A stretch of 64,000 bases of DNA from Nonomuraea terrae (GTDB lineage Bacteria > Actinomycetota > Actinomycetes > Streptosporangiales > Streptosporangiaceae). The stretch covers positions 62,001 to 126,000 of the forward strand of contig NZ_SMKQ01000004.1 in the NCBI RefSeq assembly GCF_004348995.1, given 5' to 3'. Position numbers and translations under genes: made by a program. Below, in pieces: positions 1 through 64,000 of this stretch. The notes under the pieces are model-generated. The model did no database searches. It saw only the letters and a list, made by a program, of their open reading frames with translations, and was not told where the DNA came from. Every line of letters starts with the position of its first letter. Positions within the stretch are counted from its first letter, which is position 1.

Positions 1-431
1 CGGAGCGCGGCCTCGGCGACCTGGCGGTTGCGGGTGACCAGGTCGGCGGGCAGGACGCCGTTCGTCACGAGCCACTCGCACTCGCCATCGAGATCCGCCG
101 CCAACTCGTCGGGGCCCCGGCCGGCCCGGCCGGGCCTGGGCGGCAACGGCGCGTCGTGCAACCTCCGGATGGTGGCGCCCGCCGCGGCCCACGCCGCCGG
201 GGACGCGGTCGACGGCTCGCCGAGGCGGCCGAGCGCCCTCCCCGGGACTGCGGCGATCGCGAGCACCGGCGGCTTGTGCCACAGGACCTTCGGGGTCGGG
301 ACCGGCGCCAGGGCCATCGCCTCGACCTCGACGTCGATGCGCGCCTGATCGGCGTCCACCTTCAGGAACACGTCGCCGACGCGCAGGGTCGCGCGCTCGG
401 AATGGGCGACGACCATTTCGACCTCATCCAT
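1..431 (-). CDS. Aminoglycoside phosphotransferase family protein, N-terminal part (cut by window edge)
   Basis: The minus strand is open from an ATG at 431 to the window edge (143 codons, no stop). The translation begins MDEVEMVVAHSERATLRVGD and continues VFLKVDAD, VLWHKPPVLAIAAVPGRALG and a later IRRLHDAPLP segment. This is the small N-terminal lobe of the APH/choline-kinase fold: the beta-strand lysine of VFLK, a hinge, then the helix with the R-x-LH motif. The catalytic HGD loop lies beyond the edge and cannot be checked. In actinomycetes such proteins may phosphorylate antibiotics or ordinary metabolites, so no substrate is assigned. A second in-frame ATG (codon 6) could be the start. 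Confidence 0.75.
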   Translation of the reverse strand, partial: MDEVEMVVAHSERATLRVGDVFLKVDADQARIDVEVEAMALAPVPTPKVLWHKPPVLAIAAVPGRALGRLGEPSTASPAAWAAAGATIRRLHDAPLPPRPGRAGRGPDELAADLDGECEWLVTNGVLPADLVTRNRQVAEAAL

Positions 432-683
432 GGGCGACCAGTATCCCGGGGATGATCGTCGACGTCACCGGGTTTATCGCGGGTGATTGCGCGGCTCACC
501 GCGTCCCGCTACCAAGCGGCCTCGTACGCGACACCGACCGCTGACCAGGTCAAGTCCACCACTTTGGGCAGGAGCCCTTAGGAGGCGCTCAACCAGATCC
601 ACCGGCGGCAAGCCACGGCTGATTGGAGTTGATCGAACAAGCCGCACCCCGTAGCCCCAGTCTGTCCCCGCGAACTGGATCTC
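432..683. other. Intergenic, no supported gene
   Basis: About 250 bases between the phosphotransferase start and the decayed gene. GC content drops from roughly 540 onward compared with the flanks. Short open frames exist on both strands, but none has a convincing ribosome binding site, third-position G/C bias or recognisable motif. Confidence 0.4.
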
Positions 684-1149
684 CTACCCACCATCAGAGC
701 GACTGATGTCATACTCGGCGACAAGCTCCTCCATAAGGACCAGGCATGGGTTTGGGCCAGGCGTCCAATATTGGCCTCCTTTGACAACAACTACTTCCCA
801 CGTTATTTCCGGGCACGGAAAAGCCGATCTTCGAACATCCCGAGATCCGGATCCTCCGACTCGCCGGCGCGGCGACATCCTTGAACTTCATCAGGGCCAA
901 ACTTCGACAGAAGTGGGATCTGCTTTCTCAACTTCTGTTCGCATGCCAGGATCGCGATCGTCTCGATAAAGCTCCGACGTAATCCTTTCCGCGAACTGTC
1001 TTGCCCGGCGCGTATCCTCTTCGATCCACTACCGCACTGAAAAGCTTGAACCTGCTGCCCGAACATGCCTGCAGAAGAATGCCGCCTACCGCAGCGACGC
1101 CGGTTATGACAGCCGCAATGGAGGTCCACTCGTTGTGGGTGAACCTCAC
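684..1149 (-). pseudogene. Decayed small membrane protein gene with frameshifts
   Basis: A GTG at 1149, with AGAGGG nine bases upstream, opens a protein-like reading frame containing a single membrane helix (EWTSIAAVITGVAAVGGILL). That frame turns into arginine-rich noise and stops at 928. From about 1030 a second frame is much more protein-like (WIEEDTRRARQFAERITSEL, then YRDDRDPGMRTEVEKADPTS) and ends at 891. A further piece, ending at 684, reads EITWEVVVVKG and LVAEYDISRSDGG. The simplest explanation is one old gene for a small single-pass membrane protein broken by at least one indel near 1030, possibly followed by a second broken piece. The family is not recognised. The lower GC content of this stretch fits horizontally acquired, decaying DNA. 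Programmed frameshifting is a less likely alternative. Confidence 0.4.
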
Positions 1150-1377
1150 GAGTACAAACCCTCTGCGAGACGCGGCTCTTGTGGACCACCACCAGGACTG
1201 AGCGGATCACCAGGCACGCGCGACTCCGTTGCCGGACCTGAGCCTCCGGGACCTGAACCCGAACGCGCCCTGTTCGTCGCCGACTGTTGGATTTGATCTG
1301 TCTGACAAGGTGACGCCGATGGGTGTTCGATAGAGGATGAAGGGGTCGCGCCACCGATCGAAGGCTGGGAACCGGAC

Positions 1378-2130
1378 ATGCCAGAATCCGGAAGGGAAGA
1401 GTCCAGTGCATCCCGTAAGGACGGTCTACGCGAGTCCGCTGATCGACCAGGCCGGGACGACGGTGCGCCACAGAATTCCACGCGCCCCGATCCCACCGGG
1501 CCACCCCCTCACCGCCAAAAGGAGGGGAAAGTCCTCGCCGACGCAGGAGAAGCTACCGAGCCACCTCGCCCCGGTGGCGCCTCTGCCGGGAGTCGGCGGC
1601 GCACCTCCTGGCGCCTGTTGTTGGGCCGGAACGCGGGTGAACGTGCGGGGGTCATCGCCGCAATCACCGGCGTGCTGGCACTCGTGGTGGGCGTGCTGGC
1701 ATGGCTTCTCCCCCAGAGTGATGGCAAGAGCAGCGATGTGCCGGAGGGATACCTCGGCACTTGGAGAGGTCAAGTGACGATGACCTTCCCCGACCCCTTA
1801 GGGGAGGGAAGAGGGACGGGGATTGACGAGATAACGATAGAGCAGGGCAGTATCGGCGACACCGTCGTAGCTCAACGTGCCGTTGACTGGGGTCAGAACA
1901 GTGGCTGCTCACGTAGCTGGCAGCTCGCCGAGGTCAAGAGCGACCACATCATATTGAAGGCTGGCACCACCGACACCCCGGATGACTTGCCCTCGGGAAA
2001 GACATGCCTGGCGGATCTGACCATGAGTGTCCGGCTGACCGACAAGGCAACAATGGTCATTCAGGCAGATTACGAAATCCTCGGGACGGCCACGGGAGCG
2101 TTCAGTGGATCTCTGGCACGACAGAGTTGA
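1378..2130 (+). CDS. Single-pass membrane protein with C-terminal lipocalin-like domain
   Basis: 250 residues. Residues 1-80 are polar, Pro/Arg/Glu-rich and probably disordered. A basic patch (SRRRTSWRLLLGR) precedes one membrane helix at about 91-112 (VIAAITGVLALVVGVLAWLL). The extracytoplasmic domain starts with YLGTWRGQV and has two cysteines (in SGCSRSW and GKTCLADL) that could pair. This beta-rich domain resembles the tail attached to some actinomycete Ser/Thr kinases, but no kinase domain is present, so it may be a stand-alone version or a detached tail. The start is uncertain because no good ribosome binding site precedes the ATG. Codon use is less GC-biased than in most genes here. 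Function unknown. Confidence 0.65.
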   Translation: MPESGREESSASRKDGLRESADRPGRDDGAPQNSTRPDPTGPPPHRQKEGKVLADAGEATEPPRPGGASAGSRRRTSWRLLLGRNAGERAGVIAAITGVLALVVGVLAWLLPQSDGKSSDVPEGYLGTWRGQVTMTFPDPLGEGRGTGIDEITIEQGSIGDTVVAQRAVDWGQNSGCSRSWQLAEVKSDHIILKAGTTDTPDDLPSGKTCLADLTMSVRLTDKATMVIQADYEILGTATGAFSGSLARQS

Positions 2131-2332
2131 ACGTAGCCGGTCAACCGTCAGGGAGGGGCGCTGAGCAGGCGCCCGTGAGAGTCGCGGACGCCTGTGGACA
2201 GGCTCGAACTGGCTTGTGAACAGCAGTTCAGCCTCCCGGCACGGTTCCGCGGGAGCCCGGGAAGCGGCGAAGAGGTGATGCGGGCGACCATGGAGCTGGT
2301 CCAGGTTCCCTCGCTCGTGTCACAGGCGTTCG

Positions 2333-3172
2333 TCAGGGCTTTCGTCCGACGCCGACGTACAGGTCCATGTCCGAGGTCTCGTCTTCGAACGGCGCATCGG
2401 CCGCGACGGGGTTCCATCTGGCCGCCGGCACCAGGCCGGGGTCGACCATTTCCATCCCCTCGAAGAACGCGGCAAGCCGTTCGGGCGTGGACAGGTAGAT
2501 GGGCGGGTTGCCGAACGCCTCGTTGTAGGCGGCCGCTGCGCGGTTCATGTTCTCGGGTTTGAGGACGTTCGTGTTGACGGAGATCACCAGATGGCTGCCC
2601 GGGACGAGGGCGTCCATGAGCGTCCTGACGATGGCCAGCGCTTCGGCGTCCTCGGCGATGTGATTGAGGACGCCGAGCAGCATCACCGCGACAGGTTCGC
2701 CGAGCTCGAGCGTCTTCGCGGCGGCGGACAGGATCTCGTGGGGTTCCCGCAGGTCGGCGTCGATGTAGTCGGTCGCGCCCTCGAGGCTGCTGGTCAGCAG
2801 GGCCTTCGCGTGGGCGAGCACGACCGGGTCGTTGTCGACGTACACGATGCGGCTCTCGGGCGCGGCGCGCTGCGCCACCTCGTGGGTGTTGTCGGCCACC
2901 GGCAGGCCGGTGCCTATGTCGAGGAACTGACGGATGCCGCGCTCGCGCACCAGATGGTCGACGGCGCGGCGTAGGAAGGCCCGGTTGTGCCGCATCATCG
3001 CGACCATCTCGGGTTCAGCCTGGACGACCTGCTCGCCGATCACACGGTCGATGTCGAAGTGGTCCTTGCCACCGAGCCAGTAGTTGTAGATGCGGGCGGA
3101 GTGCGGCACGTCCGTGCGGATCAGTTTCTCGGGACCGTGCTCATCACCGGGGGGTCGCTCCTGTGTGGTCAT
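2333..3172 (-). CDS. SAM-dependent methyltransferase, DUF574 / S-adenosyl methyltransferase family
   Basis: 279 residues, the usual length for this actinomycete-specific family. Family hallmarks are visible: a short polar N-terminus, then DVPHSARIYNYWLGGKDHF, the SAM-binding glycine motif FLDIGTGLP, and the acidic strand-2 end RIVYVDNDPVVL. Later segments VAVMLLGVLNHI and a C-terminal DMDLYVGVGRKP complete the Rossmann fold. Genomes of this group carry many paralogues whose substrates are mostly unknown, so the substrate stays open. The ATG has no ribosome binding site, but a TACGCT -10-like box ends seven bases before it, so the transcript is probably leaderless. The gene stands alone. Confidence 0.9.
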   Translation of the reverse strand: MTTQERPPGDEHGPEKLIRTDVPHSARIYNYWLGGKDHFDIDRVIGEQVVQAEPEMVAMMRHNRAFLRRAVDHLVRERGIRQFLDIGTGLPVADNTHEVAQRAAPESRIVYVDNDPVVLAHAKALLTSSLEGATDYIDADLREPHEILSAAAKTLELGEPVAVMLLGVLNHIAEDAEALAIVRTLMDALVPGSHLVISVNTNVLKPENMNRAAAAYNEAFGNPPIYLSTPERLAAFFEGMEMVDPGLVPAARWNPVAADAPFEDETSDMDLYVGVGRKP

Positions 3173-3393
3173 GTCCCGGAGCGTACGTCGACCGCAGCGA
3201 CTCGGGGAGGTGCTTGATCGAAAACCGATGTACGGACACCGCAGAGCGGCCGGGATGAGGGCTCGTCATGCGCAACTCCGCCAGGTAGTCGGATCGGGCA
3301 TCGAAGATCATGCAAGTCTTCGAAGGCGCCAACCGGAGCCAGCGCCCGATCATCAGCCGTCGCCTGGCCAAGCGGCCTGTGACATGCGGAAAC

Positions 3394-3419
3394 CCCGCCT
3401 CGCCCGTGCTGGAGGCGGG
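3394..3419. terminator. Stem-loop in the 3173-3516 intergenic region
   Basis: A perfect 8-bp stem, CCCGCCTC at 3394-3401 and GAGGCGGG at 3412-3419, encloses a 10-base loop and is followed by a T-richer stretch. It lies between the start of the methyltransferase gene and the end of the MerR gene, both on the minus strand, so it could terminate the MerR transcript. The rest of the 344-base gap holds only weak open frames with no supporting signal. Confidence 0.4.
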
Positions 3420-3516
3420 ATTCGCTGTCTTGTCTTCGGGGCTTGAACGCGGCCCCGGTCATCGGGACCGGACGGATCAGCGGCGGTCGGGAGCCGGCGG
3501 CGCCCGTGGAACCGCG

Positions 3517-4335
3517 TCAGGTCCAGGTCGCGGCCTCGGGGTCGATGCCCCGATCGCGGGCGTTGGCGTCGATGATGTCGCGTAGCCACAAGGTGAGGCC
3601 GGGCTCCATGGCGTCGTAGTAGGCCGCGAAACCGGGGTCGGCGACGTACATCCGTCCCAGGCACACGTGCATGGAGTGGGTGCAGTGAAAATATGCGTCG
3701 ATCGATGCTCGGTGCCGCTCGGCGAGTGTGTTCCCCTCGGCACTTCCGGGCCTGACGCCCGCGCGTTTCGCGGCGGCCAGGTCATCGTGCAGAGCGGAGG
3801 TGCTTTCCGCGAGCTGCCGCCAATCCTCGGCCGTCCTGCCCGCCGAACGTTCGGCGTACTGCGCCCACTGAGCCGTGTCACCCCAACGGTCGCGCGCTTC
3901 GGCGACCCATGACGGTTGCCACTGCTTGCCGAAGATCTCGACTTGTTCCTCGGCGGAGAGCAAGATACCGGCGCTCGCGGCCTCGATCATGCGGTCAACC
4001 GCATTGACCATCCCTTGCAAGCGGGAGATGCGTTCGGCGAGTTGTGCGCGCTGTCGCCGCAGCGACACGGTGGCGTCGATCGCCGGGGCGTCGAGGAGCT
4101 CACCGATGTCGTCGAGGGGCAGGCCGAGCTCTCGGTAGATGAGCACTCTGTGGATGCGGGCGACGTCGCCTGCCGAGTAGAGCCGGTAGCCACCGATGGT
4201 GCGCCCGGACGGACGGACCAGTCCGATCGCATCCCAATGGTGGAGAGTTCGGACGGTCACGCCGACAAGGGATGCCGTGGCCCCGACGGTAAGACCATCG
4301 GGTGCCACTGCGTCGTCGGCGGCACCGTTCGTCAT
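3517..4335 (-). CDS. MerR-family transcriptional activator with TipAS drug-recognition domain
   Basis: 272 residues. The N-terminus (LTVGATASLVGVTVRTLHHW) is the winged-helix MerR DNA-binding domain, continuing with YRLYSAGDVARIHRVLIYRE; a coiled-coil dimerisation helix follows around 85-115. The C-terminal half contains the TipAS signature: WGDTAQWAQY, then HRASIDAYFHC and MHVCLGRMYVADPGFAAYYD. TipAS domains bind thiopeptides and other hydrophobic compounds and activate stretched-spacer promoters. The gene follows the VOC gene after 53 bp on the same strand, so the pair is probably one transcript driven by the MerR-type promoter at 4902-4932. Frames extend further upstream, but the ATG at 4335 gives the family N-terminus. 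Confidence 0.9.
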   Translation of the reverse strand: MTNGAADDAVAPDGLTVGATASLVGVTVRTLHHWDAIGLVRPSGRTIGGYRLYSAGDVARIHRVLIYRELGLPLDDIGELLDAPAIDATVSLRRQRAQLAERISRLQGMVNAVDRMIEAASAGILLSAEEQVEIFGKQWQPSWVAEARDRWGDTAQWAQYAERSAGRTAEDWRQLAESTSALHDDLAAAKRAGVRPGSAEGNTLAERHRASIDAYFHCTHSMHVCLGRMYVADPGFAAYYDAMEPGLTLWLRDIIDANARDRGIDPEAATWT

Positions 4336-4388
4336 GCCGTCCAGTCTGACAGCCGCGACGAGAGGTGACGGAGCCGGAGCCGGCGTTC

Positions 4389-4895
4389 TCACGCCCCCGG
4401 GATCTCGAAGCCCATGGCTTCGAGATTCCGCGCTTCGGCGCTGTGAGGGTCGAGAGGGCGAGCGGCCGTCAGGATGACCCGGACGTTCTCGGGCGTGATG
4501 ACTTCCAGGTCCACCGTGTTCCACGGGGTCTGCCGCGGTCCCGTGGTGCAGCCGGGCAGCAACTCCTCACAGGCCGCCGCGACTTCGTCGATCTGGCTCA
4601 GCACGCACGAGAAGCTGACACTTACCGCGGGAACCTCGGAGGATCGGCCCGTCGGCACAAGGAGCACGTCCTGGAACGCCCACCGTCGAAGGTGTGTGAT
4701 CGCGCCGGGGATCGTGAACAGATCGATGAAGCCGAGCCCGCGAATCCAGAAGTCGGCGGACGCGGCCAGGTCGGACGTCGGCACTGTGACGAACATCGGC
4801 ATGCCGTAGATGCCCCGGTAGACCTCGGGCGGTTTCGCGTCGAGCGCGGGAGTGGGAACAGGGCTGATGTCGAATGCGGGATAGTGGTCGGCCAT
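4389..4895 (-). CDS. VOC (glyoxalase/bleomycin-resistance fold) family protein
   Basis: 168 residues. The segments MPMFVTVPTSDLAASADFWI, RGLGFIDLF and a C-terminal VDLEVITPENVRVILTAARP fit the paired beta-alpha-beta-beta-beta modules of the vicinal oxygen chelate fold. Such proteins include dioxygenases, epimerases, and drug-sequestering or thiol-transfer enzymes; metal ligands cannot be assigned with certainty here. It is the first gene of a two-gene unit with the TipAS-type MerR regulator, which suggests a resistance or detoxification protein induced by the compound the regulator binds. The ATG coincides with the predicted transcription start, so the mRNA is probably leaderless. Confidence 0.8.
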   Translation of the reverse strand: MADHYPAFDISPVPTPALDAKPPEVYRGIYGMPMFVTVPTSDLAASADFWIRGLGFIDLFTIPGAITHLRRWAFQDVLLVPTGRSSEVPAVSVSFSCVLSQIDEVAAACEELLPGCTTGPRQTPWNTVDLEVITPENVRVILTAARPLDPHSAEARNLEAMGFEIPGA

Positions 4896-4901
4896 GCACC
4901 C

Positions 4902-4932
4902 ACTCTGGAGCCTTACGTAACGTCAGGGTCAA
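4902..4932 (-). promoter_or_regulatory. MerR-type promoter and operator of the VOC-MerR operon
   Basis: Read on the minus strand, TTGACC (4927-4932) is separated by 19 bp, the stretched spacing typical of MerR-activated promoters, from a -10-like CAGAGT (4902-4907). The spacer holds an imperfect dyad, AGCCTTACG-TAA-CGTCAGGGT on the plus strand (about 4909-4929). Six bases separate the -10 box from the ATG of the VOC gene, predicting a leaderless transcript. The MerR gene at 3517-4335 is the obvious regulator. Confidence 0.7.
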
Positions 4933-5046
4933 GCTCGATACTCCCGCACCCCGCGGACGGTCGCGGCATCCGCGCGTCGGCCCTGCTTCATGCCTCTGAC
5001 CAACCATCCATTTCCCGCACCCGGGCGGCGCACTATTGTGCGAACC

Positions 5047-5928
5047 GTGAGTGATGTGATCGATGGCCACCGCGAGCGGGTGCGGGCCGCCGACCCGCTG
5101 GTCGCCGTCACGGATCTCGGCGAAGACCTGATCGAGACCGCCAACGCCGTCGGCGTGCCGTCGATGGCCACGGCCGGCCCCGACGCCCGGTCAGTGCCCT
5201 GGGGCCCCCTGACCACCTGCACGCTCCACGCCAGGGTCGCAGGTGACGACCCCGCGGACTCCCTCGGGCGTCTCCTCGACCGCTGGATCTCGGCTCTCGA
5301 CGCCGAGCCCGATTCCGGGCTCGTGGTGAGCTGGCCGAGCCGGGACACCGCTCCTGTCGCAGCACTGGTCAGGCGGGGGTTCGCGCCGCGGTCCGTGCTC
5401 GCCGTCCGCGTCTGTCCCCCGTCGGCCGGTGGGCGGCCATCCGCTGGTGTACGGCGCGCCGTGGCGGATGATCTGGATGCCATGTGCCGGCTGTACCTGG
5501 AGCTGATCGCCTACGAGGCGCAGTTCGGCTGGGTTCCGGTGTTGCCCTGGACACCCGCCGCCGCCCGGGCCGAGCTCGAGGAGAAGCTCACGCGTGACGA
5601 CGGCTGGTGCTGGCTGGCCGAGCAGGACGGTGAAGTCGTCGGCATGCTGTCGGTCCACCACCCCGATCACGCGGGGTGGATCGCGCCTGCCGTGGCGGCT
5701 TCGTCGCCCGTGGCGTACGTGGGTTCCCTGTACGCGCGGCCGGGCGGCAGGGGCCGCGGCATCGGCGCCGCACTGGCCGGCCACGCCCATGCCGAGGTGG
5801 CGTCGGCAGGCGTCGACACCGTGCTGGTGCACTACGCGGCTCCGAACCCGTTGTCCGTCCCCTTCTGGTCCCGCCAGGGCTACCGGCCGCTCGTCACGAC
5901 GTGGGGACGGTGGTCCCAGCAGCCGTGA
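5047..5928 (+). CDS. GNAT-family N-acetyltransferase
   Basis: 293 residues from the GTG at 5047. The C-terminal half is a GNAT domain: an N-terminal strand/helix (VRRAVADDLDAMCRLYLELI), core WCWLAEQDGEVVGMLSVHHP, and the acetyl-CoA pyrophosphate loop YARPGGRGRGIGAALAGHAH, ending with FWSRQGYRPL. The first 130 residues look like a degenerate second GNAT-like half (for example ALVRRGFAPRSVLAVRV), a tandem arrangement common in actinomycetes. A TATTGT -10 box ends seven bases before the GTG, supporting a leaderless start there; an ATG at 4990 is in frame but lies upstream of that promoter. The acceptor substrate is unknown. Confidence 0.85.
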   Translation: MSDVIDGHRERVRAADPLVAVTDLGEDLIETANAVGVPSMATAGPDARSVPWGPLTTCTLHARVAGDDPADSLGRLLDRWISALDAEPDSGLVVSWPSRDTAPVAALVRRGFAPRSVLAVRVCPPSAGGRPSAGVRRAVADDLDAMCRLYLELIAYEAQFGWVPVLPWTPAAARAELEEKLTRDDGWCWLAEQDGEVVGMLSVHHPDHAGWIAPAVAASSPVAYVGSLYARPGGRGRGIGAALAGHAHAEVASAGVDTVLVHYAAPNPLSVPFWSRQGYRPLVTTWGRWSQQP

Positions 5929-6028
5929 CGCAGGGGTGCTCGTTCGCGCGAGGAGCAGCGCGACGACGGTCACGACGTGACAGGCCAGCACGGGCCAGGG
6001 CTCGGCGTGTCCGCGGACGCGGGCGACG

Positions 6029-6333
6029 ATGACCGCGTACCTGCCGGCGTCGCAGGAGCACGGGACCTCGCTGGGCCGAGGCTCCTGGACGTTCCCCGTC
6101 GGCCGGTGGGTGCGGCTGGAGCAGGAGATCCGGCTGAACACCCCGGGCCGCGCGACGGGTCGATCACCGTGTGGCTCGACGGCCGGAAGGTGCTGAGCCA
6201 GGCGGATCCGGTCTTCCGGAGCACGGCCGAGCTGAAGATCGACGGAGTGTTCTTCTCGACCTTCTTCGGCGGGGACGACGCGAGCTGGTCGAGCCAGGCC
6301 GGCCAGCACGTCGACTTCGCCGGTTCGAGCTGA
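6029..6333 (+). pseudogene. Frameshifted remnant of a PL14-like polysaccharide lyase
   Basis: Two adjacent frames together give one coherent C-terminal lyase segment. The first (from 6029) reads TAYLPASQEHGTSLGRGSW, then TFPVGRWVRLEQEIRLNTPG. After an indel near 6150-6160 the second frame reads DGSITVWLDGRKVLSQADPV and ends IDGVFFSTFFGGDDASW...QHVDFAG with a stop at 6331. The order and motifs (GRGSWTFP, RLNTPG, VW-DGR, FFSTFFGG) match the C-terminal beta-sandwich of polysaccharide-lyase family 14-like proteins of actinomycetes. The N-terminal half and signal peptide are missing, so this is a truncated and frameshifted pseudogene. The assignment to PL14 is from memory of the family, not a search. 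Confidence 0.65.
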
Positions 6334-6346
6334 CCAGGTGATCGCC

Positions 6347-8068
6347 TCAGGCCCTGCTGTCGCGTAGCTCCGTCAGGGTGGCCGCCGTCAGGGGGCGGGG
6401 GGCGTCGTCGGGTTCGATGAGGATGACCGTGCAGGTCGCCGTATGGGTGAGGGCGGTGGTGAAGCTGCCGTCGGCGAACTGGAGCAGCGGCCCGCGCGGG
6501 GAGCGGCCGACGGCGACCGTGCGGGCGCCCGTTTCGGCGGCGTGGCGGGCCAGGGCGCGGCCGGCGGCGGCGTGGTCGCCGACGCTGGTGAGGACGTGGC
6601 CGGTCGCGGCGACACCGTGCGCGGCGAGCCGGTCCAGGTGGGCGGTGACGGCGGCGCGGGCCTGGTCGTGGGTCTCGGTCTCGATGGCCTGTTCCTCGAC
6701 GACGGCGGTCTCGGAGACGTGGACGACGTCCAGCACGCTGCCGCTCTCCCGGGCGTACCGCGCGGCCGTGTCGACGATCGAGGCGGCGTTGTCGTACGCG
6801 CCGACGGCCACGACGAGCAGCGGCCGGTCGGCGGGCACCGCGCGGCCGACCGGGGTGAGCGCCGGTTCGACGGGCTCGCCTTCGCCGAGCTGCCGCTCGG
6901 CCTGGCGGAGCAGCCGGTGCCCGCTGGCGAGGATCGGGACGGCCAGCAGGAACGTGGCGGCGCCGAGGTAGAAGGGCACGCTGAGGTCGGAGGCGTCGGC
7001 GAGCTTGCCGGCGACGAACGGGGCCAGCCCGCCGCCGATGAAGCGCAGGAAGCCGTAGGCGGAGGAGGCCACCGGGCGCTCGACCGGCGAGACGAGCATG
7101 ACCGCCTGGGTGGTGAGGGTGTTGTTGATGCCGATGAAGGCGCCGCTGACGATGACGGCGACGATCACCACGGCGGGCGTCCGCACGCCGGCCGCGATGA
7201 CGGCCATCACGATCGCGAGGCCGAGCAGGTTGGCGTACAGCACGGGCGCGGTGCCGAAGCGGGACTGCAGGCGCGGCGCGAAGAACACGCTGAAGGCGGC
7301 CACGAGCAGGCCCCAGCCGGTGAAGACCAGCCCGAGGTGATGGGCGTCGAGCTCCATCGGGTACGGGGCGTAGCCCAGCATGGTGAAGAAGCCCCAGTTG
7401 TACAGCAGGGCCATGATGCCCATGGTCAGCAGACCGCGGTGACGCAGCGCCTTGAGCGGGGCCGTCACCGAGGTGGGCCGGTCGGGCTTGGGCGTGGCGG
7501 GGACGAAGACGAGGGTCGCGATCAGGGCGACGGCCATGAGGACGGCCACGCCGAAGAAGGGGCCGCGCCAGCTGATCCCGCCGAGCACGCCGCCGAGCAG
7601 GGGGCCGACGGCGATGCCGAGGCCGAGGGCGGTCTCGTACAGGATGATGGCGCCGGCGAAGCCGCCGCTGGCGGAGGCGACGATGACGGCCAGCGAGGTC
7701 GCGATGAACATCGCGTTGCCGAGGCCCCAGCCGGCGCGGAAGCCGACGATGCCGTTGATGGAGCCGGTGGCGCCCGCGAGGGCGGCGAAGACGGCGATGA
7801 CGGCCAGGCCGATGACCAGGGTCCGCTTGGCGCCGATCCGGCTGGAGATCCAGCCGACGATGAGCATCGCGACGGCGGTGACGATGAGGTAGCTGCTGAA
7901 GAGCAGGGAGACCTGGCTCGGGGTGGCGTTCAGGCTCTCGGCCAGGGCGGGCAGGATCGGATCGACCAGGCCGATGCCCATGAACGAGATGACGCAGGCG
8001 AACGCGACGGCCCAGACGGCCCTGGGCTGCTTGAAAGGGCTGGCGGTCTTTCCGCGGGATGTGCTCAT
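6347..8068 (-). CDS. MFS exporter fused to a C-terminal universal stress protein domain
   Basis: 573 residues. Residues 15 to about 400 form a 12-helix major facilitator, beginning AVWAVAFACVISFMGIGLVD, with the motif-A-like loop GWISSRIGAKRTL and the motif-C region LGLGIAVGPLLGGVLGG typical of drug/proton antiporters. After a cytoplasmic linker, residues about 420-560 are a UspA-like alpha/beta domain: PLLVVAVGAYDNAASIVDTA near its start, and TVAVGRSPRGPLLQFADGSF with TCTVILIEP near the end, recalling the G-x-(9)-G(S/T) nucleotide loop. The gene follows the MarR gene by 35 bp and is probably under its control. The exported substrate is unknown. Confidence 0.9.
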   Translation of the reverse strand: MSTSRGKTASPFKQPRAVWAVAFACVISFMGIGLVDPILPALAESLNATPSQVSLLFSSYLIVTAVAMLIVGWISSRIGAKRTLVIGLAVIAVFAALAGATGSINGIVGFRAGWGLGNAMFIATSLAVIVASASGGFAGAIILYETALGLGIAVGPLLGGVLGGISWRGPFFGVAVLMAVALIATLVFVPATPKPDRPTSVTAPLKALRHRGLLTMGIMALLYNWGFFTMLGYAPYPMELDAHHLGLVFTGWGLLVAAFSVFFAPRLQSRFGTAPVLYANLLGLAIVMAVIAAGVRTPAVVIVAVIVSGAFIGINNTLTTQAVMLVSPVERPVASSAYGFLRFIGGGLAPFVAGKLADASDLSVPFYLGAATFLLAVPILASGHRLLRQAERQLGEGEPVEPALTPVGRAVPADRPLLVVAVGAYDNAASIVDTAARYARESGSVLDVVHVSETAVVEEQAIETETHDQARAAVTAHLDRLAAHGVAATGHVLTSVGDHAAAGRALARHAAETGARTVAVGRSPRGPLLQFADGSFTTALTHTATCTVILIEPDDAPRPLTAATLTELRDSRA

Positions 8069-8103
8069 GTTCCGTTTCTCTTGGGATGTCGTGAGGGGCG
8101 GGG

Positions 8104-8550
8104 TCAGGAACGCGGCGGCCGGCGGTCCTCGATCACCCGGGCCAGTGCGGGCAGGGCGACCGCGACGGCGTGCTGCTCCTGCTCGGTCAGCTCGTCGATC
8201 AGTTGCTGGAGCGCCAGGGCGCGTTCGGCGCGCCGTCGCAGGAACACCTCCACTCCGGTGTCGGTGACCTCGACCAGGACGCCGCGTCCGTCGCTGTGAT
8301 CGGCGGTGCGCCGTACGAGGTCCCCGCGTTCCAGGCGGTTGACGAGCTGCGACATGTTCGGCTGGGAGACGCCTTCCGCGCGGGCGAGTTCGGTCAGCCG
8401 CTGCGGACCTTCGCGCGCCAGGCGGCTCAGCACGAAGGAGGCGGCGCTGCTGAGCCCGCCCGTGGTCGCGCTCAGCCGGACGTGCCGCACCAGCTGTTCC
8501 ACGGCGATCGTCAAAGCGTCGGCCGAACCCTGCGGGATCGCCACGTCCAT
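8104..8550 (-). CDS. MarR-family transcriptional regulator
   Basis: 148 residues from the ATG at 8550 (an ATG at 8565 would add five). The winged helix-turn-helix is clear: ASFVLSRLAREGPQRLTELA, then EGVSQPNMSQLVNRLERGDL and VRRTADHSDGRGVLVEVTD for the wing. The C-terminal helices form the dimer interface. It is the first gene of a MarR-MFS operon. The 36-bp dyad at 8545-8580 overlaps the start and is almost certainly its own operator, so autorepression with drug-responsive release is the expected control. The longer open frame upstream (to 8805) runs across the operator and lacks family similarity, so it is not used. Confidence 0.9.
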   Translation of the reverse strand: MDVAIPQGSADALTIAVEQLVRHVRLSATTGGLSSAASFVLSRLAREGPQRLTELARAEGVSQPNMSQLVNRLERGDLVRRTADHSDGRGVLVEVTDTGVEVFLRRRAERALALQQLIDELTEQEQHAVAVALPALARVIEDRRPPRS

Positions 8551-8580
8551 AAGGGGCTTATGCATAGGTGCATTATGGAC
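8545..8580. promoter_or_regulatory. 36-bp MarR operator dyad
   Basis: The sequence starts GTCCATAA (8545-8552) and ends TTATGGAC (8573-8580), a perfect 8-bp inverted pair. The exact centre of the 36 bp is the palindrome TATGCATA (8559-8566). A CATAAT -10-like box for the minus strand lies inside the right arm (8573-8578). Size, symmetry and position over the MarR start fit an autoregulatory MarR operator. Confidence 0.7.
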
Positions 8581-8656
8581 TTCCGCTTTTCCGGCAAACG
8601 ACCCACCCCCGGCGAAGACGGCGAATATCACCGCCATGGCCGGAGAAAGTGCGGGT

Positions 8657-9316
8657 ATGGATCGAACCATGATCTTCTTGAGACGGGCAGCACATGTCGC
8701 CGTCCTCGCCCTGATGGTCATCCCGATCGCCGCCGTCCTCGCCGCCAAGCCGGCGGCGGCCGAACAACGCAAGCGGTCGCAGGCCGCCGCCCTCGCCCGC
8801 AGCATGCTGACTCAGCTCAAGATCGCCAGGCCGTTGTCCATCAGCGGCTACAGCCGCGCGAAGTTCCAGCCCAGCTGGCCGAACCGCAGGGGGAAATGCA
8901 GCACGCGGGAGATCGTGCTGGCCCGCGACGCACGGAGCATCCGCCGTGACTCCCGCTGCCATCCCGTCCGGGGCACCTGGTTCAGCCCCTACGACGGCAA
9001 GCGGCTGAAGAGCGAGAAGAACGTGGACGTCGACCACCTGGTGCCGCTCTCCTACGCCTGGCGCTCGGGCGCCAAGCGGTGGAGCCCGGCCAAACGACGC
9101 GCCTTCGCCAACGACCTCACCCGCCCCGAGCTCATCACCGTCAGCCACTCCGCCAACATCGCCAAGGGCGGCAAGGGGCCGCAGAGCTGGCGTCCGCAAC
9201 GCCGGGCCTACTGGTGCCGGTACGCGACCTCATGGATCACCGTCAAACACCACTACGGGCTCTTCGTGACGAGCAGGGAGCGGGTGGCTCTGCTCAACAT
9301 GCTGCGCACCTGCTGA
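8657..9316 (+). CDS. Secreted HNH-type endonuclease (DUF1524/GmrSD-like)
   Basis: 219 residues. The ATG at 8657 is chosen because GGAGAAAG lies eight bases upstream. Residues 1-35 are a Sec signal peptide (basic start, hydrophobic MIFLRRAAHVAVLALMVIPI, then AAVLAAKPAAA). The mature protein carries the nuclease core VDVDHLVPLSYAWRSGAKRW, with the D-H pair of the beta-beta-alpha-metal fold, followed by NDLTRPELITVSHSANIAKG and a KGPQSWRP segment supplying the second histidine/asparagine region. Four cysteines suggest disulfides. Extracellular nucleases of this type scavenge nucleic acids, though a toxin-like role cannot be excluded. The gene is divergent from the MarR operon and stands alone. 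Confidence 0.88.
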   Translation: MDRTMIFLRRAAHVAVLALMVIPIAAVLAAKPAAAEQRKRSQAAALARSMLTQLKIARPLSISGYSRAKFQPSWPNRRGKCSTREIVLARDARSIRRDSRCHPVRGTWFSPYDGKRLKSEKNVDVDHLVPLSYAWRSGAKRWSPAKRRAFANDLTRPELITVSHSANIAKGGKGPQSWRPQRRAYWCRYATSWITVKHHYGLFVTSRERVALLNMLRTC

Positions 9317-9530
9317 GGAACGCGCCGGGCGGACGTGCGCGGTGCGGAGGAACGGCCGCGTCCGCCCGGTTTTCACGTTCATTGTCAGGATCTTCCGATT
9401 GTTGCTGTTGTATCGTCATCCCGCTGTTCGATTCGTCGCGGTCGACACGGGGGCCGCGTCTCGCCGCCGCCCTGCTTCGGGGCCATCACGGTATGAGCGG
9501 GCCGGTCGGCCGATCCACGATTGGAGCAAT

Positions 9531-11162
9531 GTGCGAGGAAGATCCTCTCTGCTGGGTGCCGTCGTCGTGGCGATGGCGGCGCTGTTACCCGCACTGCCGG
9601 CTGTCGCGGCGACCCCAGACCCATCGGCGACCCCAGACCCATCGGCGACCCCGAAGCCCACGGCGACCGCAGAGCCTTCGGCGGCTCCCGCGAAGGGCCG
9701 CATCGCCTGGGCTCCCTGCGAGGAGGAGCCCAGCGCCGAGTGCGGCACACTGGCCGTCCCCATCGACTGGTCGCGTCCGAGCGGGCCCACCATCGATCTG
9801 GCCGTCGCCCGCCGCAAGGCCACCGACCCCGCCTCCCGCGTCGGATCCCTGGTGATCAACCCCGGCGGTCCCGGCGGATCGGGGGTGGAGGCCGCGTACG
9901 GCGCTCCCGGTTTCTTCACCGAGGAGCTGCAGAAGCACTTCGACATCGTCGGCTTCGACCCCCGGGGCGTCGGCCGCAGTCACCCGGTGATCTGCTCGGC
10001 GTCGGTGTACAACCAGATGCCGTACGCCGTCATGAAGAGCCAGGCCGACTTCGTCAAGTGGAGCGGCTACGCCAAGAAGCTGCGCGCCGACTGCCGGGCC
10101 CGCACCGGCCCGCTCTACGACCACGTCGACTCGGTCAACGTCGCGCGCGACCTCGACGCCCTGCGCGCCGCGCTCGGCGAGGAGAAGCTCACCTTCTACG
10201 GGATCTCGTACGGCACGCTGATCGGCCAGATGTACGCCGAGCTGTTCCCGCACCGGATCCGGGCCATGGCCCTCGACAGCAACATGGACCACAGCCTCGG
10301 CGTCAAGGCGTTCCTCGACAGTGAGGCCGCCGCCGTCGAGGACGCCTTCGACCAGTTCGTCGGGTGGTGCGACCAGGAGCCGGCCTGCGCGCTGCACGGG
10401 CAGGACGTCCGCGCCGTGTGGGAGCGGGTCCTCGCCAAGGCCCGCAGCGGCAAGCTCTACTACCCGGGTGTCGAGGACCGGCCGATGACCGAGATCCAGG
10501 TCCTGTGGCAGGGCGTGCTCGGCACCGAGGGTCCCGCCTGGCAGCTGCTCAGCGAGATGCTGCGCGCCCTGGACGGCGGGGAGCCGCCCTCGTGGATGCC
10601 GCCGCTGCCCGGCCGGCAGCCGGTGTCGGGTGAGGTCGCGCACCTGCCGACCGCGATCCTCTGCCAGGACTACCACCTGCCGGTGCGCAACTACAAGGAG
10701 TACGCCGCCCTGCTGCGCAGCTCCAACCGGCTGGCCCCCGACATGCGGCTCAACCCGATGCCGATCGAGGACCTGCCCGTCTGCCTGAAGCACCCCACCA
10801 CCAACCCGCAGCACCGGCTGCGCTACACGGGCGACGCCCCGATCCTGCTGGGGAACTCGCTGCACGACCCCTCCACGCCGTACTCGTGGTCCGCCAACGT
10901 GGCCCGGCAGCTCGGCCCCAAGGCGCGCCTGCTGACGTACGAGGGCTGGGGTCACCGCATCTACGGCAAGGACGAGTGCAGCACGGTGCCGATCGACGAC
11001 TACCTGATCTCGCTCACCGTGCCGCCGCCCGGCTTCCGCTGCCCCGTGGGCGGCAGGGTCGAGACCACGTTCAAGAAGCGGCAGCGCGAGCTGTGGCCGA
11101 CGGACGGGCTGCCCTGGAGCGCCCCGTTCCCGACGCCGCTCATCGCCGGCCGCGCGGGATGA
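9531..11162 (+). CDS. Secreted alpha/beta-hydrolase, tripeptidyl aminopeptidase (SlpD/E-like, S33) family
   Basis: 543 residues from the GTG at 9531, which has TTGGAG four bases upstream. A signal peptide (GAVVVAMAALLPALPAVAA) is followed by a short repeat linker of TPDPSA units, then the catalytic domain. The oxyanion-hole segment is VINPGGPGGSG; the nucleophile is Ser226 in GISYG; Asp446 (LHDPSTP) and His475 (GWGHRIYG) complete the triad. The C-terminal TAP-like domain contains cysteine pairs (CQDYH, CLKHP, CSTVP, CPVGG). Family members release tripeptides from secreted proteins. The linker copies TPDPSATPDPSATPKP arise from a 15-bp DNA repeat. Its 3' end overlaps the convergent sulfatase gene by 23 bp. 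Confidence 0.9.
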   Translation: MRGRSSLLGAVVVAMAALLPALPAVAATPDPSATPDPSATPKPTATAEPSAAPAKGRIAWAPCEEEPSAECGTLAVPIDWSRPSGPTIDLAVARRKATDPASRVGSLVINPGGPGGSGVEAAYGAPGFFTEELQKHFDIVGFDPRGVGRSHPVICSASVYNQMPYAVMKSQADFVKWSGYAKKLRADCRARTGPLYDHVDSVNVARDLDALRAALGEEKLTFYGISYGTLIGQMYAELFPHRIRAMALDSNMDHSLGVKAFLDSEAAAVEDAFDQFVGWCDQEPACALHGQDVRAVWERVLAKARSGKLYYPGVEDRPMTEIQVLWQGVLGTEGPAWQLLSEMLRALDGGEPPSWMPPLPGRQPVSGEVAHLPTAILCQDYHLPVRNYKEYAALLRSSNRLAPDMRLNPMPIEDLPVCLKHPTTNPQHRLRYTGDAPILLGNSLHDPSTPYSWSANVARQLGPKARLLTYEGWGHRIYGKDECSTVPIDDYLISLTVPPPGFRCPVGGRVETTFKKRQRELWPTDGLPWSAPFPTPLIAGRAG

Positions 11163-12693
11163 CACCGACCCGTCGCGCCCAGCCCTCGTACTCGGCCGCC
11201 AGGTCGGCGACGAGGGCAGGGTGGCGGCGGGCCAGGTCGGTCGTCTCGGAGCGGTCCGCGTCCATGTCGTACAGCTCCCACGGCCCGCCGTTCTCGCGGA
11301 CCAGCTTCCACCGGCCGCGGCGTACGGCGGCGTTGCCGAGGTGCTCCCAGAACAGCGGCACGTCCGCGACCGGCTCGCCGCGCAGCGCGGGCAGCATGGT
11401 GCGGCCCTCGGGCGGCGGGACCTCCCTGCCCCGGTACCGGCGCGGAGGCTCGACGCCGGCCACGCCGAGCAGGGTGGGCAGAACGTCGGTGAGCTGGAAG
11501 GGCGTCCGCACGATCCGCCCGCCGGCCAGGCCGCCCGCCGGCCAGTGCACGATGAACGGGGTCGCGATGCCTCCTTCGTGCACCCACCGTTTGTAGTGGC
11601 GGAAGGGGGTGTTGGACAGGTTGGCCCACGCGGGACCGTAGCTGGCGTAGGTGTCCTCGGGCCCGGGGTCGATGCCCGGGTCGTTGCCCACCCGCAGCTC
11701 CGCGCCGTCGCGGGTGCGCGGCGGGACGATGTGCCGCCTGGACCGGAACTCCTCGGGGTCGCCGAGCGGGAGCACCTCGGCGCAGCCGCCGTTGTCCGAC
11801 AGGAACACCACCAGGGTGTCGTCCACGACCCCGCAGGCCGTCAGCCGGTCGAGGATGCGGCCGATCCCCCGGTCCATGCGCTCGACCTGAGCCGCGTACA
11901 CCTGCATGCGGCGCGCCTCCCACTCCTGGTGCGGCGCCGCCGCCCACGGGGGTTGCGCCGGGTCGCGCGCGGACAACGCGGACTCCGCGCCCAGCAGTCC
12001 TTCGGCGCGCAGCCGGTCGAGCCGGCGACGGCGCAGCTCGTCCCAGCCCGCGGTGTAGACGCCGTCGTACGCGGCGACGTCCTCCGGCGGCGCGTGCAGC
12101 GGCCAGTGCGGCGCGGTGTAGGCGACGTAGGCGAAGAACGCGCGGCCTGCGGCAGCCTCCCGCCCGATGAACTCCACCGCGTGATCGGTGATCGCGTCGG
12201 TGTAGAAGAACCGCGGGTCGCGGGTCTCGGCGCTGGCGTCCGCCTCGCCGCGGCGCAGGGTCGCCGGGTCGTAGTAGCTGCCGCATCCGCTGAGCGTGCC
12301 GAAGAAGTCGGCGAAGCCCCGCCGGGTGGGCCACGAGCCGGCCGGCTCCCACAGCGGCCCGCTCAGGTGCCACTTGCCGGACATGCCGGTGGCGTACCCG
12401 GCGTCGCCGAGCACCTCGGCGACGGTCACGCAGCGGTCGGTGAGGCTGCCCGGATAGCCGCCGGGCATGTTGCTCCCGGCCAGGACGCCGATGCCGGTCT
12501 GGTGCGGGTGCAGCCCGGTCAGCAGGGACGCGCGTGACGGGCTGCACCGGGCCGTGTTGGAGAACTGCGTCAGCCGCACCCCGGACCGGCCGAGCCGGTC
12601 GAGGTTCGGCGTACGGATCTCACCGCCGTAGCACCCGATGTCCGAATAGCCCAGGTCGTCGGCGAGGATCAGCACGATGTTGGGCGGTCTCAC
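11140..12693 (-). CDS. Formylglycine-dependent arylsulfatase-type sulfatase (cytoplasmic)
   Basis: 517 residues. It opens with NIVLILADDLGYSDIGCYGG, the metal-binding start of type I sulfatases (Asp12, Asp13). The activation motif C-x-P-S-R is present at Cys50 (ARCSPSRASLLTG), the residue converted to formylglycine. WHLSG and FLSDNGG, with a later KRWVHEGG-type segment, supply other metal and sulfate ligands. There is no signal peptide, so desulfation would happen inside the cell. The GTG start overlaps the stop of the GH13 gene (GTGA), indicating translational coupling as last gene of the operon. Substrate class inferred: a sulfated oligosaccharide imported by the linked ABC system. Sulfatases also act on sulfate esters of other kinds. 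Confidence 0.92.
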   Translation of the reverse strand: MRPPNIVLILADDLGYSDIGCYGGEIRTPNLDRLGRSGVRLTQFSNTARCSPSRASLLTGLHPHQTGIGVLAGSNMPGGYPGSLTDRCVTVAEVLGDAGYATGMSGKWHLSGPLWEPAGSWPTRRGFADFFGTLSGCGSYYDPATLRRGEADASAETRDPRFFYTDAITDHAVEFIGREAAAGRAFFAYVAYTAPHWPLHAPPEDVAAYDGVYTAGWDELRRRRLDRLRAEGLLGAESALSARDPAQPPWAAAPHQEWEARRMQVYAAQVERMDRGIGRILDRLTACGVVDDTLVVFLSDNGGCAEVLPLGDPEEFRSRRHIVPPRTRDGAELRVGNDPGIDPGPEDTYASYGPAWANLSNTPFRHYKRWVHEGGIATPFIVHWPAGGLAGGRIVRTPFQLTDVLPTLLGVAGVEPPRRYRGREVPPPEGRTMLPALRGEPVADVPLFWEHLGNAAVRRGRWKLVRENGGPWELYDMDADRSETTDLARRHPALVADLAAEYEGWARRVGVIPRGRR

Positions 12694-14306
12694 GTCGTAC
12701 GCAGCCACACGGTCGTGTCCGGCGGGAGCGGATCGCCGCTCGCGTCGAGGGTGTCGCTGCGCAGCAGGACGACCGCGTCCGGGGGCAGCGGCTCCTCCCC
12801 GGGGCCGAGGTTGACGACGCACGCGAAGCCCGGTCCGCGGCGGAAGCACAGGACCGAGCCGGATCGGCCCGTCCACTCCAGCTCCTGCGGCACGTCCAGC
12901 TCGCGGCGGATCCGCAGCGCCCGCGCCACGAGGTGGTAGGTGGACGACGGGTCGGCCAGCTGGTTCTCGACCGAGAACCGCTCCCAGCCGGGCGGCTGCG
13001 GCAGCCACGGGTCCGCGGACCCGAACCCGGCGCCGTCCGGCTCCGCCGTCCAGGGCAGCGGCACGCGGCAGCCGTCGCGTCCCCGGCGCCGCCCGCCGGA
13101 ACGGGTCCAGATCGGGTCCTGGATGCGGTCGTCGGGGATGTCCATGTGGTCGGGCAGCCCGAGCTCCTCGCCCTGGTAGAGGTAGGCGACGCCGGGCAGC
13201 GCGAGCATCAGCAGCAGCGCGGCCCTGGCGCGGCGCCGGCCGAGGTCCTCGTCCACCGGGCCGAGCTCGTGACCGGACCTGCCCTGGTGCTTGCGGGTGT
13301 CGGCACGGCCGTAGCGGGTGACCGTGCGTTCGACGTCGTGGTTGGACAGCACCCAGGTCGGCGGCGCGCCGACGAGGGACATCGTGCGGACCGTAGAGTC
13401 GATCACCGTGAACAGGTCGCCCGCGTCCCACGCGGACTGCAGGAACGGGAAGTTGAACGCGGTGTGCAACTGGGCCGGCGCCACGTACCTGGCCAGTCGT
13501 TCGGGGTCGGCCACCCACGCCTCGGCCACGAACACGCGGGGCGGGTCGTACTCGTCGGCCACCCTGCGCCAGTCACGGTAGATCTCGTGCACCTCGTCGC
13601 GGTCGCGGTGCGGGTGGTCCGGCACGTCGGTCAGGACGAGCAGGTCCTCCTCCCCGTAACCGAGATCGGGATATTCCGGGTGTTTGGTCAGCCCGGTGGC
13701 GACGTCGATCCTGAACCCGTCCACCCCGCGGTCGAACCAGAACCGCAGGATGTCCAGGAACTCCGCGCGGACCTCGGGGTTCGACCAGTTGAGATCGGCC
13801 TGGCTGGGGTCGAACAGGTGCAGGTACCACTGCCCGTCGGGCACCCGCTGCCAGGCGCTGCCACCGAACGTGCTGCGCCAGTCGTTCGGCGGGACGTCCC
13901 CGCCGGGGCCGTCCAGGAAGTGGTACCTGGCGCGTTCCGGGGAGCCGGGCGGAGCGGCGAGCGCGGCCTGGAACCACGGGTGGTCGGTGGAGGTGTGGTT
14001 CGGCACGACGTCCAGCACGACCCGCAGGCCGTGCCGGTGCGCCTCCTCGATGAGGAGCTCGGCCTGGCGTACGTCGCCGTACTCGGGGGCGATGGCGCGG
14101 TAGTCGGAGACGTCGTAGCCGCCGTCGTTGTTCGGCGACGCGTACCACGGCGTGATCCAGACGGCGTCCACGCCGAGATCGGCCAGGTAGGCCAGGCTGC
14201 TGCGGATGCCCGCGATGTCGCCGATGCCGTCGCCGTCGCCGTCCGCGAACGACCGGATGTACAGCTCGTAGATGACGGCGGTGCGCCACCACTCGGCGTC
14301 ACTCAT
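12690..14306 (-). CDS. GH13-family alpha-glucosidase / oligo-glucosidase
   Basis: 538 residues, normal for cytoplasmic GH13 exo-glucosidases. It starts WWRTAVIYELYIRSFADGDG, and conserved regions are in order: VVLDVVPNHTS (region I), GFRIDVA with nucleophile Asp201 (region II), FVAEAW with acid/base Glu262 (region III), and LSNHDVE with transition-state Asp324 (region IV). YLYQGEELGLPD is also typical. No signal peptide is present. It would hydrolyse alpha-glucosidic bonds of imported oligosaccharides. The ATG overlaps the end of the DapA-family gene by eight bases. Within this operon it probably trims glucose from a mixed, partly sulfated glycan. Confidence 0.92.
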   Translation of the reverse strand: MSDAEWWRTAVIYELYIRSFADGDGDGIGDIAGIRSSLAYLADLGVDAVWITPWYASPNNDGGYDVSDYRAIAPEYGDVRQAELLIEEAHRHGLRVVLDVVPNHTSTDHPWFQAALAAPPGSPERARYHFLDGPGGDVPPNDWRSTFGGSAWQRVPDGQWYLHLFDPSQADLNWSNPEVRAEFLDILRFWFDRGVDGFRIDVATGLTKHPEYPDLGYGEEDLLVLTDVPDHPHRDRDEVHEIYRDWRRVADEYDPPRVFVAEAWVADPERLARYVAPAQLHTAFNFPFLQSAWDAGDLFTVIDSTVRTMSLVGAPPTWVLSNHDVERTVTRYGRADTRKHQGRSGHELGPVDEDLGRRRARAALLLMLALPGVAYLYQGEELGLPDHMDIPDDRIQDPIWTRSGGRRRGRDGCRVPLPWTAEPDGAGFGSADPWLPQPPGWERFSVENQLADPSSTYHLVARALRIRRELDVPQELEWTGRSGSVLCFRRGPGFACVVNLGPGEEPLPPDAVVLLRSDTLDASGDPLPPDTTVWLRTT

Positions 14307-15195
14307 CGGCGGCTCCGATCAGGTCAGGTTCGTACGCGTCCAGGAACGCGCGCAGGGCGGCCGTCTCGTCGTCGTCGAGCGTGCGCAGCGGCGGGGCGAC
14401 CGCCGCGGGGCAGAGACCCCGCAGCGCCAGCGCCGCCTTGACGACCGGGACTCCTGGCCTGATCCCGTGCACCGCGAGCAGCTCGATGACGCGTCGCTGA
14501 GCCCGCGCGGCCCGGTCACCGTCGAACAGGTCGAGCGTGAGCCGGGGCGCGAGGTTGGCGATGCCCGGGGTGATGCCGTCGGCGCCGGCGGCGAGCGCGT
14601 CGCGCATGGCGCGTTCGGCGCCCTGGCTGACCCCGAAGCCGGGCCGGCGGCGCTTGACGTCGAGCCACTGGCGCAGGACGCCGGAGTCGCCGGAGCTGTC
14701 CTTGACGCCCGCGACGTGTTCCATGCCGGCGACCGCCGCGATCGAGCCCGCCGAGAACGGCGCGGCGTAGCGCGGGATGTGGTACGCGATCACCGGCAAG
14801 GACACCGCCCGCATCGCCCGGTAGTGCTCGATGACGTCGCGTTCATCGTGGTGAAAGTAGCACGGCGGGCTGACGGCGACCGCGTCGCAGCCGGCCTCTG
14901 CGGCGAGCTCGGCCCGCGTCAGCGATTCGCGGGTGCCGGCGCTTGAGGCGTTCACGATGACGACGCCGTCCGGCGCCAGCCGCCGCCACCCGGCGACGGC
15001 GTCGCGGAGGAATCCGCCGATCTCGGCCGTCTGGTGCAGCGGCCCTTCACCATTCGTGCCCAGCAGCATGATCTTCGTGACGCCCGCGGCGGCGAGCGCG
15101 CCGAAGTAGCGCCGCCCGGCCGCGTAGTCCGGCCGGCCCTCCTCATCGATCGGCGTGACGGCGGGCACGACCACGCCCGTCAGCAGGCCGGCCAT
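14299..15195 (-). CDS. DapA / N-acetylneuraminate lyase superfamily aldolase or dehydratase
   Basis: 298 residues, TIM-barrel length. Family marks: MLLGTNGEGPLHQTAEIGGF near residue 43, Tyr138 in IAYHIPRYA, and the Schiff-base lysine Lys165 in GVKDSSGDSG. Members cleave or dehydrate 2-keto-3-deoxy acids (sialic acid, KDG, 5-keto-4-deoxyglucarate) or make dihydrodipicolinate. The position inside a sugar-uptake operon and the non-DapA YHIPRY sequence favour a sugar-acid catabolic enzyme over lysine synthesis, so uronate or nonulosonate breakdown is inferred. It shares one base with the upstream FAD gene (TGATG) and eight with GH13, so it is translationally coupled on both sides. Confidence 0.88.
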   Translation of the reverse strand: MAGLLTGVVVPAVTPIDEEGRPDYAAGRRYFGALAAAGVTKIMLLGTNGEGPLHQTAEIGGFLRDAVAGWRRLAPDGVVIVNASSAGTRESLTRAELAAEAGCDAVAVSPPCYFHHDERDVIEHYRAMRAVSLPVIAYHIPRYAAPFSAGSIAAVAGMEHVAGVKDSSGDSGVLRQWLDVKRRRPGFGVSQGAERAMRDALAAGADGITPGIANLAPRLTLDLFDGDRAARAQRRVIELLAVHGIRPGVPVVKAALALRGLCPAAVAPPLRTLDDDETAALRAFLDAYEPDLIGAADE

Positions 15196-16805
15196 CAGTA
15201 CCCCCTGATCTGCGGCCAGGCCAGCTCCACGCCGTCGGCCCGCAGCGCGTTCTGGAACGCCCGCAGGTGCGCCTCCTTGCGCCGGACGTCGTGCGGTTCC
15301 ACCTTCTCCGCCAGGCTGTAGACAGCCAGGGAGGCGGCGGCCTCGCCGATGTTCCACTCCACCGGGTGGAGCCGGTAGCAGCCGTTGGTGATGTGCGTGG
15401 TGCCGATGTTCTTGCCGGCCGGCAGCAGGTTCCGCATCCGTACGGGCAGCAGGGCGCCGAGCGGGATCTGGAACGGGCAGCTGGCGACGTCGATGTAGTT
15501 GTCGCCGCCGGTCGACGGGTGCAGGTCGATGCGGTACATGCCGATCCCGACCGTGTCGTCGTACGGCGCCGCGCCCGCCTCGCCGCGGACGGCGAGCGAG
15601 ACGTCCTGCTCGACGACGGTGTACTCGGCCCTGATGCGGCGGGACTCGCGGATGTACGGCGCGGCGGCGAAACCGTCGGGAGTGTCCATGACGTCCGGCC
15701 GCAGCCGCAGCCCCGGCCAGCCGTGCCCGCCGTCGGGCCGCGGCGCCTCGGTCTGCAGCCAGTAGAGCATGCTCTCGGACAGCTCGCGGGCCCCGGCGAG
15801 GTGGCGGGCCTTCTCCTCCTCGCTCACCCCGATGATCGGCCCCTCCACGTAGTCGATCATCGGCCAGTTGACCAGGGTGACGTCGCTGGTGATGAAGCCG
15901 GGCTCGTACAACTCCTGGGCGACGGCGCGGCGGAACTCCCACAGCTCACGGTCGCCGGGGTCCTGGCTCTGGTCGGCGACCACCGGACCGGACCGGATGT
16001 TCGGCGTGAACGTCCGCGTCAGCGGCTCCCGCGTGCGCGGGTCAGGCGCGGTCAGCCCGATCTGCGGCCCCGGCCAGTAGTCGGGACGGTACGCCCGCCA
16101 GTGGTCGTACCTCACCGGCCGCTCGATCACGTGGTTCTCCCCCTCCCGGTGATCGACGGCGAACACCCAGGAGAACGCCTGCATGTTGCCGGGCTGCGCC
16201 ACCTCGGGCGCGTTCGGCTCGCCGGTCTCGTGCCGGGACTCGAACCCGGTGACGTGCTCCACCCCGGCGAGGGGCAGCAGGTCGCCGAGCTCCGTGGCGT
16301 CCAGGAAGTACGGGCTCGTGATGTGCACCCGGCTGCCGTCGGCGCGTTCCACGCTCACGGCGCGCACGAGGTCGCCGCTGGTCTCGGCCGCCACCGGCCG
16401 GGCGCCGAGCAGGATGCGCAGGCGGCCGCTGCTCAGGTACGGGTCGACCAGCGCGCGCAGCACCGCGCCGCTGATCCGCGGCTCGTGGCAGAGCGCGCCG
16501 ACCCGGCCCAGCCCGGGGTTGAGGTACGGCTCGCTCCTGGCGGCCGGCGTGAGCGGGTACCACGTGCGGTAGTGGTCGCGGACCGCGTTCCGGTAGCGCC
16601 GGTAGGAGGCGGTGCACCCGAACTGCTCGATCCACCTGTGCTCGTCCGGTGGCACGCCCTGGCTGGTGAACTGGCCACCGATGCGGTCGCCCTCCTCGGT
16701 GAGCACCACCCGCAGCCCGTGCCGGAGTGCTGCGAGCGCGGCGGCGACACCGCCGACGCCGCCGCCGATGACGGCCAGATCCACATCAGCTGTCTGCGAT
16801 TCCAA
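15195..16805 (-). CDS. FAD-dependent oxidoreductase (FAD_oxidored family)
   Basis: 536 residues from the TTG at 16805, preceded by GGAG. The N-terminal dinucleotide motif is VDLAVIGGGVGGVAAALAAL, then VVLTEEGDRIGGQFTSQG. The family-specific tail reads LLPAGKNIGTTHITNGCYRL followed by HPVEWNIGEAAA, which contacts the flavin. YFLDATELGDLLPLAG in the middle is also typical. Homologues are found in catabolic clusters for plant and host polysaccharides, where their reaction is usually unknown; oxidation of an unusual sugar or uronate is an inference. The gene sits 26 bp after the second ABC ATPase and overlaps the DapA gene by one base. No export signal. Confidence 0.88.
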   Translation of the reverse strand: MESQTADVDLAVIGGGVGGVAAALAALRHGLRVVLTEEGDRIGGQFTSQGVPPDEHRWIEQFGCTASYRRYRNAVRDHYRTWYPLTPAARSEPYLNPGLGRVGALCHEPRISGAVLRALVDPYLSSGRLRILLGARPVAAETSGDLVRAVSVERADGSRVHITSPYFLDATELGDLLPLAGVEHVTGFESRHETGEPNAPEVAQPGNMQAFSWVFAVDHREGENHVIERPVRYDHWRAYRPDYWPGPQIGLTAPDPRTREPLTRTFTPNIRSGPVVADQSQDPGDRELWEFRRAVAQELYEPGFITSDVTLVNWPMIDYVEGPIIGVSEEEKARHLAGARELSESMLYWLQTEAPRPDGGHGWPGLRLRPDVMDTPDGFAAAPYIRESRRIRAEYTVVEQDVSLAVRGEAGAAPYDDTVGIGMYRIDLHPSTGGDNYIDVASCPFQIPLGALLPVRMRNLLPAGKNIGTTHITNGCYRLHPVEWNIGEAAASLAVYSLAEKVEPHDVRRKEAHLRAFQNALRADGVELAWPQIRGY

Positions 16806-16831
16806 AATGCTCCGTCCTGTTGTGTGGGAGG

Positions 16832-17617
16832 TCAGGCGCCTTCGAGGTCGAGGGCGGCGTCGAGCAGTTTCCTGGTGTAGGGGTGGCCGGGCCGCTCGAA
16901 CAGGTCGTCGGCGGTCGCGGTCTCGACCAGGCGGCCCTGGTGCATGACCGCCACGCGGTCCGCGATCTGCCTGACCACCCCGAGGTCGTGGGTGATGAAG
17001 AGGATGGCGAGCTCGCGCGAGGCGCGCAGGCCGGCCAGCAGCCGCAGGATCTGCGACTGCACCGACACGTCGAGCGCCGAGACGGCCTCGTCGCAGACCA
17101 GCAGCCGGGGCCGCAGCGCGAGCGCCCGGGCGATGCTGACCCGCTGGCACTGCCCGCCGGACAACGACGGCGCGCGCCGGTCGGCGACGCCGGGGTCCAG
17201 GCCGACGTCCCGGAGCAGCTCGGCGATCGCGTCGTCCCAGGACCGGTCCGCCGGGGCGGCCGACCGGTGGGTCCGCCAGGTCTCGGCGATGATCGACCGT
17301 ACGGTCATCCGTGGGTTCAGCGAGGCGGCGGGATCCTGGAAGACCATCTGGATCGCGCGGCGCACCTCCGGCGGCCGTTTCGCCACCCGCCCGACCGGGG
17401 CGCCGTCGAAGAGGACTGTTCCTGCCTGGGGCGTCTGCAGGCCGGCGACGCAGCGGGCGACCGTGGTCTTGCCCGAGCCGGACTCGCCGACGACCGCCAG
17501 CGTCTCGTCGGGGCGTACGGCGAGGGAGACGCCGTCGACGGCGTTCGGTCTGCCGCGCCTGCGCTCCCTGCGGGAGTGGAAGTTGACCACGAGGTCGCGT
17601 ACCTCGATCAAGCTCAC
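16832..17617 (-). CDS. Oligopeptide/dipeptide-type ABC transporter ATP-binding protein (OppF/DppF-like)
   Basis: 261 residues. Walker A VGESGSGKTTVARCVAGLQT, Q-loop MVFQDPAASLNP, signature SLSGGQCQRVSIARAL, Walker B LLVCDEAVSALDVS and the H-loop histidine of FITHDLGVV are all intact. The C-terminal PGHPYTRKLLDAA segment is diagnostic for the Opp/Dpp nickel-peptide class. The extended family C-terminus with cysteines is missing here but present in the partner ATPase. Its GTG start overlaps the preceding stop (GTGA). It forms a heterodimer with the next ATPase to energise the two permeases. Although the family imports peptides, many actinomycete members import oligosaccharides. Confidence 0.93.
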   Translation of the reverse strand: MSLIEVRDLVVNFHSRRERRRGRPNAVDGVSLAVRPDETLAVVGESGSGKTTVARCVAGLQTPQAGTVLFDGAPVGRVAKRPPEVRRAIQMVFQDPAASLNPRMTVRSIIAETWRTHRSAAPADRSWDDAIAELLRDVGLDPGVADRRAPSLSGGQCQRVSIARALALRPRLLVCDEAVSALDVSVQSQILRLLAGLRASRELAILFITHDLGVVRQIADRVAVMHQGRLVETATADDLFERPGHPYTRKLLDAALDLEGA

Positions 17618-18579
17618 GTCTCCTCCGGGAAGTGACAGGCGACCTGCCGGCCGGGGGCGACCTGCCGCATCTGCGGGACCTCGGTACGGCAGACGGCCCG
17701 CGCCTTGGCGCACCGTGGGTGGAACGGGCATCCGCTCGGCCGGTCGGCCGGGCTCGCCGGGCTGCCCGGCAGCGGCTCGGCGATGGCCGTCCTGCTGCGC
17801 ACGGCCGGAACGCTCACCACGAGCGCCCGCGTGTACGGGTGCGCCGGGCTGCTCAGGACCTCGCGGCCGGGGCCGATCTCGCACAGCCGGCCCGCGTACA
17901 TGACGACGACCTCGTCGGCCACGTGCGCCATCACCCGCAGGTCGTGGCTGACCAGCAGCATGGCCATGCCCTCCTCCTCGCGGATGCGCCGCAGCAGCGC
18001 GAGGATGCGGGCCTGCACGGTGACGTCGAGCGCCGTCGTCGGCTCGTCGGCGAGGATGAGCTGCGGTGAGCCGGCGAGCGCCGTCGCCACCATGGCGCGC
18101 TGCCGCAGGCCGCCCGAATACTGGTGCGGGTACTGCGCGTGCCGGGTCCGCGGGTCCGGCACGCCGACCCGGTCGAGCAGGTCGATCACCTTCTGGCGGA
18201 CCTCCTGCTTGGGCATGCCGCCGCGCCGCAGGATCTCGCCGACCTGGCGGCCGATCGTCTGCGTCGGGTTCAGCGCCGACTGCGGGTCCTGGAAGATCAT
18301 GGCGATGGCGCGCCCGCGCAGCCGGCGCCGGTCCTTCTCCGCCATGGTGACCAGATCCTCGCCCTGCCACCACATGCTGCCGGACACCTCGGCGCCGGCC
18401 GGGAGCAGGCCGATGACGGCGGTCGCCGTCATCGTCTTGCCGCTGCCCGACTCGCCGATCAGGCCGGTGGTCCGGCCCGCCGCGACGGCGAACGAGACGT
18501 CGTCCACCACGCGGACCGGGCCGGCCGGGCCGGGCAGGTCGATCGACAGGTGCTCGATCTGGAGGAGCGCGTCCGTCAT
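17614..18579 (-). CDS. Oligopeptide/dipeptide-type ABC transporter ATP-binding protein (OppD/DppD-like)
   Basis: 321 residues. Walker A IGESGSGKTMTATAVIGLLP, Q-loop MIFQDPQSALNPTQTIG, signature YSGGLRQRAMVATALAG (LSGGQ variant YSGGL), Walker B LILADEPTTALDV and VSHDLRVM are complete. The C-terminal regulatory extension carries the oligopeptide signature PAHPYTRAL and a cysteine cluster (GCPFHPRCAKARAVCR and a final Cys), which in relatives ligates an iron-sulfur cluster. The ATG overlaps the end of the binding-protein gene (ATGA). Partner of the ATPase encoded next. Confidence 0.93.
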   Translation of the reverse strand: MTDALLQIEHLSIDLPGPAGPVRVVDDVSFAVAAGRTTGLIGESGSGKTMTATAVIGLLPAGAEVSGSMWWQGEDLVTMAEKDRRRLRGRAIAMIFQDPQSALNPTQTIGRQVGEILRRGGMPKQEVRQKVIDLLDRVGVPDPRTRHAQYPHQYSGGLRQRAMVATALAGSPQLILADEPTTALDVTVQARILALLRRIREEEGMAMLLVSHDLRVMAHVADEVVVMYAGRLCEIGPGREVLSSPAHPYTRALVVSVPAVRSRTAIAEPLPGSPASPADRPSGCPFHPRCAKARAVCRTEVPQMRQVAPGRQVACHFPEET

Positions 18580-20090
18580 CCGTCGCCGCCGATGCGGACC
18601 TTCGAGAAGTCCGGCGTGAGGTCCTGCGGGACGGTGAAGCCCTGCACCGACTTGTTGCGGACGTACAGGGTGCGCACGTACATCGGGTACATGCCGACCG
18701 CGTCATCCCAGATGATCTTGTTGGCCTGCGCGTACAGCTCCTGCCGCTTGGCGGTGTCGCTGGTCGAGCCGGCCTCGGCGAGCAGCTTGTCGAGGTCCTC
18801 GTTGCAGTAGCCCATGCGCTTGGCCGCGCAGGTGTACAACCGGCCGAGGTTGGTCGCCGCGTCGAAGCCGGCCGTGCCGAGCTGCTGGATGTTCAGCTCC
18901 CAGTTGAGCGCCAGCAGGTCCTGCAGGAAGACAGCCGACTCCTTCTGGATCGGCTCCACCTTGACGCCGATCTTGGCGAGGTCGCTCGCCACCGCGTCGG
19001 TGAACTGCTGGAACTGCGGCTGGGAGAACTGGAACCTGATCGTCTGGTCGTAGTCCCAGCCGGCCTTGTCCAGTGCCGCCTTGGCCGCGGCCTGGTCGTA
19101 CTTCACCGGGGTCTGCGGCGCGTAGCCGAGCACGTTGGGGGTCACCACCGAGTCCGCCACCGAGCCGGTCTCCGGGAACAACGACGTGACGATGGTGGGG
19201 AAGTCGACGGCCTGCCACAGCGCGCGCCGGACGGCGGGATCGCCGAGCCCCTTGGCGGAGCTGTTCATCCACATGGTGATGACGCCGTTGCCCTGGTCCT
19301 TCTCCACCACGAGGTCGCTGTTGGCCTGCAGGCCGGGCAGCTGGTCGTCCGGCACGGCCCAGGTCAGGTCGACCTCGCCGGTCTTCAGCGCGGTCATCCG
19401 CGCCGCCGTCTCCCCGATGCTGCGTAGTTCGAGTCGCCGCAGGGCCGGCTTGCCGCCCCAGTAGCCGGGGTTGGGGGCGAGCACCAGGCTCTGGCCCGGC
19501 GTGAACCGCTCGACGACGAACGGGCCGGAGCCGACCGGCTTGTCCCATTTCTCCTGTGCGGCGGGCGTGACGTAGAAGGTGCTGAGCTTGCCCAGCAGCG
19601 CGGGGTCGGGGTCCTTCGAGGTGATGACGACCGTGTCGGCGCCGCTCTCCTTGGCCTCGTGGCCGGCGTAGTTGCTCGCCATGGCGCCCTTGAGCTCCAG
19701 GACCCGGTTGAAGGAGGCCACGACGTCGGCGCTGGTGACCGGCTTGCCGTCGGAGAACGTGACGTTGCCGCGCAGCCTGAATGTCCACTCCGTGGCGTCC
19801 TCGTTGGGCTGCCACGATTCGGCGAGCACGCCCTCGAACTGCCCCTTCCCGACCGTGCGGACCAGGGCGCTGTAGATGGCCTTGGCGGCGACCTGGGTGC
19901 CGTTGTCCATCGCGGAGGCGCCGTGCGGGTCGAGGTTCTCGATGGGGGTCCACGCGGCGACGACGAGCTCCTGCGGCACGTCACCGCCCGCCGTGGAGCC
20001 GCCGGTGGTGGTGCTGCAACCGACGAGCCCGGCGATGGACAATGTCGCGGTGGCGAGGACCACCGCACGACGAAGCCGTATCGGCCTCAT
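18576..20090 (-). CDS. ABC transporter substrate-binding lipoprotein (SBP family 5)
   Basis: 504 residues. The ATG at 20090 has AGGAG eight bases upstream. A lipoprotein signal peptide ends in LVGC (Cys25). The family-5 pattern follows: LVVAAWTPIENLDPHGA, LAESWQPNEDATEWTFRLRG, VTFSDGKPVTSADVVASFNR and GSGPFVVERFTPGQSLVLAP. These large two-lobed proteins bind peptides, nickel chelates or oligosaccharides. In this operon a glycan fragment is more likely because all downstream enzymes are carbohydrate-type, but the ligand is inferred. The protein would be anchored outside the membrane and deliver substrate to the two permeases encoded immediately upstream. Confidence 0.92.
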   Translation of the reverse strand: MRPIRLRRAVVLATATLSIAGLVGCSTTTGGSTAGGDVPQELVVAAWTPIENLDPHGASAMDNGTQVAAKAIYSALVRTVGKGQFEGVLAESWQPNEDATEWTFRLRGNVTFSDGKPVTSADVVASFNRVLELKGAMASNYAGHEAKESGADTVVITSKDPDPALLGKLSTFYVTPAAQEKWDKPVGSGPFVVERFTPGQSLVLAPNPGYWGGKPALRRLELRSIGETAARMTALKTGEVDLTWAVPDDQLPGLQANSDLVVEKDQGNGVITMWMNSSAKGLGDPAVRRALWQAVDFPTIVTSLFPETGSVADSVVTPNVLGYAPQTPVKYDQAAAKAALDKAGWDYDQTIRFQFSQPQFQQFTDAVASDLAKIGVKVEPIQKESAVFLQDLLALNWELNIQQLGTAGFDAATNLGRLYTCAAKRMGYCNEDLDKLLAEAGSTSDTAKRQELYAQANKIIWDDAVGMYPMYVRTLYVRNKSVQGFTVPQDLTPDFSKVRIGGDG

Positions 20091-20119
20091 GCGAATCACT
20101 CCTGACATTGACTGAGGGG

Positions 20120-20986
20120 TCAGCGACTGCTGCCGAGACGCTGGGTGAGGTGGTCGCCGAGCAGGCCCGTGCTCACCACGAGGCCGGTCAGCGCCAGGCC
20201 GGGTAGCGCCGAGATCCACCATGCGGTGTCCAGGTAGTCCTTGCCGTTGGCGATGACCTGGCCCCAGGACACCGTGGACGAGGGCAGGCCGAGGCCCAGG
20301 AAGCTGAGACCGGCCTCCGACAGCACCGCGCCGGCGAATTCGGTGGTGGCCAGCGCGGTCACCGGTCCGATCACGAACGGGATGATGTGCCGGACGATCA
20401 CGACCGGGGTGGGCACCCCGATCAGCCGCGCGGCGTCGACCCAGGGCCGTACGCGCAGCGACAGGGTCAGGCCGCGGGCGAGCCTGGCGAAGGCGACCCA
20501 GCCGGCCACCGACAGCGCCAGGACGACGACGAGCATGCCCTGGTCGAAGAGCCCGGCGATGACGATCGCCAGCAGGATGCCGGGGAAGGCCATCAGGACG
20601 TCGATCAGCCGGGAGATCGCGACGTCGGTCCAGCCGGCCAGGTAGCCGGCGAGGGTGCCGAGGGCGAGCCCGACGGCCAGGCACGTGGCCACGACGGAGA
20701 CGCCGATGACGATCGACGTACGGGCGCCGTGGACCAGCTGGCCCAGCATGTCGCGGCCGGCGCCGTCGGTGCCGAGCAGGGCGAGCGTGCCGTCCTGCCG
20801 GACCGCGCCGATCGGCAGCAGCCGGTCCGCGACACTGGTCGCCACCGGGTCGTACGGGATCAGCAACGGCCCGACGAGGCCGACGAGCAGGTAGCAGGCG
20901 AGGACGACCGCGGCGGCCGTGGCGACGGCGGGCGTGGAGCGCAGGCGGACCGGCCACAGCCGGGTCCTTACGGTGATCGCGCTCAT
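20120..20986 (-). CDS. ABC transporter permease (DppC/OppC-like)
   Basis: 288 residues with about six membrane helices. The N-terminal helix AAAVVLACYLLVGLVGPLL is followed by the periplasmic OppC-N region. The BPD-transport motif lies in the loop LIGVPTPVVIVRHIIPFVIG, and LSEAGLSFLGLGLPSSTVSW is the typical EAA-distal signature of DppC proteins. It overlaps the DppB-like gene by four bases (ATGA) and lies 29 bp before the binding-protein gene. It forms the heterodimeric channel with the DppB-like partner. Confidence 0.92.
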   Translation of the reverse strand: MSAITVRTRLWPVRLRSTPAVATAAAVVLACYLLVGLVGPLLIPYDPVATSVADRLLPIGAVRQDGTLALLGTDGAGRDMLGQLVHGARTSIVIGVSVVATCLAVGLALGTLAGYLAGWTDVAISRLIDVLMAFPGILLAIVIAGLFDQGMLVVVLALSVAGWVAFARLARGLTLSLRVRPWVDAARLIGVPTPVVIVRHIIPFVIGPVTALATTEFAGAVLSEAGLSFLGLGLPSSTVSWGQVIANGKDYLDTAWWISALPGLALTGLVVSTGLLGDHLTQRLGSSR

Positions 20987-21909
20987 GAGGCGCCTCCCAG
21001 CCGGACCCGCGGATCGAGCCGGGCCGCGATCAGGTCCGCCGCGACGTTGCAGCAGACCACGATGGCCGCGATGAGCAGCACGGCGGCCTGCACGATCGAG
21101 TAGTCCCGGTTGCTGACCGCGGTCACCAGCAGCGAGCCGAGGCCGGGCCAGGAGAAGACGCTCTCCACGATCACCGCGCCGCCCAGCAGCGTGCTGATGT
21201 GCAGCGCGCCGACGGTGACCACCGGGGTCGCCGCGTTGCGCACCACGTGCCCGGTCACCACCTCGCGGGTGCTGAGCCCCTTGGCGTACGCGCGCCGCAC
21301 GTGGGGTTCGGCCATGGTCTCGGCGACGCTGCTACGGGTGATCCGGGTGAGCAGCGCGGTGAAGGGCGCGGCGAGCGTGAGCGCGGGCAGCACGATGTGG
21401 GCCGGTGTGCCGACGCCGGCGCTGGGGAGCAGCCGCAGCTGCAGCGCCATCACCAGGATCAGCATGATCCCGATCCAGAACGGCGGCATGGAGTAGAGCG
21501 TCAGGGCGAGACCGGAGATCCCGCGGTCGATCCACCGCCCGCGGTAGGCGCCGGCCAGCGCGCCGAACACGACGCCCAGCATCGCCACGACCGTCGCCGC
21601 CAGGGCGAGCTCGACCGAGGCCGGCAGCCGGGACAACACGAGGTCGAGCGCCGGCTGCCCGAACCGGTACGACTCGCCGAAGTCGAGCGTCACCAACTGG
21701 CCCAGGTAGTGCCAGTACTGGACCGGCAGCGGCTGGTCCAGGCCGAGCCTGGCCCGGGCGTCGGCCACCTCGGCGGCCGTGGCGTCCGGCCCGAGCAGGA
21801 CGATCGCCTGGTCGCCCGGGGCGAGGCGCATGATGAAGAACACCAGCGTGGCGGCCCCGAAGATGATCAGGACGCCGGTCGCCGCGGTGCGCAGCGCGTA
21901 CTTGGTCAT
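20983..21909 (-). CDS. ABC transporter permease (DppB/OppB-like)
   Basis: 308 residues. The first helix (TGVLIIFGAATLVFFIMRLA) leads into PGDQAIVLLGPDATAAEVAD, the typical OppB periplasmic start, then LGLDQPLPVQYWHYLGQL. The EAA loop contains AYAKGLSTREVVTGHVVRNA and the C-terminus reads VESVFSWPGLGSLLVTAV. The ATG overlaps the LacI stop codon by four bases, so the regulator and transporter are co-translated. Membrane component of the glycan/peptide importer. Confidence 0.93.
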   Translation of the reverse strand: MTKYALRTAATGVLIIFGAATLVFFIMRLAPGDQAIVLLGPDATAAEVADARARLGLDQPLPVQYWHYLGQLVTLDFGESYRFGQPALDLVLSRLPASVELALAATVVAMLGVVFGALAGAYRGRWIDRGISGLALTLYSMPPFWIGIMLILVMALQLRLLPSAGVGTPAHIVLPALTLAAPFTALLTRITRSSVAETMAEPHVRRAYAKGLSTREVVTGHVVRNAATPVVTVGALHISTLLGGAVIVESVFSWPGLGSLLVTAVSNRDYSIVQAAVLLIAAIVVCCNVAADLIAARLDPRVRLGGAS

Positions 21910-22961
21910 CGCCGCACCACCCGGCTGATCGAGTTGCCGCGCACGTCGATGCACGGCACGAGCAGCTGGAGAGGCGGCTCCTCCGCGCCCTCGAGCAGGT
22001 TGACCAGCAGCCGGACCGCGGCCCGGCCGATCTCGACCCGCGGGATCTCGAACGACGTCCAGATCCTGGTAGCGGTCGGCGCGGGCGCGGAGCCGAGGAA
22101 GGCGACCGACAGGTCGTCGGGGATCCGCACGCCGGCCGCCTCGGCGACCTCGGCCAGGGCGACGCCGGTGGCGTTGTCCTCCGACGGCTCGACCAGGACC
22201 GCGGTGACGCCGTCGCGGACCCAGCCGGTGACCCGGTCGGCGCCGATGTCCCCGGCGCCGCCGGAGTACTCGACGAGCAGGTCGTCAGGGGCCAGGCCGG
22301 CGGCCCGCGCGCCCTGGCGGAAACCCAGCTCGCGGTCCTCGCCCGGCTCGGCGCCGTCGCTCTGCCGCAGCAGCAGGACGCGCCGGTGCCCGAGCGCGGC
22401 CAGCTCCTCCACGAGGGCGGCCGTCGGGGCGACGTAGTCGGGGGCGACGTAGGACAGCTCGGCGCCCTCTATGTCACGACGTCCGATGAAGACGAACGGG
22501 AAACCCTCCTTGGCCAGGTTCGCCAGATCGTCCCTGGAGATGTGCCGGCCCAGCAGGACGCAGCCGTCGGACTTCAGCAGCGCGTTGCGCCCCTTGGCGT
22601 AGACGCCTCGCTGTGCGGTGTTGGCCGAGGTGAACAGCAGCAGGTCGTAGCCGAGCCGGGCCGCCTCCTCCTCCACGCCGACCAGGAACGGATGGTAGAA
22701 GTCCCGCTGGTCGACGGGGAACACCGACTCGAACGTGTAGAGGCCGATGGTCTTGACGGTCATGCCGCGCAGCGCCCGCGCGGCGGGGTTGACCGCGTAG
22801 CCCAGGTCCTCGATCGCCTGCTGGACCCGCCGGCGGGTCTCCTCGGACACCGGCGCGCCGTCGCGCTCGCTGAGCACGAGCGAGACCGTGGCCTGGGACA
22901 CTCCTGCCCGCTGGGCGATCTCGACTTGGGTGGGGCGTCTCGGCCCGACTCGTTTGGGCAT
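21906..22961 (-). CDS. LacI-family transcriptional regulator of the glycan operon
   Basis: 351 residues. The LacI helix-turn-helix and hinge are clear: TQVEIAQRAGVSQATVSLVL, then VQQAIEDLGYAVNPAARALR. The periplasmic-binding-like effector domain follows (TIGLYTFESVF, then SDGCVLLGRHI and FVFIGRRDIEGAELSYVAPD). The family normally responds to sugars or sugar phosphates. It is the first gene of the ten-gene unit running to 11140, so it autoregulates the whole system; the candidate operator TACGTA lies just inside both divergent promoters. The ATG at 22961 has no ribosome binding site, and a longer frame upstream crosses the predicted promoter and is rejected. Confidence 0.92.
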   Translation of the reverse strand: MPKRVGPRRPTQVEIAQRAGVSQATVSLVLSERDGAPVSEETRRRVQQAIEDLGYAVNPAARALRGMTVKTIGLYTFESVFPVDQRDFYHPFLVGVEEEAARLGYDLLLFTSANTAQRGVYAKGRNALLKSDGCVLLGRHISRDDLANLAKEGFPFVFIGRRDIEGAELSYVAPDYVAPTAALVEELAALGHRRVLLLRQSDGAEPGEDRELGFRQGARAAGLAPDDLLVEYSGGAGDIGADRVTGWVRDGVTAVLVEPSEDNATGVALAEVAEAAGVRIPDDLSVAFLGSAPAPTATRIWTSFEIPRVEIGRAAVRLLVNLLEGAEEPPLQLLVPCIDVRGNSISRVVRR

Positions 22962-22977
22962 GGCAATCCAGGTGACT

Positions 22978-23028
22978 AATACGTAACGACTGCGGGCCAC
23001 CCTAGGCACCGCGAAGCGGTCTCCACAA
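22978..23028 (-). promoter_or_regulatory. Promoter and candidate LacI operator for the glycan operon
   Basis: On the minus strand, TTGTGG (23023-23028) and TAGGGT (22999-23004) are 18 bp apart, predicting transcription from about 22992. The near-palindrome AATACGTAA (22978-22986) lies at about +6 to +14, where a LacI-type repressor would block elongation. The same core occurs in the divergent promoter. Confidence 0.55.
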
Positions 23029-23096
23029 GAGGGAAGTTTCTCCGACATTGCAGTCATGTGTCGTGGAGAAGCGACAAAAGCGGCGTTTATTGACTC

Positions 23097-23142
23097 TTGT
23101 GAGCCGGAATCTGCCTCTGTACGATCCCCGGTCTATACGTAT
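23097..23142 (+). promoter_or_regulatory. Promoter and candidate LacI operator for the beta-helix gene
   Basis: TTGTGA (23097-23102) and TACGAT (23120-23125) are 17 bp apart, placing transcription start near 23132. The palindrome ATACGTAT (23135-23142) lies at about +4 to +11, mirroring the arrangement in front of the LacI gene. A GGAGG ribosome binding site follows eight bases before the ATG at 23170. Confidence 0.55.
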
Positions 23143-23169
23143 CAACCGCCATTTGAGGAGGCAGGCGCC

Positions 23170-24975
23170 ATGTCCGAAGGCACCGATCGTCGAGCGCTGT
23201 TACGGATCGGCGGCGCGGCCCTGGGCGCGGCCGCGGCGACCGCGTCGTGGGGCGCGGCGCCCGCGGCGGCCGTGTCGGTCTCGGCCGCCGACCCGGCGGA
23301 CGTCGTCACGCCGCAGCAGTTCGGCGCGCTGGCCGACGGGAAGCACGACGACACCGACGCCGTCCAGCAGGCCATCGACGCCCAGGGCACCCGGCTGAAC
23401 CGGATCGTCGTCTTCCCGCCGGGCACCTACCGGATCACCCGCACGATCGTCATCCCCGACCTGCCCGGCGAGCCCTTCAACCGCATCCAGCTGCGCGGCT
23501 ACAGCACCATGACGAACCGCGCCTCGATCATCCAGGTCGAGCACGACGGGGTGGGCATCGACGTGCGGTGCTCGCTCGCCGCCGTGCACGGCCTCGCGTT
23601 CGTGGCGCCGGCCAAGACGGCGAACAACGTCGCGCTGCGCTTCGCCGGCGAGGCCAACACCGACGACACCGACGCCGCCATCCTGGAGTGCACGTTCGTG
23701 TCGTTCAAGCTCGCCGTCGACCACGTCGGCCGCGGGATCTACTTCGCGCACAACCTCGTCGCCCTCTGCACCACCGGCATCAGCCTCGCCTGGCCGGGCG
23801 GCGGCACGGAAGGCGGCGCCGACCATCTCCCGCCGTACGGGCTGCGCAAGTGGCTCATCACCGGCAACCACTTCCACAGCCCGTTCCAGGCCATCGTCAC
23901 GCAGGGCGCCGAGAACGCCGACTTCCGCGGCATGATCATCCAGGGCAACCTGCTCGACATCGGCCGGCGGCTGCTGATCGGCAGCGTGAGCAACTCCACC
24001 ATCACCGGCAACGTGGTGGAGAAGGCGGACAACGGCCCGATCATCGAGATCACCAGCGGGGGCCACGACCTGACGATCGGCGACAACGTCCTCGGCGGGT
24101 TCGAGCCGCCGCAGAACAACGGGCCGTGCGCCGTCCAGTTCTCCAGCGGCGTGACCGCGCACAACGTCACCATCAGCGGGAACTCGTTCAACTGGCTCAA
24201 CCACTCGCCGATCCGGTTCGAGAACGACGCGAGCAGGGTCACCATCGCGAACAACTCGTTCGACAACTGGAACCTCGGCGCCAGGAACGACGCCGCGGCG
24301 ATCAGGGTGAACGGCGCGGCCCGGACGTTCAGCATCATCGGCAACGTCATCTCGGCCGATCCGGCCGGCCGGCCGCCGATCCTGACCACCGGTGGGCTGC
24401 ACGACTCCCACGTCATCGGCAACGGCTCCGAGCAGGTGCCGCTGGTCGCGGGCCCGGTAGGGGACGATTCGTTCGTGCAGGCCACGCCCGGCCGGTTCAA
24501 CCGGATCGAGGTGGCCGGGCCGATGGGCGCGGCGGCCAGGGTGGTCAGCACCTGGACCGGCGCCGTCACGGCGGGCGAGGACCGCTACGGCTCGTTCGTC
24601 GTCGAGGGCAGCAACGCCAACCCGGGCGTCAAGGGCGGGCTGCGCGTGGTCCCGGTCAACGGGTCGGGCTCGGCCGCCACCGAGCTGCTCTGCTCGACCA
24701 CGTCCACCAACGAGCTGGTCTCCATGATCTCCAACGCGAACGGACTGGTGCCGCCGGCCGACAACGTCCGGGATCTGGGCAGCGCCGACCGGCGGATGCG
24801 TGCCGTGTACGCGCATCGGGTGGTGTTGTCCGAGCACGCGCCGGACGCACTGCCGGACGCCGCCGACCACGCCGGCGGTCTCGTGCTGGTCCACGACCCG
24901 AAGACGGGCAAGCGTGGCCTCGCCCTCTCCGACGGCGGATCCTGGCGCGGCGTCGTCCTCGGCGCCCCCGTCTGA
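23170..24975 (+). CDS. Exported right-handed beta-helix (pectate-lyase-3-like) protein with phage-tail-like C-terminus
   Basis: 601 residues; ATG at 23170 with GGAGG eight bases upstream. The start DRRALLRIGGAALGAAAATA, then SWGAAPAAA, is a Tat-like signal peptide. Residues about 45-75 carry VVTPQQFGALADGKHDDTDA, the entry motif of pectate-lyase-3/tail-spike beta-helices. Asn-rich coils repeat through residue about 420 (for example ITGNVVEKADNGPIIEITSG and VTIANNSFDNWNLG). The C-terminal 150 residues resemble phage tail-fibre ends, notably NVRDLGSADRRMRAVYAHRV. It is divergent from the LacI operon and shares its operator-like motif, so it probably cleaves or binds the polysaccharide outside the cell. 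Catalytic residues cannot be assigned by eye. Confidence 0.85.
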   Translation: MSEGTDRRALLRIGGAALGAAAATASWGAAPAAAVSVSAADPADVVTPQQFGALADGKHDDTDAVQQAIDAQGTRLNRIVVFPPGTYRITRTIVIPDLPGEPFNRIQLRGYSTMTNRASIIQVEHDGVGIDVRCSLAAVHGLAFVAPAKTANNVALRFAGEANTDDTDAAILECTFVSFKLAVDHVGRGIYFAHNLVALCTTGISLAWPGGGTEGGADHLPPYGLRKWLITGNHFHSPFQAIVTQGAENADFRGMIIQGNLLDIGRRLLIGSVSNSTITGNVVEKADNGPIIEITSGGHDLTIGDNVLGGFEPPQNNGPCAVQFSSGVTAHNVTISGNSFNWLNHSPIRFENDASRVTIANNSFDNWNLGARNDAAAIRVNGAARTFSIIGNVISADPAGRPPILTTGGLHDSHVIGNGSEQVPLVAGPVGDDSFVQATPGRFNRIEVAGPMGAAARVVSTWTGAVTAGEDRYGSFVVEGSNANPGVKGGLRVVPVNGSGSAATELLCSTTSTNELVSMISNANGLVPPADNVRDLGSADRRMRAVYAHRVVLSEHAPDALPDAADHAGGLVLVHDPKTGKRGLALSDGGSWRGVVLGAPV

Positions 24976-25030
24976 CCGGCGCCCGTCTAACCGGCGCCCG
25001 TCTAACCGGCGCCCGTCTAACCGGCGTTCG
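24971..25030. repeat. 15-bp tandem repeat carrying stop codons of two convergent genes
   Basis: Four copies of a 15-bp unit (consensus TCTAACCGGCGCCCG) at 24971-24985, 24986-25000, 25001-25015 and 25016-25030; the first has TCTGA and the last ends TTCG. Because 15 is a multiple of three, the beta-helix frame meets TGA, TAA, TAA and TAA in series, each preceded by codons for APV. On the other strand the adenylate kinase frame meets TAG in successive copies. GGCGCC in each unit is self-complementary and could fold. Confidence 0.85.
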
Positions 25031-25679
25031 GAAGAGGCGTGTAGGGCGGGAGGCCGAAGCGGGTCCTGATGGTCTGTTGGACGGAGGCCTTGTCGGCGCG
25101 GGCGTCGATGGTCAGGACGTACTCCTTGCGGCGGAAGAGCTCCAGCACCGGATCGGTCTTCGTCCGGTAGTCGGCCAGGCGGCGGGCCAGCGCGTCGGGG
25201 GTGTCGTCGGCCCGGGTGACGAGCTCGCCGCCGCAGACGTCGCAGCGGCCGTCCACCTCGGGCCGGTGGGCGATGAGGTTGTAGTCCATGCCGCAGCGCG
25301 AGCACAGGCGCCGGGACAGCACGCGGCGGCGCACCTCGTCGTCAGGCAGGTCGAGGTGGATCACGCCGTCGATGTCGTAACTCTCCAGGAAGAACTCCGT
25401 CTGCCGCCGGTTGCGCGGGAAGCCGTCGATGACGAAGCCGTAGTTCCAGTCGTGCAGCTGGAGGCGGTCTCTGACGACGTCCTCCACCAGGTCGTCTCCC
25501 ACCAGCTCGCCCGCGGCGACCAGGCGGCGGACCTGGGCGCCCAGCTTGGTGTGGCGCTTGACGTGCCAGCGGAAGATGTCGCCGACGCTGATGTGCACCA
25601 GGTCCAGGTCGGAGGCGAGCAACTTGCTCTGCGTGCCCTTGCCGCTCCCCTGCACGCCCATGATCACGTATTTCCGCAT
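25017..25679 (-). CDS. adk: Adenylate kinase (zinc-type lid)
   Basis: 220 residues. The P-loop is MGVQGSGKGTQSKLLASDLD; the AMP-binding arginine segment GFVIDGFPRNRRQTEFFLES is intact. The lid carries a four-cysteine zinc site (LCSRCGMDYN and GRCDVCGGEL). It converts ATP + AMP to 2 ADP. The housekeeping adk of actinomycetes normally sits in the ribosomal secY cluster and often has an M-x-LGPPGAGKGTQ start, so this copy with MGVQGSGKGTQ in an accessory region is probably a paralogue. Its stop codon lies in the 15-bp repeat array and the gene is convergent with the beta-helix gene. Confidence 0.9.
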   Translation of the reverse strand: MRKYVIMGVQGSGKGTQSKLLASDLDLVHISVGDIFRWHVKRHTKLGAQVRRLVAAGELVGDDLVEDVVRDRLQLHDWNYGFVIDGFPRNRRQTEFFLESYDIDGVIHLDLPDDEVRRRVLSRRLCSRCGMDYNLIAHRPEVDGRCDVCGGELVTRADDTPDALARRLADYRTKTDPVLELFRRKEYVLTIDARADKASVQQTIRTRFGLPPYTPLPNAG

Positions 25680-25733
25680 GCCGCACTCCTGCCCGGAAAG
25701 CCGCGCGGTGTGATGACCGCCTCAGAACTTTAT

Positions 25734-25775
25734 GACGCCTACTACTATGCGAGACCTACTAGTTGGCGTTACTGT
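25734..25775 (+). promoter_or_regulatory. Promoter and inverted-repeat operator of the PadR gene
   Basis: GACGCCTACTA (25734-25744) and TAGTTGGCGTT (25760-25770) form an inverted repeat matching at 9 of 11 positions with a 15-base spacer. The right arm runs into TACTGT (25770-25775), a -10 box ending six bases before the ATG at 25782, which predicts leaderless mRNA. PadR-type autorepression fits this placement. Confidence 0.5.
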
Positions 25776-25781
25776 CTTCCC

Positions 25782-26132
25782 ATGGCGGATGTGACGACCA
25801 GACGGACACAGTGGTTGCGCGGCGTGCTCGACCTGTCCGTGCTGGCCCTGCTCGCCGACAGCGGCGAGAGCTACGGGTACGCGCTTCTTCAACGCCTGGA
25901 ACAGGCGGGGCTGCCCGACATGAAGGCCGGCACCCTCTATCCGCTGCTCAACCGACTGGCCACCGACGGCCTGGTGCGGGCCGAGTGGCGAGCCGGGGAC
26001 GGCGGGCCTGGGCGGAAGTTCTTCGCCCTGACGGACGAGGGGCGCAAGGCGCTCGCGGCCATGGGGCCGGAGTGGGTGACGTTCGCGAAGACCGCGATCG
26101 CCGTGGTGCAACGCGGAATGGACAAGAGGTGA
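25782..26132 (+). CDS. PadR-family transcriptional regulator
   Basis: 116 residues, the compact PadR-s2 size. The winged helix is visible as LRGVLDLSVLALLADSGESY, then GYALLQRLEQAGLPDMKAGT and LYPLLNRLATDGLVRAEW, followed by GPGRKFFALTDEGRKAL (wing) and one C-terminal helix. These repressors respond to phenolic acids or drugs, or control membrane-stress genes. The ATG is probably leaderless. Its stop overlaps the next gene by one base (TGATG), a common arrangement in which the membrane partner is a HAAS/DUF1700 protein. Confidence 0.92.
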   Translation: MADVTTRRTQWLRGVLDLSVLALLADSGESYGYALLQRLEQAGLPDMKAGTLYPLLNRLATDGLVRAEWRAGDGGPGRKFFALTDEGRKALAAMGPEWVTFAKTAIAVVQRGMDKR

Positions 26133-26743
26133 TGACAAGCATGAGCGTGCTGGACAAGAGGTACGGCGACGAACTGACGATTGCGCTGAGGCTCCACGAG
26201 ATCTCCGGCGAGCGCGTCGGCGAGGTGCTGGCCGAGGTGGAGTCCCACGTGGCCGAGACGGGAGAGGACCCGAGGGTGGCGTTCGGCAGCCCGAAGGAGT
26301 ACGCGGCGAAGGTCGCGGCCCAGCTCGACACCAGGTCGGGCAAACCGTCGCCGCTGCCGCACACGCTCGGCGCCGCGCTCACGGGCGCCCTGGTCTACGT
26401 CGGGGGCGGCTCGCTGCTGGCGGGGCTGGACGGGCCCATCGTTCTCACGCGGGCGGAGATCATCACGGGAACGCTCGGCCTCGGCCTCGTCATCTCCGCG
26501 ATCTTCGTGCTGCTCGCGGGGGCCAGGGCCGTCACGGGCGGGAGGACGTACAAGCTGGTCGCGCTCGCTCTCGCGGCCTGCGCGATCGCGACGTTCTTCG
26601 TGGGGCGCGGCCTCGACGGCGGGCATCCCTCCGTCGAGGTGCCGCAGGCCGCCGCGATCGCCATCGGGGTGGCGGCGCTCGTGGCGTCGGTCGTCTCCCT
26701 GGCCCGCGCCGTCAAGAGAGGCCGGGTCGTCCGGCCCCGGTGA
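26132..26743 (+). CDS. HAAS/DUF1700-like membrane protein partner of PadR
   Basis: 203 residues. The N-terminal 75 residues form a short helical domain (YGDELTIALRLHEISGERVG, then VLAEVESHVAETGEDP) ending in FGSPKEYAAKVAAQL, the hallmark of HAAS-type domains found next to PadR regulators. Four membrane helices follow, for example TGTLGLGLVISAIFVLLAGA and AAAIAIGVAALVASVVSLA. Start at 26132 overlaps the PadR stop; an ATG nine bases later is possible. The pairing suggests a membrane component that is regulated by, or signals to, PadR; the activity is unknown. Confidence 0.82.
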   Translation: MTSMSVLDKRYGDELTIALRLHEISGERVGEVLAEVESHVAETGEDPRVAFGSPKEYAAKVAAQLDTRSGKPSPLPHTLGAALTGALVYVGGGSLLAGLDGPIVLTRAEIITGTLGLGLVISAIFVLLAGARAVTGGRTYKLVALALAACAIATFFVGRGLDGGHPSVEVPQAAAIAIGVAALVASVVSLARAVKRGRVVRPR

Positions 26744-26826
26744 CCCATACGTAGATCTCCCGATGCTTTGCCCGCGCGGCGCGCCTAGGGTCGGCCGGAC
26801 CAGATGCCTTCGGAGAAGGTGGGTCC

Positions 26827-28068
26827 ATGCGTGCGCTGACCGTCTTCCTGTCCACCCTGCTGCTGGTCACGACCGCCCCCGCGCCCGCGGGGGCGGCGAG
26901 CCGACCGGCCGCCGCCGTGCCGGACGTCGTCTACCACCGCGCCGGCTTCTCCTCCGGGACCGCCGAGGGCACGACGGCCGGTGACGGCCTGTCGTTCGGC
27001 TCGGCCGCCGGGACCGTCTCCCACACCGACGCCCTCGGCACCAAGACGTGGGAGTACGCCCGGTGGACCGCCCCTGAGCGGGACATCGGCTTCCCCGCCA
27101 CCGAGCTGATCGCCTCCTGGACGGCCGACGTGCCGCCGGGGAGCTGGATGCAGGTCGAGCTCCGCGGCCGCAACGCCGAGGGCCTGACGACGTGGTACTC
27201 CCTGGGCCGCTGGGCGTACGCGGAAGGCGACATCCTGCGCACGTCGGTCCCCGGCCAGAGCGACGCCGACGCCGCCGTGAACGTCGACACGCTGGCCGCG
27301 GCGGCGGGCAAGCCGCTGAGCGCGTACCAGCTGCGCCTGACCCTCTACCGCACGCCGGGCTCGTCCGTGACGCCGCGGGTCAGGACCGCCGGGGTGATGG
27401 GCTCCCGCGTTCCCGAGCGCAAGAAGGTGCCGGTCAGCCCCGGCGGCGCCGCGTGGGGCGTCGAGCTGACCGTGCCGCGCCGCTCCCAGAACGTCCACGC
27501 CGGCCACTACCCCGAGTGGGACGGCGGGGGCCAGGCGTGGTGCAGCCCGACCTCGACCACCATGGTGCTGGGCCACTGGGACCGGTGGCCCAGCGCGGAG
27601 GAGACCGCCTGGGTCGACCCGTCCGACCCGAACCCCGAAGTCGATCACGCCGCCCGTCACACCTACGACCACGCCTACGAGGGCGCCGGCAACTGGCCGT
27701 TCAACATCGCCTACGCCGGCCGGTACGGAATGGACGGGTTCGTCACCCGGCTGCGGTCGCTGACCGAGCTGGAGCTGCTCATCAAGGCCGGCATCCCCGT
27801 CGTCACCTCGCAGTCGTTCAAGAAGGGCGAGCTGCCCGGCGCCGGATACGGCACCGACGGCCACCTGATGACGGTCGTCGGCTTCACCGCCGACGGCGAT
27901 GTGATCGCCAACGACCCGGCGTCGCCCTCCAACGACGCGGTCCGCCGCGTCTACCCGCGGGCCGACTTCGAGAACGTCTGGCTGCGCAGCGGCGGCGTGG
28001 TGTACGTCATCCACCCGCCCGGCCACGCGCTGCCCGCCACGACGCCGGGACTGCCCGCCAACTGGTGA
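26827..28068 (+). CDS. Secreted C39-like cysteine peptidase
   Basis: 413 residues. A signal peptide (MRALTVFLSTLLLVTTAPAP, then AGA) precedes a beta-rich N-terminal domain of about 180 residues. The C-terminal half is a C39-like papain fold: Cys239 in GQAWCSPTSTTMVLGHW, His346 in TDGHLMTVVGFTADGD and the following VIANDPASPS supply nucleophile, base and Asp/Asn. GIPVVTSQSFKKGELPGAGY precedes the histidine, as in PF13529-type proteins. GGAGAAGG lies upstream of the ATG. Homologues are secreted, have unknown substrates, and are not tied to bacteriocin export. The gene is monocistronic and ends at a strong stem-loop. Confidence 0.88.
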   Translation: MRALTVFLSTLLLVTTAPAPAGAASRPAAAVPDVVYHRAGFSSGTAEGTTAGDGLSFGSAAGTVSHTDALGTKTWEYARWTAPERDIGFPATELIASWTADVPPGSWMQVELRGRNAEGLTTWYSLGRWAYAEGDILRTSVPGQSDADAAVNVDTLAAAAGKPLSAYQLRLTLYRTPGSSVTPRVRTAGVMGSRVPERKKVPVSPGGAAWGVELTVPRRSQNVHAGHYPEWDGGGQAWCSPTSTTMVLGHWDRWPSAEETAWVDPSDPNPEVDHAARHTYDHAYEGAGNWPFNIAYAGRYGMDGFVTRLRSLTELELLIKAGIPVVTSQSFKKGELPGAGYGTDGHLMTVVGFTADGDVIANDPASPSNDAVRRVYPRADFENVWLRSGGVVYVIHPPGHALPATTPGLPANW

Positions 28069-28074
28069 CCGCCC

Positions 28075-28104
28075 GGAGCCCCGGATCCACGGACCCGGGG
28101 CTCC
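28075..28104 (+). terminator. Stem-loop after the C39 peptidase gene
   Basis: GGAGCCCCGG (28075-28084) pairs perfectly with CCGGGGCTCC (28095-28104) across a 10-base loop, seven bases past the stop codon. No T tract follows, as is common in high-GC actinomycetes. The remaining 216 bases before the next gene hold no other clear element. Confidence 0.65.
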
Positions 28105-28320
28105 CACCTTGGGGAACCTGGCGGAAACCTCGACGCCCGGCCAAGACCTGCGTACCCTGACAACCGGAAACCGCGGGACCACCCGTCGTTTCCGCCGTGA
28201 TACGCGCCGATCGGGGGGTCGTCCGGAGCAGCCGGGTCCGTCTGCGGGGCCGGAGCTGCCGCCGCGCGCGATGTCCCCGACCGCTGTGGCCGACTGACCT
28301 TCCACGCCGTGGAGCGCCCG

Positions 28321-31300
28321 ATGACCGAGGACGAATCTGCGACGCTCGAGAAGACCCGGCTGGTGCGGCCCCAGTGGAACGGTCCGCCCCTGCTGCTGGC
28401 CTCCGAGGGCGCGCGAGCCGTGGTGGCGGGCACGGGCACCCACCTGGCGGCCTCCCGCCTGCCCACGGCCGCCGCCGTCCCGGCCACCCTCGCCGACCTC
28501 GGCCGGTGCCTGGTCGAGCGGGCGGGCCTGGCCCCGTCCGGCCTGACCGTGCTGCTCGACCCGGCGACCCCCGCCCAGCTGGGCGAGGCGCTGGAACGAG
28601 CGGCCCGTGAGGCCACCAGCGTGCTGATGTTCCACTATGTCGGGCACGGCGTGTTCGGCCCGGACCACGAGCTGTACCTGGCGACGCAGGCCACGGCCGA
28701 CCTCGGGCAGGGGGCGGCCGGCCACCAGGCGCTGCCGTACACCACCGTCCGCCGGATCCTCGCCTCGTCCTCGGCCGAGTACGTCGTCCTGGTGCTCGAC
28801 TGCTGCTTCACCGGCGGCGGCCGGCCGGTGCCCGCCCGCGCGGTGGACCGGGCCTTCGACGCGGCCTGGCCGGGGGCGTACGTGCTGGCGTCGTCCAGCA
28901 GGGACGGCAACTCCTGGGCGCTGCCCGGCGTCCGGCACACCGCGCTGACCGGGGCGCTGCTGCGGCTGCTGACCGAGGGCGACCCGGCGGGGCCGGAGGC
29001 GCTCACGCTCGACCACGTCCACCACCACCTGGCGGGCGTGCTGCCCGGAGCCGGGTTCCCGCGCCCGCGCCGCCTGGCGGGCGACCTCGACGGGCTGCCG
29101 CCGCTCGCCGTCAACCCCGCCCACGCCGGGCCGCGCAAGCGGCAGAACCCGCCCATCGCCTCCCCCGGCGACCTGAACAGCCCCTATAGAGGGCTGGCGG
29201 CGTACGAGCCGGAGCACACCGGGCTGTTCTTCGGCCGGGAGGAGCCGGCCAGGGCGCTGGCCGCGCGGGTGCGGCAGGCGCTGCGCGACGCCGCTCCCCC
29301 GGTGGTCAGCGGGCCTGAGCAGAGCGGCGGCCCCATCCTCGTCACCGGCCCGTCGGGCTGCGGGAAGTCGTCCCTGCTGCGTGCCGGGTTGATCCCCGCG
29401 CTGCGCGACGGCCACGGGCAGGAGCCGCCGCGCGTCCTGCTCACACCCGGCGAGCGGCCGCTGACGTCGCTGGCGCGGGCGCTCACGGCGTTCGGCGGCG
29501 GCGACCCCGAGCGGCTGCGGGCGGTCATGGAGTCCGATCCCGGCTCGGCGCGGCGCTGGCTGCCGGGGCCGCTGCTGCTGGTGGTGGACCAGTTCGAGGA
29601 GGTCTTCACCGTCTGCGCCGAGGAGGCCGAGCGGCGGCGCTTCGCCGAGACGCTCGCCCAGCTGTCGCGTTCGGCCGCCGTGGTGATGGCCGTGCGCAGC
29701 GACTTCTTCGGCCACTGCGCCGCCTACCCCGGCCTGCTGGAGGCGGCGCGCCGGCCCGAGGTCGTCGCGCCGATGACCGAGGCCGAGCTGCGCCGGGTGA
29801 TCGAGGAGCCGGCCACCCGCTCGGGGCTGTCCGTGGAGCCGGGGCTCACCGACCTGATCCTGGAGGACCTGCGGGCCCTGCGCGGCGCGGACGACCTGCT
29901 CGCGCTGCTGTCCCACGTGCTGCTGGCCACCTGGCAGCGGCGTACCGGCGGCGTGCTCACCATGGCCGGCTACCGGTCTGCGGGCGGGGTCGCGCGGGCG
30001 GTCGCGATGAGCGGCGAGGAGGCGCTGCGGCGGCTGGGCGCGGAGTTCGAGCCGGTGGCGCGGGCGCTGCTGGTCCGGCTGGTGCACGTCGACGCGCGCG
30101 GCAACGGCGCCCGGCGGCGGGTCCCGCTCGCCGAGCTGAGCCCCGGCAAGGACTCCATCGAGGGGCAGGTGCTGGCGGAGTTCGTCCGGGCACGGCTGGT
30201 CACGGTGGACGGCGACGAGGCGCAGCTCGCCCACGAGGCGCTGGTGCGGGCCTGGCCGCGGCTCGGCAGCTGGGCCGAGACCGGCCGCGCGGCCCTGCTC
30301 GTCCGCCGCCGCCTCACCGAGGACGCGGAGATGTGGCGACGCGAGGGCCGCGACCCGGCGTACCTGTACACCGGCGACCGCCTGGCCACCGCCCAGGCCG
30401 TCATCGGGACGGGCGAGGGCACGGCTCCGGCACGCGCGGGACGGCGGGCCGGCGGGGGCGAGGGCACGGCGCCCGCCCGCGTGGGGCGGCGGACCGGCGG
30501 AGGCACGGCGTCGCCTCCGTCCGCGGGTGGCGGGGTCAGTGACGTCGAGCGGGAGTTCCTGGAGGCGTCGCGGCATCGGGGGCGCAGGCGTTCGCTGATC
30601 GCCAGGGGCGCGATCGCCTCGCTGACGGCGCTCGTGCTCGTCGTGGCGGCGGGCGGCATCGTGGCCCTGGTGCGGGCCGGTCAGGCGAGCGGCCGCGCGG
30701 CGGAGGCGGCCGCGCAGCGCGACCAGGCGCTCTCCCGCCAGGTCGCCGCCGCGGCCAACGCCGCGCGCGACACCTCGCTCGGGTCACAGCTGGCCCTGGC
30801 CGCCTACCGCCTGTCGGCCACCCCCGAGGCCAGGGGGGCGCTGCTCGGCTCGCTCTCCCGCCCGATCGGCGCCCGGATGATCGGCCACACCGCTCCCGTC
30901 CAGCAGGTGGCCTACCGCCGTGACGGCCGGGTCGCCGTCACCGCCTCCGTCGACTCCACCGCCCGGCTGTGGAACGTCGCCGACCCGCTGCGCCCGGCGA
31001 GCCTGGGCGTGGTGAAGGGCCACACGGGCGGCGTGGTCGCGGCGGCGTTCAGCCCCGACGGCCGGGTGCTCGCGACCGGGTCGGCCGACGGCACGGCCCG
31101 CCTCTGGGACGTCTCCGACACCGCCGCGCCACGCGCCCTGGCCACGCTGAAGGGCCACGAGGACGAGGTCGGCTCGGTGGCGTTCAGCCCGAAGGGCGAC
31201 GTGCTGGCCACCGCGTCCCTCGACGGCTCGATGCGGCTGTGGGACGTCGCCGAACCGGCGCGTGCCCGCCAGGTCGCCGTCCGCGGCCAGCAGGCCGGTC

Positions 31301-32829
31301 TCGCCCGGGTGGCCTACAGCCCCGACGGCAGCATGGTCGCGCTCACCTCCGCCGGCACCGTCACGCTGCTCAACGTGCTGACCCCGGCCCAGCCGGCGAG
31401 CCTGGCCGTGCTGACGTCCGCGCAGGGCGGCGTGCGCAGCGTCGCGTTCGCGCCGAACGGCCTGCACCTGGCCACCTCCTCCGGCACCGGCGCGGTCGAG
31501 CTGTGGGACATCACCGCGGCCGAGCTGGTCGGCACGGCGCGCGGGCACGGCGACCCCGTGGACGACATCGCCTTCAGCCCCGACGGCACCGTGCTGGCCG
31601 GCGCCTCCGCCGACGCGACGGTCGGCCTGTGGAGCGTGGCCGACCCGGATGATCCCGAGCTGGTCGCGTCGCTGGCGGGCTTCCCCGACGCGGTGACGGG
31701 GGTGGCGTTCAGCCCGAACGGCCGGCACCTGGCGACCTCCTCCGCCGACGGGATCGCCCGGCTGTGGAACGCCACCGACGCCGCCCGCGTCGCCCCGCGC
31801 GCCCGGCTGGCCCGCCACACCGGCGCGGTGGGCGCGCTGGCGATCGACAAGGCCGGCCGCGTCCTCGCCACCGCCTCCGACGACAGGACCGTACGGCTCT
31901 GGGACGTCTCCGACCCCGCGGTGAGCAGTCCGCAGTCGATCCTGACCGGCCACACCGGCCATGTCACGGCGGCCGCGTTCAGCCCCGACGGGCGCCGCCT
32001 CCTCACGGCCTCGCTCGACCGCACCGCCCGCATCTGGGACGTCGCCGACCCGGCGGCCCCGAAACAGCTCGGCACGCTGGCGGGGCACACCGACGGCGTG
32101 CGCACGGCCGCCTACAGCGCGGACGGCCGCATGGTGGTGACCACCGGCCGCGACGGCAGGGCGCTGCTGTGGAACGTCGCCGACCCGGCCGCACCGCAGC
32201 GGGTCGCCGCGCTCGGGGCGAGCGACGCGCGGGTGAGCGCGGCGGTGTTCCGGCCGGACGGCCGGGTTCTCGCCGTCGGCTCGGGCACTTCGTCCGTACG
32301 GCTCTGGGACGTCTCCACCCCGGCGGAACCGCGTGACCTGGGCTCGTTCGCCGCCCACACCGGCGGCGTGCTCGACCTGGGCTTCACCCGCGACGGCAGG
32401 ACACTGGCCACGGCGTCGTCCGACGGCACGGCGCGGCTGTGGGACGTCAGCCGTCCGCAGAGCCCGAAGCGGCTGGCGGACCTGCCGGGCCACACCGCCG
32501 GCGTGTCCGCCGTCGCCTTCGGCCCCGACGACCGCACCCTCGTCACGGCCTCGCGCGACGCGACCCTGCGGATCTGGAACGTGGTCAGCCGGGCCCGCCC
32601 GGCGCTGTGGGCCGTGCTATCCGGCCGCGACACGGTGCGCGACGTGGAGTTCGGCCCGGACGGCTCGCTGCTGGCCGGCGCGTCCGGCGCGGCTGCGCAG
32701 TTGTGGGGGCTGAACGTGGAGCAGGCGAGCGCGAACGTCTGCGAGGCGTCCGGCACGTCGATCACCCGTGCCGAGTGGTCCCGGTACGTCCCCGGCCGTC
32801 CCTTCACCCCGCCCTGCACCGCCGACTGA
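28321..32829 (+). CDS. Caspase-like / nSTAND ATPase / WD40 membrane protein (14 WD40 repeats)
   Basis: 1502 residues; ATG at 28321 with GGAG six bases upstream. Residues about 20-270 are a caspase-like (C14) domain with His109 (VGHG) and Cys161/162 (LDCCFTGG). A conserved entry SPYRGLAAYEPEHTGLFFGR leads into the STAND NTPase: Walker A GPSGCGKS (343-350) and Walker B LLLVVDQFEEVF (Asp423). A low-complexity linker near 699-728 repeats GEGTAPAR-GRR-GG. One membrane helix lies at about 763-785. From about 850 to 1480 there are 14 WD40 repeats, many ending in RLWDV or RIWDV, enough for two seven-blade propellers. The family is viewed as an NLR-like sensor whose ATPase activates the protease; an anti-phage or cell-death role is inferred. 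Monocistronic. Confidence 0.92.
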   Translation: MTEDESATLEKTRLVRPQWNGPPLLLASEGARAVVAGTGTHLAASRLPTAAAVPATLADLGRCLVERAGLAPSGLTVLLDPATPAQLGEALERAAREATSVLMFHYVGHGVFGPDHELYLATQATADLGQGAAGHQALPYTTVRRILASSSAEYVVLVLDCCFTGGGRPVPARAVDRAFDAAWPGAYVLASSSRDGNSWALPGVRHTALTGALLRLLTEGDPAGPEALTLDHVHHHLAGVLPGAGFPRPRRLAGDLDGLPPLAVNPAHAGPRKRQNPPIASPGDLNSPYRGLAAYEPEHTGLFFGREEPARALAARVRQALRDAAPPVVSGPEQSGGPILVTGPSGCGKSSLLRAGLIPALRDGHGQEPPRVLLTPGERPLTSLARALTAFGGGDPERLRAVMESDPGSARRWLPGPLLLVVDQFEEVFTVCAEEAERRRFAETLAQLSRSAAVVMAVRSDFFGHCAAYPGLLEAARRPEVVAPMTEAELRRVIEEPATRSGLSVEPGLTDLILEDLRALRGADDLLALLSHVLLATWQRRTGGVLTMAGYRSAGGVARAVAMSGEEALRRLGAEFEPVARALLVRLVHVDARGNGARRRVPLAELSPGKDSIEGQVLAEFVRARLVTVDGDEAQLAHEALVRAWPRLGSWAETGRAALLVRRRLTEDAEMWRREGRDPAYLYTGDRLATAQAVIGTGEGTAPARAGRRAGGGEGTAPARVGRRTGGGTASPPSAGGGVSDVEREFLEASRHRGRRRSLIARGAIASLTALVLVVAAGGIVALVRAGQASGRAAEAAAQRDQALSRQVAAAANAARDTSLGSQLALAAYRLSATPEARGALLGSLSRPIGARMIGHTAPVQQVAYRRDGRVAVTASVDSTARLWNVADPLRPASLGVVKGHTGGVVAAAFSPDGRVLATGSADGTARLWDVSDTAAPRALATLKGHEDEVGSVAFSPKGDVLATASLDGSMRLWDVAEPARARQVAVRGQQAGLARVAYSPDGSMVALTSAGTVTLLNVLTPAQPASLAVLTSAQGGVRSVAFAPNGLHLATSSGTGAVELWDITAAELVGTARGHGDPVDDIAFSPDGTVLAGASADATVGLWSVADPDDPELVASLAGFPDAVTGVAFSPNGRHLATSSADGIARLWNATDAARVAPRARLARHTGAVGALAIDKAGRVLATASDDRTVRLWDVSDPAVSSPQSILTGHTGHVTAAAFSPDGRRLLTASLDRTARIWDVADPAAPKQLGTLAGHTDGVRTAAYSADGRMVVTTGRDGRALLWNVADPAAPQRVAALGASDARVSAAVFRPDGRVLAVGSGTSSVRLWDVSTPAEPRDLGSFAAHTGGVLDLGFTRDGRTLATASSDGTARLWDVSRPQSPKRLADLPGHTAGVSAVAFGPDDRTLVTASRDATLRIWNVVSRARPALWAVLSGRDTVRDVEFGPDGSLLAGASGAAAQLWGLNVEQASANVCEASGTSITRAEWSRYVPGRPFTPPCTAD

Positions 32830-32833
32830 ACGC

Positions 32834-33268
32834 TCAGCGGCCGGTAGGGCAGGGGTGGGCGGCGTGCCGGTTCGGGCAGCAGATCACGCCGATCGTGACG
32901 AACCGGCCGCCCCGCAGCCACTCGCCCCACTGGACGTCCACACCGCGCGGCAGAAGGTCACGGGCGTTCGCCAGCCGCTCGTCGAGGGGGACGCCCTCCG
33001 GGTGGAGCAGCGCCCCGCGCACCTTGCCGTACTCGGCGGCCAGCCACGCCACCGCCTCCTCGACGTCGTCGAAGCCGGCCGCGATCCGCGAGGCGGGCTT
33101 GGCCAGCCAGTCCCCCGTACGCATCGGCGGCAGCGCCGAGGCCCTGAACTCCGGCGAGGACGGCCTGCGCTCCTCCTCGTCGTCCCGGTCGGCACCCGCT
33201 CCCGCCCACCGGTACGCGTGCCAGTGCATGCTCTGCGCCTCCTCAGCCCAGAACGTCATGCCCTCCAC
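32834..33268 (-). CDS. Conserved hypothetical protein, 144 residues
   Basis: Not recognised. The protein starts from a GTG at 33268 five bases after a GATAAT box (leaderless), or from an ATG at 33259. It is Trp- and charge-rich: FWAEEAQSMHWHAYRWAG, then an acidic DRDDEEERRPSS segment, DWLAKPASRIAAGFDDVEEA, and AVAWLAAEYGKVRGALLHPE. A C-terminal VTIGVICCPNRHAAHPCP contains three cysteines. Third-position G/C bias supports coding. No membrane segment or signal peptide. It is convergent with the STAND gene, with four bases between the stop codons, which gives no functional hint. Confidence 0.65.
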   Translation of the reverse strand: MEGMTFWAEEAQSMHWHAYRWAGAGADRDDEEERRPSSPEFRASALPPMRTGDWLAKPASRIAAGFDDVEEAVAWLAAEYGKVRGALLHPEGVPLDERLANARDLLPRGVDVQWGEWLRGGRFVTIGVICCPNRHAAHPCPTGR

Positions 33269-33328
33269 TCGGCATTATCGATCCGCCCGCGGCCCGGGGC
33301 TCAGCCTGACCCGTCCGGGACGGCACTG

Positions 33329-34348
33329 TCAGCCCACGAGCCCGGCGACGGCGGCGTGCAAAGTGAGCAGGCCCGGGATCGACTCCGGCGGGCGGCGCCC
33401 GAAGCCGCACTCGGTGGCCACGCCGAACGCGCCGACGGCCGTCCGTGCGGCGTCGACCCGCCGTCGTGCGCCCTCCAGACCGTCGCCCGCGTGGATGAGC
33501 CCCAGGTAGAGCTCCGTATCGGCGGGCAGCCGCAGGCCGCGCAGCGGGGCGAAGTACGCCGGATCCGTACGGTCGATGGGGACGGGCAGGTGGATCCACG
33601 CGAGCGGCCGGGCGAGCCGGTCGGCCAGCGCGTCGGCGACGGCCGCGAGACGGCCGGTGTCCTTGGGCTGGACGAAGTGGCGGTGTCCGCTGTCGCCGTA
33701 ACACAGGTGGTAGCCGAGCTCCGCGCCGGCGGGGACCGCGTCGCCCAGGCGGGTCAGCCGGTCGAGGATGCCCTGTTCGAGATCGGGGATCCAGCCGGGG
33801 AAGACGCCCTCCAGCATGCCGAACTCGACCGCCGTGTCCCACTGGATCGACAGCCGGTCGTGCGGGACGGCGTCGGCGATCAGCTCCAGCTCGCGGAGCA
33901 TGGCGGCCTCGTACGCCGGCTCGACCGCGGCCTGCGACCCCGGGGCGCCGTACAGCCGTACGGGGGCCATCGGCGTCGGAAGGCTCACCTGGAAACGGAT
34001 GTCGGGCAGCACGCCGTCGTCGCGCAGGCGCTCGAAGACCTGCCACGACGCGCGCGCCGCCGCCGCGTACCCGAGCTCGCCGAAGCTCAGCTCGGCGGGG
34101 TCGAACCCGTCACGCAGCCGGTACTTCGCGGTGCGGCTGTACTCGCCGTTCTGGTTGCCGTCCGTGACGAGGCCGGCGGTCCTGGCGAACACCGCGCCCT
34201 GCCAGAACGTCCAGTTGGCCCGCGCCCCGGTCTCCCCGTCAGTGACCCGCCGCAAGCGGTCTCCGAGCCGACCGGTCACGGAACGGAAGACCTCCTCGGC
34301 ATCGCCGAGCGGGACACTGCCGACGAGATGCACGCTATGAATAGACAT
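33329..34348 (-). CDS. MetE/UROD-superfamily (cobalamin-independent methionine synthase-like) protein
   Basis: 339 residues. Segments SVHLVGSVPLGDAEEVFRSV, RVTDGETGARANWTFWQ, IRFQVSLPTPMAPVRLYG and ELGYHLCYGDSGHRHFVQPK fit the TIM-barrel C-terminal half of MetE-like proteins. The His/Cys in YHLCYGD and the final TECGFGRRPP recall the zinc-ligand region, although the full H-C-E-C set of true MetE is not evident. Stand-alone proteins of this type occur in aromatic or sulfur compound metabolism with unproven reactions. No ribosome binding site is visible before the ATG at 34348. The gene stands alone. Confidence 0.75.
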   Translation of the reverse strand: MSIHSVHLVGSVPLGDAEEVFRSVTGRLGDRLRRVTDGETGARANWTFWQGAVFARTAGLVTDGNQNGEYSRTAKYRLRDGFDPAELSFGELGYAAAARASWQVFERLRDDGVLPDIRFQVSLPTPMAPVRLYGAPGSQAAVEPAYEAAMLRELELIADAVPHDRLSIQWDTAVEFGMLEGVFPGWIPDLEQGILDRLTRLGDAVPAGAELGYHLCYGDSGHRHFVQPKDTGRLAAVADALADRLARPLAWIHLPVPIDRTDPAYFAPLRGLRLPADTELYLGLIHAGDGLEGARRRVDAARTAVGAFGVATECGFGRRPPESIPGLLTLHAAVAGLVG

Positions 34349-34540
34349 TCGCCACAAACTAGTCTCTATCGGACAGACCACCCCGCCCTAACCTCGCCCT
34401 CCTGGACCCTGGCTCGCCCTTACCCCGCCATACGATCCACCCGGCCAGGGGAGTACGCGCCGGCGCCGAACGCGCGGGGCCGCCCTGGGTGGGAGTGCCA
34501 CGACCACCCTCGGCACGCGATTCCCGCCTAGCCTCGAACC

Positions 34541-34681
34541 ATGGACACGGACAACCCGCTGGGCCGCTTCCCGAGGGCCCGCCGCGAGCCGGTCCGGCCC
34601 GAAGACGCGCCGGCCCCGCACGTGAACGGTGCGCCCGGCCGGCAGCGCGTCGTCCACCAGGCCGATCCGGGGAGCCCCTGA
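34541..34681 (+). pseudogene. N-terminal remnant of a MmyB-like XRE regulator
   Basis: A 46-codon ORF with third-position G/C in about 43 codons. It begins MDTDNPLGRFPRARREPVRP, then EDAPAPHVNG. This matches the start of MmyB-like helix-turn-helix regulators, which typically read PLG-FLRARRE-V-PED-GLP before RRVPGLRREE. Here the helix-turn-helix and ligand domain are absent: the frame ends QRVVHQADPGSP and stops. A TAGCCT box ends six bases before the ATG, so the old leaderless promoter survives. It lies 134 bp before an SDR gene, the kind of gene these regulators often control. Alternatively it is a genuine tiny peptide. Confidence 0.55.
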
Positions 34682-34815
34682 CGGGCGGCCTCGCCTCCGG
34701 CCGCCCGAAGGCGTACTGACCACCCTGTCACCCACGTGGCCGGCGACCGCCGGCTCGCCATCCTTCCATGCCCGAAACGCCGTCCCGGCGTGCCCGAAAC
34801 CTTCGAGGAGAACGC

Positions 34816-35541
34816 ATGACCAGCAAAGTCATCCTGATCACCGGCGCGAGCAGCGGCATCGGCGAGGCCACCGCGCGGCGGCTGGCCGCCGAAGGCCACC
34901 GCGTGGTGATGGGCGCCCGCCGCGAGGACCGGCTCGCCGCGACCGCCAAGGAGATCGAGGCGGCCGGCGGCTCGGCGGACGTCCACCGCCTGGACGTCAC
35001 CGACCGGCGCGACGTCGCCGCGTTCGTGGACGCCGCCGCCGAGCGGCACGGCCGCGTGGACGTGATGATCGCCAACGCCGGCGTGATGCCGCTGTCCAGG
35101 CTTGACGCGCTGCTCGTCGACGAGTGGGACCGGATGATCGACGTCAACGTCCGGGGCCTGCTGCACGGCATCGCCGCGGCCCTGCCGCACTTCCAGCGCC
35201 AGGGCTCGGGCCACTTCGTCACCGTCGCGTCGATCGGCGCGCACGAGGTGTCGCCGACGGCCGCCGTCTACTGCGGCACGAAGTACGCCGCCTGGGCGAT
35301 CACCGAGGGCCTGCGCCAGGAGCTCGACCCCGGCATCCGCGTCACCACCGTCTCCCCCGGCGTCGTGGAGTCGGAGCTGGCCGAGTCGATCAGCGACCCG
35401 GTCGCGCGGGACACGATGCGGACGTACCGGGCGAACTCCATCCCGCCGAGCAGCATCGCCGACGCCATCGCGTACGCGATCGGCCGGCCGCCGGCCGAGG
35501 ACGTCAACGAGATCATCGTCCGTCCCGCCCGGCAGCGCTGA
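34816..35541 (+). CDS. SDR-family NAD(P)-dependent oxidoreductase
   Basis: 241 residues, classical SDR length. The coenzyme motif is ILITGASSGIGEATARRLAA, with arginines in MGARREDRL suggesting NADP(H). NAG is present in MIANAGVMPLSR; the active site has Ser in VTVASIGAHE and the YxxxK pair in YCGTKYAAW. GAGGAG lies five bases before the ATG. Short-chain dehydrogenases reduce or oxidise carbonyl/alcohol groups of many compounds; the closest-looking group (YdfG-like) has broad specificity. It probably once belonged to a regulon of the decayed XRE regulator upstream. Convergent with the P450 gene, two bases between stops. Confidence 0.92.
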   Translation: MTSKVILITGASSGIGEATARRLAAEGHRVVMGARREDRLAATAKEIEAAGGSADVHRLDVTDRRDVAAFVDAAAERHGRVDVMIANAGVMPLSRLDALLVDEWDRMIDVNVRGLLHGIAAALPHFQRQGSGHFVTVASIGAHEVSPTAAVYCGTKYAAWAITEGLRQELDPGIRVTTVSPGVVESELAESISDPVARDTMRTYRANSIPPSSIADAIAYAIGRPPAEDVNEIIVRPARQR

Positions 35542-35543
35542 GG

Positions 35544-36764
35544 TCACCGCGGCAGTACCGGCAGCGCCGTCGGCCCCTCGGTCGAGATCGACAAGGTGTA
35601 GTCGAGGTCGCCCGCGTCCACGGCCAGGCGCAGCCCCGGAAAGCGGGTGAACAGCATGGACAGGGCGATCCCGGCCTCCAGCCGGGCCAGCGGCCCGCCC
35701 AGGCAGGAGTGCTCCCCGCGGCCGAACCCGAGGTGCGCCTCGGGCGCGCGCGAGACGTCGAACCGCTCGGCGTCCTCGCCGAACCTGGCCGGGTCGGTCC
35801 CCGTCGCGCCGAACCCGATGACCAGGGCCTGCCCCGCCCGCACGGTCACCCCGCCGATCCGCACGTCACGCAGCGGATAGCGGCACAGGGCGTTGACCAC
35901 CGAGCTGCGGCTGCGCAGCGCCTCCTCGACCACCTCGGCCCAGCCGTCGCCGGCGATGGCCGCGCCGAGCTGCTCCCGGTCGGAGCACAGCGCCACGACG
36001 GCGTTGGTGATCAGGTGAACCGTGGTCTCGTGACCGCTCATGATCATGACCCAGAGGACCCACACCAGCTCGTCGTCGATGAGCCCGTCGCCGTCCTCGT
36101 CCCGCGCGAGGCAGAGGGCGGTGGTGAGGTCGTCGCCGGGGTCGCGGCGGCGCCACCGGACGTGCGCGCTCAGGTACGCCCGTAGCTCCGCGCCCGTCTT
36201 CGCCAGCTCCGGCGGGGCGGCGCCGAACGAGACGAGCGTCCTGGTCCAGTCGCGGATGTGGTCGCGGTCCTGCGCCGGGACGCCGAACAGCTCGCAGATC
36301 ACCGTGATCGGCAGCGGCTCGGTGTAGTGGCGGACGAGGTCGACCCCGTCGCCCTCGTCCGCCACCCGGTCGAGCAGCTCTCCGGCCAGCGTGCGGATGC
36401 CGGGTTCGAGCGCGTGCACGAGGGCCGGGGTGAAGGCCCGGCTGACCAGGCTGCGCAGCCGCCGGTGCTCGGTGCCGTCCTTCATCAGCAGATGATCGGC
36501 CTGGACCATGTACCGCAGGGGCCAGTCGGCCGGGATGGTGCCGTCGTGCAGCGCCGCGAAGTTGCGCGGGTCGTTGCTGAAGAGATCGCTGTCGTGGGCC
36601 AGGATCTCGTTGACCGCGTCGTAGCTGGTCACGAGCCAGGCCGCGACTCCACCCGGCAACTCGACCGGCGTGACGGGCCCGGCCTCGTCGCGGAGCCGGC
36701 GCACGGTCTGTGACAGCCGCTCGCCAGGCGCCGGTAAGGGGTGCATCTCCAAGAAAGTCTCCAT
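35544..36764 (-). CDS. Cytochrome P450 monooxygenase
   Basis: 406 residues from the ATG at 36764 (a TTG 33 bases upstream is possible). Diagnostic motifs: I-helix MIMSGHETTVHLITNAVVAL, K-helix ExxR in VEEALRSR, and the heme loop HLGFGRGEHSCLGGPLARLE with proximal Cys354. The I-helix oxygen-binding motif is SGHET, with the usual second residue Ala/Gly and acid replaced by Gly-His, a variant seen in some biosynthetic P450s. Soluble class I enzyme needing ferredoxin partners that are not encoded here. The NB-ARC/TPR gene 75 bp upstream on the same strand may share its transcript. Substrate unknown. Confidence 0.92.
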   Translation of the reverse strand: METFLEMHPLPAPGERLSQTVRRLRDEAGPVTPVELPGGVAAWLVTSYDAVNEILAHDSDLFSNDPRNFAALHDGTIPADWPLRYMVQADHLLMKDGTEHRRLRSLVSRAFTPALVHALEPGIRTLAGELLDRVADEGDGVDLVRHYTEPLPITVICELFGVPAQDRDHIRDWTRTLVSFGAAPPELAKTGAELRAYLSAHVRWRRRDPGDDLTTALCLARDEDGDGLIDDELVWVLWVMIMSGHETTVHLITNAVVALCSDREQLGAAIAGDGWAEVVEEALRSRSSVVNALCRYPLRDVRIGGVTVRAGQALVIGFGATGTDPARFGEDAERFDVSRAPEAHLGFGRGEHSCLGGPLARLEAGIALSMLFTRFPGLRLAVDAGDLDYTLSISTEGPTALPVLPR

Positions 36765-36839
36765 GGTGAGGGGTTGCCATTGTCGCGTACCCGTCAAAGA
36801 CGGCGCCGGGCAGCGGCGCCTGCCCCCTCCGCCACGTGT

Positions 36840-38978
36840 TCAGACCACCGGGCCGCCCTCCGGCTGGAGCGCGTACGCGATGCCGGCGTCGATGTCGCCG
36901 TCGAACCCGGTGCGGTACGCCACCCGGTAGGCGTCGTCGCCGAGCGCGTCGCGGGCCTGCCGCTCGCACGCCCTCCTGGCGGCCACCCATGCGGGCACGC
37001 CGGCCTGCGCCTGGCCGTGGGTGCTCCACAACCGTTGCGCCAGCCCGAGCAGCCGGGCCACCCGCAGCGCCTGTCCGGCCGCGCCCGCCGCGAGGGCGAG
37101 CAGGTCGACGGCCAGGCAGATGCCGAAGCTGTCGTGCAGCCGCCACTTCGTCCGCAGCGCCGCCTGCCCGTGGGCGGTGGCCGCGTCCGGGCGGCCCGAG
37201 CAGAGCTCGGCCTGCCCGCGCATGAGGTCGCCGTGGGAACGCATCGACTGCTCGCCCCGCGCGTCGCAGAGCACGCGCAGGTCTTCCAGTACGGCGATGG
37301 CCTCGCCGACGCGCCCGCCGACGGTGAGCGCGTGGGCGCGGCACAGCAGCGTCACCAGCTCGGCGATGGTGAGGTCGTTCGTGAGGCCGCCGGTGAGATC
37401 GCCGGTGAGATCGCCGGTGAGGCCGCCGTCGCGGCGGGCCTGGTAGGCGGCCTCGGACGCGGCCATGACCTGTGTCAGGTCACCGCGGATCGCCCCGGCC
37501 AGGGCCCGCAGGGCGGTGACGCACGTCCGCGCGTACGCGTCGCCGCCGTCGGCCGCCGCCTCGCACTGGGCCGCCCTGGTCTCGGCACTGTCGGCGTCGC
37601 CCTGCGTGGCCGCCAGCAGACCGTCGGCCCACAGCGCCTGCACGAGGGCCGGGCCGGGCGTCGCGTCGAGGGAGAGGGCCTGGCCCAGGTAGTGGCGGCC
37701 CTCCTTGACGTAGCCGCAGCCGTACCAGAAGAAGGCCAGGGTGCCGGCCAGCTCCAGCGCGGGGACGGGGTCCTTCGCGGCGAGGGCGTTCTCCAGGGCG
37801 GCACGCAGGTTGTCGTGCTCGCCGATCATGCGGTCGTACCAGGCGCTCTGGTCGGGCCCGAGCCAGCCGTCGGCGCCGCGGCGGGCCAGCGCCAGGTAGT
37901 GGTCGCGGTGGCGGCGCCGGGCGAGCTCCTCCTCGCCGAGGTCGCGCAGCCGGCCGGCGCCGTATTCGCGCAACGTGTCGAGCATGCGGTAGCGCTCGCT
38001 CCCGCCGGTCGGCAGCCACATCAGGATCGACTCCTCGGCCAGCGTGTCGAGCAGCAGCCCGACGCCGGCCTCGGGCAACCGCTCGTCGGCGCACACCGCG
38101 CGGACGGCCTCGACGTCGAAGTCGCCGGAGAACACCGACAGCCGCGCCCACAGCAGCCGCTCGGCCGGCTCGCACAGCTCGTGACTCCACCCGACAGTGG
38201 TACGCAGCGCGCGGTGCCACGGCGGTTCGGCCGCGTGGGGTGCGTCAGGGTCGTCGCCGAGCGCGGCGAACCGGTCGTCGAGCCGGTCCACCAGGTGCCG
38301 GACCGGCAGCTCACGCAGCCGGGCCGCGGCCAGCTCGATGGCCAGCGGGATGCCCTCCAGCCTGCGGCACAGGCGTACGACGGCCTCCCGGTCGTCGGCC
38401 GGCTCGAAGCCGGGGACGGTGTCGGCGGCGCGCTCGGCCAGCAGCCGTACCGCGTCGCCGTCGAGCGCCGTGGCGCCCTCGGGCGGGACCGGCAGCGGCT
38501 CGATCGCCTGCACCACCTCGCCGGGCGCCTCCAGCGGGCGGCGGCTGGTCGCCAGCACGCGCAGGCCGGGCACGGCGTCGAGCAGCGCCGTCACCGTCCG
38601 GGAGCAGGCACGGGCCAGATGTTCGCAGGTGTCGAGGACGAGCAGCACGTCACGGTCGTGCAGGTGGTCGGCCAGCACCTGGGTCATCGGCCGGGTGGTC
38701 TGGTCGCTCAGCCCGAGCGCCTCGGCGATCCGGTGGGGCAGCAGCGCGCCGTCGTCGAGCGGCGCCAGCTCCACCAGCCACGCCCCGCCATCGAACGACG
38801 GGCGCAGGTCGGCGGCGGCCCGCAGCGCCAGGCGTGACTTGCCGACGCCGCCGACGCCGGTGAGCGTCACCAGCCGCGACCGCCCGCAGGCCTGGCGCAC
38901 CTCGTCTAGCTCGGCACGGCGGCCGACCAGACTCGTCGGCTCCGAAGGGAGGTTTCCCGCGGGCCACTGCCTTGACAT
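36840..38978 (-). CDS. NB-ARC/AAA ATPase with TPR-like C-terminus (AfsR-family without DNA-binding domain)
   Basis: 712 residues. The ATPase starts TSLVGRRAELDEVRQACG and has Walker A TGVGGVGKSRLALRAAADL, Walker B VLLVLDTCEH, LATSRRPL (sensor/RNBS-B) and GIPLAIELAAARL (GLPL). The winged-helix region (LRTTVGWSHELCEPAERLLW) and a helical repeat domain follow. These are the central parts of SARP/LuxR-type activators, but neither an N-terminal SARP domain nor a C-terminal LuxR helix-turn-helix is present, so it is a truncated member or acts by protein contact. A 12-bp repeat near 37378-37434 encodes GLTGDLTGDLTGGLTNDLT. Probably co-transcribed with the P450 gene. Confidence 0.85.
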   Translation of the reverse strand: MSRQWPAGNLPSEPTSLVGRRAELDEVRQACGRSRLVTLTGVGGVGKSRLALRAAADLRPSFDGGAWLVELAPLDDGALLPHRIAEALGLSDQTTRPMTQVLADHLHDRDVLLVLDTCEHLARACSRTVTALLDAVPGLRVLATSRRPLEAPGEVVQAIEPLPVPPEGATALDGDAVRLLAERAADTVPGFEPADDREAVVRLCRRLEGIPLAIELAAARLRELPVRHLVDRLDDRFAALGDDPDAPHAAEPPWHRALRTTVGWSHELCEPAERLLWARLSVFSGDFDVEAVRAVCADERLPEAGVGLLLDTLAEESILMWLPTGGSERYRMLDTLREYGAGRLRDLGEEELARRRHRDHYLALARRGADGWLGPDQSAWYDRMIGEHDNLRAALENALAAKDPVPALELAGTLAFFWYGCGYVKEGRHYLGQALSLDATPGPALVQALWADGLLAATQGDADSAETRAAQCEAAADGGDAYARTCVTALRALAGAIRGDLTQVMAASEAAYQARRDGGLTGDLTGDLTGGLTNDLTIAELVTLLCRAHALTVGGRVGEAIAVLEDLRVLCDARGEQSMRSHGDLMRGQAELCSGRPDAATAHGQAALRTKWRLHDSFGICLAVDLLALAAGAAGQALRVARLLGLAQRLWSTHGQAQAGVPAWVAARRACERQARDALGDDAYRVAYRTGFDGDIDAGIAYALQPEGGPVV

Positions 38979-39360
38979 CGTGATCGCCACCCATCGGCTA
39001 CCGGCGTGACAGCAGCTTGCCGGATTCCCCGGCGCCCGGTCACGAAAAAGGAGAAAGTCACGAGTCACTACCGGAAGATCGTTCACGTATGTGTTACGGC
39101 CGGTTCGCGGCGTCGCGGGGCCGGTAGCCCTGTTGTCACCCCAAGTGACTTTACTCCTCCATGGCGCCAGTTGGCGGGGTTGAGAACCACGTGATCGCCG
39201 CTCCCCCGATTCCCGGCACTTTCCCGGCACGCCACGAACGTGCCATCACGCACAAAGATCCGGCCAAAGCCGCAGGTCACCCCGTATTTCGTCCCGTGGT
39301 CGCACGCGTGGTCTTCGTAGCATCGGCAGCATCCCCGTGGATCCCCGGAGAAGGAGCGCT
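38979..39360. other. Divergent intergenic region, no gene supported
   Basis: 382 bases between the divergent ATPase and dioxygenase genes, less GC-rich than its surroundings. Direct motifs GTCACGAGTCAC near 39056 and GTTCACGTATGTG near 39080 are possible regulatory half-sites. Open frames here lack ribosome binding sites and codon bias. GGAG precedes the dioxygenase GTG. Nothing else supported. Confidence 0.4.
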
Positions 39361-40152
39361 GTGGGACACGATCACGAAGGTCAGCGGGTCAGCAGGCGGC
39401 GGCTGATCACCGGCATCAGCTCGCTCGGGCTGGGCGGCCTGCTGGCCGCGTGCGCCAAGGCGGAGAGCACGACGTCGGTCGCCACGATCACACCGCGGGC
39501 GGCCACGGCCGGCGACGTGACCGCCCTGTTCGCCGAGGCCCGTACGTGCCGGATGACCACCGCCGTCACCCAGGGCCCGTTCTATTTCGACGCCGACCTC
39601 GTCCGCGGCGACATCCGCGAGGGCAAACCGGGCGTACGGCTGCGGGTGGCGATCAAGGTGCAGGACGGCAGGACGTGCCGGCCGCTGCCGAACGCGGTGG
39701 TGGAGATCTGGCACTGCGACGCGAACGGGCTCTACTCCGGTGCCGAGTCGTTGTCCACCGCCGGCCCCCTGAGCGCCGGATTCCAGCCCTTGGAGAACGG
39801 CGAGTTCGCCGACATGAAGCCCGCCGACCGCAAGCGCTACCTGCGGGGCGCCCAGGTGGCGAACGCCGACGGCGTCGTGGAGTTCACCACCATCTGGCCT
39901 GGCTGGTACCACGGCCGCACGATCCACATCCACGCCATGGTCCACATCGCCGACCAGCGGGTGCTCACCACCCAGTTGATGTTCGACGAGACGCTCAACC
40001 GCAAGGTCATGGCGACCCAGCCGTACGCACAGCGCACCGGCCGCAAGGTCTTCAACGCCGCCGACGAGGACTTCGACGAGAGCATGCTCCTGACGACCGT
40101 CCCCGACGGCGACGGCTACCTCGCCGCCATCACCCTGTCCACCGAGACCTGA
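39361..40152 (+). CDS. Tat-exported lipoprotein intradiol ring-cleavage dioxygenase
   Basis: 263 residues from the GTG at 39361 (GGAG upstream). The signal combines twin arginines (SRRRLITGIS) with a lipobox LLAAC (Cys31), so the folded protein is probably Tat-exported and lipidated. The intradiol core is clear: TQGPFYFDADLVRGDIREGK, PNAVVEIWHCDANGLYSG (first iron Tyr) and GWYHGRTIHIHAMVH (second Tyr and two His). It should cleave catechol-like rings between the hydroxyls using Fe(III). Extracytoplasmic intradiol dioxygenases are known in Streptomyces for lignin-type aromatics. It stands alone, opposite the P450 unit, with no other catechol-pathway genes nearby. Confidence 0.9.
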   Translation: MGHDHEGQRVSRRRLITGISSLGLGGLLAACAKAESTTSVATITPRAATAGDVTALFAEARTCRMTTAVTQGPFYFDADLVRGDIREGKPGVRLRVAIKVQDGRTCRPLPNAVVEIWHCDANGLYSGAESLSTAGPLSAGFQPLENGEFADMKPADRKRYLRGAQVANADGVVEFTTIWPGWYHGRTIHIHAMVHIADQRVLTTQLMFDETLNRKVMATQPYAQRTGRKVFNAADEDFDESMLLTTVPDGDGYLAAITLSTET

Positions 40153-40269
40153 CCCCAGACGCCCACGAACCCGCGGGTCACCGCCCCCGAGCCCGGCACA
40201 GCCGAGCCGGCGGAACGCCCGACCGCGCAGGGGAGCCGGGTGCGTGTCCGGGCTCGCCCTCGTCCACGG

Positions 40270-40464
40270 TCAGGCCGCCGAATCCTCCTCCTCGGCTTCG
40301 TGCTCCTCCGCGTCGCCCCGGTCCAGCGCCAGCTTGGCGATCCTGAACCGCGCGCAGCGCGCCTCCAGCTCGCGTTCGTCCTCAGAAACCCACTGTTCGA
40401 TCATGGGCACCAAAGTGATCACACGCGGGCCGCCGGACGCGCGGACTTGGCGCAGACTTTTCAT
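40270..40464 (-). CDS. Small hypothetical protein coupled to the PEP-synthase-like gene (64 residues)
   Basis: 64 residues. The ATG overlaps the stop of the upstream gene by four bases (ATGA), so it is translated by coupling. It begins MKSLRQVRASGGPRVITLVP, continues MIEQWVSEDERELEARCARF and ends in a very acidic tail (LDRGDAEEHEAEEEDSAA). The basic start, helical middle and acidic end resemble a small adaptor. No membrane segment or known motif. Coupling makes a role linked to the RPH-like enzyme plausible. Third-position bias supports real coding. Confidence 0.6.
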   Translation of the reverse strand: MKSLRQVRASGGPRVITLVPMIEQWVSEDERELEARCARFRIAKLALDRGDAEEHEAEEEDSAA

Positions 40465-42953
40465 CCCAGCAACTCGACCGTGCCGCGCTCGCCGTCCACC
40501 CTGATCAGGTCGCCGTCGCGGACGCGCATGGTGGCGTTGCCGGTGCCGACCACGGCGGGGATGCCGAGCTCCCTGGCCACGATCGAGGCGTGCGACAGCG
40601 GCGCGCCCAGATCGGTCACGACGGCCGCGGCCCGCGGGAACAGTGGCGTCCACCCGACGTTCGTCAGCGTGGTCACCAGGATCTCGCCGGGCTTGAGTCG
40701 TTCGCCCTCCTCCGGGCCGGAGATCACCCGGGCGACGCCCTCCACCACGCCGGGCGCGCCCGGGAAGCCGGTCACGGTGTCGCTCACCGGCACGCGGGAG
40801 CCGCGCGCGTCGTAGAGGTCGGAGCGCCGGTCGGGGTCGGCCGCCCAGCGCACCGGGTCGAAGCGGCCGACGATCAGCGTCGGGTACGGCGGCAGGGCGG
40901 CGTACCGCTCGTACGCCGCCCGCCGGGCCGGCACCTTCTCCAGCACGCCCGCGTCGCCGCGCAGCAGCGCGAGCAGCTCCTCCACGTACAGGTGGAAGAC
41001 GTCGTCGCCGCGGCCGGTCAGCTCGCCCGCCCGCACGGCGAACGCCCGCAACGCCCAGAACGCCCGGACGACCTCGGAGCGCGCCTGCTCCCGGTCGCGC
41101 ACCACCGCGTTCCAGCGCCGGACGCGGGCGCGCATCCTCGCCTCCTTGCGGGGGTGACGCCGCGCGAAGCGGGCCCACGCCTCCTCGCGGGCCCGGCGCT
41201 GGCGTTCGAGCAGCGCCTCGGTGCCGGCCGTGATGTCGCGCAGGCCCGCGAGCTGGGCGTCGATCCATGCCAGGTCCTCGCCGGGCCGCGGGATCGACAC
41301 CTCGAACTCGTGCGGGCCGCGGTGACCGTACGCGCGGGCGAACTCGTCCCTGGTGATCTCGCCGCGGGACAGCCGGGCCAGACCCATCACCGGCCCCAGG
41401 CTGGCCAGCTCGCCGTCGCCGTTGACGCCGGTCAGCATCGCCTCGGCGTCGATGTCGCCCACCAGCCGGCGAAGCCGGTCGCGGGTGAAGACCAGGGTGG
41501 AGCCGCCCTGGCGCCCCGCGGCCTCCAGCATGCGGCTCGCGGTGACGAGGTACGGCAGCAGCTCCCGTTCGCACAATTCGGCCAGCTCGGGGGCGGAGCC
41601 GGCGGCCGCGACGCGCCCGCGCACGTCCTCGAAGGTCTGCCGGGCGGTGGCCAGGAAGGCGTGCAGGCCCTTGGCGTGGCGTCGGACGCGGCGCAGCATG
41701 CGGACGGCCACGGGCGTCACGCGCCTGATGACCTGCAGACGGGTCAGGTCCACCCGCGGCACGTCGAGGCCGGGCGGCAGCTTGCCGAAGACCTGCTCGA
41801 TCGCGCCGATCCTGCTGCGCATGCCGACCGCGCCGGCGATGGTGTAGACGGCGCTGAGGTTCATGTAGAAGCGGCCGCCGATGTTGCCGACCAGGTCGAC
41901 GCCGGGCAGCGTCGAGGAGGACATGGCCTCGCCGATGAAGACGCGCACGAACGACCACGTGAGCGGCGTCATCACGCCGGGGATGGCCTCGCCGAGGTTG
42001 CCGGCGCTCCACAGGTGGTCGCCCTTGAGGCTGTCGTTCCACTCCTCGGCCTGCGGTTCGAGGGCGGTGACGGGCCGGGCCTGGACGAGCGCGAAGGCGC
42101 CGTCGCGGCGGGTCCACTCGATGTCCATCGGCGTGCCGTACAGCTCCTGGACGCGTGCGCCGACGCGGGCCAGCTCGACGGCCTGGGCGTCGTCGAGCAC
42201 CGGCGCGCCGCGCAGCCCGGCGGGGACGGGCCGCTCCCCGGTGCCGCCGGCGGTCCGCACGGTCATGACCGTCTTGTCGCCGGTACGCGCCTCGACGACC
42301 GCGCCGCCCGACACCACGACCGTGTCGGGGGTGACGTGGCCGCCGACGACCGACTCGCCGAGCCCCCACGACGCGTTGATCACGATCCTGTCGCGGGCGC
42401 CACTGACCGGGTCGGCGGTGAACATGACGCCGGCCGCGTCGGCGTCCACCAGCTCCTGGACGACCACGGCCAGCGCCACGTCGTCGTGCGGCACGCCGTT
42501 CCTGTCGCGGTAGGCGATGGCGCGGGCGTTCCACAGTGAGGCCCAGCAGCGCCGCACCGCGTCGAGCAGGCCGTCTCCTCTGACGTTGAGGTAGGTGTCC
42601 TGCTGCCCGGCGAAGGACATGCCGGGCAGGTCCTCGGCAGTGGCGGACGAGCGCACCGCCACGGGCACGTCCGGGCCGAGCGCGGCGTACGCGGCCTGGA
42701 TCTCGGCGGCGAGGTCGGCGGGCAGGTCGCGCGCGGCGAACAGCCCGGGAATGCGCTCAGGAAGGCCGGAGGCGGCGGCGCGCAGGATCTCGTCACGGAA
42801 CCCGGCCACGAACGAACGGTAGGCGTCCGTCGTGACGTGGAAGCCGCGCGGAACCGGCAGCCCGGCCCTGGTCAGCCGGGCCAGTGAGGCTCCTTTGCCA
42901 CCGACGGTCGCGAGGTCGGCCGCGGCGTCGTCCAGCGGGAGCACGGCCTTCAT
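40461..42953 (-). CDS. PEP/pyruvate-binding phosphotransferase, rifampin phosphotransferase-like architecture
   Basis: 830 residues. N-terminal ATP-grasp: TVGGKGASLARLTRAGLPVP, VRSSATAEDLPGMSFAGQQD and a C-lobe GVMFTADPVSG...INASWGLGESVVGG. A middle helical domain (about 340-720) is followed by the swivelling phosphohistidine domain with the catalytic histidine in DLGAPLSHASIVARELGIPA. The order ATP-grasp, middle, His-domain and the length match rifampin phosphotransferases more than PEP synthases, which carry a C-terminal PEP-binding barrel absent here. It should transfer phosphate from ATP through the histidine to an acceptor bound by the middle domain; the acceptor is unknown. It sits between a TetR gene and a 64-residue ORF, all overlapping. 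Confidence 0.85.
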   Translation of the reverse strand: MKAVLPLDDAAADLATVGGKGASLARLTRAGLPVPRGFHVTTDAYRSFVAGFRDEILRAAASGLPERIPGLFAARDLPADLAAEIQAAYAALGPDVPVAVRSSATAEDLPGMSFAGQQDTYLNVRGDGLLDAVRRCWASLWNARAIAYRDRNGVPHDDVALAVVVQELVDADAAGVMFTADPVSGARDRIVINASWGLGESVVGGHVTPDTVVVSGGAVVEARTGDKTVMTVRTAGGTGERPVPAGLRGAPVLDDAQAVELARVGARVQELYGTPMDIEWTRRDGAFALVQARPVTALEPQAEEWNDSLKGDHLWSAGNLGEAIPGVMTPLTWSFVRVFIGEAMSSSTLPGVDLVGNIGGRFYMNLSAVYTIAGAVGMRSRIGAIEQVFGKLPPGLDVPRVDLTRLQVIRRVTPVAVRMLRRVRRHAKGLHAFLATARQTFEDVRGRVAAAGSAPELAELCERELLPYLVTASRMLEAAGRQGGSTLVFTRDRLRRLVGDIDAEAMLTGVNGDGELASLGPVMGLARLSRGEITRDEFARAYGHRGPHEFEVSIPRPGEDLAWIDAQLAGLRDITAGTEALLERQRRAREEAWARFARRHPRKEARMRARVRRWNAVVRDREQARSEVVRAFWALRAFAVRAGELTGRGDDVFHLYVEELLALLRGDAGVLEKVPARRAAYERYAALPPYPTLIVGRFDPVRWAADPDRRSDLYDARGSRVPVSDTVTGFPGAPGVVEGVARVISGPEEGERLKPGEILVTTLTNVGWTPLFPRAAAVVTDLGAPLSHASIVARELGIPAVVGTGNATMRVRDGDLIRVDGERGTVELLG

Positions 42954-43666
42954 CGCACGACCTCCTTGGCGCCGAGAGAGGCGGCCAGCTTGTCGTGGGC
43001 GGTCTCCTCCATGGCGTCGAGGAAGCCGAGGGTGGCGCGGGCGACGGCGTCCCGGGCGTCGCGGGAGAGGGGCCGGCCCGTGGTCAGCGCCCGCTCGATG
43101 GTGTCGGCCACCAGCTCCGCCAGCCGGTCGCCGGACGGCCTGACTTCTTCCGGCATGCCGTCGGGCAGGAAGAGGAACCCGTGGACGATCGAGGTGACGA
43201 CCACCACATGGTCGCCCGGGTCCTCGCGCACCGCGCCGTGCTCGACCAGCTCGGCCAGGTACGCGGCGAACGCCCCGCCGAGCGGCAGCCCGCCGCGCCA
43301 CTTGCGCCGGGTCAGCTTGCCGAGCACCTCGGAGTCGCCCGACAACACCGCCTGGAGCAGCGGCCGGCGCAGCAGCGCCCGGGCGAACTCGCCGAACAGC
43401 TCGCCCAGCGTGGCCGGCGCCTTCTCGCGCACCTCGGCCAGCATGAGCAGCCGCTCACGGCGCAGCAGCGCGGCGAAGATGTCGTCGCGGGTCCTCCAGT
43501 GCAGGTAGATGGTGCCCTTGGCGACGCCGGCGCGCTTGGCCACGTCGTCGATCGTGGTCTTGTCGTAGCCCCAGCGCAGCACCAGCTCGCCCACGGCGTC
43601 GAGGATGCGGTGCGCGCGTTCGCGCTGGCGCGCCGGATCCTGCGGCGGACGCCCGGCCCTGACCAT
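42950..43666 (-). CDS. TetR-family transcriptional regulator
   Basis: 238 residues. N-terminal helix-turn-helix: RILDAVGELVLRWGYDKTTI, then DDVAKRAGVAKGTIYLHWRT. The remainder is the helical ligand domain. The ATG at 43666 is preceded by GAGGTGAG with a four-base gap. The stop overlaps the RPH-like gene (ATGA), so the regulator leads a three-gene unit and probably represses it through the AT-rich promoter at 43698-43726. The linked phosphotransferase suggests a response to a small toxic compound. Confidence 0.92.
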   Translation of the reverse strand: MVRAGRPPQDPARQRERAHRILDAVGELVLRWGYDKTTIDDVAKRAGVAKGTIYLHWRTRDDIFAALLRRERLLMLAEVREKAPATLGELFGEFARALLRRPLLQAVLSGDSEVLGKLTRRKWRGGLPLGGAFAAYLAELVEHGAVREDPGDHVVVVTSIVHGFLFLPDGMPEEVRPSGDRLAELVADTIERALTTGRPLSRDARDAVARATLGFLDAMEETAHDKLAASLGAKEVVR

Positions 43667-43697
43667 ACGTCTCACCTCTCATTTGTTTGACTAGATG

Positions 43698-43726
43698 AGA
43701 CTATTTGGTCATTTAATTATCGGCAA
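43698..43726 (-). promoter_or_regulatory. Promoter of the TetR operon
   Basis: On the minus strand, TTGCCG (43721-43726), a 17-bp AT-rich spacer and TAGTCT (43698-43703). TAGTC occurs twice with a 10-bp period (TAGTC-tcatc-TAGTC), overlapping and following the -10 box, a possible binding site for the regulator. The leader is about 25 bases and ends with GAGGTGAG. Confidence 0.5.
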
Positions 43727-43734
43727 CCCTCCGT

Positions 43735-45903
43735 TCACCGGATTCTGGCCAGCAGGGCTCTGGCCTCGTGGGCGTACACCGGGTGGCCGGTCGCGACCGC
43801 CCGTTCCAGCAGCCGCCTGGCCGGCTCCAGATCGCCGCGTTCGTACCGGATCTCGCCCAGGCGGCAGGCGGCCTCGGCCACCAGGTCCTCCTGCTCGGTG
43901 AGCCCGAGCGCCAGCGCGTAGAAGCGCAGTGCGCCGTCCCGGTCCCCCAGCCGGTGGCACAACGCGCCGAGGTGCGCCGCCGCCGGCCCCGCGTGCTCGC
44001 CGCCCGCGTCGATGACCCGCTGGTACCAGGTGAGGGCCTCGGGGAAGTCACCGTTGCCCGCGGCCAGCTCGCCCAGGTGCATCGCGAGCAGCGTGGCGGG
44101 TGCCTCGCCGGCGGACCGCCGCCCGCCCTCCGGGCGCCGCGTCTCCGGCACGGCGACGCCGTCGAGGCAGGCCACCCAGTGCGCCAGCACCGGATGCCCG
44201 CCCGTCCTGGCCCGCCGCAGCAGCCTGGCCCCCTCGCCGGGCACGCGCCTGCAGACCACCGCCGTGTACGACAGCGCCAGCGGGTCCCCGCCGGCCGCCG
44301 CCGACCGGAGCATCGCGACCGCCACCGGGAGGTCGGACCCGGCCGCGGCCAGCGCGTGCCCGTACACGGCGGCCCCGATCGCGGAGACCGCCGCGTCGTG
44401 GTGCTCCGCGACCGCCCGCAGCCGGGCCAGCCCCTCCTCCCGGCCCAGCCGCCGGCGGTCGAGCAGCGCCTCCAGCACGGGGTGCGGCTCGCGCAGCAGG
44501 TGCAGCAGGAAGGCCGCGTGGAAGCCCCGCACCGGGTCGTCGCCCTCGGCCACGTACGTCAGCAGCTCGTCGGCCTGCTCCCGGTCCCCCGCGCCGAGCT
44601 CCAGCTCGGCCAGCGCCACCATGGCCCGCGGCGACTGGACGGCCGCGCCGGCGTCTGCGGCCCGGCGCAGCAACCGCCTGGCCTCCGCCACGTCACCGGC
44701 CCCGAGTCGGTGGAGGCCGGCGTCGATGTCACGCAGCGCCCGCTCCTCGACCGGCCCGTCGGGCGGCGGATGGAGGGCGTCGTGCTCCAGCAGCAGCGCG
44801 CCCTGGAACGCGGCGTCGCGGTCGGGGTGCCGGGAGGCGAGCACGGCCAGCTCCGCGATCTCGTCGCGGGCGTCCGGGTCCCGGTCCAGCAGCTGTCCGA
44901 GCAGGCCGACGCAGGCCGGCGCCCACGTGTGCTCGCCCTCCTCCAGCACCGCCCAGACCGAGGCCAGCGTGGCGTCCGTCTCACCGGCCTCGGCGTGCGT
45001 CCTGGCCAGGCAGGCCCAGGCGTGCACGGCGTGCGCCGGGTGGCCGCTGGCGACCACCCGGCGCAGCAGAGCCTTGGCCTCGGCGTCCTCGCCGAGCCGC
45101 GCGGACACCTCGGCCAGCCCGATGAGCGCGGGCAGCCGGATCTCCGGCCTCGGGTCCTCGGCGGCCACCCGGTAGGCGGCGGCCGACTCGGCGTGCTCGC
45201 CGAGCTCGTCCAGCGCCGCGCCGAGCAGCCGGTAGGCCATGGCCCGGTGATCGGGGTGGCCGACGGCGACGGCGTGCTCGCACACCTCGCGGGCCGCGGC
45301 GAAGCGGGCCTGCTCGGCGTACATGCCGTGGAGCCGGAGGGCGGCCAGCGACACCACCTCGGGGTCGCCGCACGTCAGCAGGGCCCGCAGGTCGTCCTCG
45401 TCCTCGGCGGTGTCGTAAAGGTCGCGGGCCGGGACCGGGTCGTCGGGGAAGCGGGGCACCTCCAGCCGTGCGGCCAGCTCCGCCACGGACGGGCTGTGGC
45501 ACCTGCGGGCCCGTTCCAGCGCCGCCTGCGCGCCCGGCGTGTCGCCCAGCTGGGTGCACACCAGCACCAGCGCCGTGTCGGCCAGCGCGGCCACCTCGAA
45601 GTCGGCGCCGTCAGAGGCGATCGAGAGCACCCGGTGCGCGGCGGGCCACTCCTTGGCCTGGATGAACAGCATCCCCATGGCCATGGCGGAACGCTGCCCG
45701 AACACCGGGTCGCCCGACTGGATCACCGAGCGGTGCGCCGCCTCGGCGCCGTCCAGGTCCCCGCTCTCCTGCAGCAGCCCGGCCAGCAGGTGGGACGCTT
45801 CCGGGTCGCCGGTGGCCGCGATCTGCCGGAACAGCGCGGCGGCCGCGTCGAGCTCTCCCGCCTTCCAGTGGTCCATGGCCGCGTCGAGCTGTTCTGACGC
45901 CAT
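43735..45903 (-). CDS. Tetratricopeptide / Sel1-like repeat protein
   Basis: 722 residues made almost entirely of helical hairpin repeats of about 34-36 residues. Examples are AMDHWKAGELDAAAALFRQI, GLLQESGDLDGAEAAHRSVI and CRLGEIRYERGDLEPARRLL. Many units contain GDP or GHP turns between helices (SGDPVFG, SGHPAHA, TGHPVYA), a regular variant of TPR/Sel1. There is no catalytic domain, signal peptide or membrane helix, so it is a cytoplasmic scaffold. The start region has low GC and a TATGAC box upstream. It is divergent from the 181-residue gene. No partner is indicated by neighbours. Confidence 0.88.
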   Translation of the reverse strand: MASEQLDAAMDHWKAGELDAAAALFRQIAATGDPEASHLLAGLLQESGDLDGAEAAHRSVIQSGDPVFGQRSAMAMGMLFIQAKEWPAAHRVLSIASDGADFEVAALADTALVLVCTQLGDTPGAQAALERARRCHSPSVAELAARLEVPRFPDDPVPARDLYDTAEDEDDLRALLTCGDPEVVSLAALRLHGMYAEQARFAAAREVCEHAVAVGHPDHRAMAYRLLGAALDELGEHAESAAAYRVAAEDPRPEIRLPALIGLAEVSARLGEDAEAKALLRRVVASGHPAHAVHAWACLARTHAEAGETDATLASVWAVLEEGEHTWAPACVGLLGQLLDRDPDARDEIAELAVLASRHPDRDAAFQGALLLEHDALHPPPDGPVEERALRDIDAGLHRLGAGDVAEARRLLRRAADAGAAVQSPRAMVALAELELGAGDREQADELLTYVAEGDDPVRGFHAAFLLHLLREPHPVLEALLDRRRLGREEGLARLRAVAEHHDAAVSAIGAAVYGHALAAAGSDLPVAVAMLRSAAAGGDPLALSYTAVVCRRVPGEGARLLRRARTGGHPVLAHWVACLDGVAVPETRRPEGGRRSAGEAPATLLAMHLGELAAGNGDFPEALTWYQRVIDAGGEHAGPAAAHLGALCHRLGDRDGALRFYALALGLTEQEDLVAEAACRLGEIRYERGDLEPARRLLERAVATGHPVYAHEARALLARIR

Positions 45904-46025
45904 TCCTCACCCCAAAGTCATAGATCAATGTGAAGAAGCTACATATATGAGACGCCTGTCACAGGGCATTCTGAGATCTCCGGACCTGCCCCGGCCAGGG
46001 GCGAGAGCGCCGTAGCGTAGGGGGC

Positions 46026-46571
46026 ATGGGCAAGGCGTTCTGGATCGACCAGGAGTTCGACAGGGATCGTGACGGGCGCTACGCCGTACACGTACGCAAG
46101 AAGCTCGACGAGTTCGAGTGGGGCGACATCGCGCCGGTGCGGTTCGCCTGCGCGGCCTGGCGGCTGGCCACGCCACCGTCGCTGGACCCGGGCCTGATCC
46201 GGTGGGACCGCCGCGTCCTGGAGGCGACCTGCCACCGCAACACCTGGGACGGCACGCTCTACGCCCGCGTCCGCATCGTCTCGCCGCTGCCCGACGAGCT
46301 GCGCCGCTCGCGCACCTGGTGGCGCGACCGCGGCTGGCTGGGCTGGCAGGAGACCTTCGGCCAGTACGTCGAGCCCACCCAGCAGGACCTCGCGCGCAGC
46401 CCGTTCCTGCGCGCGTCGCTGCTGGTCGAGGCGCCGCTGCCGCTCGACGACCTGCCGCCGGAGCCGGAGGGCCCGCACGAGGAGGTCGAGCAGAGCGCCC
46501 ACCGCGCGGTCACGGTGCTGGTCCGCGAGCTGAACGCGCTGGTGTCTCCCGTGCTCGACCAACTCGGCTGA
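46026..46571 (+). CDS. Conserved hypothetical protein, 181 residues
   Basis: Not recognised. A TAGCGT box ends seven bases before the ATG, so the mRNA is probably leaderless. The protein has no signal peptide. It is rich in Trp, Arg and acidic residues: FWIDQEFDRDRDGRYAVHVR, GLIRWDRRVLEATCHRNTWD, RTWWRDRGWLGWQETFGQYV. It ends in an amphipathic helix (SAHRAVTVLVRELNALVSPV). Strong third-position G/C bias supports coding. Homologues of this general type are actinomycete-specific as far as I recall. Confidence 0.75.
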   Translation: MGKAFWIDQEFDRDRDGRYAVHVRKKLDEFEWGDIAPVRFACAAWRLATPPSLDPGLIRWDRRVLEATCHRNTWDGTLYARVRIVSPLPDELRRSRTWWRDRGWLGWQETFGQYVEPTQQDLARSPFLRASLLVEAPLPLDDLPPEPEGPHEEVEQSAHRAVTVLVRELNALVSPVLDQLG

Positions 46572-46632
46572 GGGTCCCGCCGCCCGTACCGCGGTGCGGC
46601 ATGCATGGGGGGCAAGTGGGTAGCACGCCCCC

Positions 46633-47013
46633 ATGAGGTTGCCGCTCATCGTGCTGGCGTCGGCACTCGCCGTCACCGGCTGCGCCCCCGACACCGGATC
46701 CCCCGCGCGGGCCGCCGAACGTTTCCACGCGGCACTCTCCGCGGGCCAGACCCAGGCCGCGTGCGCGATGCTCGCGCCCGAGTCCGCAGAGGAACTTCCC
46801 GACCCCGGCCAGAGCTGCGCCGACGCGCTGCGCGAGTTGCGCTTCGGCCCCGGCGGCCGGGTCACCGAGGTGAGCGTGTGGGGCGAGGACGCGCAGGTGC
46901 GGCTGGCCGGCGACACGCTCTTCCTGCACCGCTTCGGCGACGGCTGGCGGATCAGGGCTGCAGGCTGCACGCCGGTGCGCGACCTCCCTTACGACTGCGA
47001 GGTGGAGGACTGA
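46633..47013 (+). CDS. Small lipoprotein, 126 residues
   Basis: A lipoprotein signal (MRLPLIVLASALAVTGC) puts Cys17 at the lipobox. The mature part begins APDTGSPARAAERFHAALSA and looks like a small NTF2-like or DUF4878-type domain, with WRIRAAGC near the end. Four further cysteines (CAMLAP, QSCADAL, AAGCTP, YDCEVED) could form two disulfides. A TAGCAC box ends six bases before the ATG. Its stop overlaps the 27-residue ORF by one base (TGATG). It is the first gene of a three-gene membrane cluster. Function unknown. Confidence 0.8.
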   Translation: MRLPLIVLASALAVTGCAPDTGSPARAAERFHAALSAGQTQAACAMLAPESAEELPDPGQSCADALRELRFGPGGRVTEVSVWGEDAQVRLAGDTLFLHRFGDGWRIRAAGCTPVRDLPYDCEVED

Positions 47014-47096
47014 TGCGGGTGATGTTCACGCTGACCCTGCTGGTGATCGTGGCGGGGCTGGCGTGCTTCTTCGCGATGGGATGGTCGAGGCTGTGA
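47013..47096 (+). CDS. 27-residue membrane peptide
   Basis: The ATG shares a base with the preceding stop (TGATG), and its own stop overlaps the next start (GTGA). The product, MRVMFTLTLLVIVAGLACFF then AMGWSRL, is a single hydrophobic helix with a basic end. Coupling on both sides and in-frame G/C bias support translation. Its place between a lipoprotein and a DUF6766-type membrane protein suggests a small subunit of a membrane complex. The only alternative is that it is a translational bridge. Confidence 0.6.
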   Translation: MRVMFTLTLLVIVAGLACFFAMGWSRL

Positions 47097-47764
47097 GATG
47101 GCTCAGGGAGAACTCCCTGTCGGTGGCGTTCCTGGTGCTGTTCCTGCTGACCGTGGGCGGCCAGGCGGTGGCGGGCCTGCACGAGTACAACGACCAGCAG
47201 CTGGCGCAGGGGCTGACGCCGATCTCGTTCTTCGCGTACGTGGCCTCGTCGTCGTACGCGGTCGACGTGGCGGAGAACTGGCAGTCGGAGTACCTGCAGT
47301 TCTTCCTGTTCATCATGCTCACCGTCTGGCTGGTGCAGAAGGGCTCGCCGGAGTCGAAGGAGCCGCACGCCGCGGGGGCCGAGTCCGACGAACGCCAGCA
47401 GATCGGGCGTTACGCCGACGACGACTCCCCGAAGTGGGCGCGGGTCAAGGGGCCGCGGCTGTGGTTGTTCAGCAACTCGCTGGGGCTCGTGATGGGGACG
47501 ATCTTCCTGCTGTCGTGGCTGGCGCAGTCGGTCGCGGGGCAGGCGGCGTACAACTCGGAGCGGCTGATCGACCTGCGCGACCCGGTCTCGTGGGGGACGT
47601 ACGTGACCTCCGCGGAGTTCTGGAACCGCAGCCTGCAGAACTGGCAGTCGGAGATGCTGGCCGTGCTGTCGATGGTGGTGCTGTCGATCTACCTGCGTCA
47701 GCGGGGCTCGCCGGAGTCGAAGCCGGTGGGCGCGGCGCACACGTCGACCGGGGTCGAGGGCTGA
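47093..47764 (+). CDS. DUF6766-like membrane protein
   Basis: 223 residues from the GTG at 47093, coupled to the 27-residue ORF (an ATG at 47081 is possible). It is built as two related halves, each with two membrane helices: VRWLRENSLSVAFLVLFLLT ... YLQFFLFIMLTVWLVQKGSP and, later, LFSNSLGLVMGTIFLLSWLA ... MLAVLSMVVLSIYLRQRGSP. Both halves end GSPESK and both contain a NWQSE motif before the second helix, an internal duplication. Function unknown. Its 3' 67 bases overlap the convergent PLP-enzyme gene. Confidence 0.8.
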   Translation: MRWLRENSLSVAFLVLFLLTVGGQAVAGLHEYNDQQLAQGLTPISFFAYVASSSYAVDVAENWQSEYLQFFLFIMLTVWLVQKGSPESKEPHAAGAESDERQQIGRYADDDSPKWARVKGPRLWLFSNSLGLVMGTIFLLSWLAQSVAGQAAYNSERLIDLRDPVSWGTYVTSAEFWNRSLQNWQSEMLAVLSMVVLSIYLRQRGSPESKPVGAAHTSTGVEG

Positions 47765-48537
47765 CCGGTGACCACGGCGACGACGCGCGTGCCGGGAGCG
47801 AAGGCGCCGCGGCGGGCGAGGTCGACGATGCCGTAGAGCATCTTCGCCACATACACCCCTTCCACACGATATTTCGCGATAAATGCGTCCAAGGCCGGTG
47901 TCGACTTGGCGTAGCCGCCGAAGTGGTAGTCCAGGTTGACCGCCCAGTTCGACCACGTACGCCCGTACGCCTCCCGCTGCAGCCTGGCCACCTCGCCCTC
48001 CAGGAACCCGGCTCCCTTCAGCACCGCGAAGCCGAGGGCCCGTCTGCCCTCCGGCAGCCCGGCCGCGATGCCGGCCAGCGTCCCGCCGGTGCCGACCGGG
48101 CAGCAGACGACGTCGTACCCGATCGGGATCTCCCCCGGCAGCTCGGCGCAGCCGCGCACGGCGGCGGCGTTGCTCCCGCCCTCGGGCAGGATCGCGATGT
48201 CGGCGCCCCAGCGGGCGCGCAGCGCGGCCCGCACCTCCTCGGTGTGCTTGCGGCGGTAGGCGGCCCGGTCGAGGTAGGTCAGCGTCATGCCGCAGGCCGC
48301 CGCGCGGGCGAGCACCGGGTTGAGCGGCAGGTGCTCCTCGCCGCGGATGACGCCGACGGTCTCGATGCCGTGGCGCGCCCCTGCCTCGGCGACGGCCCTG
48401 ATGTGGTTGGAGTACGCGCCACCGAACGTCAGCAGCCTGCGATGCCCCAGGTTGTACTTGAGCTTGCGCGGCTTGTTGTCGTCGTGCATCAGGAACACCC
48501 GGACCCGCCCGAGCCCTGGATCCAGGAGCTCCTCCAT
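47698..48537 (-). CDS. PLP-dependent ACC deaminase / D-cysteine desulfhydrase family protein
   Basis: 279 residues. The PLP lysine lies in DDNKPRKLKYNL, followed by LLTFGGAYSNHIRAVAEAGA, the signature of the family. VVCCPVGTGGTLAGIAAGLP binds the phosphate and ILPEGGSNAAAVRGCAE is typical of desulfhydrases. The reaction is probably release of H2S/ammonia from D-cysteine or ACC opening; the two cannot be told apart by eye. A TAGACT box ends six bases before the ATG (leaderless). The 3' end overlaps the DUF6766 gene by 67 bp on the other strand, so the last 22 codons are read on both strands. Confidence 0.87.
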   Translation of the reverse strand: MEELLDPGLGRVRVFLMHDDNKPRKLKYNLGHRRLLTFGGAYSNHIRAVAEAGARHGIETVGVIRGEEHLPLNPVLARAAACGMTLTYLDRAAYRRKHTEEVRAALRARWGADIAILPEGGSNAAAVRGCAELPGEIPIGYDVVCCPVGTGGTLAGIAAGLPEGRRALGFAVLKGAGFLEGEVARLQREAYGRTWSNWAVNLDYHFGGYAKSTPALDAFIAKYRVEGVYVAKMLYGIVDLARRGAFAPGTRVVAVVTGQPSTPVDVCAAPTGFDSGEPR

Positions 48538-48580
48538 GGCGCTAGTCTACGGACGGGTCCCTGTTGAGGAGTGTTGGGTT

Positions 48581-49699
<1,119 letters not shown>

Positions 49700-49704
49700 C
49701 CCGG

Positions 49705-50478
49705 CTACCGGGGCGGGAAGTTCGGCGGGCGGCGCTCCAGGAAGCTGGCGACGCCCTCCTGGAAGTCCGGCCGCTTGAACGACGCGGCCATCTCCTGGGT
49801 GGCCGCCTTGGCCGACTCTTCGAGGGTGACGTCCCAGTCGTGCCAGACCTGCCGCTTGATCACCGCCATCGACGCCGGGGAGCTGTGCACGGCCAGCTCC
49901 CCGGCGTACTCCTGCGCCCGCGCGAGCAGTGACTCCCCCGGCACGGCCCGGTTGGCCAGACCCATCTCGTACGCCTCCCGCCCGGTGAACGTCCGGCCCG
50001 ACAGCAGCACGTCCATGGCCCGCTGCGGGCCCACGAGGCGGGGCAGCACCCAGGACAGCCCGTACTCGGCGATCAGGCCCCGGCGCGCGAAGGCCGTCGT
50101 CCACTTGGCCTCCTCGGCCGTGAAGACGAGGTCGCACATGAGGGCGTGCACCAGGCCCAGGCCGGCGCAGGCGCCGTTGACGGCGGCGATGATCGGCTTG
50201 CCGATGGTCGTGGGGAACGTGTTCGGCCGCGGGTCGGGGACCTCCTCGTACGAGCCGGACTGGATGGCGGTGAGGGTCTTGAAGTCGGCGCCGGAGCAGA
50301 ACCCCTTGCCCGCGCCGGTCACCACCACCGCCCGCACCGCGGGGTCGCCCTCGGCCTCGGCCAGGAGGTCGAAGTAGCGCCGCCCCATCGCGCCGGTCCA
50401 GGCGTTGAGGGTCTCGGGACGGTTGAAGGTCAGCGTGAGCACGCCCTGGTCGAGCGTCGAAAGCACGAGTTCCGCCAT
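49705..50478 (-). CDS. Enoyl-CoA hydratase/isomerase (crotonase) family protein
   Basis: 257 residues. LSTLDQGVLTLTFNRPETLN is the family start; the oxyanion-hole segments are AGKGFCSGADFKTL and GKPIIAAVNGACAGLGLVHA. One catalytic acid position of classical hydratases (Glu144 in rat) corresponds to FARRGLIAEYGLSWVLPRLV, with Glu in AEYG near the expected site. It should hydrate or isomerise an acyl-CoA. A partial palindrome GAATCATGTTCTA lies just upstream and recalls KstR-type operators. Convergent with galK, five bases between stops. Confidence 0.9.
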   Translation of the reverse strand: MAELVLSTLDQGVLTLTFNRPETLNAWTGAMGRRYFDLLAEAEGDPAVRAVVVTGAGKGFCSGADFKTLTAIQSGSYEEVPDPRPNTFPTTIGKPIIAAVNGACAGLGLVHALMCDLVFTAEEAKWTTAFARRGLIAEYGLSWVLPRLVGPQRAMDVLLSGRTFTGREAYEMGLANRAVPGESLLARAQEYAGELAVHSSPASMAVIKRQVWHDWDVTLEESAKAATQEMAASFKRPDFQEGVASFLERRPPNFPPR

Positions 50479-50488
50479 ACCGTCAACC

Positions 50489-50501
50489 GAATCATGTTCT
50501 A
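50489..50501. promoter_or_regulatory. KstR-like partial palindrome upstream of enoyl-CoA hydratase
   Basis: On the minus strand the sequence TAGAACATGATTC lies about 11 bases before the ATG at 50478. It partly fits the TnnAACnnGTTnnA operator of KstR-type lipid regulators, with the right arm degenerate. TAGAAC could also serve as a -10 box. Confidence 0.25.
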
Positions 50502-50601
50502 GCCCGGGAAGGCAAGGACACGGTGACCCCTTGGCCCGGGAGCCGCGTGGGACGGCTGCCACGACGTCCGCGACCTGGGCGGGCCGCCCCCGCGCGAGCG
50601 G

Positions 50602-51732
50602 CTAATGGCGGTGGACGAAGTTGGGGCTCAGTACGCGGGTGTCGTAGTAGCGGTGGAAGACGGGCGTGGCGCCGCCCGACAGGGGTGGCACGATCCACGA
50701 CCAGTCCGCCGGGCACACCCGCCCGGCCTTCTCCTCCTTCGACAGGTGGGCGAGGAAGCGGCGCGACTCGGTGTGGTGGTCGGTGATCGTGACCCCCGCC
50801 TGCTCGAACGAGTGCAGCACGGCCACGTTCAGCTCGACCAGGGCGTGGTCGCGCCAGAGCGTGCGCTCGGTGGAGGCGTCCAGGCCGAGCCGCTGCGCCA
50901 CCGTTCTGAGCTGGTCGTAACGGTCCATGTCGGCGAGGTTGCGGGCGCCGATCTCGGTGCCCATGTACCAGCCGTTGAAGGGCGCGCAGGGGTAGCAGAT
51001 GCCACCGATCTCCAGGCACATATCCGAAATAGCCGGAACGGCGTGCCAGCGCAGCCCTAGCTCCTCGAACCACGCGTACTCCGGGTGCGTCAGCGGCACC
51101 TCCAGGACGGCGTCGCCCGGCAGGTGGCACAGCAACGGCTCACCGAGGGCCGGCTGGATGATGACGGGCAGCACGTCGAACCGGCCGCCCCTGCCGCGCC
51201 ACCCCATCGCCCGGGCGGTCTCGGTGAGCTCGACGTTGCGCGGGTCGCCCACGACGCCCTCCTCGGTGCGGTATCCGGCGTAGCGGATGAGCTGGTCGTT
51301 CAGGATGCGCGGGGCGGGCAGGGACGGGGCGTCCGGCGCCATGACGGTGATCGTGGGCCGGATCTTGCCCGTTCCGGTGGCCTCGCGCAGGTGGGCCACG
51401 CATTCCAGGGCCACGCCCTCGGCCGCGCTCACCTGCCGCCGGTCGCGGACCCTCAGCGAACGCCAGTACAGCCGGCCGATGCACCGGCTGCTGTTGCGCC
51501 AGGCCACGCGGGCGCCGAACTCGAGCTCCTCGTAGGTATGGGTGTATGTCCCGTAGCGGGCAATGTCCCTGGCGATGTCGCGCAGGCGGGCGTGCAGTCC
51601 TCCAACGGAGGGGTTCTCGGCGTGGAAGAGCCTGATGAAGCGCTCCGCCTCGCGGAGTTCGGTGGTGCGCTCGGCCACCGCGTGGGCGGTGGGCATCTCG
51701 AAGGGACGCAGGGACCTGATCCAGGTAGGCAC
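50602..51732 (-). CDS. nos: Nitric oxide synthase oxygenase
   Basis: 376 residues: only the oxygenase domain, as in Bacillus, Deinococcus and Streptomyces NOS. The heme-thiolate cysteine is Cys84 in WRNSSRCIGRLYW. The arginine-binding glutamate is Glu260 in GWYMGTEIGARN, following GGICYPCAPFNGW. The pterin region is represented by CPADWSWIVPPLSGGATPVF near the C-terminus. It oxidises L-arginine to citrulline and NO using generic flavoprotein electrons; no reductase domain is fused or adjacent. The start may be the GTG at 51732 or an ATG at 51696. No ribosome binding site is clear. Possible roles are signalling, stress protection or nitration in a biosynthetic pathway. Confidence 0.93.
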   Translation of the reverse strand: MPTWIRSLRPFEMPTAHAVAERTTELREAERFIRLFHAENPSVGGLHARLRDIARDIARYGTYTHTYEELEFGARVAWRNSSRCIGRLYWRSLRVRDRRQVSAAEGVALECVAHLREATGTGKIRPTITVMAPDAPSLPAPRILNDQLIRYAGYRTEEGVVGDPRNVELTETARAMGWRGRGGRFDVLPVIIQPALGEPLLCHLPGDAVLEVPLTHPEYAWFEELGLRWHAVPAISDMCLEIGGICYPCAPFNGWYMGTEIGARNLADMDRYDQLRTVAQRLGLDASTERTLWRDHALVELNVAVLHSFEQAGVTITDHHTESRRFLAHLSKEEKAGRVCPADWSWIVPPLSGGATPVFHRYYDTRVLSPNFVHRH

Positions 51733-52000
51733 GCGGCAACCAGCACTTCTCCGTCATCGGATCGCCCCGCCGATTCCGGGTCGGCGACACGTCCTGGCTG
51801 GCGGCGCCCTCTCCTCGCCACCATCACGACATTCCCGCGGCTCCGGCCCACGAAGAACCGGCGCCCTCATCTTTCCCTGCCACACCCCGCGTTGTCCCGG
51901 AAATCCCGAAATCATGTGATGAGCACGCTACATAGCGTGAAACCCGGACAGACCCGCCGCCCTTGACCTCAACGTTGCTTGACGTTCCACGACCCCGACC

Positions 52001-52081
52001 ATGACGGAGAACAGGCCGGTCATCGCTCGTGGAGCTGAGGCCATGGACGATGTCTTCGGCGACGGAGACGAGACCGGGTAG
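52001..52081 (+). CDS. Possible 26-residue acidic peptide
   Basis: The frame reads MTENRPVIARGAEAMDDVFG, then DGDETG and TAG. TTGACC and TTGACG boxes lie 20-40 bases upstream, but no ribosome binding site or matching -10 box is visible. The acidic C-terminus is unlike random shadow sequence, which here tends to be Arg/Pro-rich. It may be a small regulatory or precursor peptide, or chance; evidence is weak. Confidence 0.2.
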   Translation: MTENRPVIARGAEAMDDVFGDGDETG

Positions 52082-52096
52082 TGGCTCCCGGAACGA

Positions 52097-52135
52097 CTCA
52101 GGCCCCTCGTCCTTGATCTAGGACAGGGGCCTGAG
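52097..52135 (-). terminator. Terminator hairpin downstream of tRNA-Asn
   Basis: CTCAGGCCCCT and AGGGGCCTGAG arms, extended inward by GTCCT/AGGAC with a bulged base, enclose a six-base loop. This long, strong stem lies 14 bases past the tRNA 3' end on the minus strand and fits a tRNA terminator; it could also work in the other direction. Confidence 0.75.
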
Positions 52136-52148
52136 CTGTGATCTTGAG

Positions 52149-52220
52149 CTCCCGCGATAGGACTCGAACCTATAACCTGCCGGTTAACAGCCGGCTGCTC
52201 TGCCGTTGAGCTACGCGGGA
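52149..52220 (-). tRNA. tRNA-Asn (anticodon GTT)
   Basis: On the minus strand the acceptor stem TCCCGCG pairs fully with CGCGGGA and is followed by discriminator G. The D arm is TAGCTCAACGGCAGAGCA; the anticodon arm GCCGG-CTGTTAA-CCGGC has anticodon GTT; the T arm contains GGTTCGAGTCC. Total 72 bases, CCA not encoded. All cloverleaf parts are regular. Confidence 0.97.
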
Positions 52221-52346
52221 TCGATCGTTTGCGCACTTCGCCGGGGCCTTGTGGCCCCTGCGTGGCGCGCAGGAATAGATTAGCGCACTCCTGGAGTGCG
52301 TGTCGCATCGTGAGCGGGGTAGGCCCGGAGACAGCGGAGGTGCAAT

Positions 52347-52658
52347 ATGCGTTATCGAATGACATTCGCTGTTGGTATGGCGGTCGGCTATGTGCTCGGC
52401 AGCCGCGCCGGACGCGAACGGTACGAGCAGATCAGGCGGTCGGCCCAGCGCGTCGCCGACAACCCGCGGGTGCAGGAGATGGCCGGGGTGATGGGCGCGC
52501 AGGCGTCGAAGCTGGCGGGGATGGCCCGCACGAAGATGGGTGACACGCTGCAGCAGCGCATCCCGTTCCTCGGATCTCATGAGCACGACACCGGCACCGG
52601 CTGGCCCGACGAGGACCTCGCGGACAAGAAGGCCCGCGAGAGCGGCATCCCGTACTGA
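52347..52658 (+). CDS. Small YtxH-like envelope protein, 103 residues
   Basis: The N-terminus MRYRMTFAVGMAVGYVLGSR carries one short membrane segment, and the GSRAGRERYEQI motif is typical of YtxH-like proteins. A long amphipathic helix follows (ADNPRVQEMAGVMGAQASKL), then a polar tail. GGAG lies upstream of the ATG (GGAGGTGCAAT). Such proteins are common in actinomycetes and are associated with envelope stress; no precise function is known. Monocistronic, downstream of the tRNA on the opposite strand. Confidence 0.82.
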   Translation: MRYRMTFAVGMAVGYVLGSRAGRERYEQIRRSAQRVADNPRVQEMAGVMGAQASKLAGMARTKMGDTLQQRIPFLGSHEHDTGTGWPDEDLADKKARESGIPY

Positions 52659-52735
52659 CGGCGAACGAGGCATGGGGCCGCACGCCCCATGCCTCGCCGC
52701 GCCTGCTGTCTCGACGCACCACCGCTGAGCGCGAC

Positions 52736-53209
52736 TCAGACGCCCATGCTGCGGCGTACGCCCTCCAGGACCTGTTCGGCCTGGGCGCGCAGGCCGGGGT
52801 CGTCGGGGTCGAGGCCGTCGTCGAAGACGAACGTCCAGCCGAGCACCTCGCCGCCGGGCGGCCGCCGCGCCACCAGCCGCACGCCGCCCCTGCCGGGCAG
52901 GCTCACGTGCTTGTTCACCACGATCGTCGCGTTGACCCGCTCGCGTACGGTCTCCGGCAGCATGCGCGGCTCGGCGATCCGTTCGACGTGCCAGAGGCCG
53001 TCGGTGGTGAGGACGCGCACGCCGTCCTCGTCCCACGACGCCTTGTCGATCTCCTCGTACGGCACCCGCGTGCCGTCGGACAGGTGGAGGGCCAGGTTCG
53101 TGGCCACCACGTGGCCGTTCTCGGCGCCGGCGAACGTCAGCACCCGCTCCCCGCGTTCGGTCTTCAGCGATTTGCGCACCTCAGCGGGCAGGCGGCGGAA
53201 AAGACTCAT
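52736..53209 (-). CDS. PH-like-fold hypothetical protein, 157 residues
   Basis: The protein reads MSLFRRLPAEVRKSLKTERG, then ERVLTFAGAENGHVVATNLA and LHLSDGTRVPYEEIDKASWD, a beta-rich pattern like bacterial PH-type domains that set a protein at the membrane. A C-terminal helix (LRAQAEQVLEGVRRSMGV) closes it. No signal or membrane segment. It overlaps the glycosidase gene by four bases (ATGA) and is therefore translated with it. Actinomycetes encode similar small proteins whose role is unknown. Confidence 0.75.
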   Translation of the reverse strand: MSLFRRLPAEVRKSLKTERGERVLTFAGAENGHVVATNLALHLSDGTRVPYEEIDKASWDEDGVRVLTTDGLWHVERIAEPRMLPETVRERVNATIVVNKHVSLPGRGGVRLVARRPPGGEVLGWTFVFDDGLDPDDPGLRAQAEQVLEGVRRSMGV

Positions 53210-54480
53210 TCCACCACGGTATCGGCGAGCAGATCGAGGGTGAGAGCCGCGCTCCAGGAGAAATCGCGGCAGCCGCGCCCGCTGCCGTCGAAGGGGTCGA
53301 AACACTCCCGGAAACCGGCCTGCCGGACCAGCCGCAGGGTGCCGTTGGTGAGCTGGCGGGCGAGCTGGTCGAGAGAGTGCACGGCGGCGGCCCGGCGCAG
53401 CAGCCAGTTGGTGTTCACCCAGGAGGGGCCGCGCCAGTAGCGGGTGCGGTCGAACTGGGGGGCGCGGATCTCGCAGCTCGGCACCGGGTAGCCGGTCGCC
53501 CCCATGAACCTGGCCGACTCCAGGATCTCCACGGCGGCGCGTACGTGCTCGTGCGGCAGCCCGGGGTCGAGCAGGGGGCCGAACGAGCCGACGGTGCCCA
53601 CCCTGATGAGCCGGTCGGCGCGCAGGTCCCTGGCGTAGAAGCAGCCGTCCCACAGGCGCTCGACCAGCGCCCGCCGGATGCGCTCGGCCCGTTCGGCGTG
53701 CGGGGCGGGGTCGGCGCCGGCCAGCGGGGCCAGCTCGGCCATGGCCTGGCAGGAGGCCAGCCAGATCCCGTTGAACAGCGGGTCCTCGATCGCGAACGGG
53801 TGCTCGTCGCGCAGGTATTCGGGGCTGTATCGGGCGTCCCGGTAGCGCAGGGCGAGCCAGACGTAGCGGTCGTGGTCGCTGGCGGGGTGGCGTTCGGCCA
53901 TCTCGACGCCGCGCTGGCCGTACCCGACGACGGGGAGCGCGGCGAGGGCGTCGTCCCAGGCGGGGCTGTCGTCCATGCCGGACTCCCACGGGTGGACGAT
54001 CGCGGCCAGGCCGGCGCCGCCGAGGTCGCGCGTGGCGGCGAGGTAGTCGTGCTGGGCGGCCAGCGCCGGGTACGCCCGCCGGACGAACGCCGTGTCGCCG
54101 GTGTAGCGGTAGAGCCACCACAGCGCGAGGCCGTGCAGCGGCGGCGCGGTGAGCCCGGAGGTGAGCACCCGCGGCGCGGCGTCGTGCTCCTGCGAGCGCC
54201 ACACGGAGGGCCCGGGGAAGTACGCCTCGCGGGTGTGGAAGACGATGTGCGGCACCATTCCGGTCGCCCACTGCCCGCGCAGCAGGCTGAGCAGCTCGTC
54301 CTGGGCCCGGTCGGGGCGATGGCGGGCCAGACCGATGACGACGAACGCCGAATCCCAGCTCCATTGGTGCGGGTAGAGCCCTGGCGCGGGCACGGTGCCA
54401 GAGCCCGTCCAGTTCGCCTCGAGCACGGCCATCGCCTCGCGCCCGAGCGCGGCATCGTCGACCGCGGGCCGCGACTCCAT
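53206..54480 (-). CDS. GH63 / MGH1-like glycoside hydrolase
   Basis: 424 residues, an alpha/alpha-six barrel. PAPGLYPHQWSWDSAFVVIG opens the catalytic fold, HPWESGMDDSPAWDDAL holds the putative general acid Asp, and RTRYWRGPSWVNTNWLLRRA is a typical sugar-binding loop. The C-terminal GFRECFDPFDGSGRGCRDFS contains the candidate base Glu. Relatives include mannosylglycerate/glucosylglycerate hydrolases and trehalase-like enzymes, so a compatible-solute or small alpha-glucoside substrate is likely. No signal peptide. A CATAGT box ends six bases before the ATG at 54480, favouring that start over the GTG one codon upstream. Coupled to the PH-like gene. Confidence 0.85.
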   Translation of the reverse strand: MESRPAVDDAALGREAMAVLEANWTGSGTVPAPGLYPHQWSWDSAFVVIGLARHRPDRAQDELLSLLRGQWATGMVPHIVFHTREAYFPGPSVWRSQEHDAAPRVLTSGLTAPPLHGLALWWLYRYTGDTAFVRRAYPALAAQHDYLAATRDLGGAGLAAIVHPWESGMDDSPAWDDALAALPVVGYGQRGVEMAERHPASDHDRYVWLALRYRDARYSPEYLRDEHPFAIEDPLFNGIWLASCQAMAELAPLAGADPAPHAERAERIRRALVERLWDGCFYARDLRADRLIRVGTVGSFGPLLDPGLPHEHVRAAVEILESARFMGATGYPVPSCEIRAPQFDRTRYWRGPSWVNTNWLLRRAAAVHSLDQLARQLTNGTLRLVRQAGFRECFDPFDGSGRGCRDFSWSAALTLDLLADTVVE

Positions 54481-54512
54481 CACCCAACTATGACTGGCGT
54501 TGCCTCATGACG

Positions 54513-54671
54513 CTATGTCCGCGTGGCCCACTTCGACACGAACACGACGCCGAGCGCCACGAGACCGATGATGAGCCCCCACTTGAGCAGCGTGAGCATG
54601 AAGCCCACGAGGGGCCCGACGAGTGCGAGCGCGGCCACGACGGCCACGATGATCAGAAGAATGCGTCCCAT
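54513..54671 (-). CDS. 52-residue two-helix membrane protein
   Basis: The minus-strand frame encodes MGRILLIIVAVVAALALVGP, LVGFMLTLLKWGLIIGLVAL and GVVFVSKWATRT: two adjoining membrane helices separated by a lysine-tryptophan turn. A TAGCGT box ends eight bases before the ATG and AGAGG lies next to it. The composition is ideal for a small membrane protein and unlike neighbouring shadow frames, which are Arg/Ser-rich. Similar small proteins are widespread in actinomycetes with unknown function. It is divergent from the PknG operon. Confidence 0.7.
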   Translation of the reverse strand: MGRILLIIVAVVAALALVGPLVGFMLTLLKWGLIIGLVALGVVFVSKWATRT

Positions 54672-54739
54672 ACCTCTGAACGCTATGAGATCTTTTAAGC
54701 GGATTGCAGGCGGGCCGGGGTTGAATCAGGGACAAGTCA

Positions 54740-54769
54740 GGGTCCCCCCGCCGACCGGTCAGGGGGCCC
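54740..54769 (+). promoter_or_regulatory. GC-rich hairpin in the leader of the PknG operon
   Basis: GGGTCCCCC (54740-54748) can pair with GGGGGCCC (54762-54769), one bulged T, across 13 bases, 35 bases before the ATG at 54805. It could modulate read-through or translation of the operon, or simply end transcription arriving from elsewhere. No clear -35/-10 pair is visible nearby. Confidence 0.35.
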
Positions 54770-54804
54770 GCTCGCACGGGAGCGTGATCAGCCTGGGACC
54801 GCCG

Positions 54805-55974
54805 ATGAGCAGGGAGGCCGCGGAGCACGCGCTGCGCGCCCGCGCCGACGAGCGTGACCGCATCTCCGACGACCTGCTCGACCTCGAATCCCATACGACG
54901 TACCGGCTGTTGAAGGGCGCCGCCCTGCGGGGGGCGACCGAACGGCGGTGGGCCGGGGCGCAGCAGTCGCTGGCCGTTCTGTGGTCGCTGCACGACGCCT
55001 ATCGCGCCGTGCTGCGGGAGGCGGAGCGGGTGCGGGGCGAGCGCGGCAGGATGGGCGCCGAGCGGCTCGCGCGCCTGACGGAGCTGCTGTCCGGCCCGTC
55101 GGTGGTGCTGCGGGCGGCCACGCAGCCGGTCGAGCGGCGTTCGTTGCTGCCGCAGGCGGACGAGCGGCTGACCCTCGACGCGGCCGTGAGCCGGATGGAC
55201 GCCGCGTTCCAGGAGGTCACCTCCGCGCTCAACGACATCGACGCGGTGTGGAACGCCGTGCTCCCCCGCCTCGACGCCGCCGAGGCCGACCTGCGCCGGA
55301 TCCGCGAGCTGGAGGGCGAGCTGGGCGAGCAGGCCGGCGTGGACGCGCGGGAGCCGGCCCGGCTGCGCACGGCGGTGGTGCAGGATCCCCTCGGCGCGGC
55401 CGTCGCGCAGGACCTCGACCGGCTGGCGAAGCTGCTGGCCGACACGCGGGCGGAGCTGGAGCTGGCGGTCACGGTCAGGGCCGAGTACGCCCGGCGGCGG
55501 GAGAACCTGACGGCCGCGCTCGACGACGTGCGCTCTGCCGAGAGCGAGGCCCGGCTGGCCCACGGCGCGGTCGTCGTCAAGATCGCCCTGCCGCCGCAGG
55601 CCCTGCCGCGCGGCCGCGCCGACGCGCTGGCCGCCGGCCTGCAAGTCCTGGACGTCTCGGCCGAGCCGTGGGTGCGGCGGGCCAGGCGGCTGTCGGCGCT
55701 GGAGGACGAGATCCGCACGGCCGCCGAGCAGGCGCGGACCACCGCCAAGGCGCTGTACGGGCTGGTCGGCCGGCGCGACGAGTTACGCGGCCGGCTCGGC
55801 GCCTTCCAGATGACGGCGGCGCGCAAGGGCCTGGCCGAGGACCCGGACGCCGTCCGGCTGTACGAGCGGGCGCGCACGCTGCTGTGGACCGCCCCCTGCG
55901 ACCTGACGAGGGCGGCCGCGGCCGTCGAGGACTACCGGCGCGCGTTACACGGAGACACACGGAGGCCAGGATGA
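54805..55974 (+). CDS. Coiled-coil protein, first gene of the PknG operon
   Basis: 389 residues, almost all alpha-helical with heptad patterns: EHALRARADERDRISDDLLD, LHDAYRAVLREAERVRGERG and AAFQEVTSALNDIDAVWNAV. No membrane helix or catalytic motif. The ATG at 54805 has GGGA six bases upstream; a GTG at 54784 is possible. The stop overlaps the pknG start (ATGA), placing it in a seven-gene coupled operon. A scaffold or regulator for the kinase system is the natural inference. Family not recognised beyond its actinomycete context. Confidence 0.8.
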   Translation: MSREAAEHALRARADERDRISDDLLDLESHTTYRLLKGAALRGATERRWAGAQQSLAVLWSLHDAYRAVLREAERVRGERGRMGAERLARLTELLSGPSVVLRAATQPVERRSLLPQADERLTLDAAVSRMDAAFQEVTSALNDIDAVWNAVLPRLDAAEADLRRIRELEGELGEQAGVDAREPARLRTAVVQDPLGAAVAQDLDRLAKLLADTRAELELAVTVRAEYARRRENLTAALDDVRSAESEARLAHGAVVVKIALPPQALPRGRADALAAGLQVLDVSAEPWVRRARRLSALEDEIRTAAEQARTTAKALYGLVGRRDELRGRLGAFQMTAARKGLAEDPDAVRLYERARTLLWTAPCDLTRAAAAVEDYRRALHGDTRRPG

Positions 55975-58094
55975 CCCGCTGCGCGCAGCCCGGCTGCACC
56001 GGGACGATCGAGGAGGGCTACTGCGACCTGTGCGGCCTGGCGGCGAGCGCGCCGCCGTTGCCGGCGCCGGCGTCGGAGCCGGCCCCCGTGGAGACGCGGC
56101 CGGTGAGCAGGCCGCCGAGCTCGCCGTCGGGCAGCGGGCGGTCGCGGGCGGGCGTGCCGGCCACCGTCGCGGACCTGCCGTCGGTGCCGGAGCGCGACCC
56201 GGCCGGTGCGGTGCTGCCCGACCCGGAGGTGCCGGAGTCCAAGCGGTTCTGTGCGAACCCCGACTGCGGGCAGCCGGTGGGGCGCTCCCGCGACGGGCGT
56301 CCCGGGCTGACGGAGGGATTCTGCTCGCACTGCCGTACGCGTTTCTCCTTCAGCCCGAAGCTGAAGAAGGGCGACCTGGTGGGCGGGCAGTACCGCGTGC
56401 TGGGCTGTCTGGCGCACGGCGGGCTGGGCTGGGTCTACCTCGCCGCCGACGAGAACCTCGACGGCCGCTGGGTCGTGCTCAAGGGCCTGCTCAACACGAT
56501 GGACGCCGAGGCGCTGGCGGCGGCGGAGGCCGAGCGGAAGTTCCTGACGGCGGTCGACCACCCCAACATCGTCAAGATCTTCAACTTCGAGCGCTCTGCC
56601 GGGCTCGGCTACATCGTCATGGAGTACGTCGGCGGCCAGTCACTGCACGACCTGCGCCGCCAGGGCCCGCTCCCGCTGCGCGAGACACTCGTGTACGGCC
56701 GGGAGATCCTCCAGGCCTTCGCCTACCTGCACGAACACGGCCTGGTCTACTGCGACCTCAAACCGGCCAACGTGATCAGGGTCGGCAGGCGGCTCAGGCT
56801 CATCGACATGGGCGCCGTGCAGCCGATCGGCTCGCCGGTGGGGTCGTCGTGGGTCACGCCCGGCTACCACGCCCCCGAGCTGGGCAGCCGGCCCTCGTCG
56901 GTCGCGTCCGACCTCTACACCGTGGCCAGGACGCTCGCGGTGCTGGCGATCCCCGGGTTCAGCCCGCTGCAGGGCGGCGTGGCCGCGCCGCTGCCGGTGG
57001 ACTGCGGCCATCCGTCGTTCACCCGGCTGCTGCGCAAGGCGACCGCGCCGGCCCCGGCCGACCGGTTCCAGAGCGCGTGGGAGATGGAGGAGCAGCTCGT
57101 CGGGGTGCTGCGGGAGGTGAGCGCGCTCGAGGACGGCGTGCCGTACCCGGCGTCCTCGGGGCTGTTCGGGCCGGAGCGCACGGCGGTGGGCACGGCGCTG
57201 TCAGAGGACGAGCGCGCCGTGTTCGGGCCGCTCGACCCGGTGGTGGCGGCCGCCGCGCTGCCGGCGCCGCTGGTGGATCCGTCGGACGCGGCGGCGGGTG
57301 CGCTCGCCGGTCTGGCGGGCCGCGACGGCAGGAAGCTGATCGAGCAGCTCGCGGCGCTGCCGCAGACCCCTGAGACGAAGCTGACACGGGCCCGGCTGCT
57401 GGCCGAGGAGGGCGCGCCGGAGGCGTCCGGCGTGCTGGACGCGCTGGAGGCGGAGCTGCCCGGTGACTGGCGGGTCACCTGGTTCCGCGCGGTGCAGGCG
57501 CTGGCCGCGCGCCGGCACGACGACGCGGTGTCGCTGTTCGACGCCTGCGTGTCGGAGCTGCCCGGCGAGCTGGCGCCCAAGCTGGCTCTCGCGCTGGCGC
57601 TGGAGTGCGCGGGCAAGCCGGCCGCCTTCTGGCACGACCTCGTCTGGCGTACCGACCGTGCCTACGTGAGCGCGGCGTTCGGGCTGGCCAGGGCGGGGCG
57701 GATGAACGTGCTGGACGCGGTGCCCGCCACGTCGGTCTACCGGGTGGCGGCACAGGTGGCGCTGGCGGTCTCGGTGGTGCGGCGGCCCGACGTGAGCGGG
57801 CTGCGCCCGGAGGAGCTGGTGGAGGCCGCCGAACGGGTGGCCGCCCAGAGCGACCTGGACGAGCGCCGCCGCGACCAGCTCGTCGCCGAGGTGCTGCGCG
57901 GCGCGCTGACCTGGCTGGAGTCGAACCCGCCGCCGAAGGGCGTGCTGCTGGGCGGGGCGCCGTTCACCGAGGCGGGGCTGCGCCGGCGGCTGGAGGGCAT
58001 CTACCGCAGGCTGGCGGGGGCCGCCGGCTCGCGCCAGGAACGCCACGCGTTCATCGACCAGGCCAACGCCGTACGGCCGAGGACGTGGCTGTGA
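55971..58094 (+). CDS. pknG: PknG-like serine/threonine protein kinase with zinc ribbon and TPR domain
   Basis: 707 residues. A zinc-ribbon start (CAQPGCTGTIEEGYCDLCG), a Pro/Ser linker and a rubredoxin-like module (FCANPDCGQPVGR ... GFCSHCRTRF) precede the kinase, as in mycobacterial PknG. Kinase landmarks: GCLAHGGLGWVYLAAD, Lys171 in VVLKGLL, and the catalytic loop LVYCDLKPANVI with Asp262 (HRD replaced by YCD, as in PknG), then IDMGAVQ and TPGYHAPE. TPR-like helices fill residues about 430-700. In mycobacteria and corynebacteria PknG controls 2-oxoglutarate dehydrogenase through small FHA proteins in response to amino acids sensed by GlnH/GlnX; all these partners follow here. Start overlaps the previous stop. 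Confidence 0.93.
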   Translation: MTRCAQPGCTGTIEEGYCDLCGLAASAPPLPAPASEPAPVETRPVSRPPSSPSGSGRSRAGVPATVADLPSVPERDPAGAVLPDPEVPESKRFCANPDCGQPVGRSRDGRPGLTEGFCSHCRTRFSFSPKLKKGDLVGGQYRVLGCLAHGGLGWVYLAADENLDGRWVVLKGLLNTMDAEALAAAEAERKFLTAVDHPNIVKIFNFERSAGLGYIVMEYVGGQSLHDLRRQGPLPLRETLVYGREILQAFAYLHEHGLVYCDLKPANVIRVGRRLRLIDMGAVQPIGSPVGSSWVTPGYHAPELGSRPSSVASDLYTVARTLAVLAIPGFSPLQGGVAAPLPVDCGHPSFTRLLRKATAPAPADRFQSAWEMEEQLVGVLREVSALEDGVPYPASSGLFGPERTAVGTALSEDERAVFGPLDPVVAAAALPAPLVDPSDAAAGALAGLAGRDGRKLIEQLAALPQTPETKLTRARLLAEEGAPEASGVLDALEAELPGDWRVTWFRAVQALAARRHDDAVSLFDACVSELPGELAPKLALALALECAGKPAAFWHDLVWRTDRAYVSAAFGLARAGRMNVLDAVPATSVYRVAAQVALAVSVVRRPDVSGLRPEELVEAAERVAAQSDLDERRRDQLVAEVLRGALTWLESNPPPKGVLLGGAPFTEAGLRRRLEGIYRRLAGAAGSRQERHAFIDQANAVRPRTWL

Positions 58095-58927
58095 TGGCGG
58101 GCTGTCCGGTCTGCGAGGCGCCGGTGCGGGCGGGCGAGTCGTACTGCGAGGCGTGCGGTCACGCCCTCGGGGCGCCGGCCTGCGTCTCCTGCGGCGCGGC
58201 GGCCGTGGACGCGGAGGGCTACTGCGAGCGGTGCGGGCTGCGCCAGCCGACGGGCCGCGACCACGCCGAGACGGTGCTCGGCGGCGGCGCGGCGGCGGTG
58301 ACCGACCGCGGCCTGCGCCGTCCGCGCAACGAGGACGCGGTGGCGCTGCTGGAGGCGGGCGGGGCCGTGGTGGCGGTGGTGTGCGACGGTGTGGGCAGCT
58401 CGCCGCGGGCCGACGAGGCGTCCGCGGCGGCAGCCGGGACCGCCTCGGCCGCGCTGGCCAGAGGGGCGTCGCAGGCGGAGGCGTTCGAGCTGGCCGCCCG
58501 GGCCGTGGCCAAGCTGGCGACCTCGGTGGACGACGCCCCGGCCTGCACGTACGTGGCCGCCGTGGCGGAGGGCGGGACGGTCACGGTGAGCTGGGCGGGC
58601 GACACGCGCGCGTACTGGCTGCCACGGAGTTCCCCGGCGGCCACGCCGCTGACGGCGGACGACGTGGTGGAGACCGGCGAGCTGACCGCCTGGCTGGGCG
58701 CCGACGCCGGCGAGGTCCGCCCCCACGTGCGGACGCTGGCCCCCCGCGAGCCCGGCCTGCTGCTGGTCTGCAGCGACGGCCTGTGGCGCTACCTGGCCGG
58801 CTACGCCTTCCCGGCCTCCGGGACCCCCAGCGAGATGGCCCGCGAGCTGCTCCGGCACGCGCTGGACGCGGGAGGCCAGGACAACGTGACGATCGCCTTG
58901 ATCCCCTTAGGAGAAGTGCATGGCTGA
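58094..58927 (+). CDS. PP2C-type protein phosphatase with N-terminal double zinc ribbon
   Basis: 277 residues. Residues 1-55 carry paired CxxC motifs (GCPVCEAPVRAGESYCEACG and ACVSCGAAAVDAEGYCERCG), a double zinc ribbon. The PP2C domain follows with metal-binding motifs TDRGLRRPRNEDAVALLEAG, VVCDGVGSSPRADEAS and LLVCSDGLWRYLAGYA, ending GGQDNVTIALIPLG, so all four acidic metal ligands are present. It should dephosphorylate Ser/Thr substrates of the adjacent kinase. The ATG overlaps the pknG stop by one base and the 3' end overlaps the VWA gene by eight. Confidence 0.92.
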   Translation: MAGCPVCEAPVRAGESYCEACGHALGAPACVSCGAAAVDAEGYCERCGLRQPTGRDHAETVLGGGAAAVTDRGLRRPRNEDAVALLEAGGAVVAVVCDGVGSSPRADEASAAAAGTASAALARGASQAEAFELAARAVAKLATSVDDAPACTYVAAVAEGGTVTVSWAGDTRAYWLPRSSPAATPLTADDVVETGELTAWLGADAGEVRPHVRTLAPREPGLLLVCSDGLWRYLAGYAFPASGTPSEMARELLRHALDAGGQDNVTIALIPLGEVHG

Positions 58928-60206
58928 GCAGCCCGCTTTCACGCTGACCATCGACCAGAACAAGTACCTGCCGCTCGACGGCCGCGAGGTGCACGCCGTC
59001 CTCGCCATCGGCTCGACCGGCACGGCGACCACGCAGGCCGCGCCCGCCGAGGCGGCCGAGGTGATCATCATTGACACGTCAGGCTCGATGAGCGGCGCCA
59101 AGATCCGCGAGGCCAGGGAGGCGGCGGTGACGGCCGTACGGACCCTGCGCGACGGCGTGCACTTCGCCGTGGTGGCCGGTACGGGGCAGGCCAGGGTCGT
59201 TTTCCCCGGCGGCGACACCGGCCTGGTCCCGGCCGGCCCGGCCACCAGGGCCGAGGCCGAGCGGGCCGTCAACCAGTTGCTCGCGCACGGCGGCACCGCC
59301 ATCGGCGAGTGGCTGAAGCTGGCCGGGCACCTGCTGACCAGCCGCCCGTCGGCGATCCGGCACGCGCTGCTGATGACCGACGGACAGAACAACGAGCGCG
59401 CCGGGGAGTTCGACGCGGTGCTGCGGGAGTGGAGCGGCACGTTCGTGTGCGACTCGCTGGGCATCGGCGCCGACTGGGTGCCTGCCGAGCTGCGCAAGGT
59501 GGCCGACGCGATGCTCGGCACGTTCGACTACGTCCGCGACCAGGGGGACCTGCCGGAGTACTTCCGGCGGCTCACGCAGGCGTCGATGAGCAAGACCGTG
59601 GCCGAGCTGTCGCTGCGGGTGTGGGTGCCGCAGGCCGCTCGGCTGATGTTCGTCAAGCAGGTCTCCCCCACGCTGCTCGACCTGACCGGCAAGCGCACCG
59701 ACGTCAACCCGCTCACCGGCGACTACCCCACCGGCTCCTGGGGCGCGGAGGAACGCGAGTACCACATCTGCGTCGAGGTGCCGCCGGGCCAGATCGGCCA
59801 GGAGATCAGGGCGGGCTGGGTCAAGCTCGTACGCCCCGACACCCAGGAGGTCGTGGCCAGCGGCAACGTGCTGGCCCAGTGGACCGACGACCTGGCGCAG
59901 TCCACGCAGATCAACCGGAAGGTCGCCCACTACACCGGCCAGGCCGAGCTGCACGAGCTCATCCAGGAGGGGCTCGGCGCGCGCGCCATGGGCGACGTCG
60001 ACACCGCCACCGCCCGCCTGGCCAAGGCTCGCGAGCTCGCCGCCGAGTCCGGCCGGGAGGACACCGCCCGCCTGCTGGAGAAAGTGGTCGAGGTCGACCC
60101 GGTCACGGGGACGGCCCGGCTACGCAACAAGGTCGACAAGACCGACGTGCTGGAGCTCGACACCGGCTCGGAGCGGACCAGCCGGCTGCGCAAGGAAGGA
60201 AGCTGA
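58920..60206 (+). CDS. VWA-domain protein of the PknG operon
   Basis: 428 residues. The von Willebrand A domain (about 45-215) has a complete MIDAS: Asp52-x-Ser54-x-Ser56 in IIDTSGSMSG, the threonine in HGGTAIGEWLKLAG and the aspartate of LLMTDGQNNERAGEF. A beta-sandwich segment (VAELSLRVWVPQAARLMFVK) and a helical tail (DTATARLAKARELAAESGRE) follow. No signal peptide, so it is cytoplasmic. VWA proteins assemble complexes through a metal-dependent contact; placement between a phosphatase and an FHA protein suggests a scaffold that is itself phosphorylated. It has a coupled start. Confidence 0.9.
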   Translation: MAEQPAFTLTIDQNKYLPLDGREVHAVLAIGSTGTATTQAAPAEAAEVIIIDTSGSMSGAKIREAREAAVTAVRTLRDGVHFAVVAGTGQARVVFPGGDTGLVPAGPATRAEAERAVNQLLAHGGTAIGEWLKLAGHLLTSRPSAIRHALLMTDGQNNERAGEFDAVLREWSGTFVCDSLGIGADWVPAELRKVADAMLGTFDYVRDQGDLPEYFRRLTQASMSKTVAELSLRVWVPQAARLMFVKQVSPTLLDLTGKRTDVNPLTGDYPTGSWGAEEREYHICVEVPPGQIGQEIRAGWVKLVRPDTQEVVASGNVLAQWTDDLAQSTQINRKVAHYTGQAELHELIQEGLGARAMGDVDTATARLAKARELAAESGREDTARLLEKVVEVDPVTGTARLRNKVDKTDVLELDTGSERTSRLRKEGS

Positions 60207-60212
60207 CCGGTG

Positions 60213-60845
60213 ATGGCCACCTGTCCGCAGGGGCACGCGTCGGGCGCGGACGACTACTGCGACGTCTGCGGCACGCAGCTGGCCCCCGCTTCCCCGCCGA
60301 GGAGTGAGCCCGCACCACAGTCGGCGCCCGCGAGCTGCCCCGTCTGCCGGACGCCGCGCGCCGGGCACTTCTGCGAGGTGTGCGGCCACGACTACACCGG
60401 CACCGGCGCCCCGGCCCCGATCCCGGCCCACGTGACGGGGGTCCGGTGGGAGGCCGTCGCCGCGGCCGACCGGGCGTACTACGAGAAGGTCATCGCCGAG
60501 GGCGGACCGGACGCCGGATCGGTGGCGTTCCCGCCGTACTGCCCCCAGCGGTCGTTCGCGCTGTCCGGCGAGCAGGTGCGCATCGGGCGGCGCAGCCGGG
60601 CCAGGAACCTCGCGCCCGAGATCGACCTGACCGGGCCGCCGGAGGATCCCGGCGTCTCCCACCTGCACGCCGTGCTGCTGGCCCAGCCGGACGGCTCGTG
60701 GCTGCTGGTGGATCCGGGCTCGTCCAACGGCACTCAGCTGAACGGCAGGCCGCTCACGGTGAACGTGCCGGTCCGGGTGGGCGCCGGCGACCGGATCCAC
60801 GTCGGCGCCTGGACGGTCATCACCCTGAGGGAGGGAGCACCGTGA
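60213..60845 (+). CDS. FHA-domain protein with double zinc ribbon
   Basis: 210 residues. The N-terminal third holds two CxxC pairs (TCPQGHASGADDYCDVCGTQ and SCPVCRTPRAGHFCEVCGHD). The C-terminal FHA domain shows the phosphothreonine-binding arginine in VRIGRRSRARN, the SH of GVSHLHAVL, and LVDPGSSNGTQLNG. It should bind phosphothreonine on the kinase, the VWA protein or itself. Analogous to the FHA regulators (GarA/OdhI) targeted by PknG, but longer and zinc-ribbon-linked. The stop overlaps the next GTG (GTGA). A GTG at 60210 directly before the ATG is an alternative start. Confidence 0.92.
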   Translation: MATCPQGHASGADDYCDVCGTQLAPASPPRSEPAPQSAPASCPVCRTPRAGHFCEVCGHDYTGTGAPAPIPAHVTGVRWEAVAAADRAYYEKVIAEGGPDAGSVAFPPYCPQRSFALSGEQVRIGRRSRARNLAPEIDLTGPPEDPGVSHLHAVLLAQPDGSWLLVDPGSSNGTQLNGRPLTVNVPVRVGAGDRIHVGAWTVITLREGAP

Positions 60846-62203
60846 CGATCGTGCAGACGCGGCCCGCGCCCGCCCCGGCGCGGCGCGGCGTCCCAGGACG
60901 GATCCGCGTCATCTCCGGCGTGACGGCCGCCGCGCTGGCCCTGCTGTTCGCGGCGCTCGCGGCGGGCGCCTGGACCGTCGGCGACGGGCTGCGGGTGATC
61001 GGCCGCGACGCCGGCCCGCAGGTCGTCGCCACCGCCGGGCTCTACCTGGCACTCAGCGACATGGACGCCCAGGTGGCCGACGCCCTCGTCATGGGCGAGG
61101 CGTACGACCGGGAGCGGCAGCAGGCCGTGGACCGGTACGAGCGGCGCCGGTCGGAGGCCAATCAGGCGCTGCTGAAGGCGTTCGAGCTGTCGGGCGACAA
61201 CGAGGCCGAGCGGCGCACCGTGCAGTCGGTGCTGGACGGGCTCGGCCAGTACGAGCGGCTGGCCGCGCAGGCGCTGCTGCTGGACGAGCGGTCACCGCAC
61301 CCGTCGGGCCCGCCGGCGGACGACGTCGTCCTGCTCCACCGGCAGGCGACCGACCTGATGCGGCTGGTGCTGCTGCCGCAGGCGTACAACCTGACGCTGG
61401 AGAACGGCACGATCGTGCGGCGTACGTACGACGACAAGGCGCTGACGGTGCCGCTGCTGCGCGGCGCGGTCGTGCTGGCCGGGCTGCTCGCCCTCGGGTG
61501 CCTGCTGGTGCTGCAGGTCTACCTGGCCAGGCGGTTCCGCCGGGTGTTCGGGCCGGCGCTGCTGGCCGCCACGGTGGCGACCGCGGTCGCGCTGCTCTTC
61601 GGGTCGAACGTGCTGGCGCAGGACGAGCAGGCGCTGCGGGAGGCCAAGACCGCCGGGTTCGACTCGATGCTGACGCTGGCCAGGGCCCGCGCGATCAGCA
61701 ACAGCATGCAGGGCGACCAGAGTCGCTACCTGCTGGACAAGGCCCGCGCCGACACCTACGAGCACATGTATCTGGACAAGTCGCTGTCGGTGCTCTACGT
61801 CGAGGCGGGCAACCTGGAGACCTACCACGCCAAGGTGACCGGGCGTTCCGGCGAAGGGTTCCGTGGCCTGCTCGGCCCCGAGCTGGTCGGCAGGAGCGGC
61901 GAGGCGGCCATGGACGCCTACCGGCGGTTCCAGGCCGCGGACATGGACTTCCGCGCGCGGGCGGCCGACGGCCGGGTGCGCGAGGCGGTCGAGGCGCGGC
62001 TCGGCCCGGTCGGCGAGGCGTTCGACGCCTACGACCGTTCGCTGGTGGCGCTGTCCGAGCAGCATGAGAGCGCGTTCGAGCGGGCGATCGGCCGCGGCGA
62101 GAACACGCTGGACGGCCTGTGGCGGCTGCTGCCCTTCGCGATCGGCGCGATCGGCCTGCTGGTGGTCGCCGGGGTGTGGCCTCGACTGAAGGAGTACCGA
62201 TGA
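60842..62203 (+). CDS. glnX: GlnX-like transmembrane sensor
   Basis: 453 residues with four membrane helices: about 24-45 (ISGVTAAALALLFAALAAGA), about 203-225 (LLRGAVVLAGLLALGCLLVL), about 235-258 and near the C-terminus (LLPFAIGAIGLLVVAGVW). Two extracytoplasmic helical loops (about 50-195 and 260-430) carry regular heptads such as DRYERRRSEANQALLKAFEL, as in chemoreceptor-type four-helix sensor domains. Topology, length and position between PknG and GlnH equal those of GlnX, which relays GlnH ligand binding to PknG. It overlaps both neighbours by four bases. Confidence 0.85.
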   Translation: MTIVQTRPAPAPARRGVPGRIRVISGVTAAALALLFAALAAGAWTVGDGLRVIGRDAGPQVVATAGLYLALSDMDAQVADALVMGEAYDRERQQAVDRYERRRSEANQALLKAFELSGDNEAERRTVQSVLDGLGQYERLAAQALLLDERSPHPSGPPADDVVLLHRQATDLMRLVLLPQAYNLTLENGTIVRRTYDDKALTVPLLRGAVVLAGLLALGCLLVLQVYLARRFRRVFGPALLAATVATAVALLFGSNVLAQDEQALREAKTAGFDSMLTLARARAISNSMQGDQSRYLLDKARADTYEHMYLDKSLSVLYVEAGNLETYHAKVTGRSGEGFRGLLGPELVGRSGEAAMDAYRRFQAADMDFRARAADGRVREAVEARLGPVGEAFDAYDRSLVALSEQHESAFERAIGRGENTLDGLWRLLPFAIGAIGLLVVAGVWPRLKEYR

Positions 62204-63009
62204 AGCGGGTGCTGGCGGCCGTCGCCGCCCTCATGGCCGCGGCGGTGGTCGCCGGATGCGGGACCGGCGCCGCAGAGTCGATCGTGGACCAGGACGAGCT
62301 GGTCATCGCGGTGCGCCCCGACCTGCCCTCGATCGGCTTCCGCAAGGCGGACGGCTCCTTCGAGGGCTTCGACGTGGACGTGGCCCGCTACGTCGCCGGG
62401 AAGCTCGGCAAGCCGTTCACGTTCGTGCCGGTGCTGGCGGCCGACCGGGACAAGGTGCTGGTGGACGGGCGGGCCGACATGGTGGTGGCGACGTACACGA
62501 TCAGCATGGACCGCAAGGCCACGGTGTTGTTCGCGGGGCCGTACCACATCTCCTACCAGGACATCCTGACGCGGCCGGACGACAGGATCGCGAACGTGCG
62601 CGATCTGGAGGGCCGGCGGATCTGCGAGGTCCAGGGCTCGAACGCGGCCCAGCGCGTCCTCGAGGAGCGGAAGGTGCCGGCGCGGGTCGTGCCGTTCGCC
62701 GACTACAAGGCGTGCCTGGCCGCGCTGAAGAGCGAGCAGGTGGACGCGGTCACCACCAACGACGTCATCCTGGCGGGCCTGGCCATGCAGGACGGCTCGG
62801 GGCTGCGGCTGAACAACGCGCAGTTCAACGAGCAGCGCAGCGGGATCGGGCTGCCGAAGGGCGACGTGCCGGGCTGCGAGGCGGTCAACCGGGCGATCAC
62901 GGACATGTACCAGGACGGGACCACGGCGAAGCTGCTGCACCGGTGGTTCGGCACGTCAGGGCTGGACCTCAGCACGATCGCGGTGCCGCAGTTCGAGGGC
63001 TGCTCGTAG
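62200..63009 (+). CDS. glnH: GlnH-like amino-acid-binding lipoprotein
   Basis: 269 residues. A lipoprotein signal ends in VVAGC (Cys20). Family-3 solute-binding motifs follow: LVIAVRPDLPSIGFRKADGS, FEGFDVDVARYVAGKLGKPF and VVATYTISMDRKATVLFAGP, with VDAVTTNDVILAG in the second lobe. There are no linked permease or ATPase genes, which supports a sensory role. Together with GlnX and PknG it would report extracellular glutamate/aspartate/glutamine. It is the last gene of the operon and ends four bases before the convergent IclR gene. Confidence 0.92.
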   Translation: MKRVLAAVAALMAAAVVAGCGTGAAESIVDQDELVIAVRPDLPSIGFRKADGSFEGFDVDVARYVAGKLGKPFTFVPVLAADRDKVLVDGRADMVVATYTISMDRKATVLFAGPYHISYQDILTRPDDRIANVRDLEGRRICEVQGSNAAQRVLEERKVPARVVPFADYKACLAALKSEQVDAVTTNDVILAGLAMQDGSGLRLNNAQFNEQRSGIGLPKGDVPGCEAVNRAITDMYQDGTTAKLLHRWFGTSGLDLSTIAVPQFEGCS

Positions 63010-63013
63010 CGCG

Positions 63014-63790
63014 TCAGGCGGGCAGGCGGTGGCCGAGGCGCCGGGAGGCGTCCTCCGCCGCCGCCACGACCCGCGGCGCGAGGTCGCCCACGTCGGCGGG
63101 GGTCAGCCGCTGCGTCGGAGCGATCATGCCGAGGACCGCGACGAGGTCGCCGGTGTGGCCGAAGACGGGCGCGCTGATGGAGGCCGCGCCGACGTCGCGC
63201 TCCTCGAACGTCGCCGAGTAGCCGCGCCTGCGCACCTCGGCGAGCTGCTCGTCCAGCACGTCGATGTCGACGACGGTGCGCGAGGTGTGGCGGGTCAGGC
63301 CGTGGCCGACCGCCGCACGGCGGGCCGCGGGGTCGAAGGCCATGAAGACCTTGCCGGCCGAGCCCGCGTGCAGCGGCATCACCATGCCGACCGTGAAGAT
63401 GCGCATCACCGAGTAGCGGGTCTCGGCCAGGCTCACCACCGTGCGGTAGGGCCCGTCGCGCACGTACAGGGCGGTCGACTCGCCGGTCTGGTCGCGCAGC
63501 CGGCGCAGCACCGGACGGGTGAGCTGCACGATGTCGAGGCCGAGGGTGCCGGGGGCGGCCCAGCGCACCAGGTCGAGGCCGATGCGGTAGACGTCGTCGT
63601 TGCGGTCGAGGAAGCCCTCGCGCAGCAGGCTGTTCACCAGCCGCTGGCAGGTGCTGGCGGGCAGCCCGGTGATCTTGGTGATCTGCTGGAGGGTCAGCTC
63701 GGGCCGTTCGACGGTGAAGCACTCGAGGATCTGGCGGATCTTCCGCAGGACCAGCACCTGGGAGGTGCCCGATTCTTCGCTCTTGCCCAT
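63014..63790 (-). CDS. IclR-family transcriptional regulator
   Basis: 258 residues. The winged helix-turn-helix reads LVLRKIRQILECFTVERPEL, then TLQQITKITGLPASTCQRLV. The IclR effector domain follows: TGESTALYVRDGPYRTVVSL, MPLHAGSAGKVFMAF and the C-terminal FGHTGDLVAVLGMIAPTQRL. The family regulates catabolism of aromatics, short acids and glyoxylate-type compounds. It lies 38 bp downstream of the HMG-CoA-lyase-like gene on the same strand, so they may form one operon for branched-chain or acyl-CoA degradation. Confidence 0.93.
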   Translation of the reverse strand: MGKSEESGTSQVLVLRKIRQILECFTVERPELTLQQITKITGLPASTCQRLVNSLLREGFLDRNDDVYRIGLDLVRWAAPGTLGLDIVQLTRPVLRRLRDQTGESTALYVRDGPYRTVVSLAETRYSVMRIFTVGMVMPLHAGSAGKVFMAFDPAARRAAVGHGLTRHTSRTVVDIDVLDEQLAEVRRRGYSATFEERDVGAASISAPVFGHTGDLVAVLGMIAPTQRLTPADVGDLAPRVVAAAEDASRRLGHRLPA

Positions 63791-63828
63791 CAGTGCCTTC
63801 CCGACGCGACTTCGGAAGATACCGTACG

Positions 63829-64000
63829 TCAGGGCGCGGCGGCCGTCCCGCGCACGGCCACCGGCTCGGCCGGCACGGCCGACAGCGCGGAGTCGAGCCG
63901 GTGGCCCAGCAGCGCCCCCACCTCGTCGCGGACGGCGACGAGCCTACCGGGATCGATCCCGGTGGCGAAGCCCGCGTGATGGCAGAGGTTGACCAGGTCG
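63829..64000 (-). CDS. Hydroxymethylglutaryl-CoA lyase-like protein, C-terminal end (cut by window edge)
   Basis: The minus strand is open from the window edge to a TGA at 63829, giving 56 residues: DLVNLCHHAGFATGIDPGRL, then VAVRDEVGALLGHRLDSALS. This matches the C-terminal helices of HMG-CoA lyases (EDLV-L-H--GI-TG-DL---). The enzyme would cleave HMG-CoA to acetoacetate and acetyl-CoA in leucine degradation. The catalytic domain is outside the window, so a homologous DRE-TIM lyase cannot be excluded. It is followed by the IclR gene. Confidence 0.65.
   Translation of the reverse strand, partial: DLVNLCHHAGFATGIDPGRLVAVRDEVGALLGHRLDSALSAVPAEPVAVRGTAAAP

Follow-up and report, generated by a model that had tools for sequence, protein, structure and literature searches.

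The kinase PknG of Nonomuraea terrae is encoded together with GlnX and GlnH in a seven-gene operon, which also comprises a PP2C phosphatase, a VWA protein, an FHA protein and an all-helical protein (CC). The operon is conserved and widespread in actinobacteria. We describe it from a stretch of 64,000 nucleotides (the window, by which we mean the whole stretch of DNA analysed) in a host genome of 9.69 Mb. Two points appear to be new: the trio of PknG, GlnX and GlnH known from Mycobacterium and Corynebacterium is probably a reduced form of this operon, and the VWA and FHA proteins appear to be a pair resembling the archaeal ArnA-ArnB switch. Our reading, to which we give about even weight, is that the operon serves two-part amino-acid signalling, in which GlnH, GlnX and PknG would drive GarA and also an ArnAB-like VWA-FHA switch that is reset by PP2C.

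All seven genes lie on the plus strand between positions 54805 and 63009, co-directional as the earlier note on this DNA had it, in the order CC, PknG, PP2C, VWA, FHA, GlnX, GlnH:

CC, 54805..55974, plus strand: open frame of 389 aa, all-helical protein, first gene of the operon; alternative GTG start at 54784.
PknG, 55971..58094, plus strand: kinase with ribbon cysteines 4, 9, 18 and 21, rubredoxin domain at 67-131, kinase domain matched over 144-325 and TPR domain at 393-705.
PP2C phosphatase, 58091..58927, plus strand: PP2C_2 and DZR above cut-off; N-terminal double zinc ribbon.
VWA protein, 58920..60206, plus strand: VWA_3 and VWA_3_C; VWA domain, beta-sandwich and C-terminal helical bundle, without a ribbon.
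FHA protein, 60210..60845, plus strand: FHA above the Pfam cut-off; two N-terminal zinc ribbons.
GlnX, 60842..62203, plus strand: NF058618; membrane signal transducer with four hydrophobic segments and the C-terminal tail PRLKEYR.
GlnH, 62200..63009, plus strand: SBP_bac_3 (E 2.3e-27); solute-binding lipoprotein with lipobox Cys20.

Five of the six junctions overlap, by 4, 4, 8, 4 and 4 bp with the start codons chosen, and the sole gap is one of 3 bp between VWA and FHA, in agreement with the claim that nearly all of the genes overlap; with the ATG at 58094 as the PP2C start, the PknG-PP2C overlap falls to 1 bp. An IclR regulator on the opposite strand ends 4 bp past GlnH, and the closest recognised gene upstream of the operon is an MGH1-like glycoside hydrolase on the minus strand. 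The promoter and terminator scan returned no promoter-like site and one terminator-like site, which is on the opposite strand and at chance level. The sole match in an Rfam search of positions 50000-64000 is a tRNA.

The domain identities proposed in the earlier note are borne out by matches to the rubredoxin, kinase and TPR domains of PknG, to PP2C, VWA, FHA and GlnX, and to SBP_bac_3. In PknG, PF16919, PF00069 and PF16918 (rubredoxin, kinase and TPR) each score above the Pfam cut-off, and the best PDB match is M. tuberculosis PknG (2pzi, E 6.5e-136). The active-site residues K171, D262, N267 and D279 of the kinase are kept in all 81 PknG loci that we compared. Each of the metal-binding aspartates of PP2C (D98, D170, D228 and D263) is present in 59 of 61 rows, the remainder being gaps and one A, and the MIDAS residues D/S/S/T/D of the VWA protein occur in 61 of 64 rows, the other three being gaps. 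R126, S149 and N172 of the FHA protein are found in 57 of 57 rows, a count from which L081 and L083 (two of 59 rows), with a computed start that looked wrong, had been removed beforehand. C20 of GlnH is conserved in more than 90% of 64 sequences.

Zinc ribbons were described in the earlier note as N-terminal and double in three consecutive proteins, the kinase, the phosphatase and the FHA protein. The double ribbons of PP2C and FHA stand, but PknG has by its cysteine pattern one extra N-terminal ribbon besides the ordinary rubredoxin domain, and the VWA gene intervenes. Only the double ribbon of PP2C exceeds the Pfam cut-off (DZR 28.9 vs 27.3); those of FHA (DZR 16 bits) and PknG were called from conserved cysteines, and the ribbon cysteines of FHA are conserved among its relatives. 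The N-terminal ribbon of PknG was found in none of the five trio loci of groups f4 and f11, and is retained in the reduced locus L088. Cross-tabulation of ribbon against VWA gave counts of 136, 12, 9 and 11, which are confounded by descent, and the exceptions, when read, turned out to be regex misses and degenerate ribbons. It is possible that the operon proteins have a common ribbon docking element; the part of the ArnA-ArnB study available to us (PMC12852372) offers a structural precedent by which ribbon-mediated assembly may be envisaged.

The CC protein was aligned from 37 sequences, which have 12 invariant columns, and its AlphaFold2 model (pLDDT 95) consists of long helices. It reaches no Pfam family above cut-off, and a fold search of the PDB with the model gave no match at E<=0.001. 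Because the model matches no solved fold at this threshold, the scaffold of its own with which the earlier note had credited the operon is at most a putative role of CC.

The VWA protein is predicted to have a core fold of the ArnB/Sec23-24 type. The top Foldseek match of its model (pLDDT 92) is 4fx5, a VWA protein of Catenulispora acidiphila, over the whole length (TMq 0.92, 51% identity). Next come both ArnB copies of the Sulfolobus ArnAB complex 8s05 (TMq 0.66 for 8s05_A), then the ArnB paralog 5a8j (TMq 0.56) and, lower down, Sec23/24. A profile search also matched 4fx5 over the whole length (E 2.3e-175), and profile searches reached both proteins of 8s05 (2.3e-11 for VWA, 1e-5 for FHA). 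The FHA profile scored GarA equally well as ArnA, so the FHA domain alone is no argument for ArnA. The SIETT phospho-motif of ArnB is absent, with no IETT anywhere in the VWA protein of the window; threonines T339, T364, T398, T415 and T420 of its helical bundle and tail are conserved in 83-94% of rows. In conservation, the loop corresponding to the docking loop for ArnA ranks only at the 83rd percentile. The solved structure 4fx5 belongs to the same family as the VWA protein of the window. Its likeness to ArnB was already noted in PMC6509490 and PMC12852372, the accessible text of which makes no mention of its operon context.

According to the accessible text of the Sulfolobus studies, unphosphorylated ArnAB is a loose complex with the zinc finger of ArnA docked on ArnB; phosphorylation by ArnC makes it tight, with the FHA domain on ArnB phosphothreonines, in a nutrient-dependent manner (PMC12852372), and PP2A reverses the phosphorylation (PMC12852372, PMC7472852, PMC6509490). 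The operon set parallels this set in its VWA core, ribbon-bearing FHA protein, kinase and phosphatase, and adds its own nutrient receptor. A vWA protein paired with a zinc-ribbon FHA protein is found in both systems, and the likeness extends to the three-domain VWA fold, predicted for the operon protein, to a kinase and a phosphatase, which in the operon would act on the pair, and to a putative nutrient signal. The systems differ in that ArnA has one RanBP2-type finger and the operon FHA protein two ribbons, and in that the Sulfolobus phosphatase is PP2A and that of the operon PP2C. Unlike ArnAB, the operon includes the sensor and the kinase, and it lacks the archaellum and the SIETT motif.

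PknG_TPR was searched for across the phylum (396 genomes, 47 of them above cut-off) and across the order (150 genomes, 97 of them with a match). From both lists 80 loci were picked by hand rather than at random, distributed over genera, second copies included; the window was the 81st, and 60 bits was the floor for calling a gene present. All seven genes occur in 47 of the 81 PknG loci, and PknG, PP2C, VWA and FHA in 55. The gene order of the window is found in 38 of the 81 at this floor, counting L061 despite its 131-aa VWA remnant; the count is 39 without the floor, at which L069 is lost (PP2C 47 bits). Eight loci (group f3, which we infer to be probably Streptomyces) have the order GlnX-GlnH-CC-PknG-PP2C-VWA-FHA. 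The seven genes are also complete in a locus from a different class (L030), where GlnH and GlnX are convergent. Group f4 is Mycobacterium-like, judging by the scores of its PknG against that of M. tuberculosis (1401 bits in L032 and 690 bits in L034); of the four f4 loci read, three have GlnX-GlnH-PknG and L033 has PknG alone. Corynebacterium was left out of the loci read.

A search with the FHA alignment found at least 579 relatives of the operon FHA protein in named genomes. Among the best 80 of these, the order of the window occurs in 48 and the second order, with GlnX and GlnH leading, in seven (including Kibdelosporangium, Saccharothrix, Antrihabitans and an Acidimicrobiaceae MAG); all seven genes are present in any order in 57, PknG, PP2C, VWA and FHA in 68, and five of the stretches examined are without PknG. 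Across 296 genomes of the class, PknG was found in 98 (125 places) and the operon FHA in 70 (88 places), and for 57 of the 88 FHA places a PknG place is no more than 10 kb away. This proximity of FHA and PknG, and the recurrence of the gene order across families, are above chance. The other 31 FHA places include several, in family f97, that are PP2C-VWA-FHA or PP2C-FHA sets without a full PknG, or contig ends.

In seven genomes PP2C and FHA lie beside PknG and a complete VWA gene was not found: three of g248 (G460, G461 and G464), three of Nocardiopsis, and one record named Glycomyces fuscus, the PknG of which is placed among g248 in the tree. Traces of VWA are seen among them, as the remnant in L061 (131 aa, 72 bits) and a 43-bit match in G464. 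The FHA protein must therefore have another partner in these seven genomes, and they weaken the idea of the VWA protein as an obligate hub. Clusters of PknG and VWA without PP2C and FHA are also found (L029, L055, L057, L072-L074 and L077), at least three of them in genomes that have another, complete copy (G444, G491 and G510). Neither pair is therefore obligate.

The earlier note had regarded the operon as an enlarged trio. The rooted PknG tree points the other way, to a reduced trio. A tree built from 58 PknG proteins unites the four trio proteins of f4 in one group (support 100), which adjoins copies from extended operons in Antrihabitans and in G742, an f4 genome (95); these are in turn grouped with Pseudonocardia extended operons (99). 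Further reductions, in G375 (L028, weakly placed) and G417 (L088), give three changes for the trio label. In a second tree, made from 37 of the 58 rows and rooted with four distant PknG-like paralogs (L024-L027) the f4 trio stays nested, with support of 90 for its grouping with Antrihabitans and G742 and of 99 for that with Pseudonocardia, and extended operons lie on either side of the deepest forks. The labels on the trees are our own, and "extended" covers loci short of one member (L095 without PP2C, L207 without VWA). Rejections in AU tests on the PknG tree were probably driven largely by L088. Since the trio is nested among extended operons in the rooted tree and loss is the simpler account, CC, PP2C, VWA and FHA were probably lost in the Mycobacterium-like line; we grade this as probable because the outgroup is distant and the trees come from quick runs of IQ-TREE, SH-aLRT being their only support. 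Rows from Acidimicrobiaceae and f44 fall among those of f8 and f97, which makes transfers between classes likely as well.

Distance matrices from 45 of the 47 complete loci correlate with r of 0.885-0.952 within the five-gene block, 0.962 for GlnX and GlnH, and 0.757-0.843 between the two; within family f1 (14 loci) the split between the block and GlnX-GlnH vanishes, the GarA baseline being 0.841-0.902, and we place no weight on this comparison.

The components of the known PknG pathway are recognisable in this genome. GlnX reaches NCBIfam NF058618 (272.6 bits, cut-off 250) and misses the threshold of the stricter equivalog NF041460 (37 vs 780). Following its last membrane helix is a conserved tail: R[LMI]x(0-2)EYR forms the C-terminal end in 114 of 160 loci, in trio and extended systems alike (the trio members L028, L032, L034 and L035 share the tail), and PRLAEFR forms it in 20 more of the 160 frames. 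Short cytoplasmic ends of GlnX have been proposed, in the accessible part of PMC6069109, as binders of the TPR domain; the conserved tail therefore supports coupling of GlnX to the TPR domain. According to the same source and PMC9769921, again as far as available, in M. smegmatis and C. glutamicum GlnH senses Asp or Glu and, via GlnX, acts on PknG. A GarA/OdhI ortholog is encoded elsewhere in the same genome (G000:C436; 178.5 bits over positions 1-128 of 130, below the curated cut-off of 200). It has the phospho-motif DTTST (SGDTTSTIS) and an N-terminal zinc ribbon (Zn_Ribbon_1 above cut-off). Because the genome encodes GarA with this motif, the PknG-GarA branch is probably intact. The operon FHA protein is not GarA: it scores 14.3 bits against the OdhI model, and the GarA match is on C436 instead. 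Of the complete reversible phospho-relay that the earlier note had seen in the operon, it holds that the checked catalytic and binding residues are conserved and that the genes stay together across distant lineages; completeness does not, the known output GarA being encoded elsewhere.

The trio of Mycobacterium and Corynebacterium, as described in the available text of PMC6069109, PMC9769921 and PMC8546545, has in common with this operon the kinase architecture, the GlnX and GlnH families, the operon linkage, the GlnX C-tail and a GarA with phospho-motif elsewhere in the genome. Unlike the trio, this operon adds the four conserved genes CC, PP2C, VWA and FHA, an extra N-terminal ribbon on PknG and, in this genome, a ribbon on GarA, and its GlnX and GlnH come after the phospho genes.

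In the reading that we prefer, the sensor part would be GlnH, as periplasmic lipoprotein, and GlnX, as membrane transducer, which would pass the signal on to PknG at its TPR domain, the hand-over probably being made by the conserved C-tail of GlnX. The phospho part would be CC-PknG-PP2C-VWA-FHA. PknG would phosphorylate GarA and thereby free 2-oxoglutarate dehydrogenase, as it does in mycobacteria and corynebacteria; this branch is proposed by analogy with the published relatives. We infer a second branch in which PknG would also phosphorylate threonines of the VWA protein, located in its C-terminal bundle of helices. Loosely attached to VWA by its zinc ribbons, the FHA protein would then lock on by phosphothreonine binding, and PP2C would reset the pair. 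VWA, FHA, PknG and PP2C would thereby follow the principle on which ArnA and ArnB, with ArnC and PP2A, operate in Sulfolobus. CC, with its helices, would probably hold the parts together, and the Mycobacterium-like lineages would have lost the VWA-FHA branch. A bolder form, tentative and in our view rather doubtful, would be a bacterial ArnAB-type switch under an amino-acid receptor, in which the ribbons of kinase, phosphatase, FHA protein and GarA would be interchangeable plugs for shared docking surfaces, with the VWA protein as their foremost hub, and the second output of PknG would be an ancestral trait of actinobacteria that Mycobacterium-like lineages have lost.

A possible alternative, which we do not favour, is a single output. 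PP2C, FHA, VWA and CC would be accessories of PknG and GarA, with PP2C acting as the dedicated GarA phosphatase and the FHA protein competing with GarA for the autophosphorylated N-terminus of PknG. Such competition would fit the recruitment of GarA by PknG via phosphothreonines in the kinase N-terminus, described in the available part of PMC8546545, and the intact phosphothreonine site of the operon FHA protein, as well as the persistence of FHA and PP2C where VWA has been lost. The ribbon on GarA also speaks for it, being present in all 17 genomes read with PknG, PP2C, VWA and FHA and in none of five trio-type genomes (trio loci were read in four, and G255 was assigned solely from its family). 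As an indicator of the operon, however, this ribbon looked perfect at the level of families (31 proteins) and failed in the wider genome sample: it is also present in five of nine genomes without PknG and in families without the operon. Among the matches listed, the GarA match starts inside the ribbon, by its match range, in G589 and G550, which are without operon FHA or PknG, and GarA scores in the FHA-positive G742 and G566 resemble ribbon-free ones. The GarA ribbon is distributed far wider than the operon. A single output would moreover leave unexplained the predicted ArnB-type fold of the VWA protein and the pairs of PknG and VWA without FHA and PP2C.

It is unlikely that the kinase, PP2C, VWA and FHA form a general module for stress or conflict, of the GAP1-N2 GTPase kind, borrowed by PknG and responding to a signal other than amino acids. 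Actinobacterial zinc-ribbon kinases are linked to PP2C and standalone vWA proteins in a GAP1-N2 GTPase context in the accessible part of PMC7159879, so that a zinc-ribbon kinase with PP2C and standalone vWA neighbours occurs in both, and the f97 sets of PP2C, VWA and FHA without a full PknG (L140 and L148; in L141 and L152 a rubredoxin kinase is present) also speak for such a module. Domain searches, however, recognised no GTPase, GAP1 or effector among the seven operon proteins, and unlike in the GAP1-N2 theme the kinase is PknG with its TPR domain and GlnX and GlnH are present. PknG has GlnX or GlnH as a neighbour in most loci of each of the two locus sets, and the PADLOC matches on the operon are to generic kinase models and, in one weak case, to PP2C, and nothing more. 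The TerY-P triad, for which we found no paper in the open-licence literature, is a possible relative of the operon.

That the four extra genes are merely co-transcribed and functionally apart from PknG would accord with the loss of single parts, and is very improbable given the seven genes together in differing orders, also in another class, the two complete operon copies in one genome (L075 and L076 of G510) and the overlapping junctions.

Among the papers found, PknG has been studied almost solely in mycobacteria and corynebacteria, and the available text of these papers describes the trio and its conservation without the four further genes. In the accessible text, figures excluded, of the open-licence literature we recognised no account of the extended operon. 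If the trio is a remnant, then VWA, FHA, PP2C and CC would be a missing part of the amino-acid response of actinobacteria, many soil genera included. If the second output is real, the best-studied PknG systems would display half of the pathway. The operon would then be a bacterial counterpart to the archaeal ArnA-ArnB switch, and it would provide a context for assigning a function to the solved structure 4fx5.

Upstream of the seven-gene PknG operon, which begins at 54805 on the forward strand, the window carries the following features:

50602-51732, minus strand, bacterial nitric oxide synthase oxygenase (PF02898, E 3.8e-150)
52149-52220, minus strand, tRNA gene (Rfam)
53206-54483, minus strand, MGH1-like glycoside hydrolase (PF22422, E 3.5e-105)
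54523-54671, minus strand, short open reading frame pointing away from the operon

The nitric oxide synthase oxygenase gene lies ∼3 kb from the operon start. The product of the short frame appears hydrophobic by eye, and a comparison of the frame with Pfam returned no match.

Three tandem zinc ribbons precede the rubredoxin domain at the N-terminus of PknG in four loci (L054, L070, L076 and L080). An N-terminal zinc ribbon is also present on GarA (OdhI), the PknG substrate encoded away from the operon, in many families of the class and in the genome that carries the window (L096, G000:C436). The GarA proteins of the Mycobacterium-like f4 genomes examined are free of this ribbon. We found no paper in the open-licence literature on OdhI with a zinc ribbon.

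In family f97, PP2C-VWA-FHA sets occur without PknG (L140, L148) or with a rubredoxin kinase (L141, L152); L152, the only one of these four loci examined for PknG_TPR, gave no match to it. In a g248 genome, locus L061 retains a 131-aa VWA remnant (10274-10666) near PP2C and FHA genes, which is a decaying gene.

A seven-gene PknG operon was also detected in a Mycobacterium-like genome of group f4/g4 (L134, G742:C144). G742 has another PknG match on contig C24, scoring in the range of PknGs from PknG-GlnX-GlnH trios, and a third on C75. The seven-gene operon in this genome may reflect transfer or assembly mixing.
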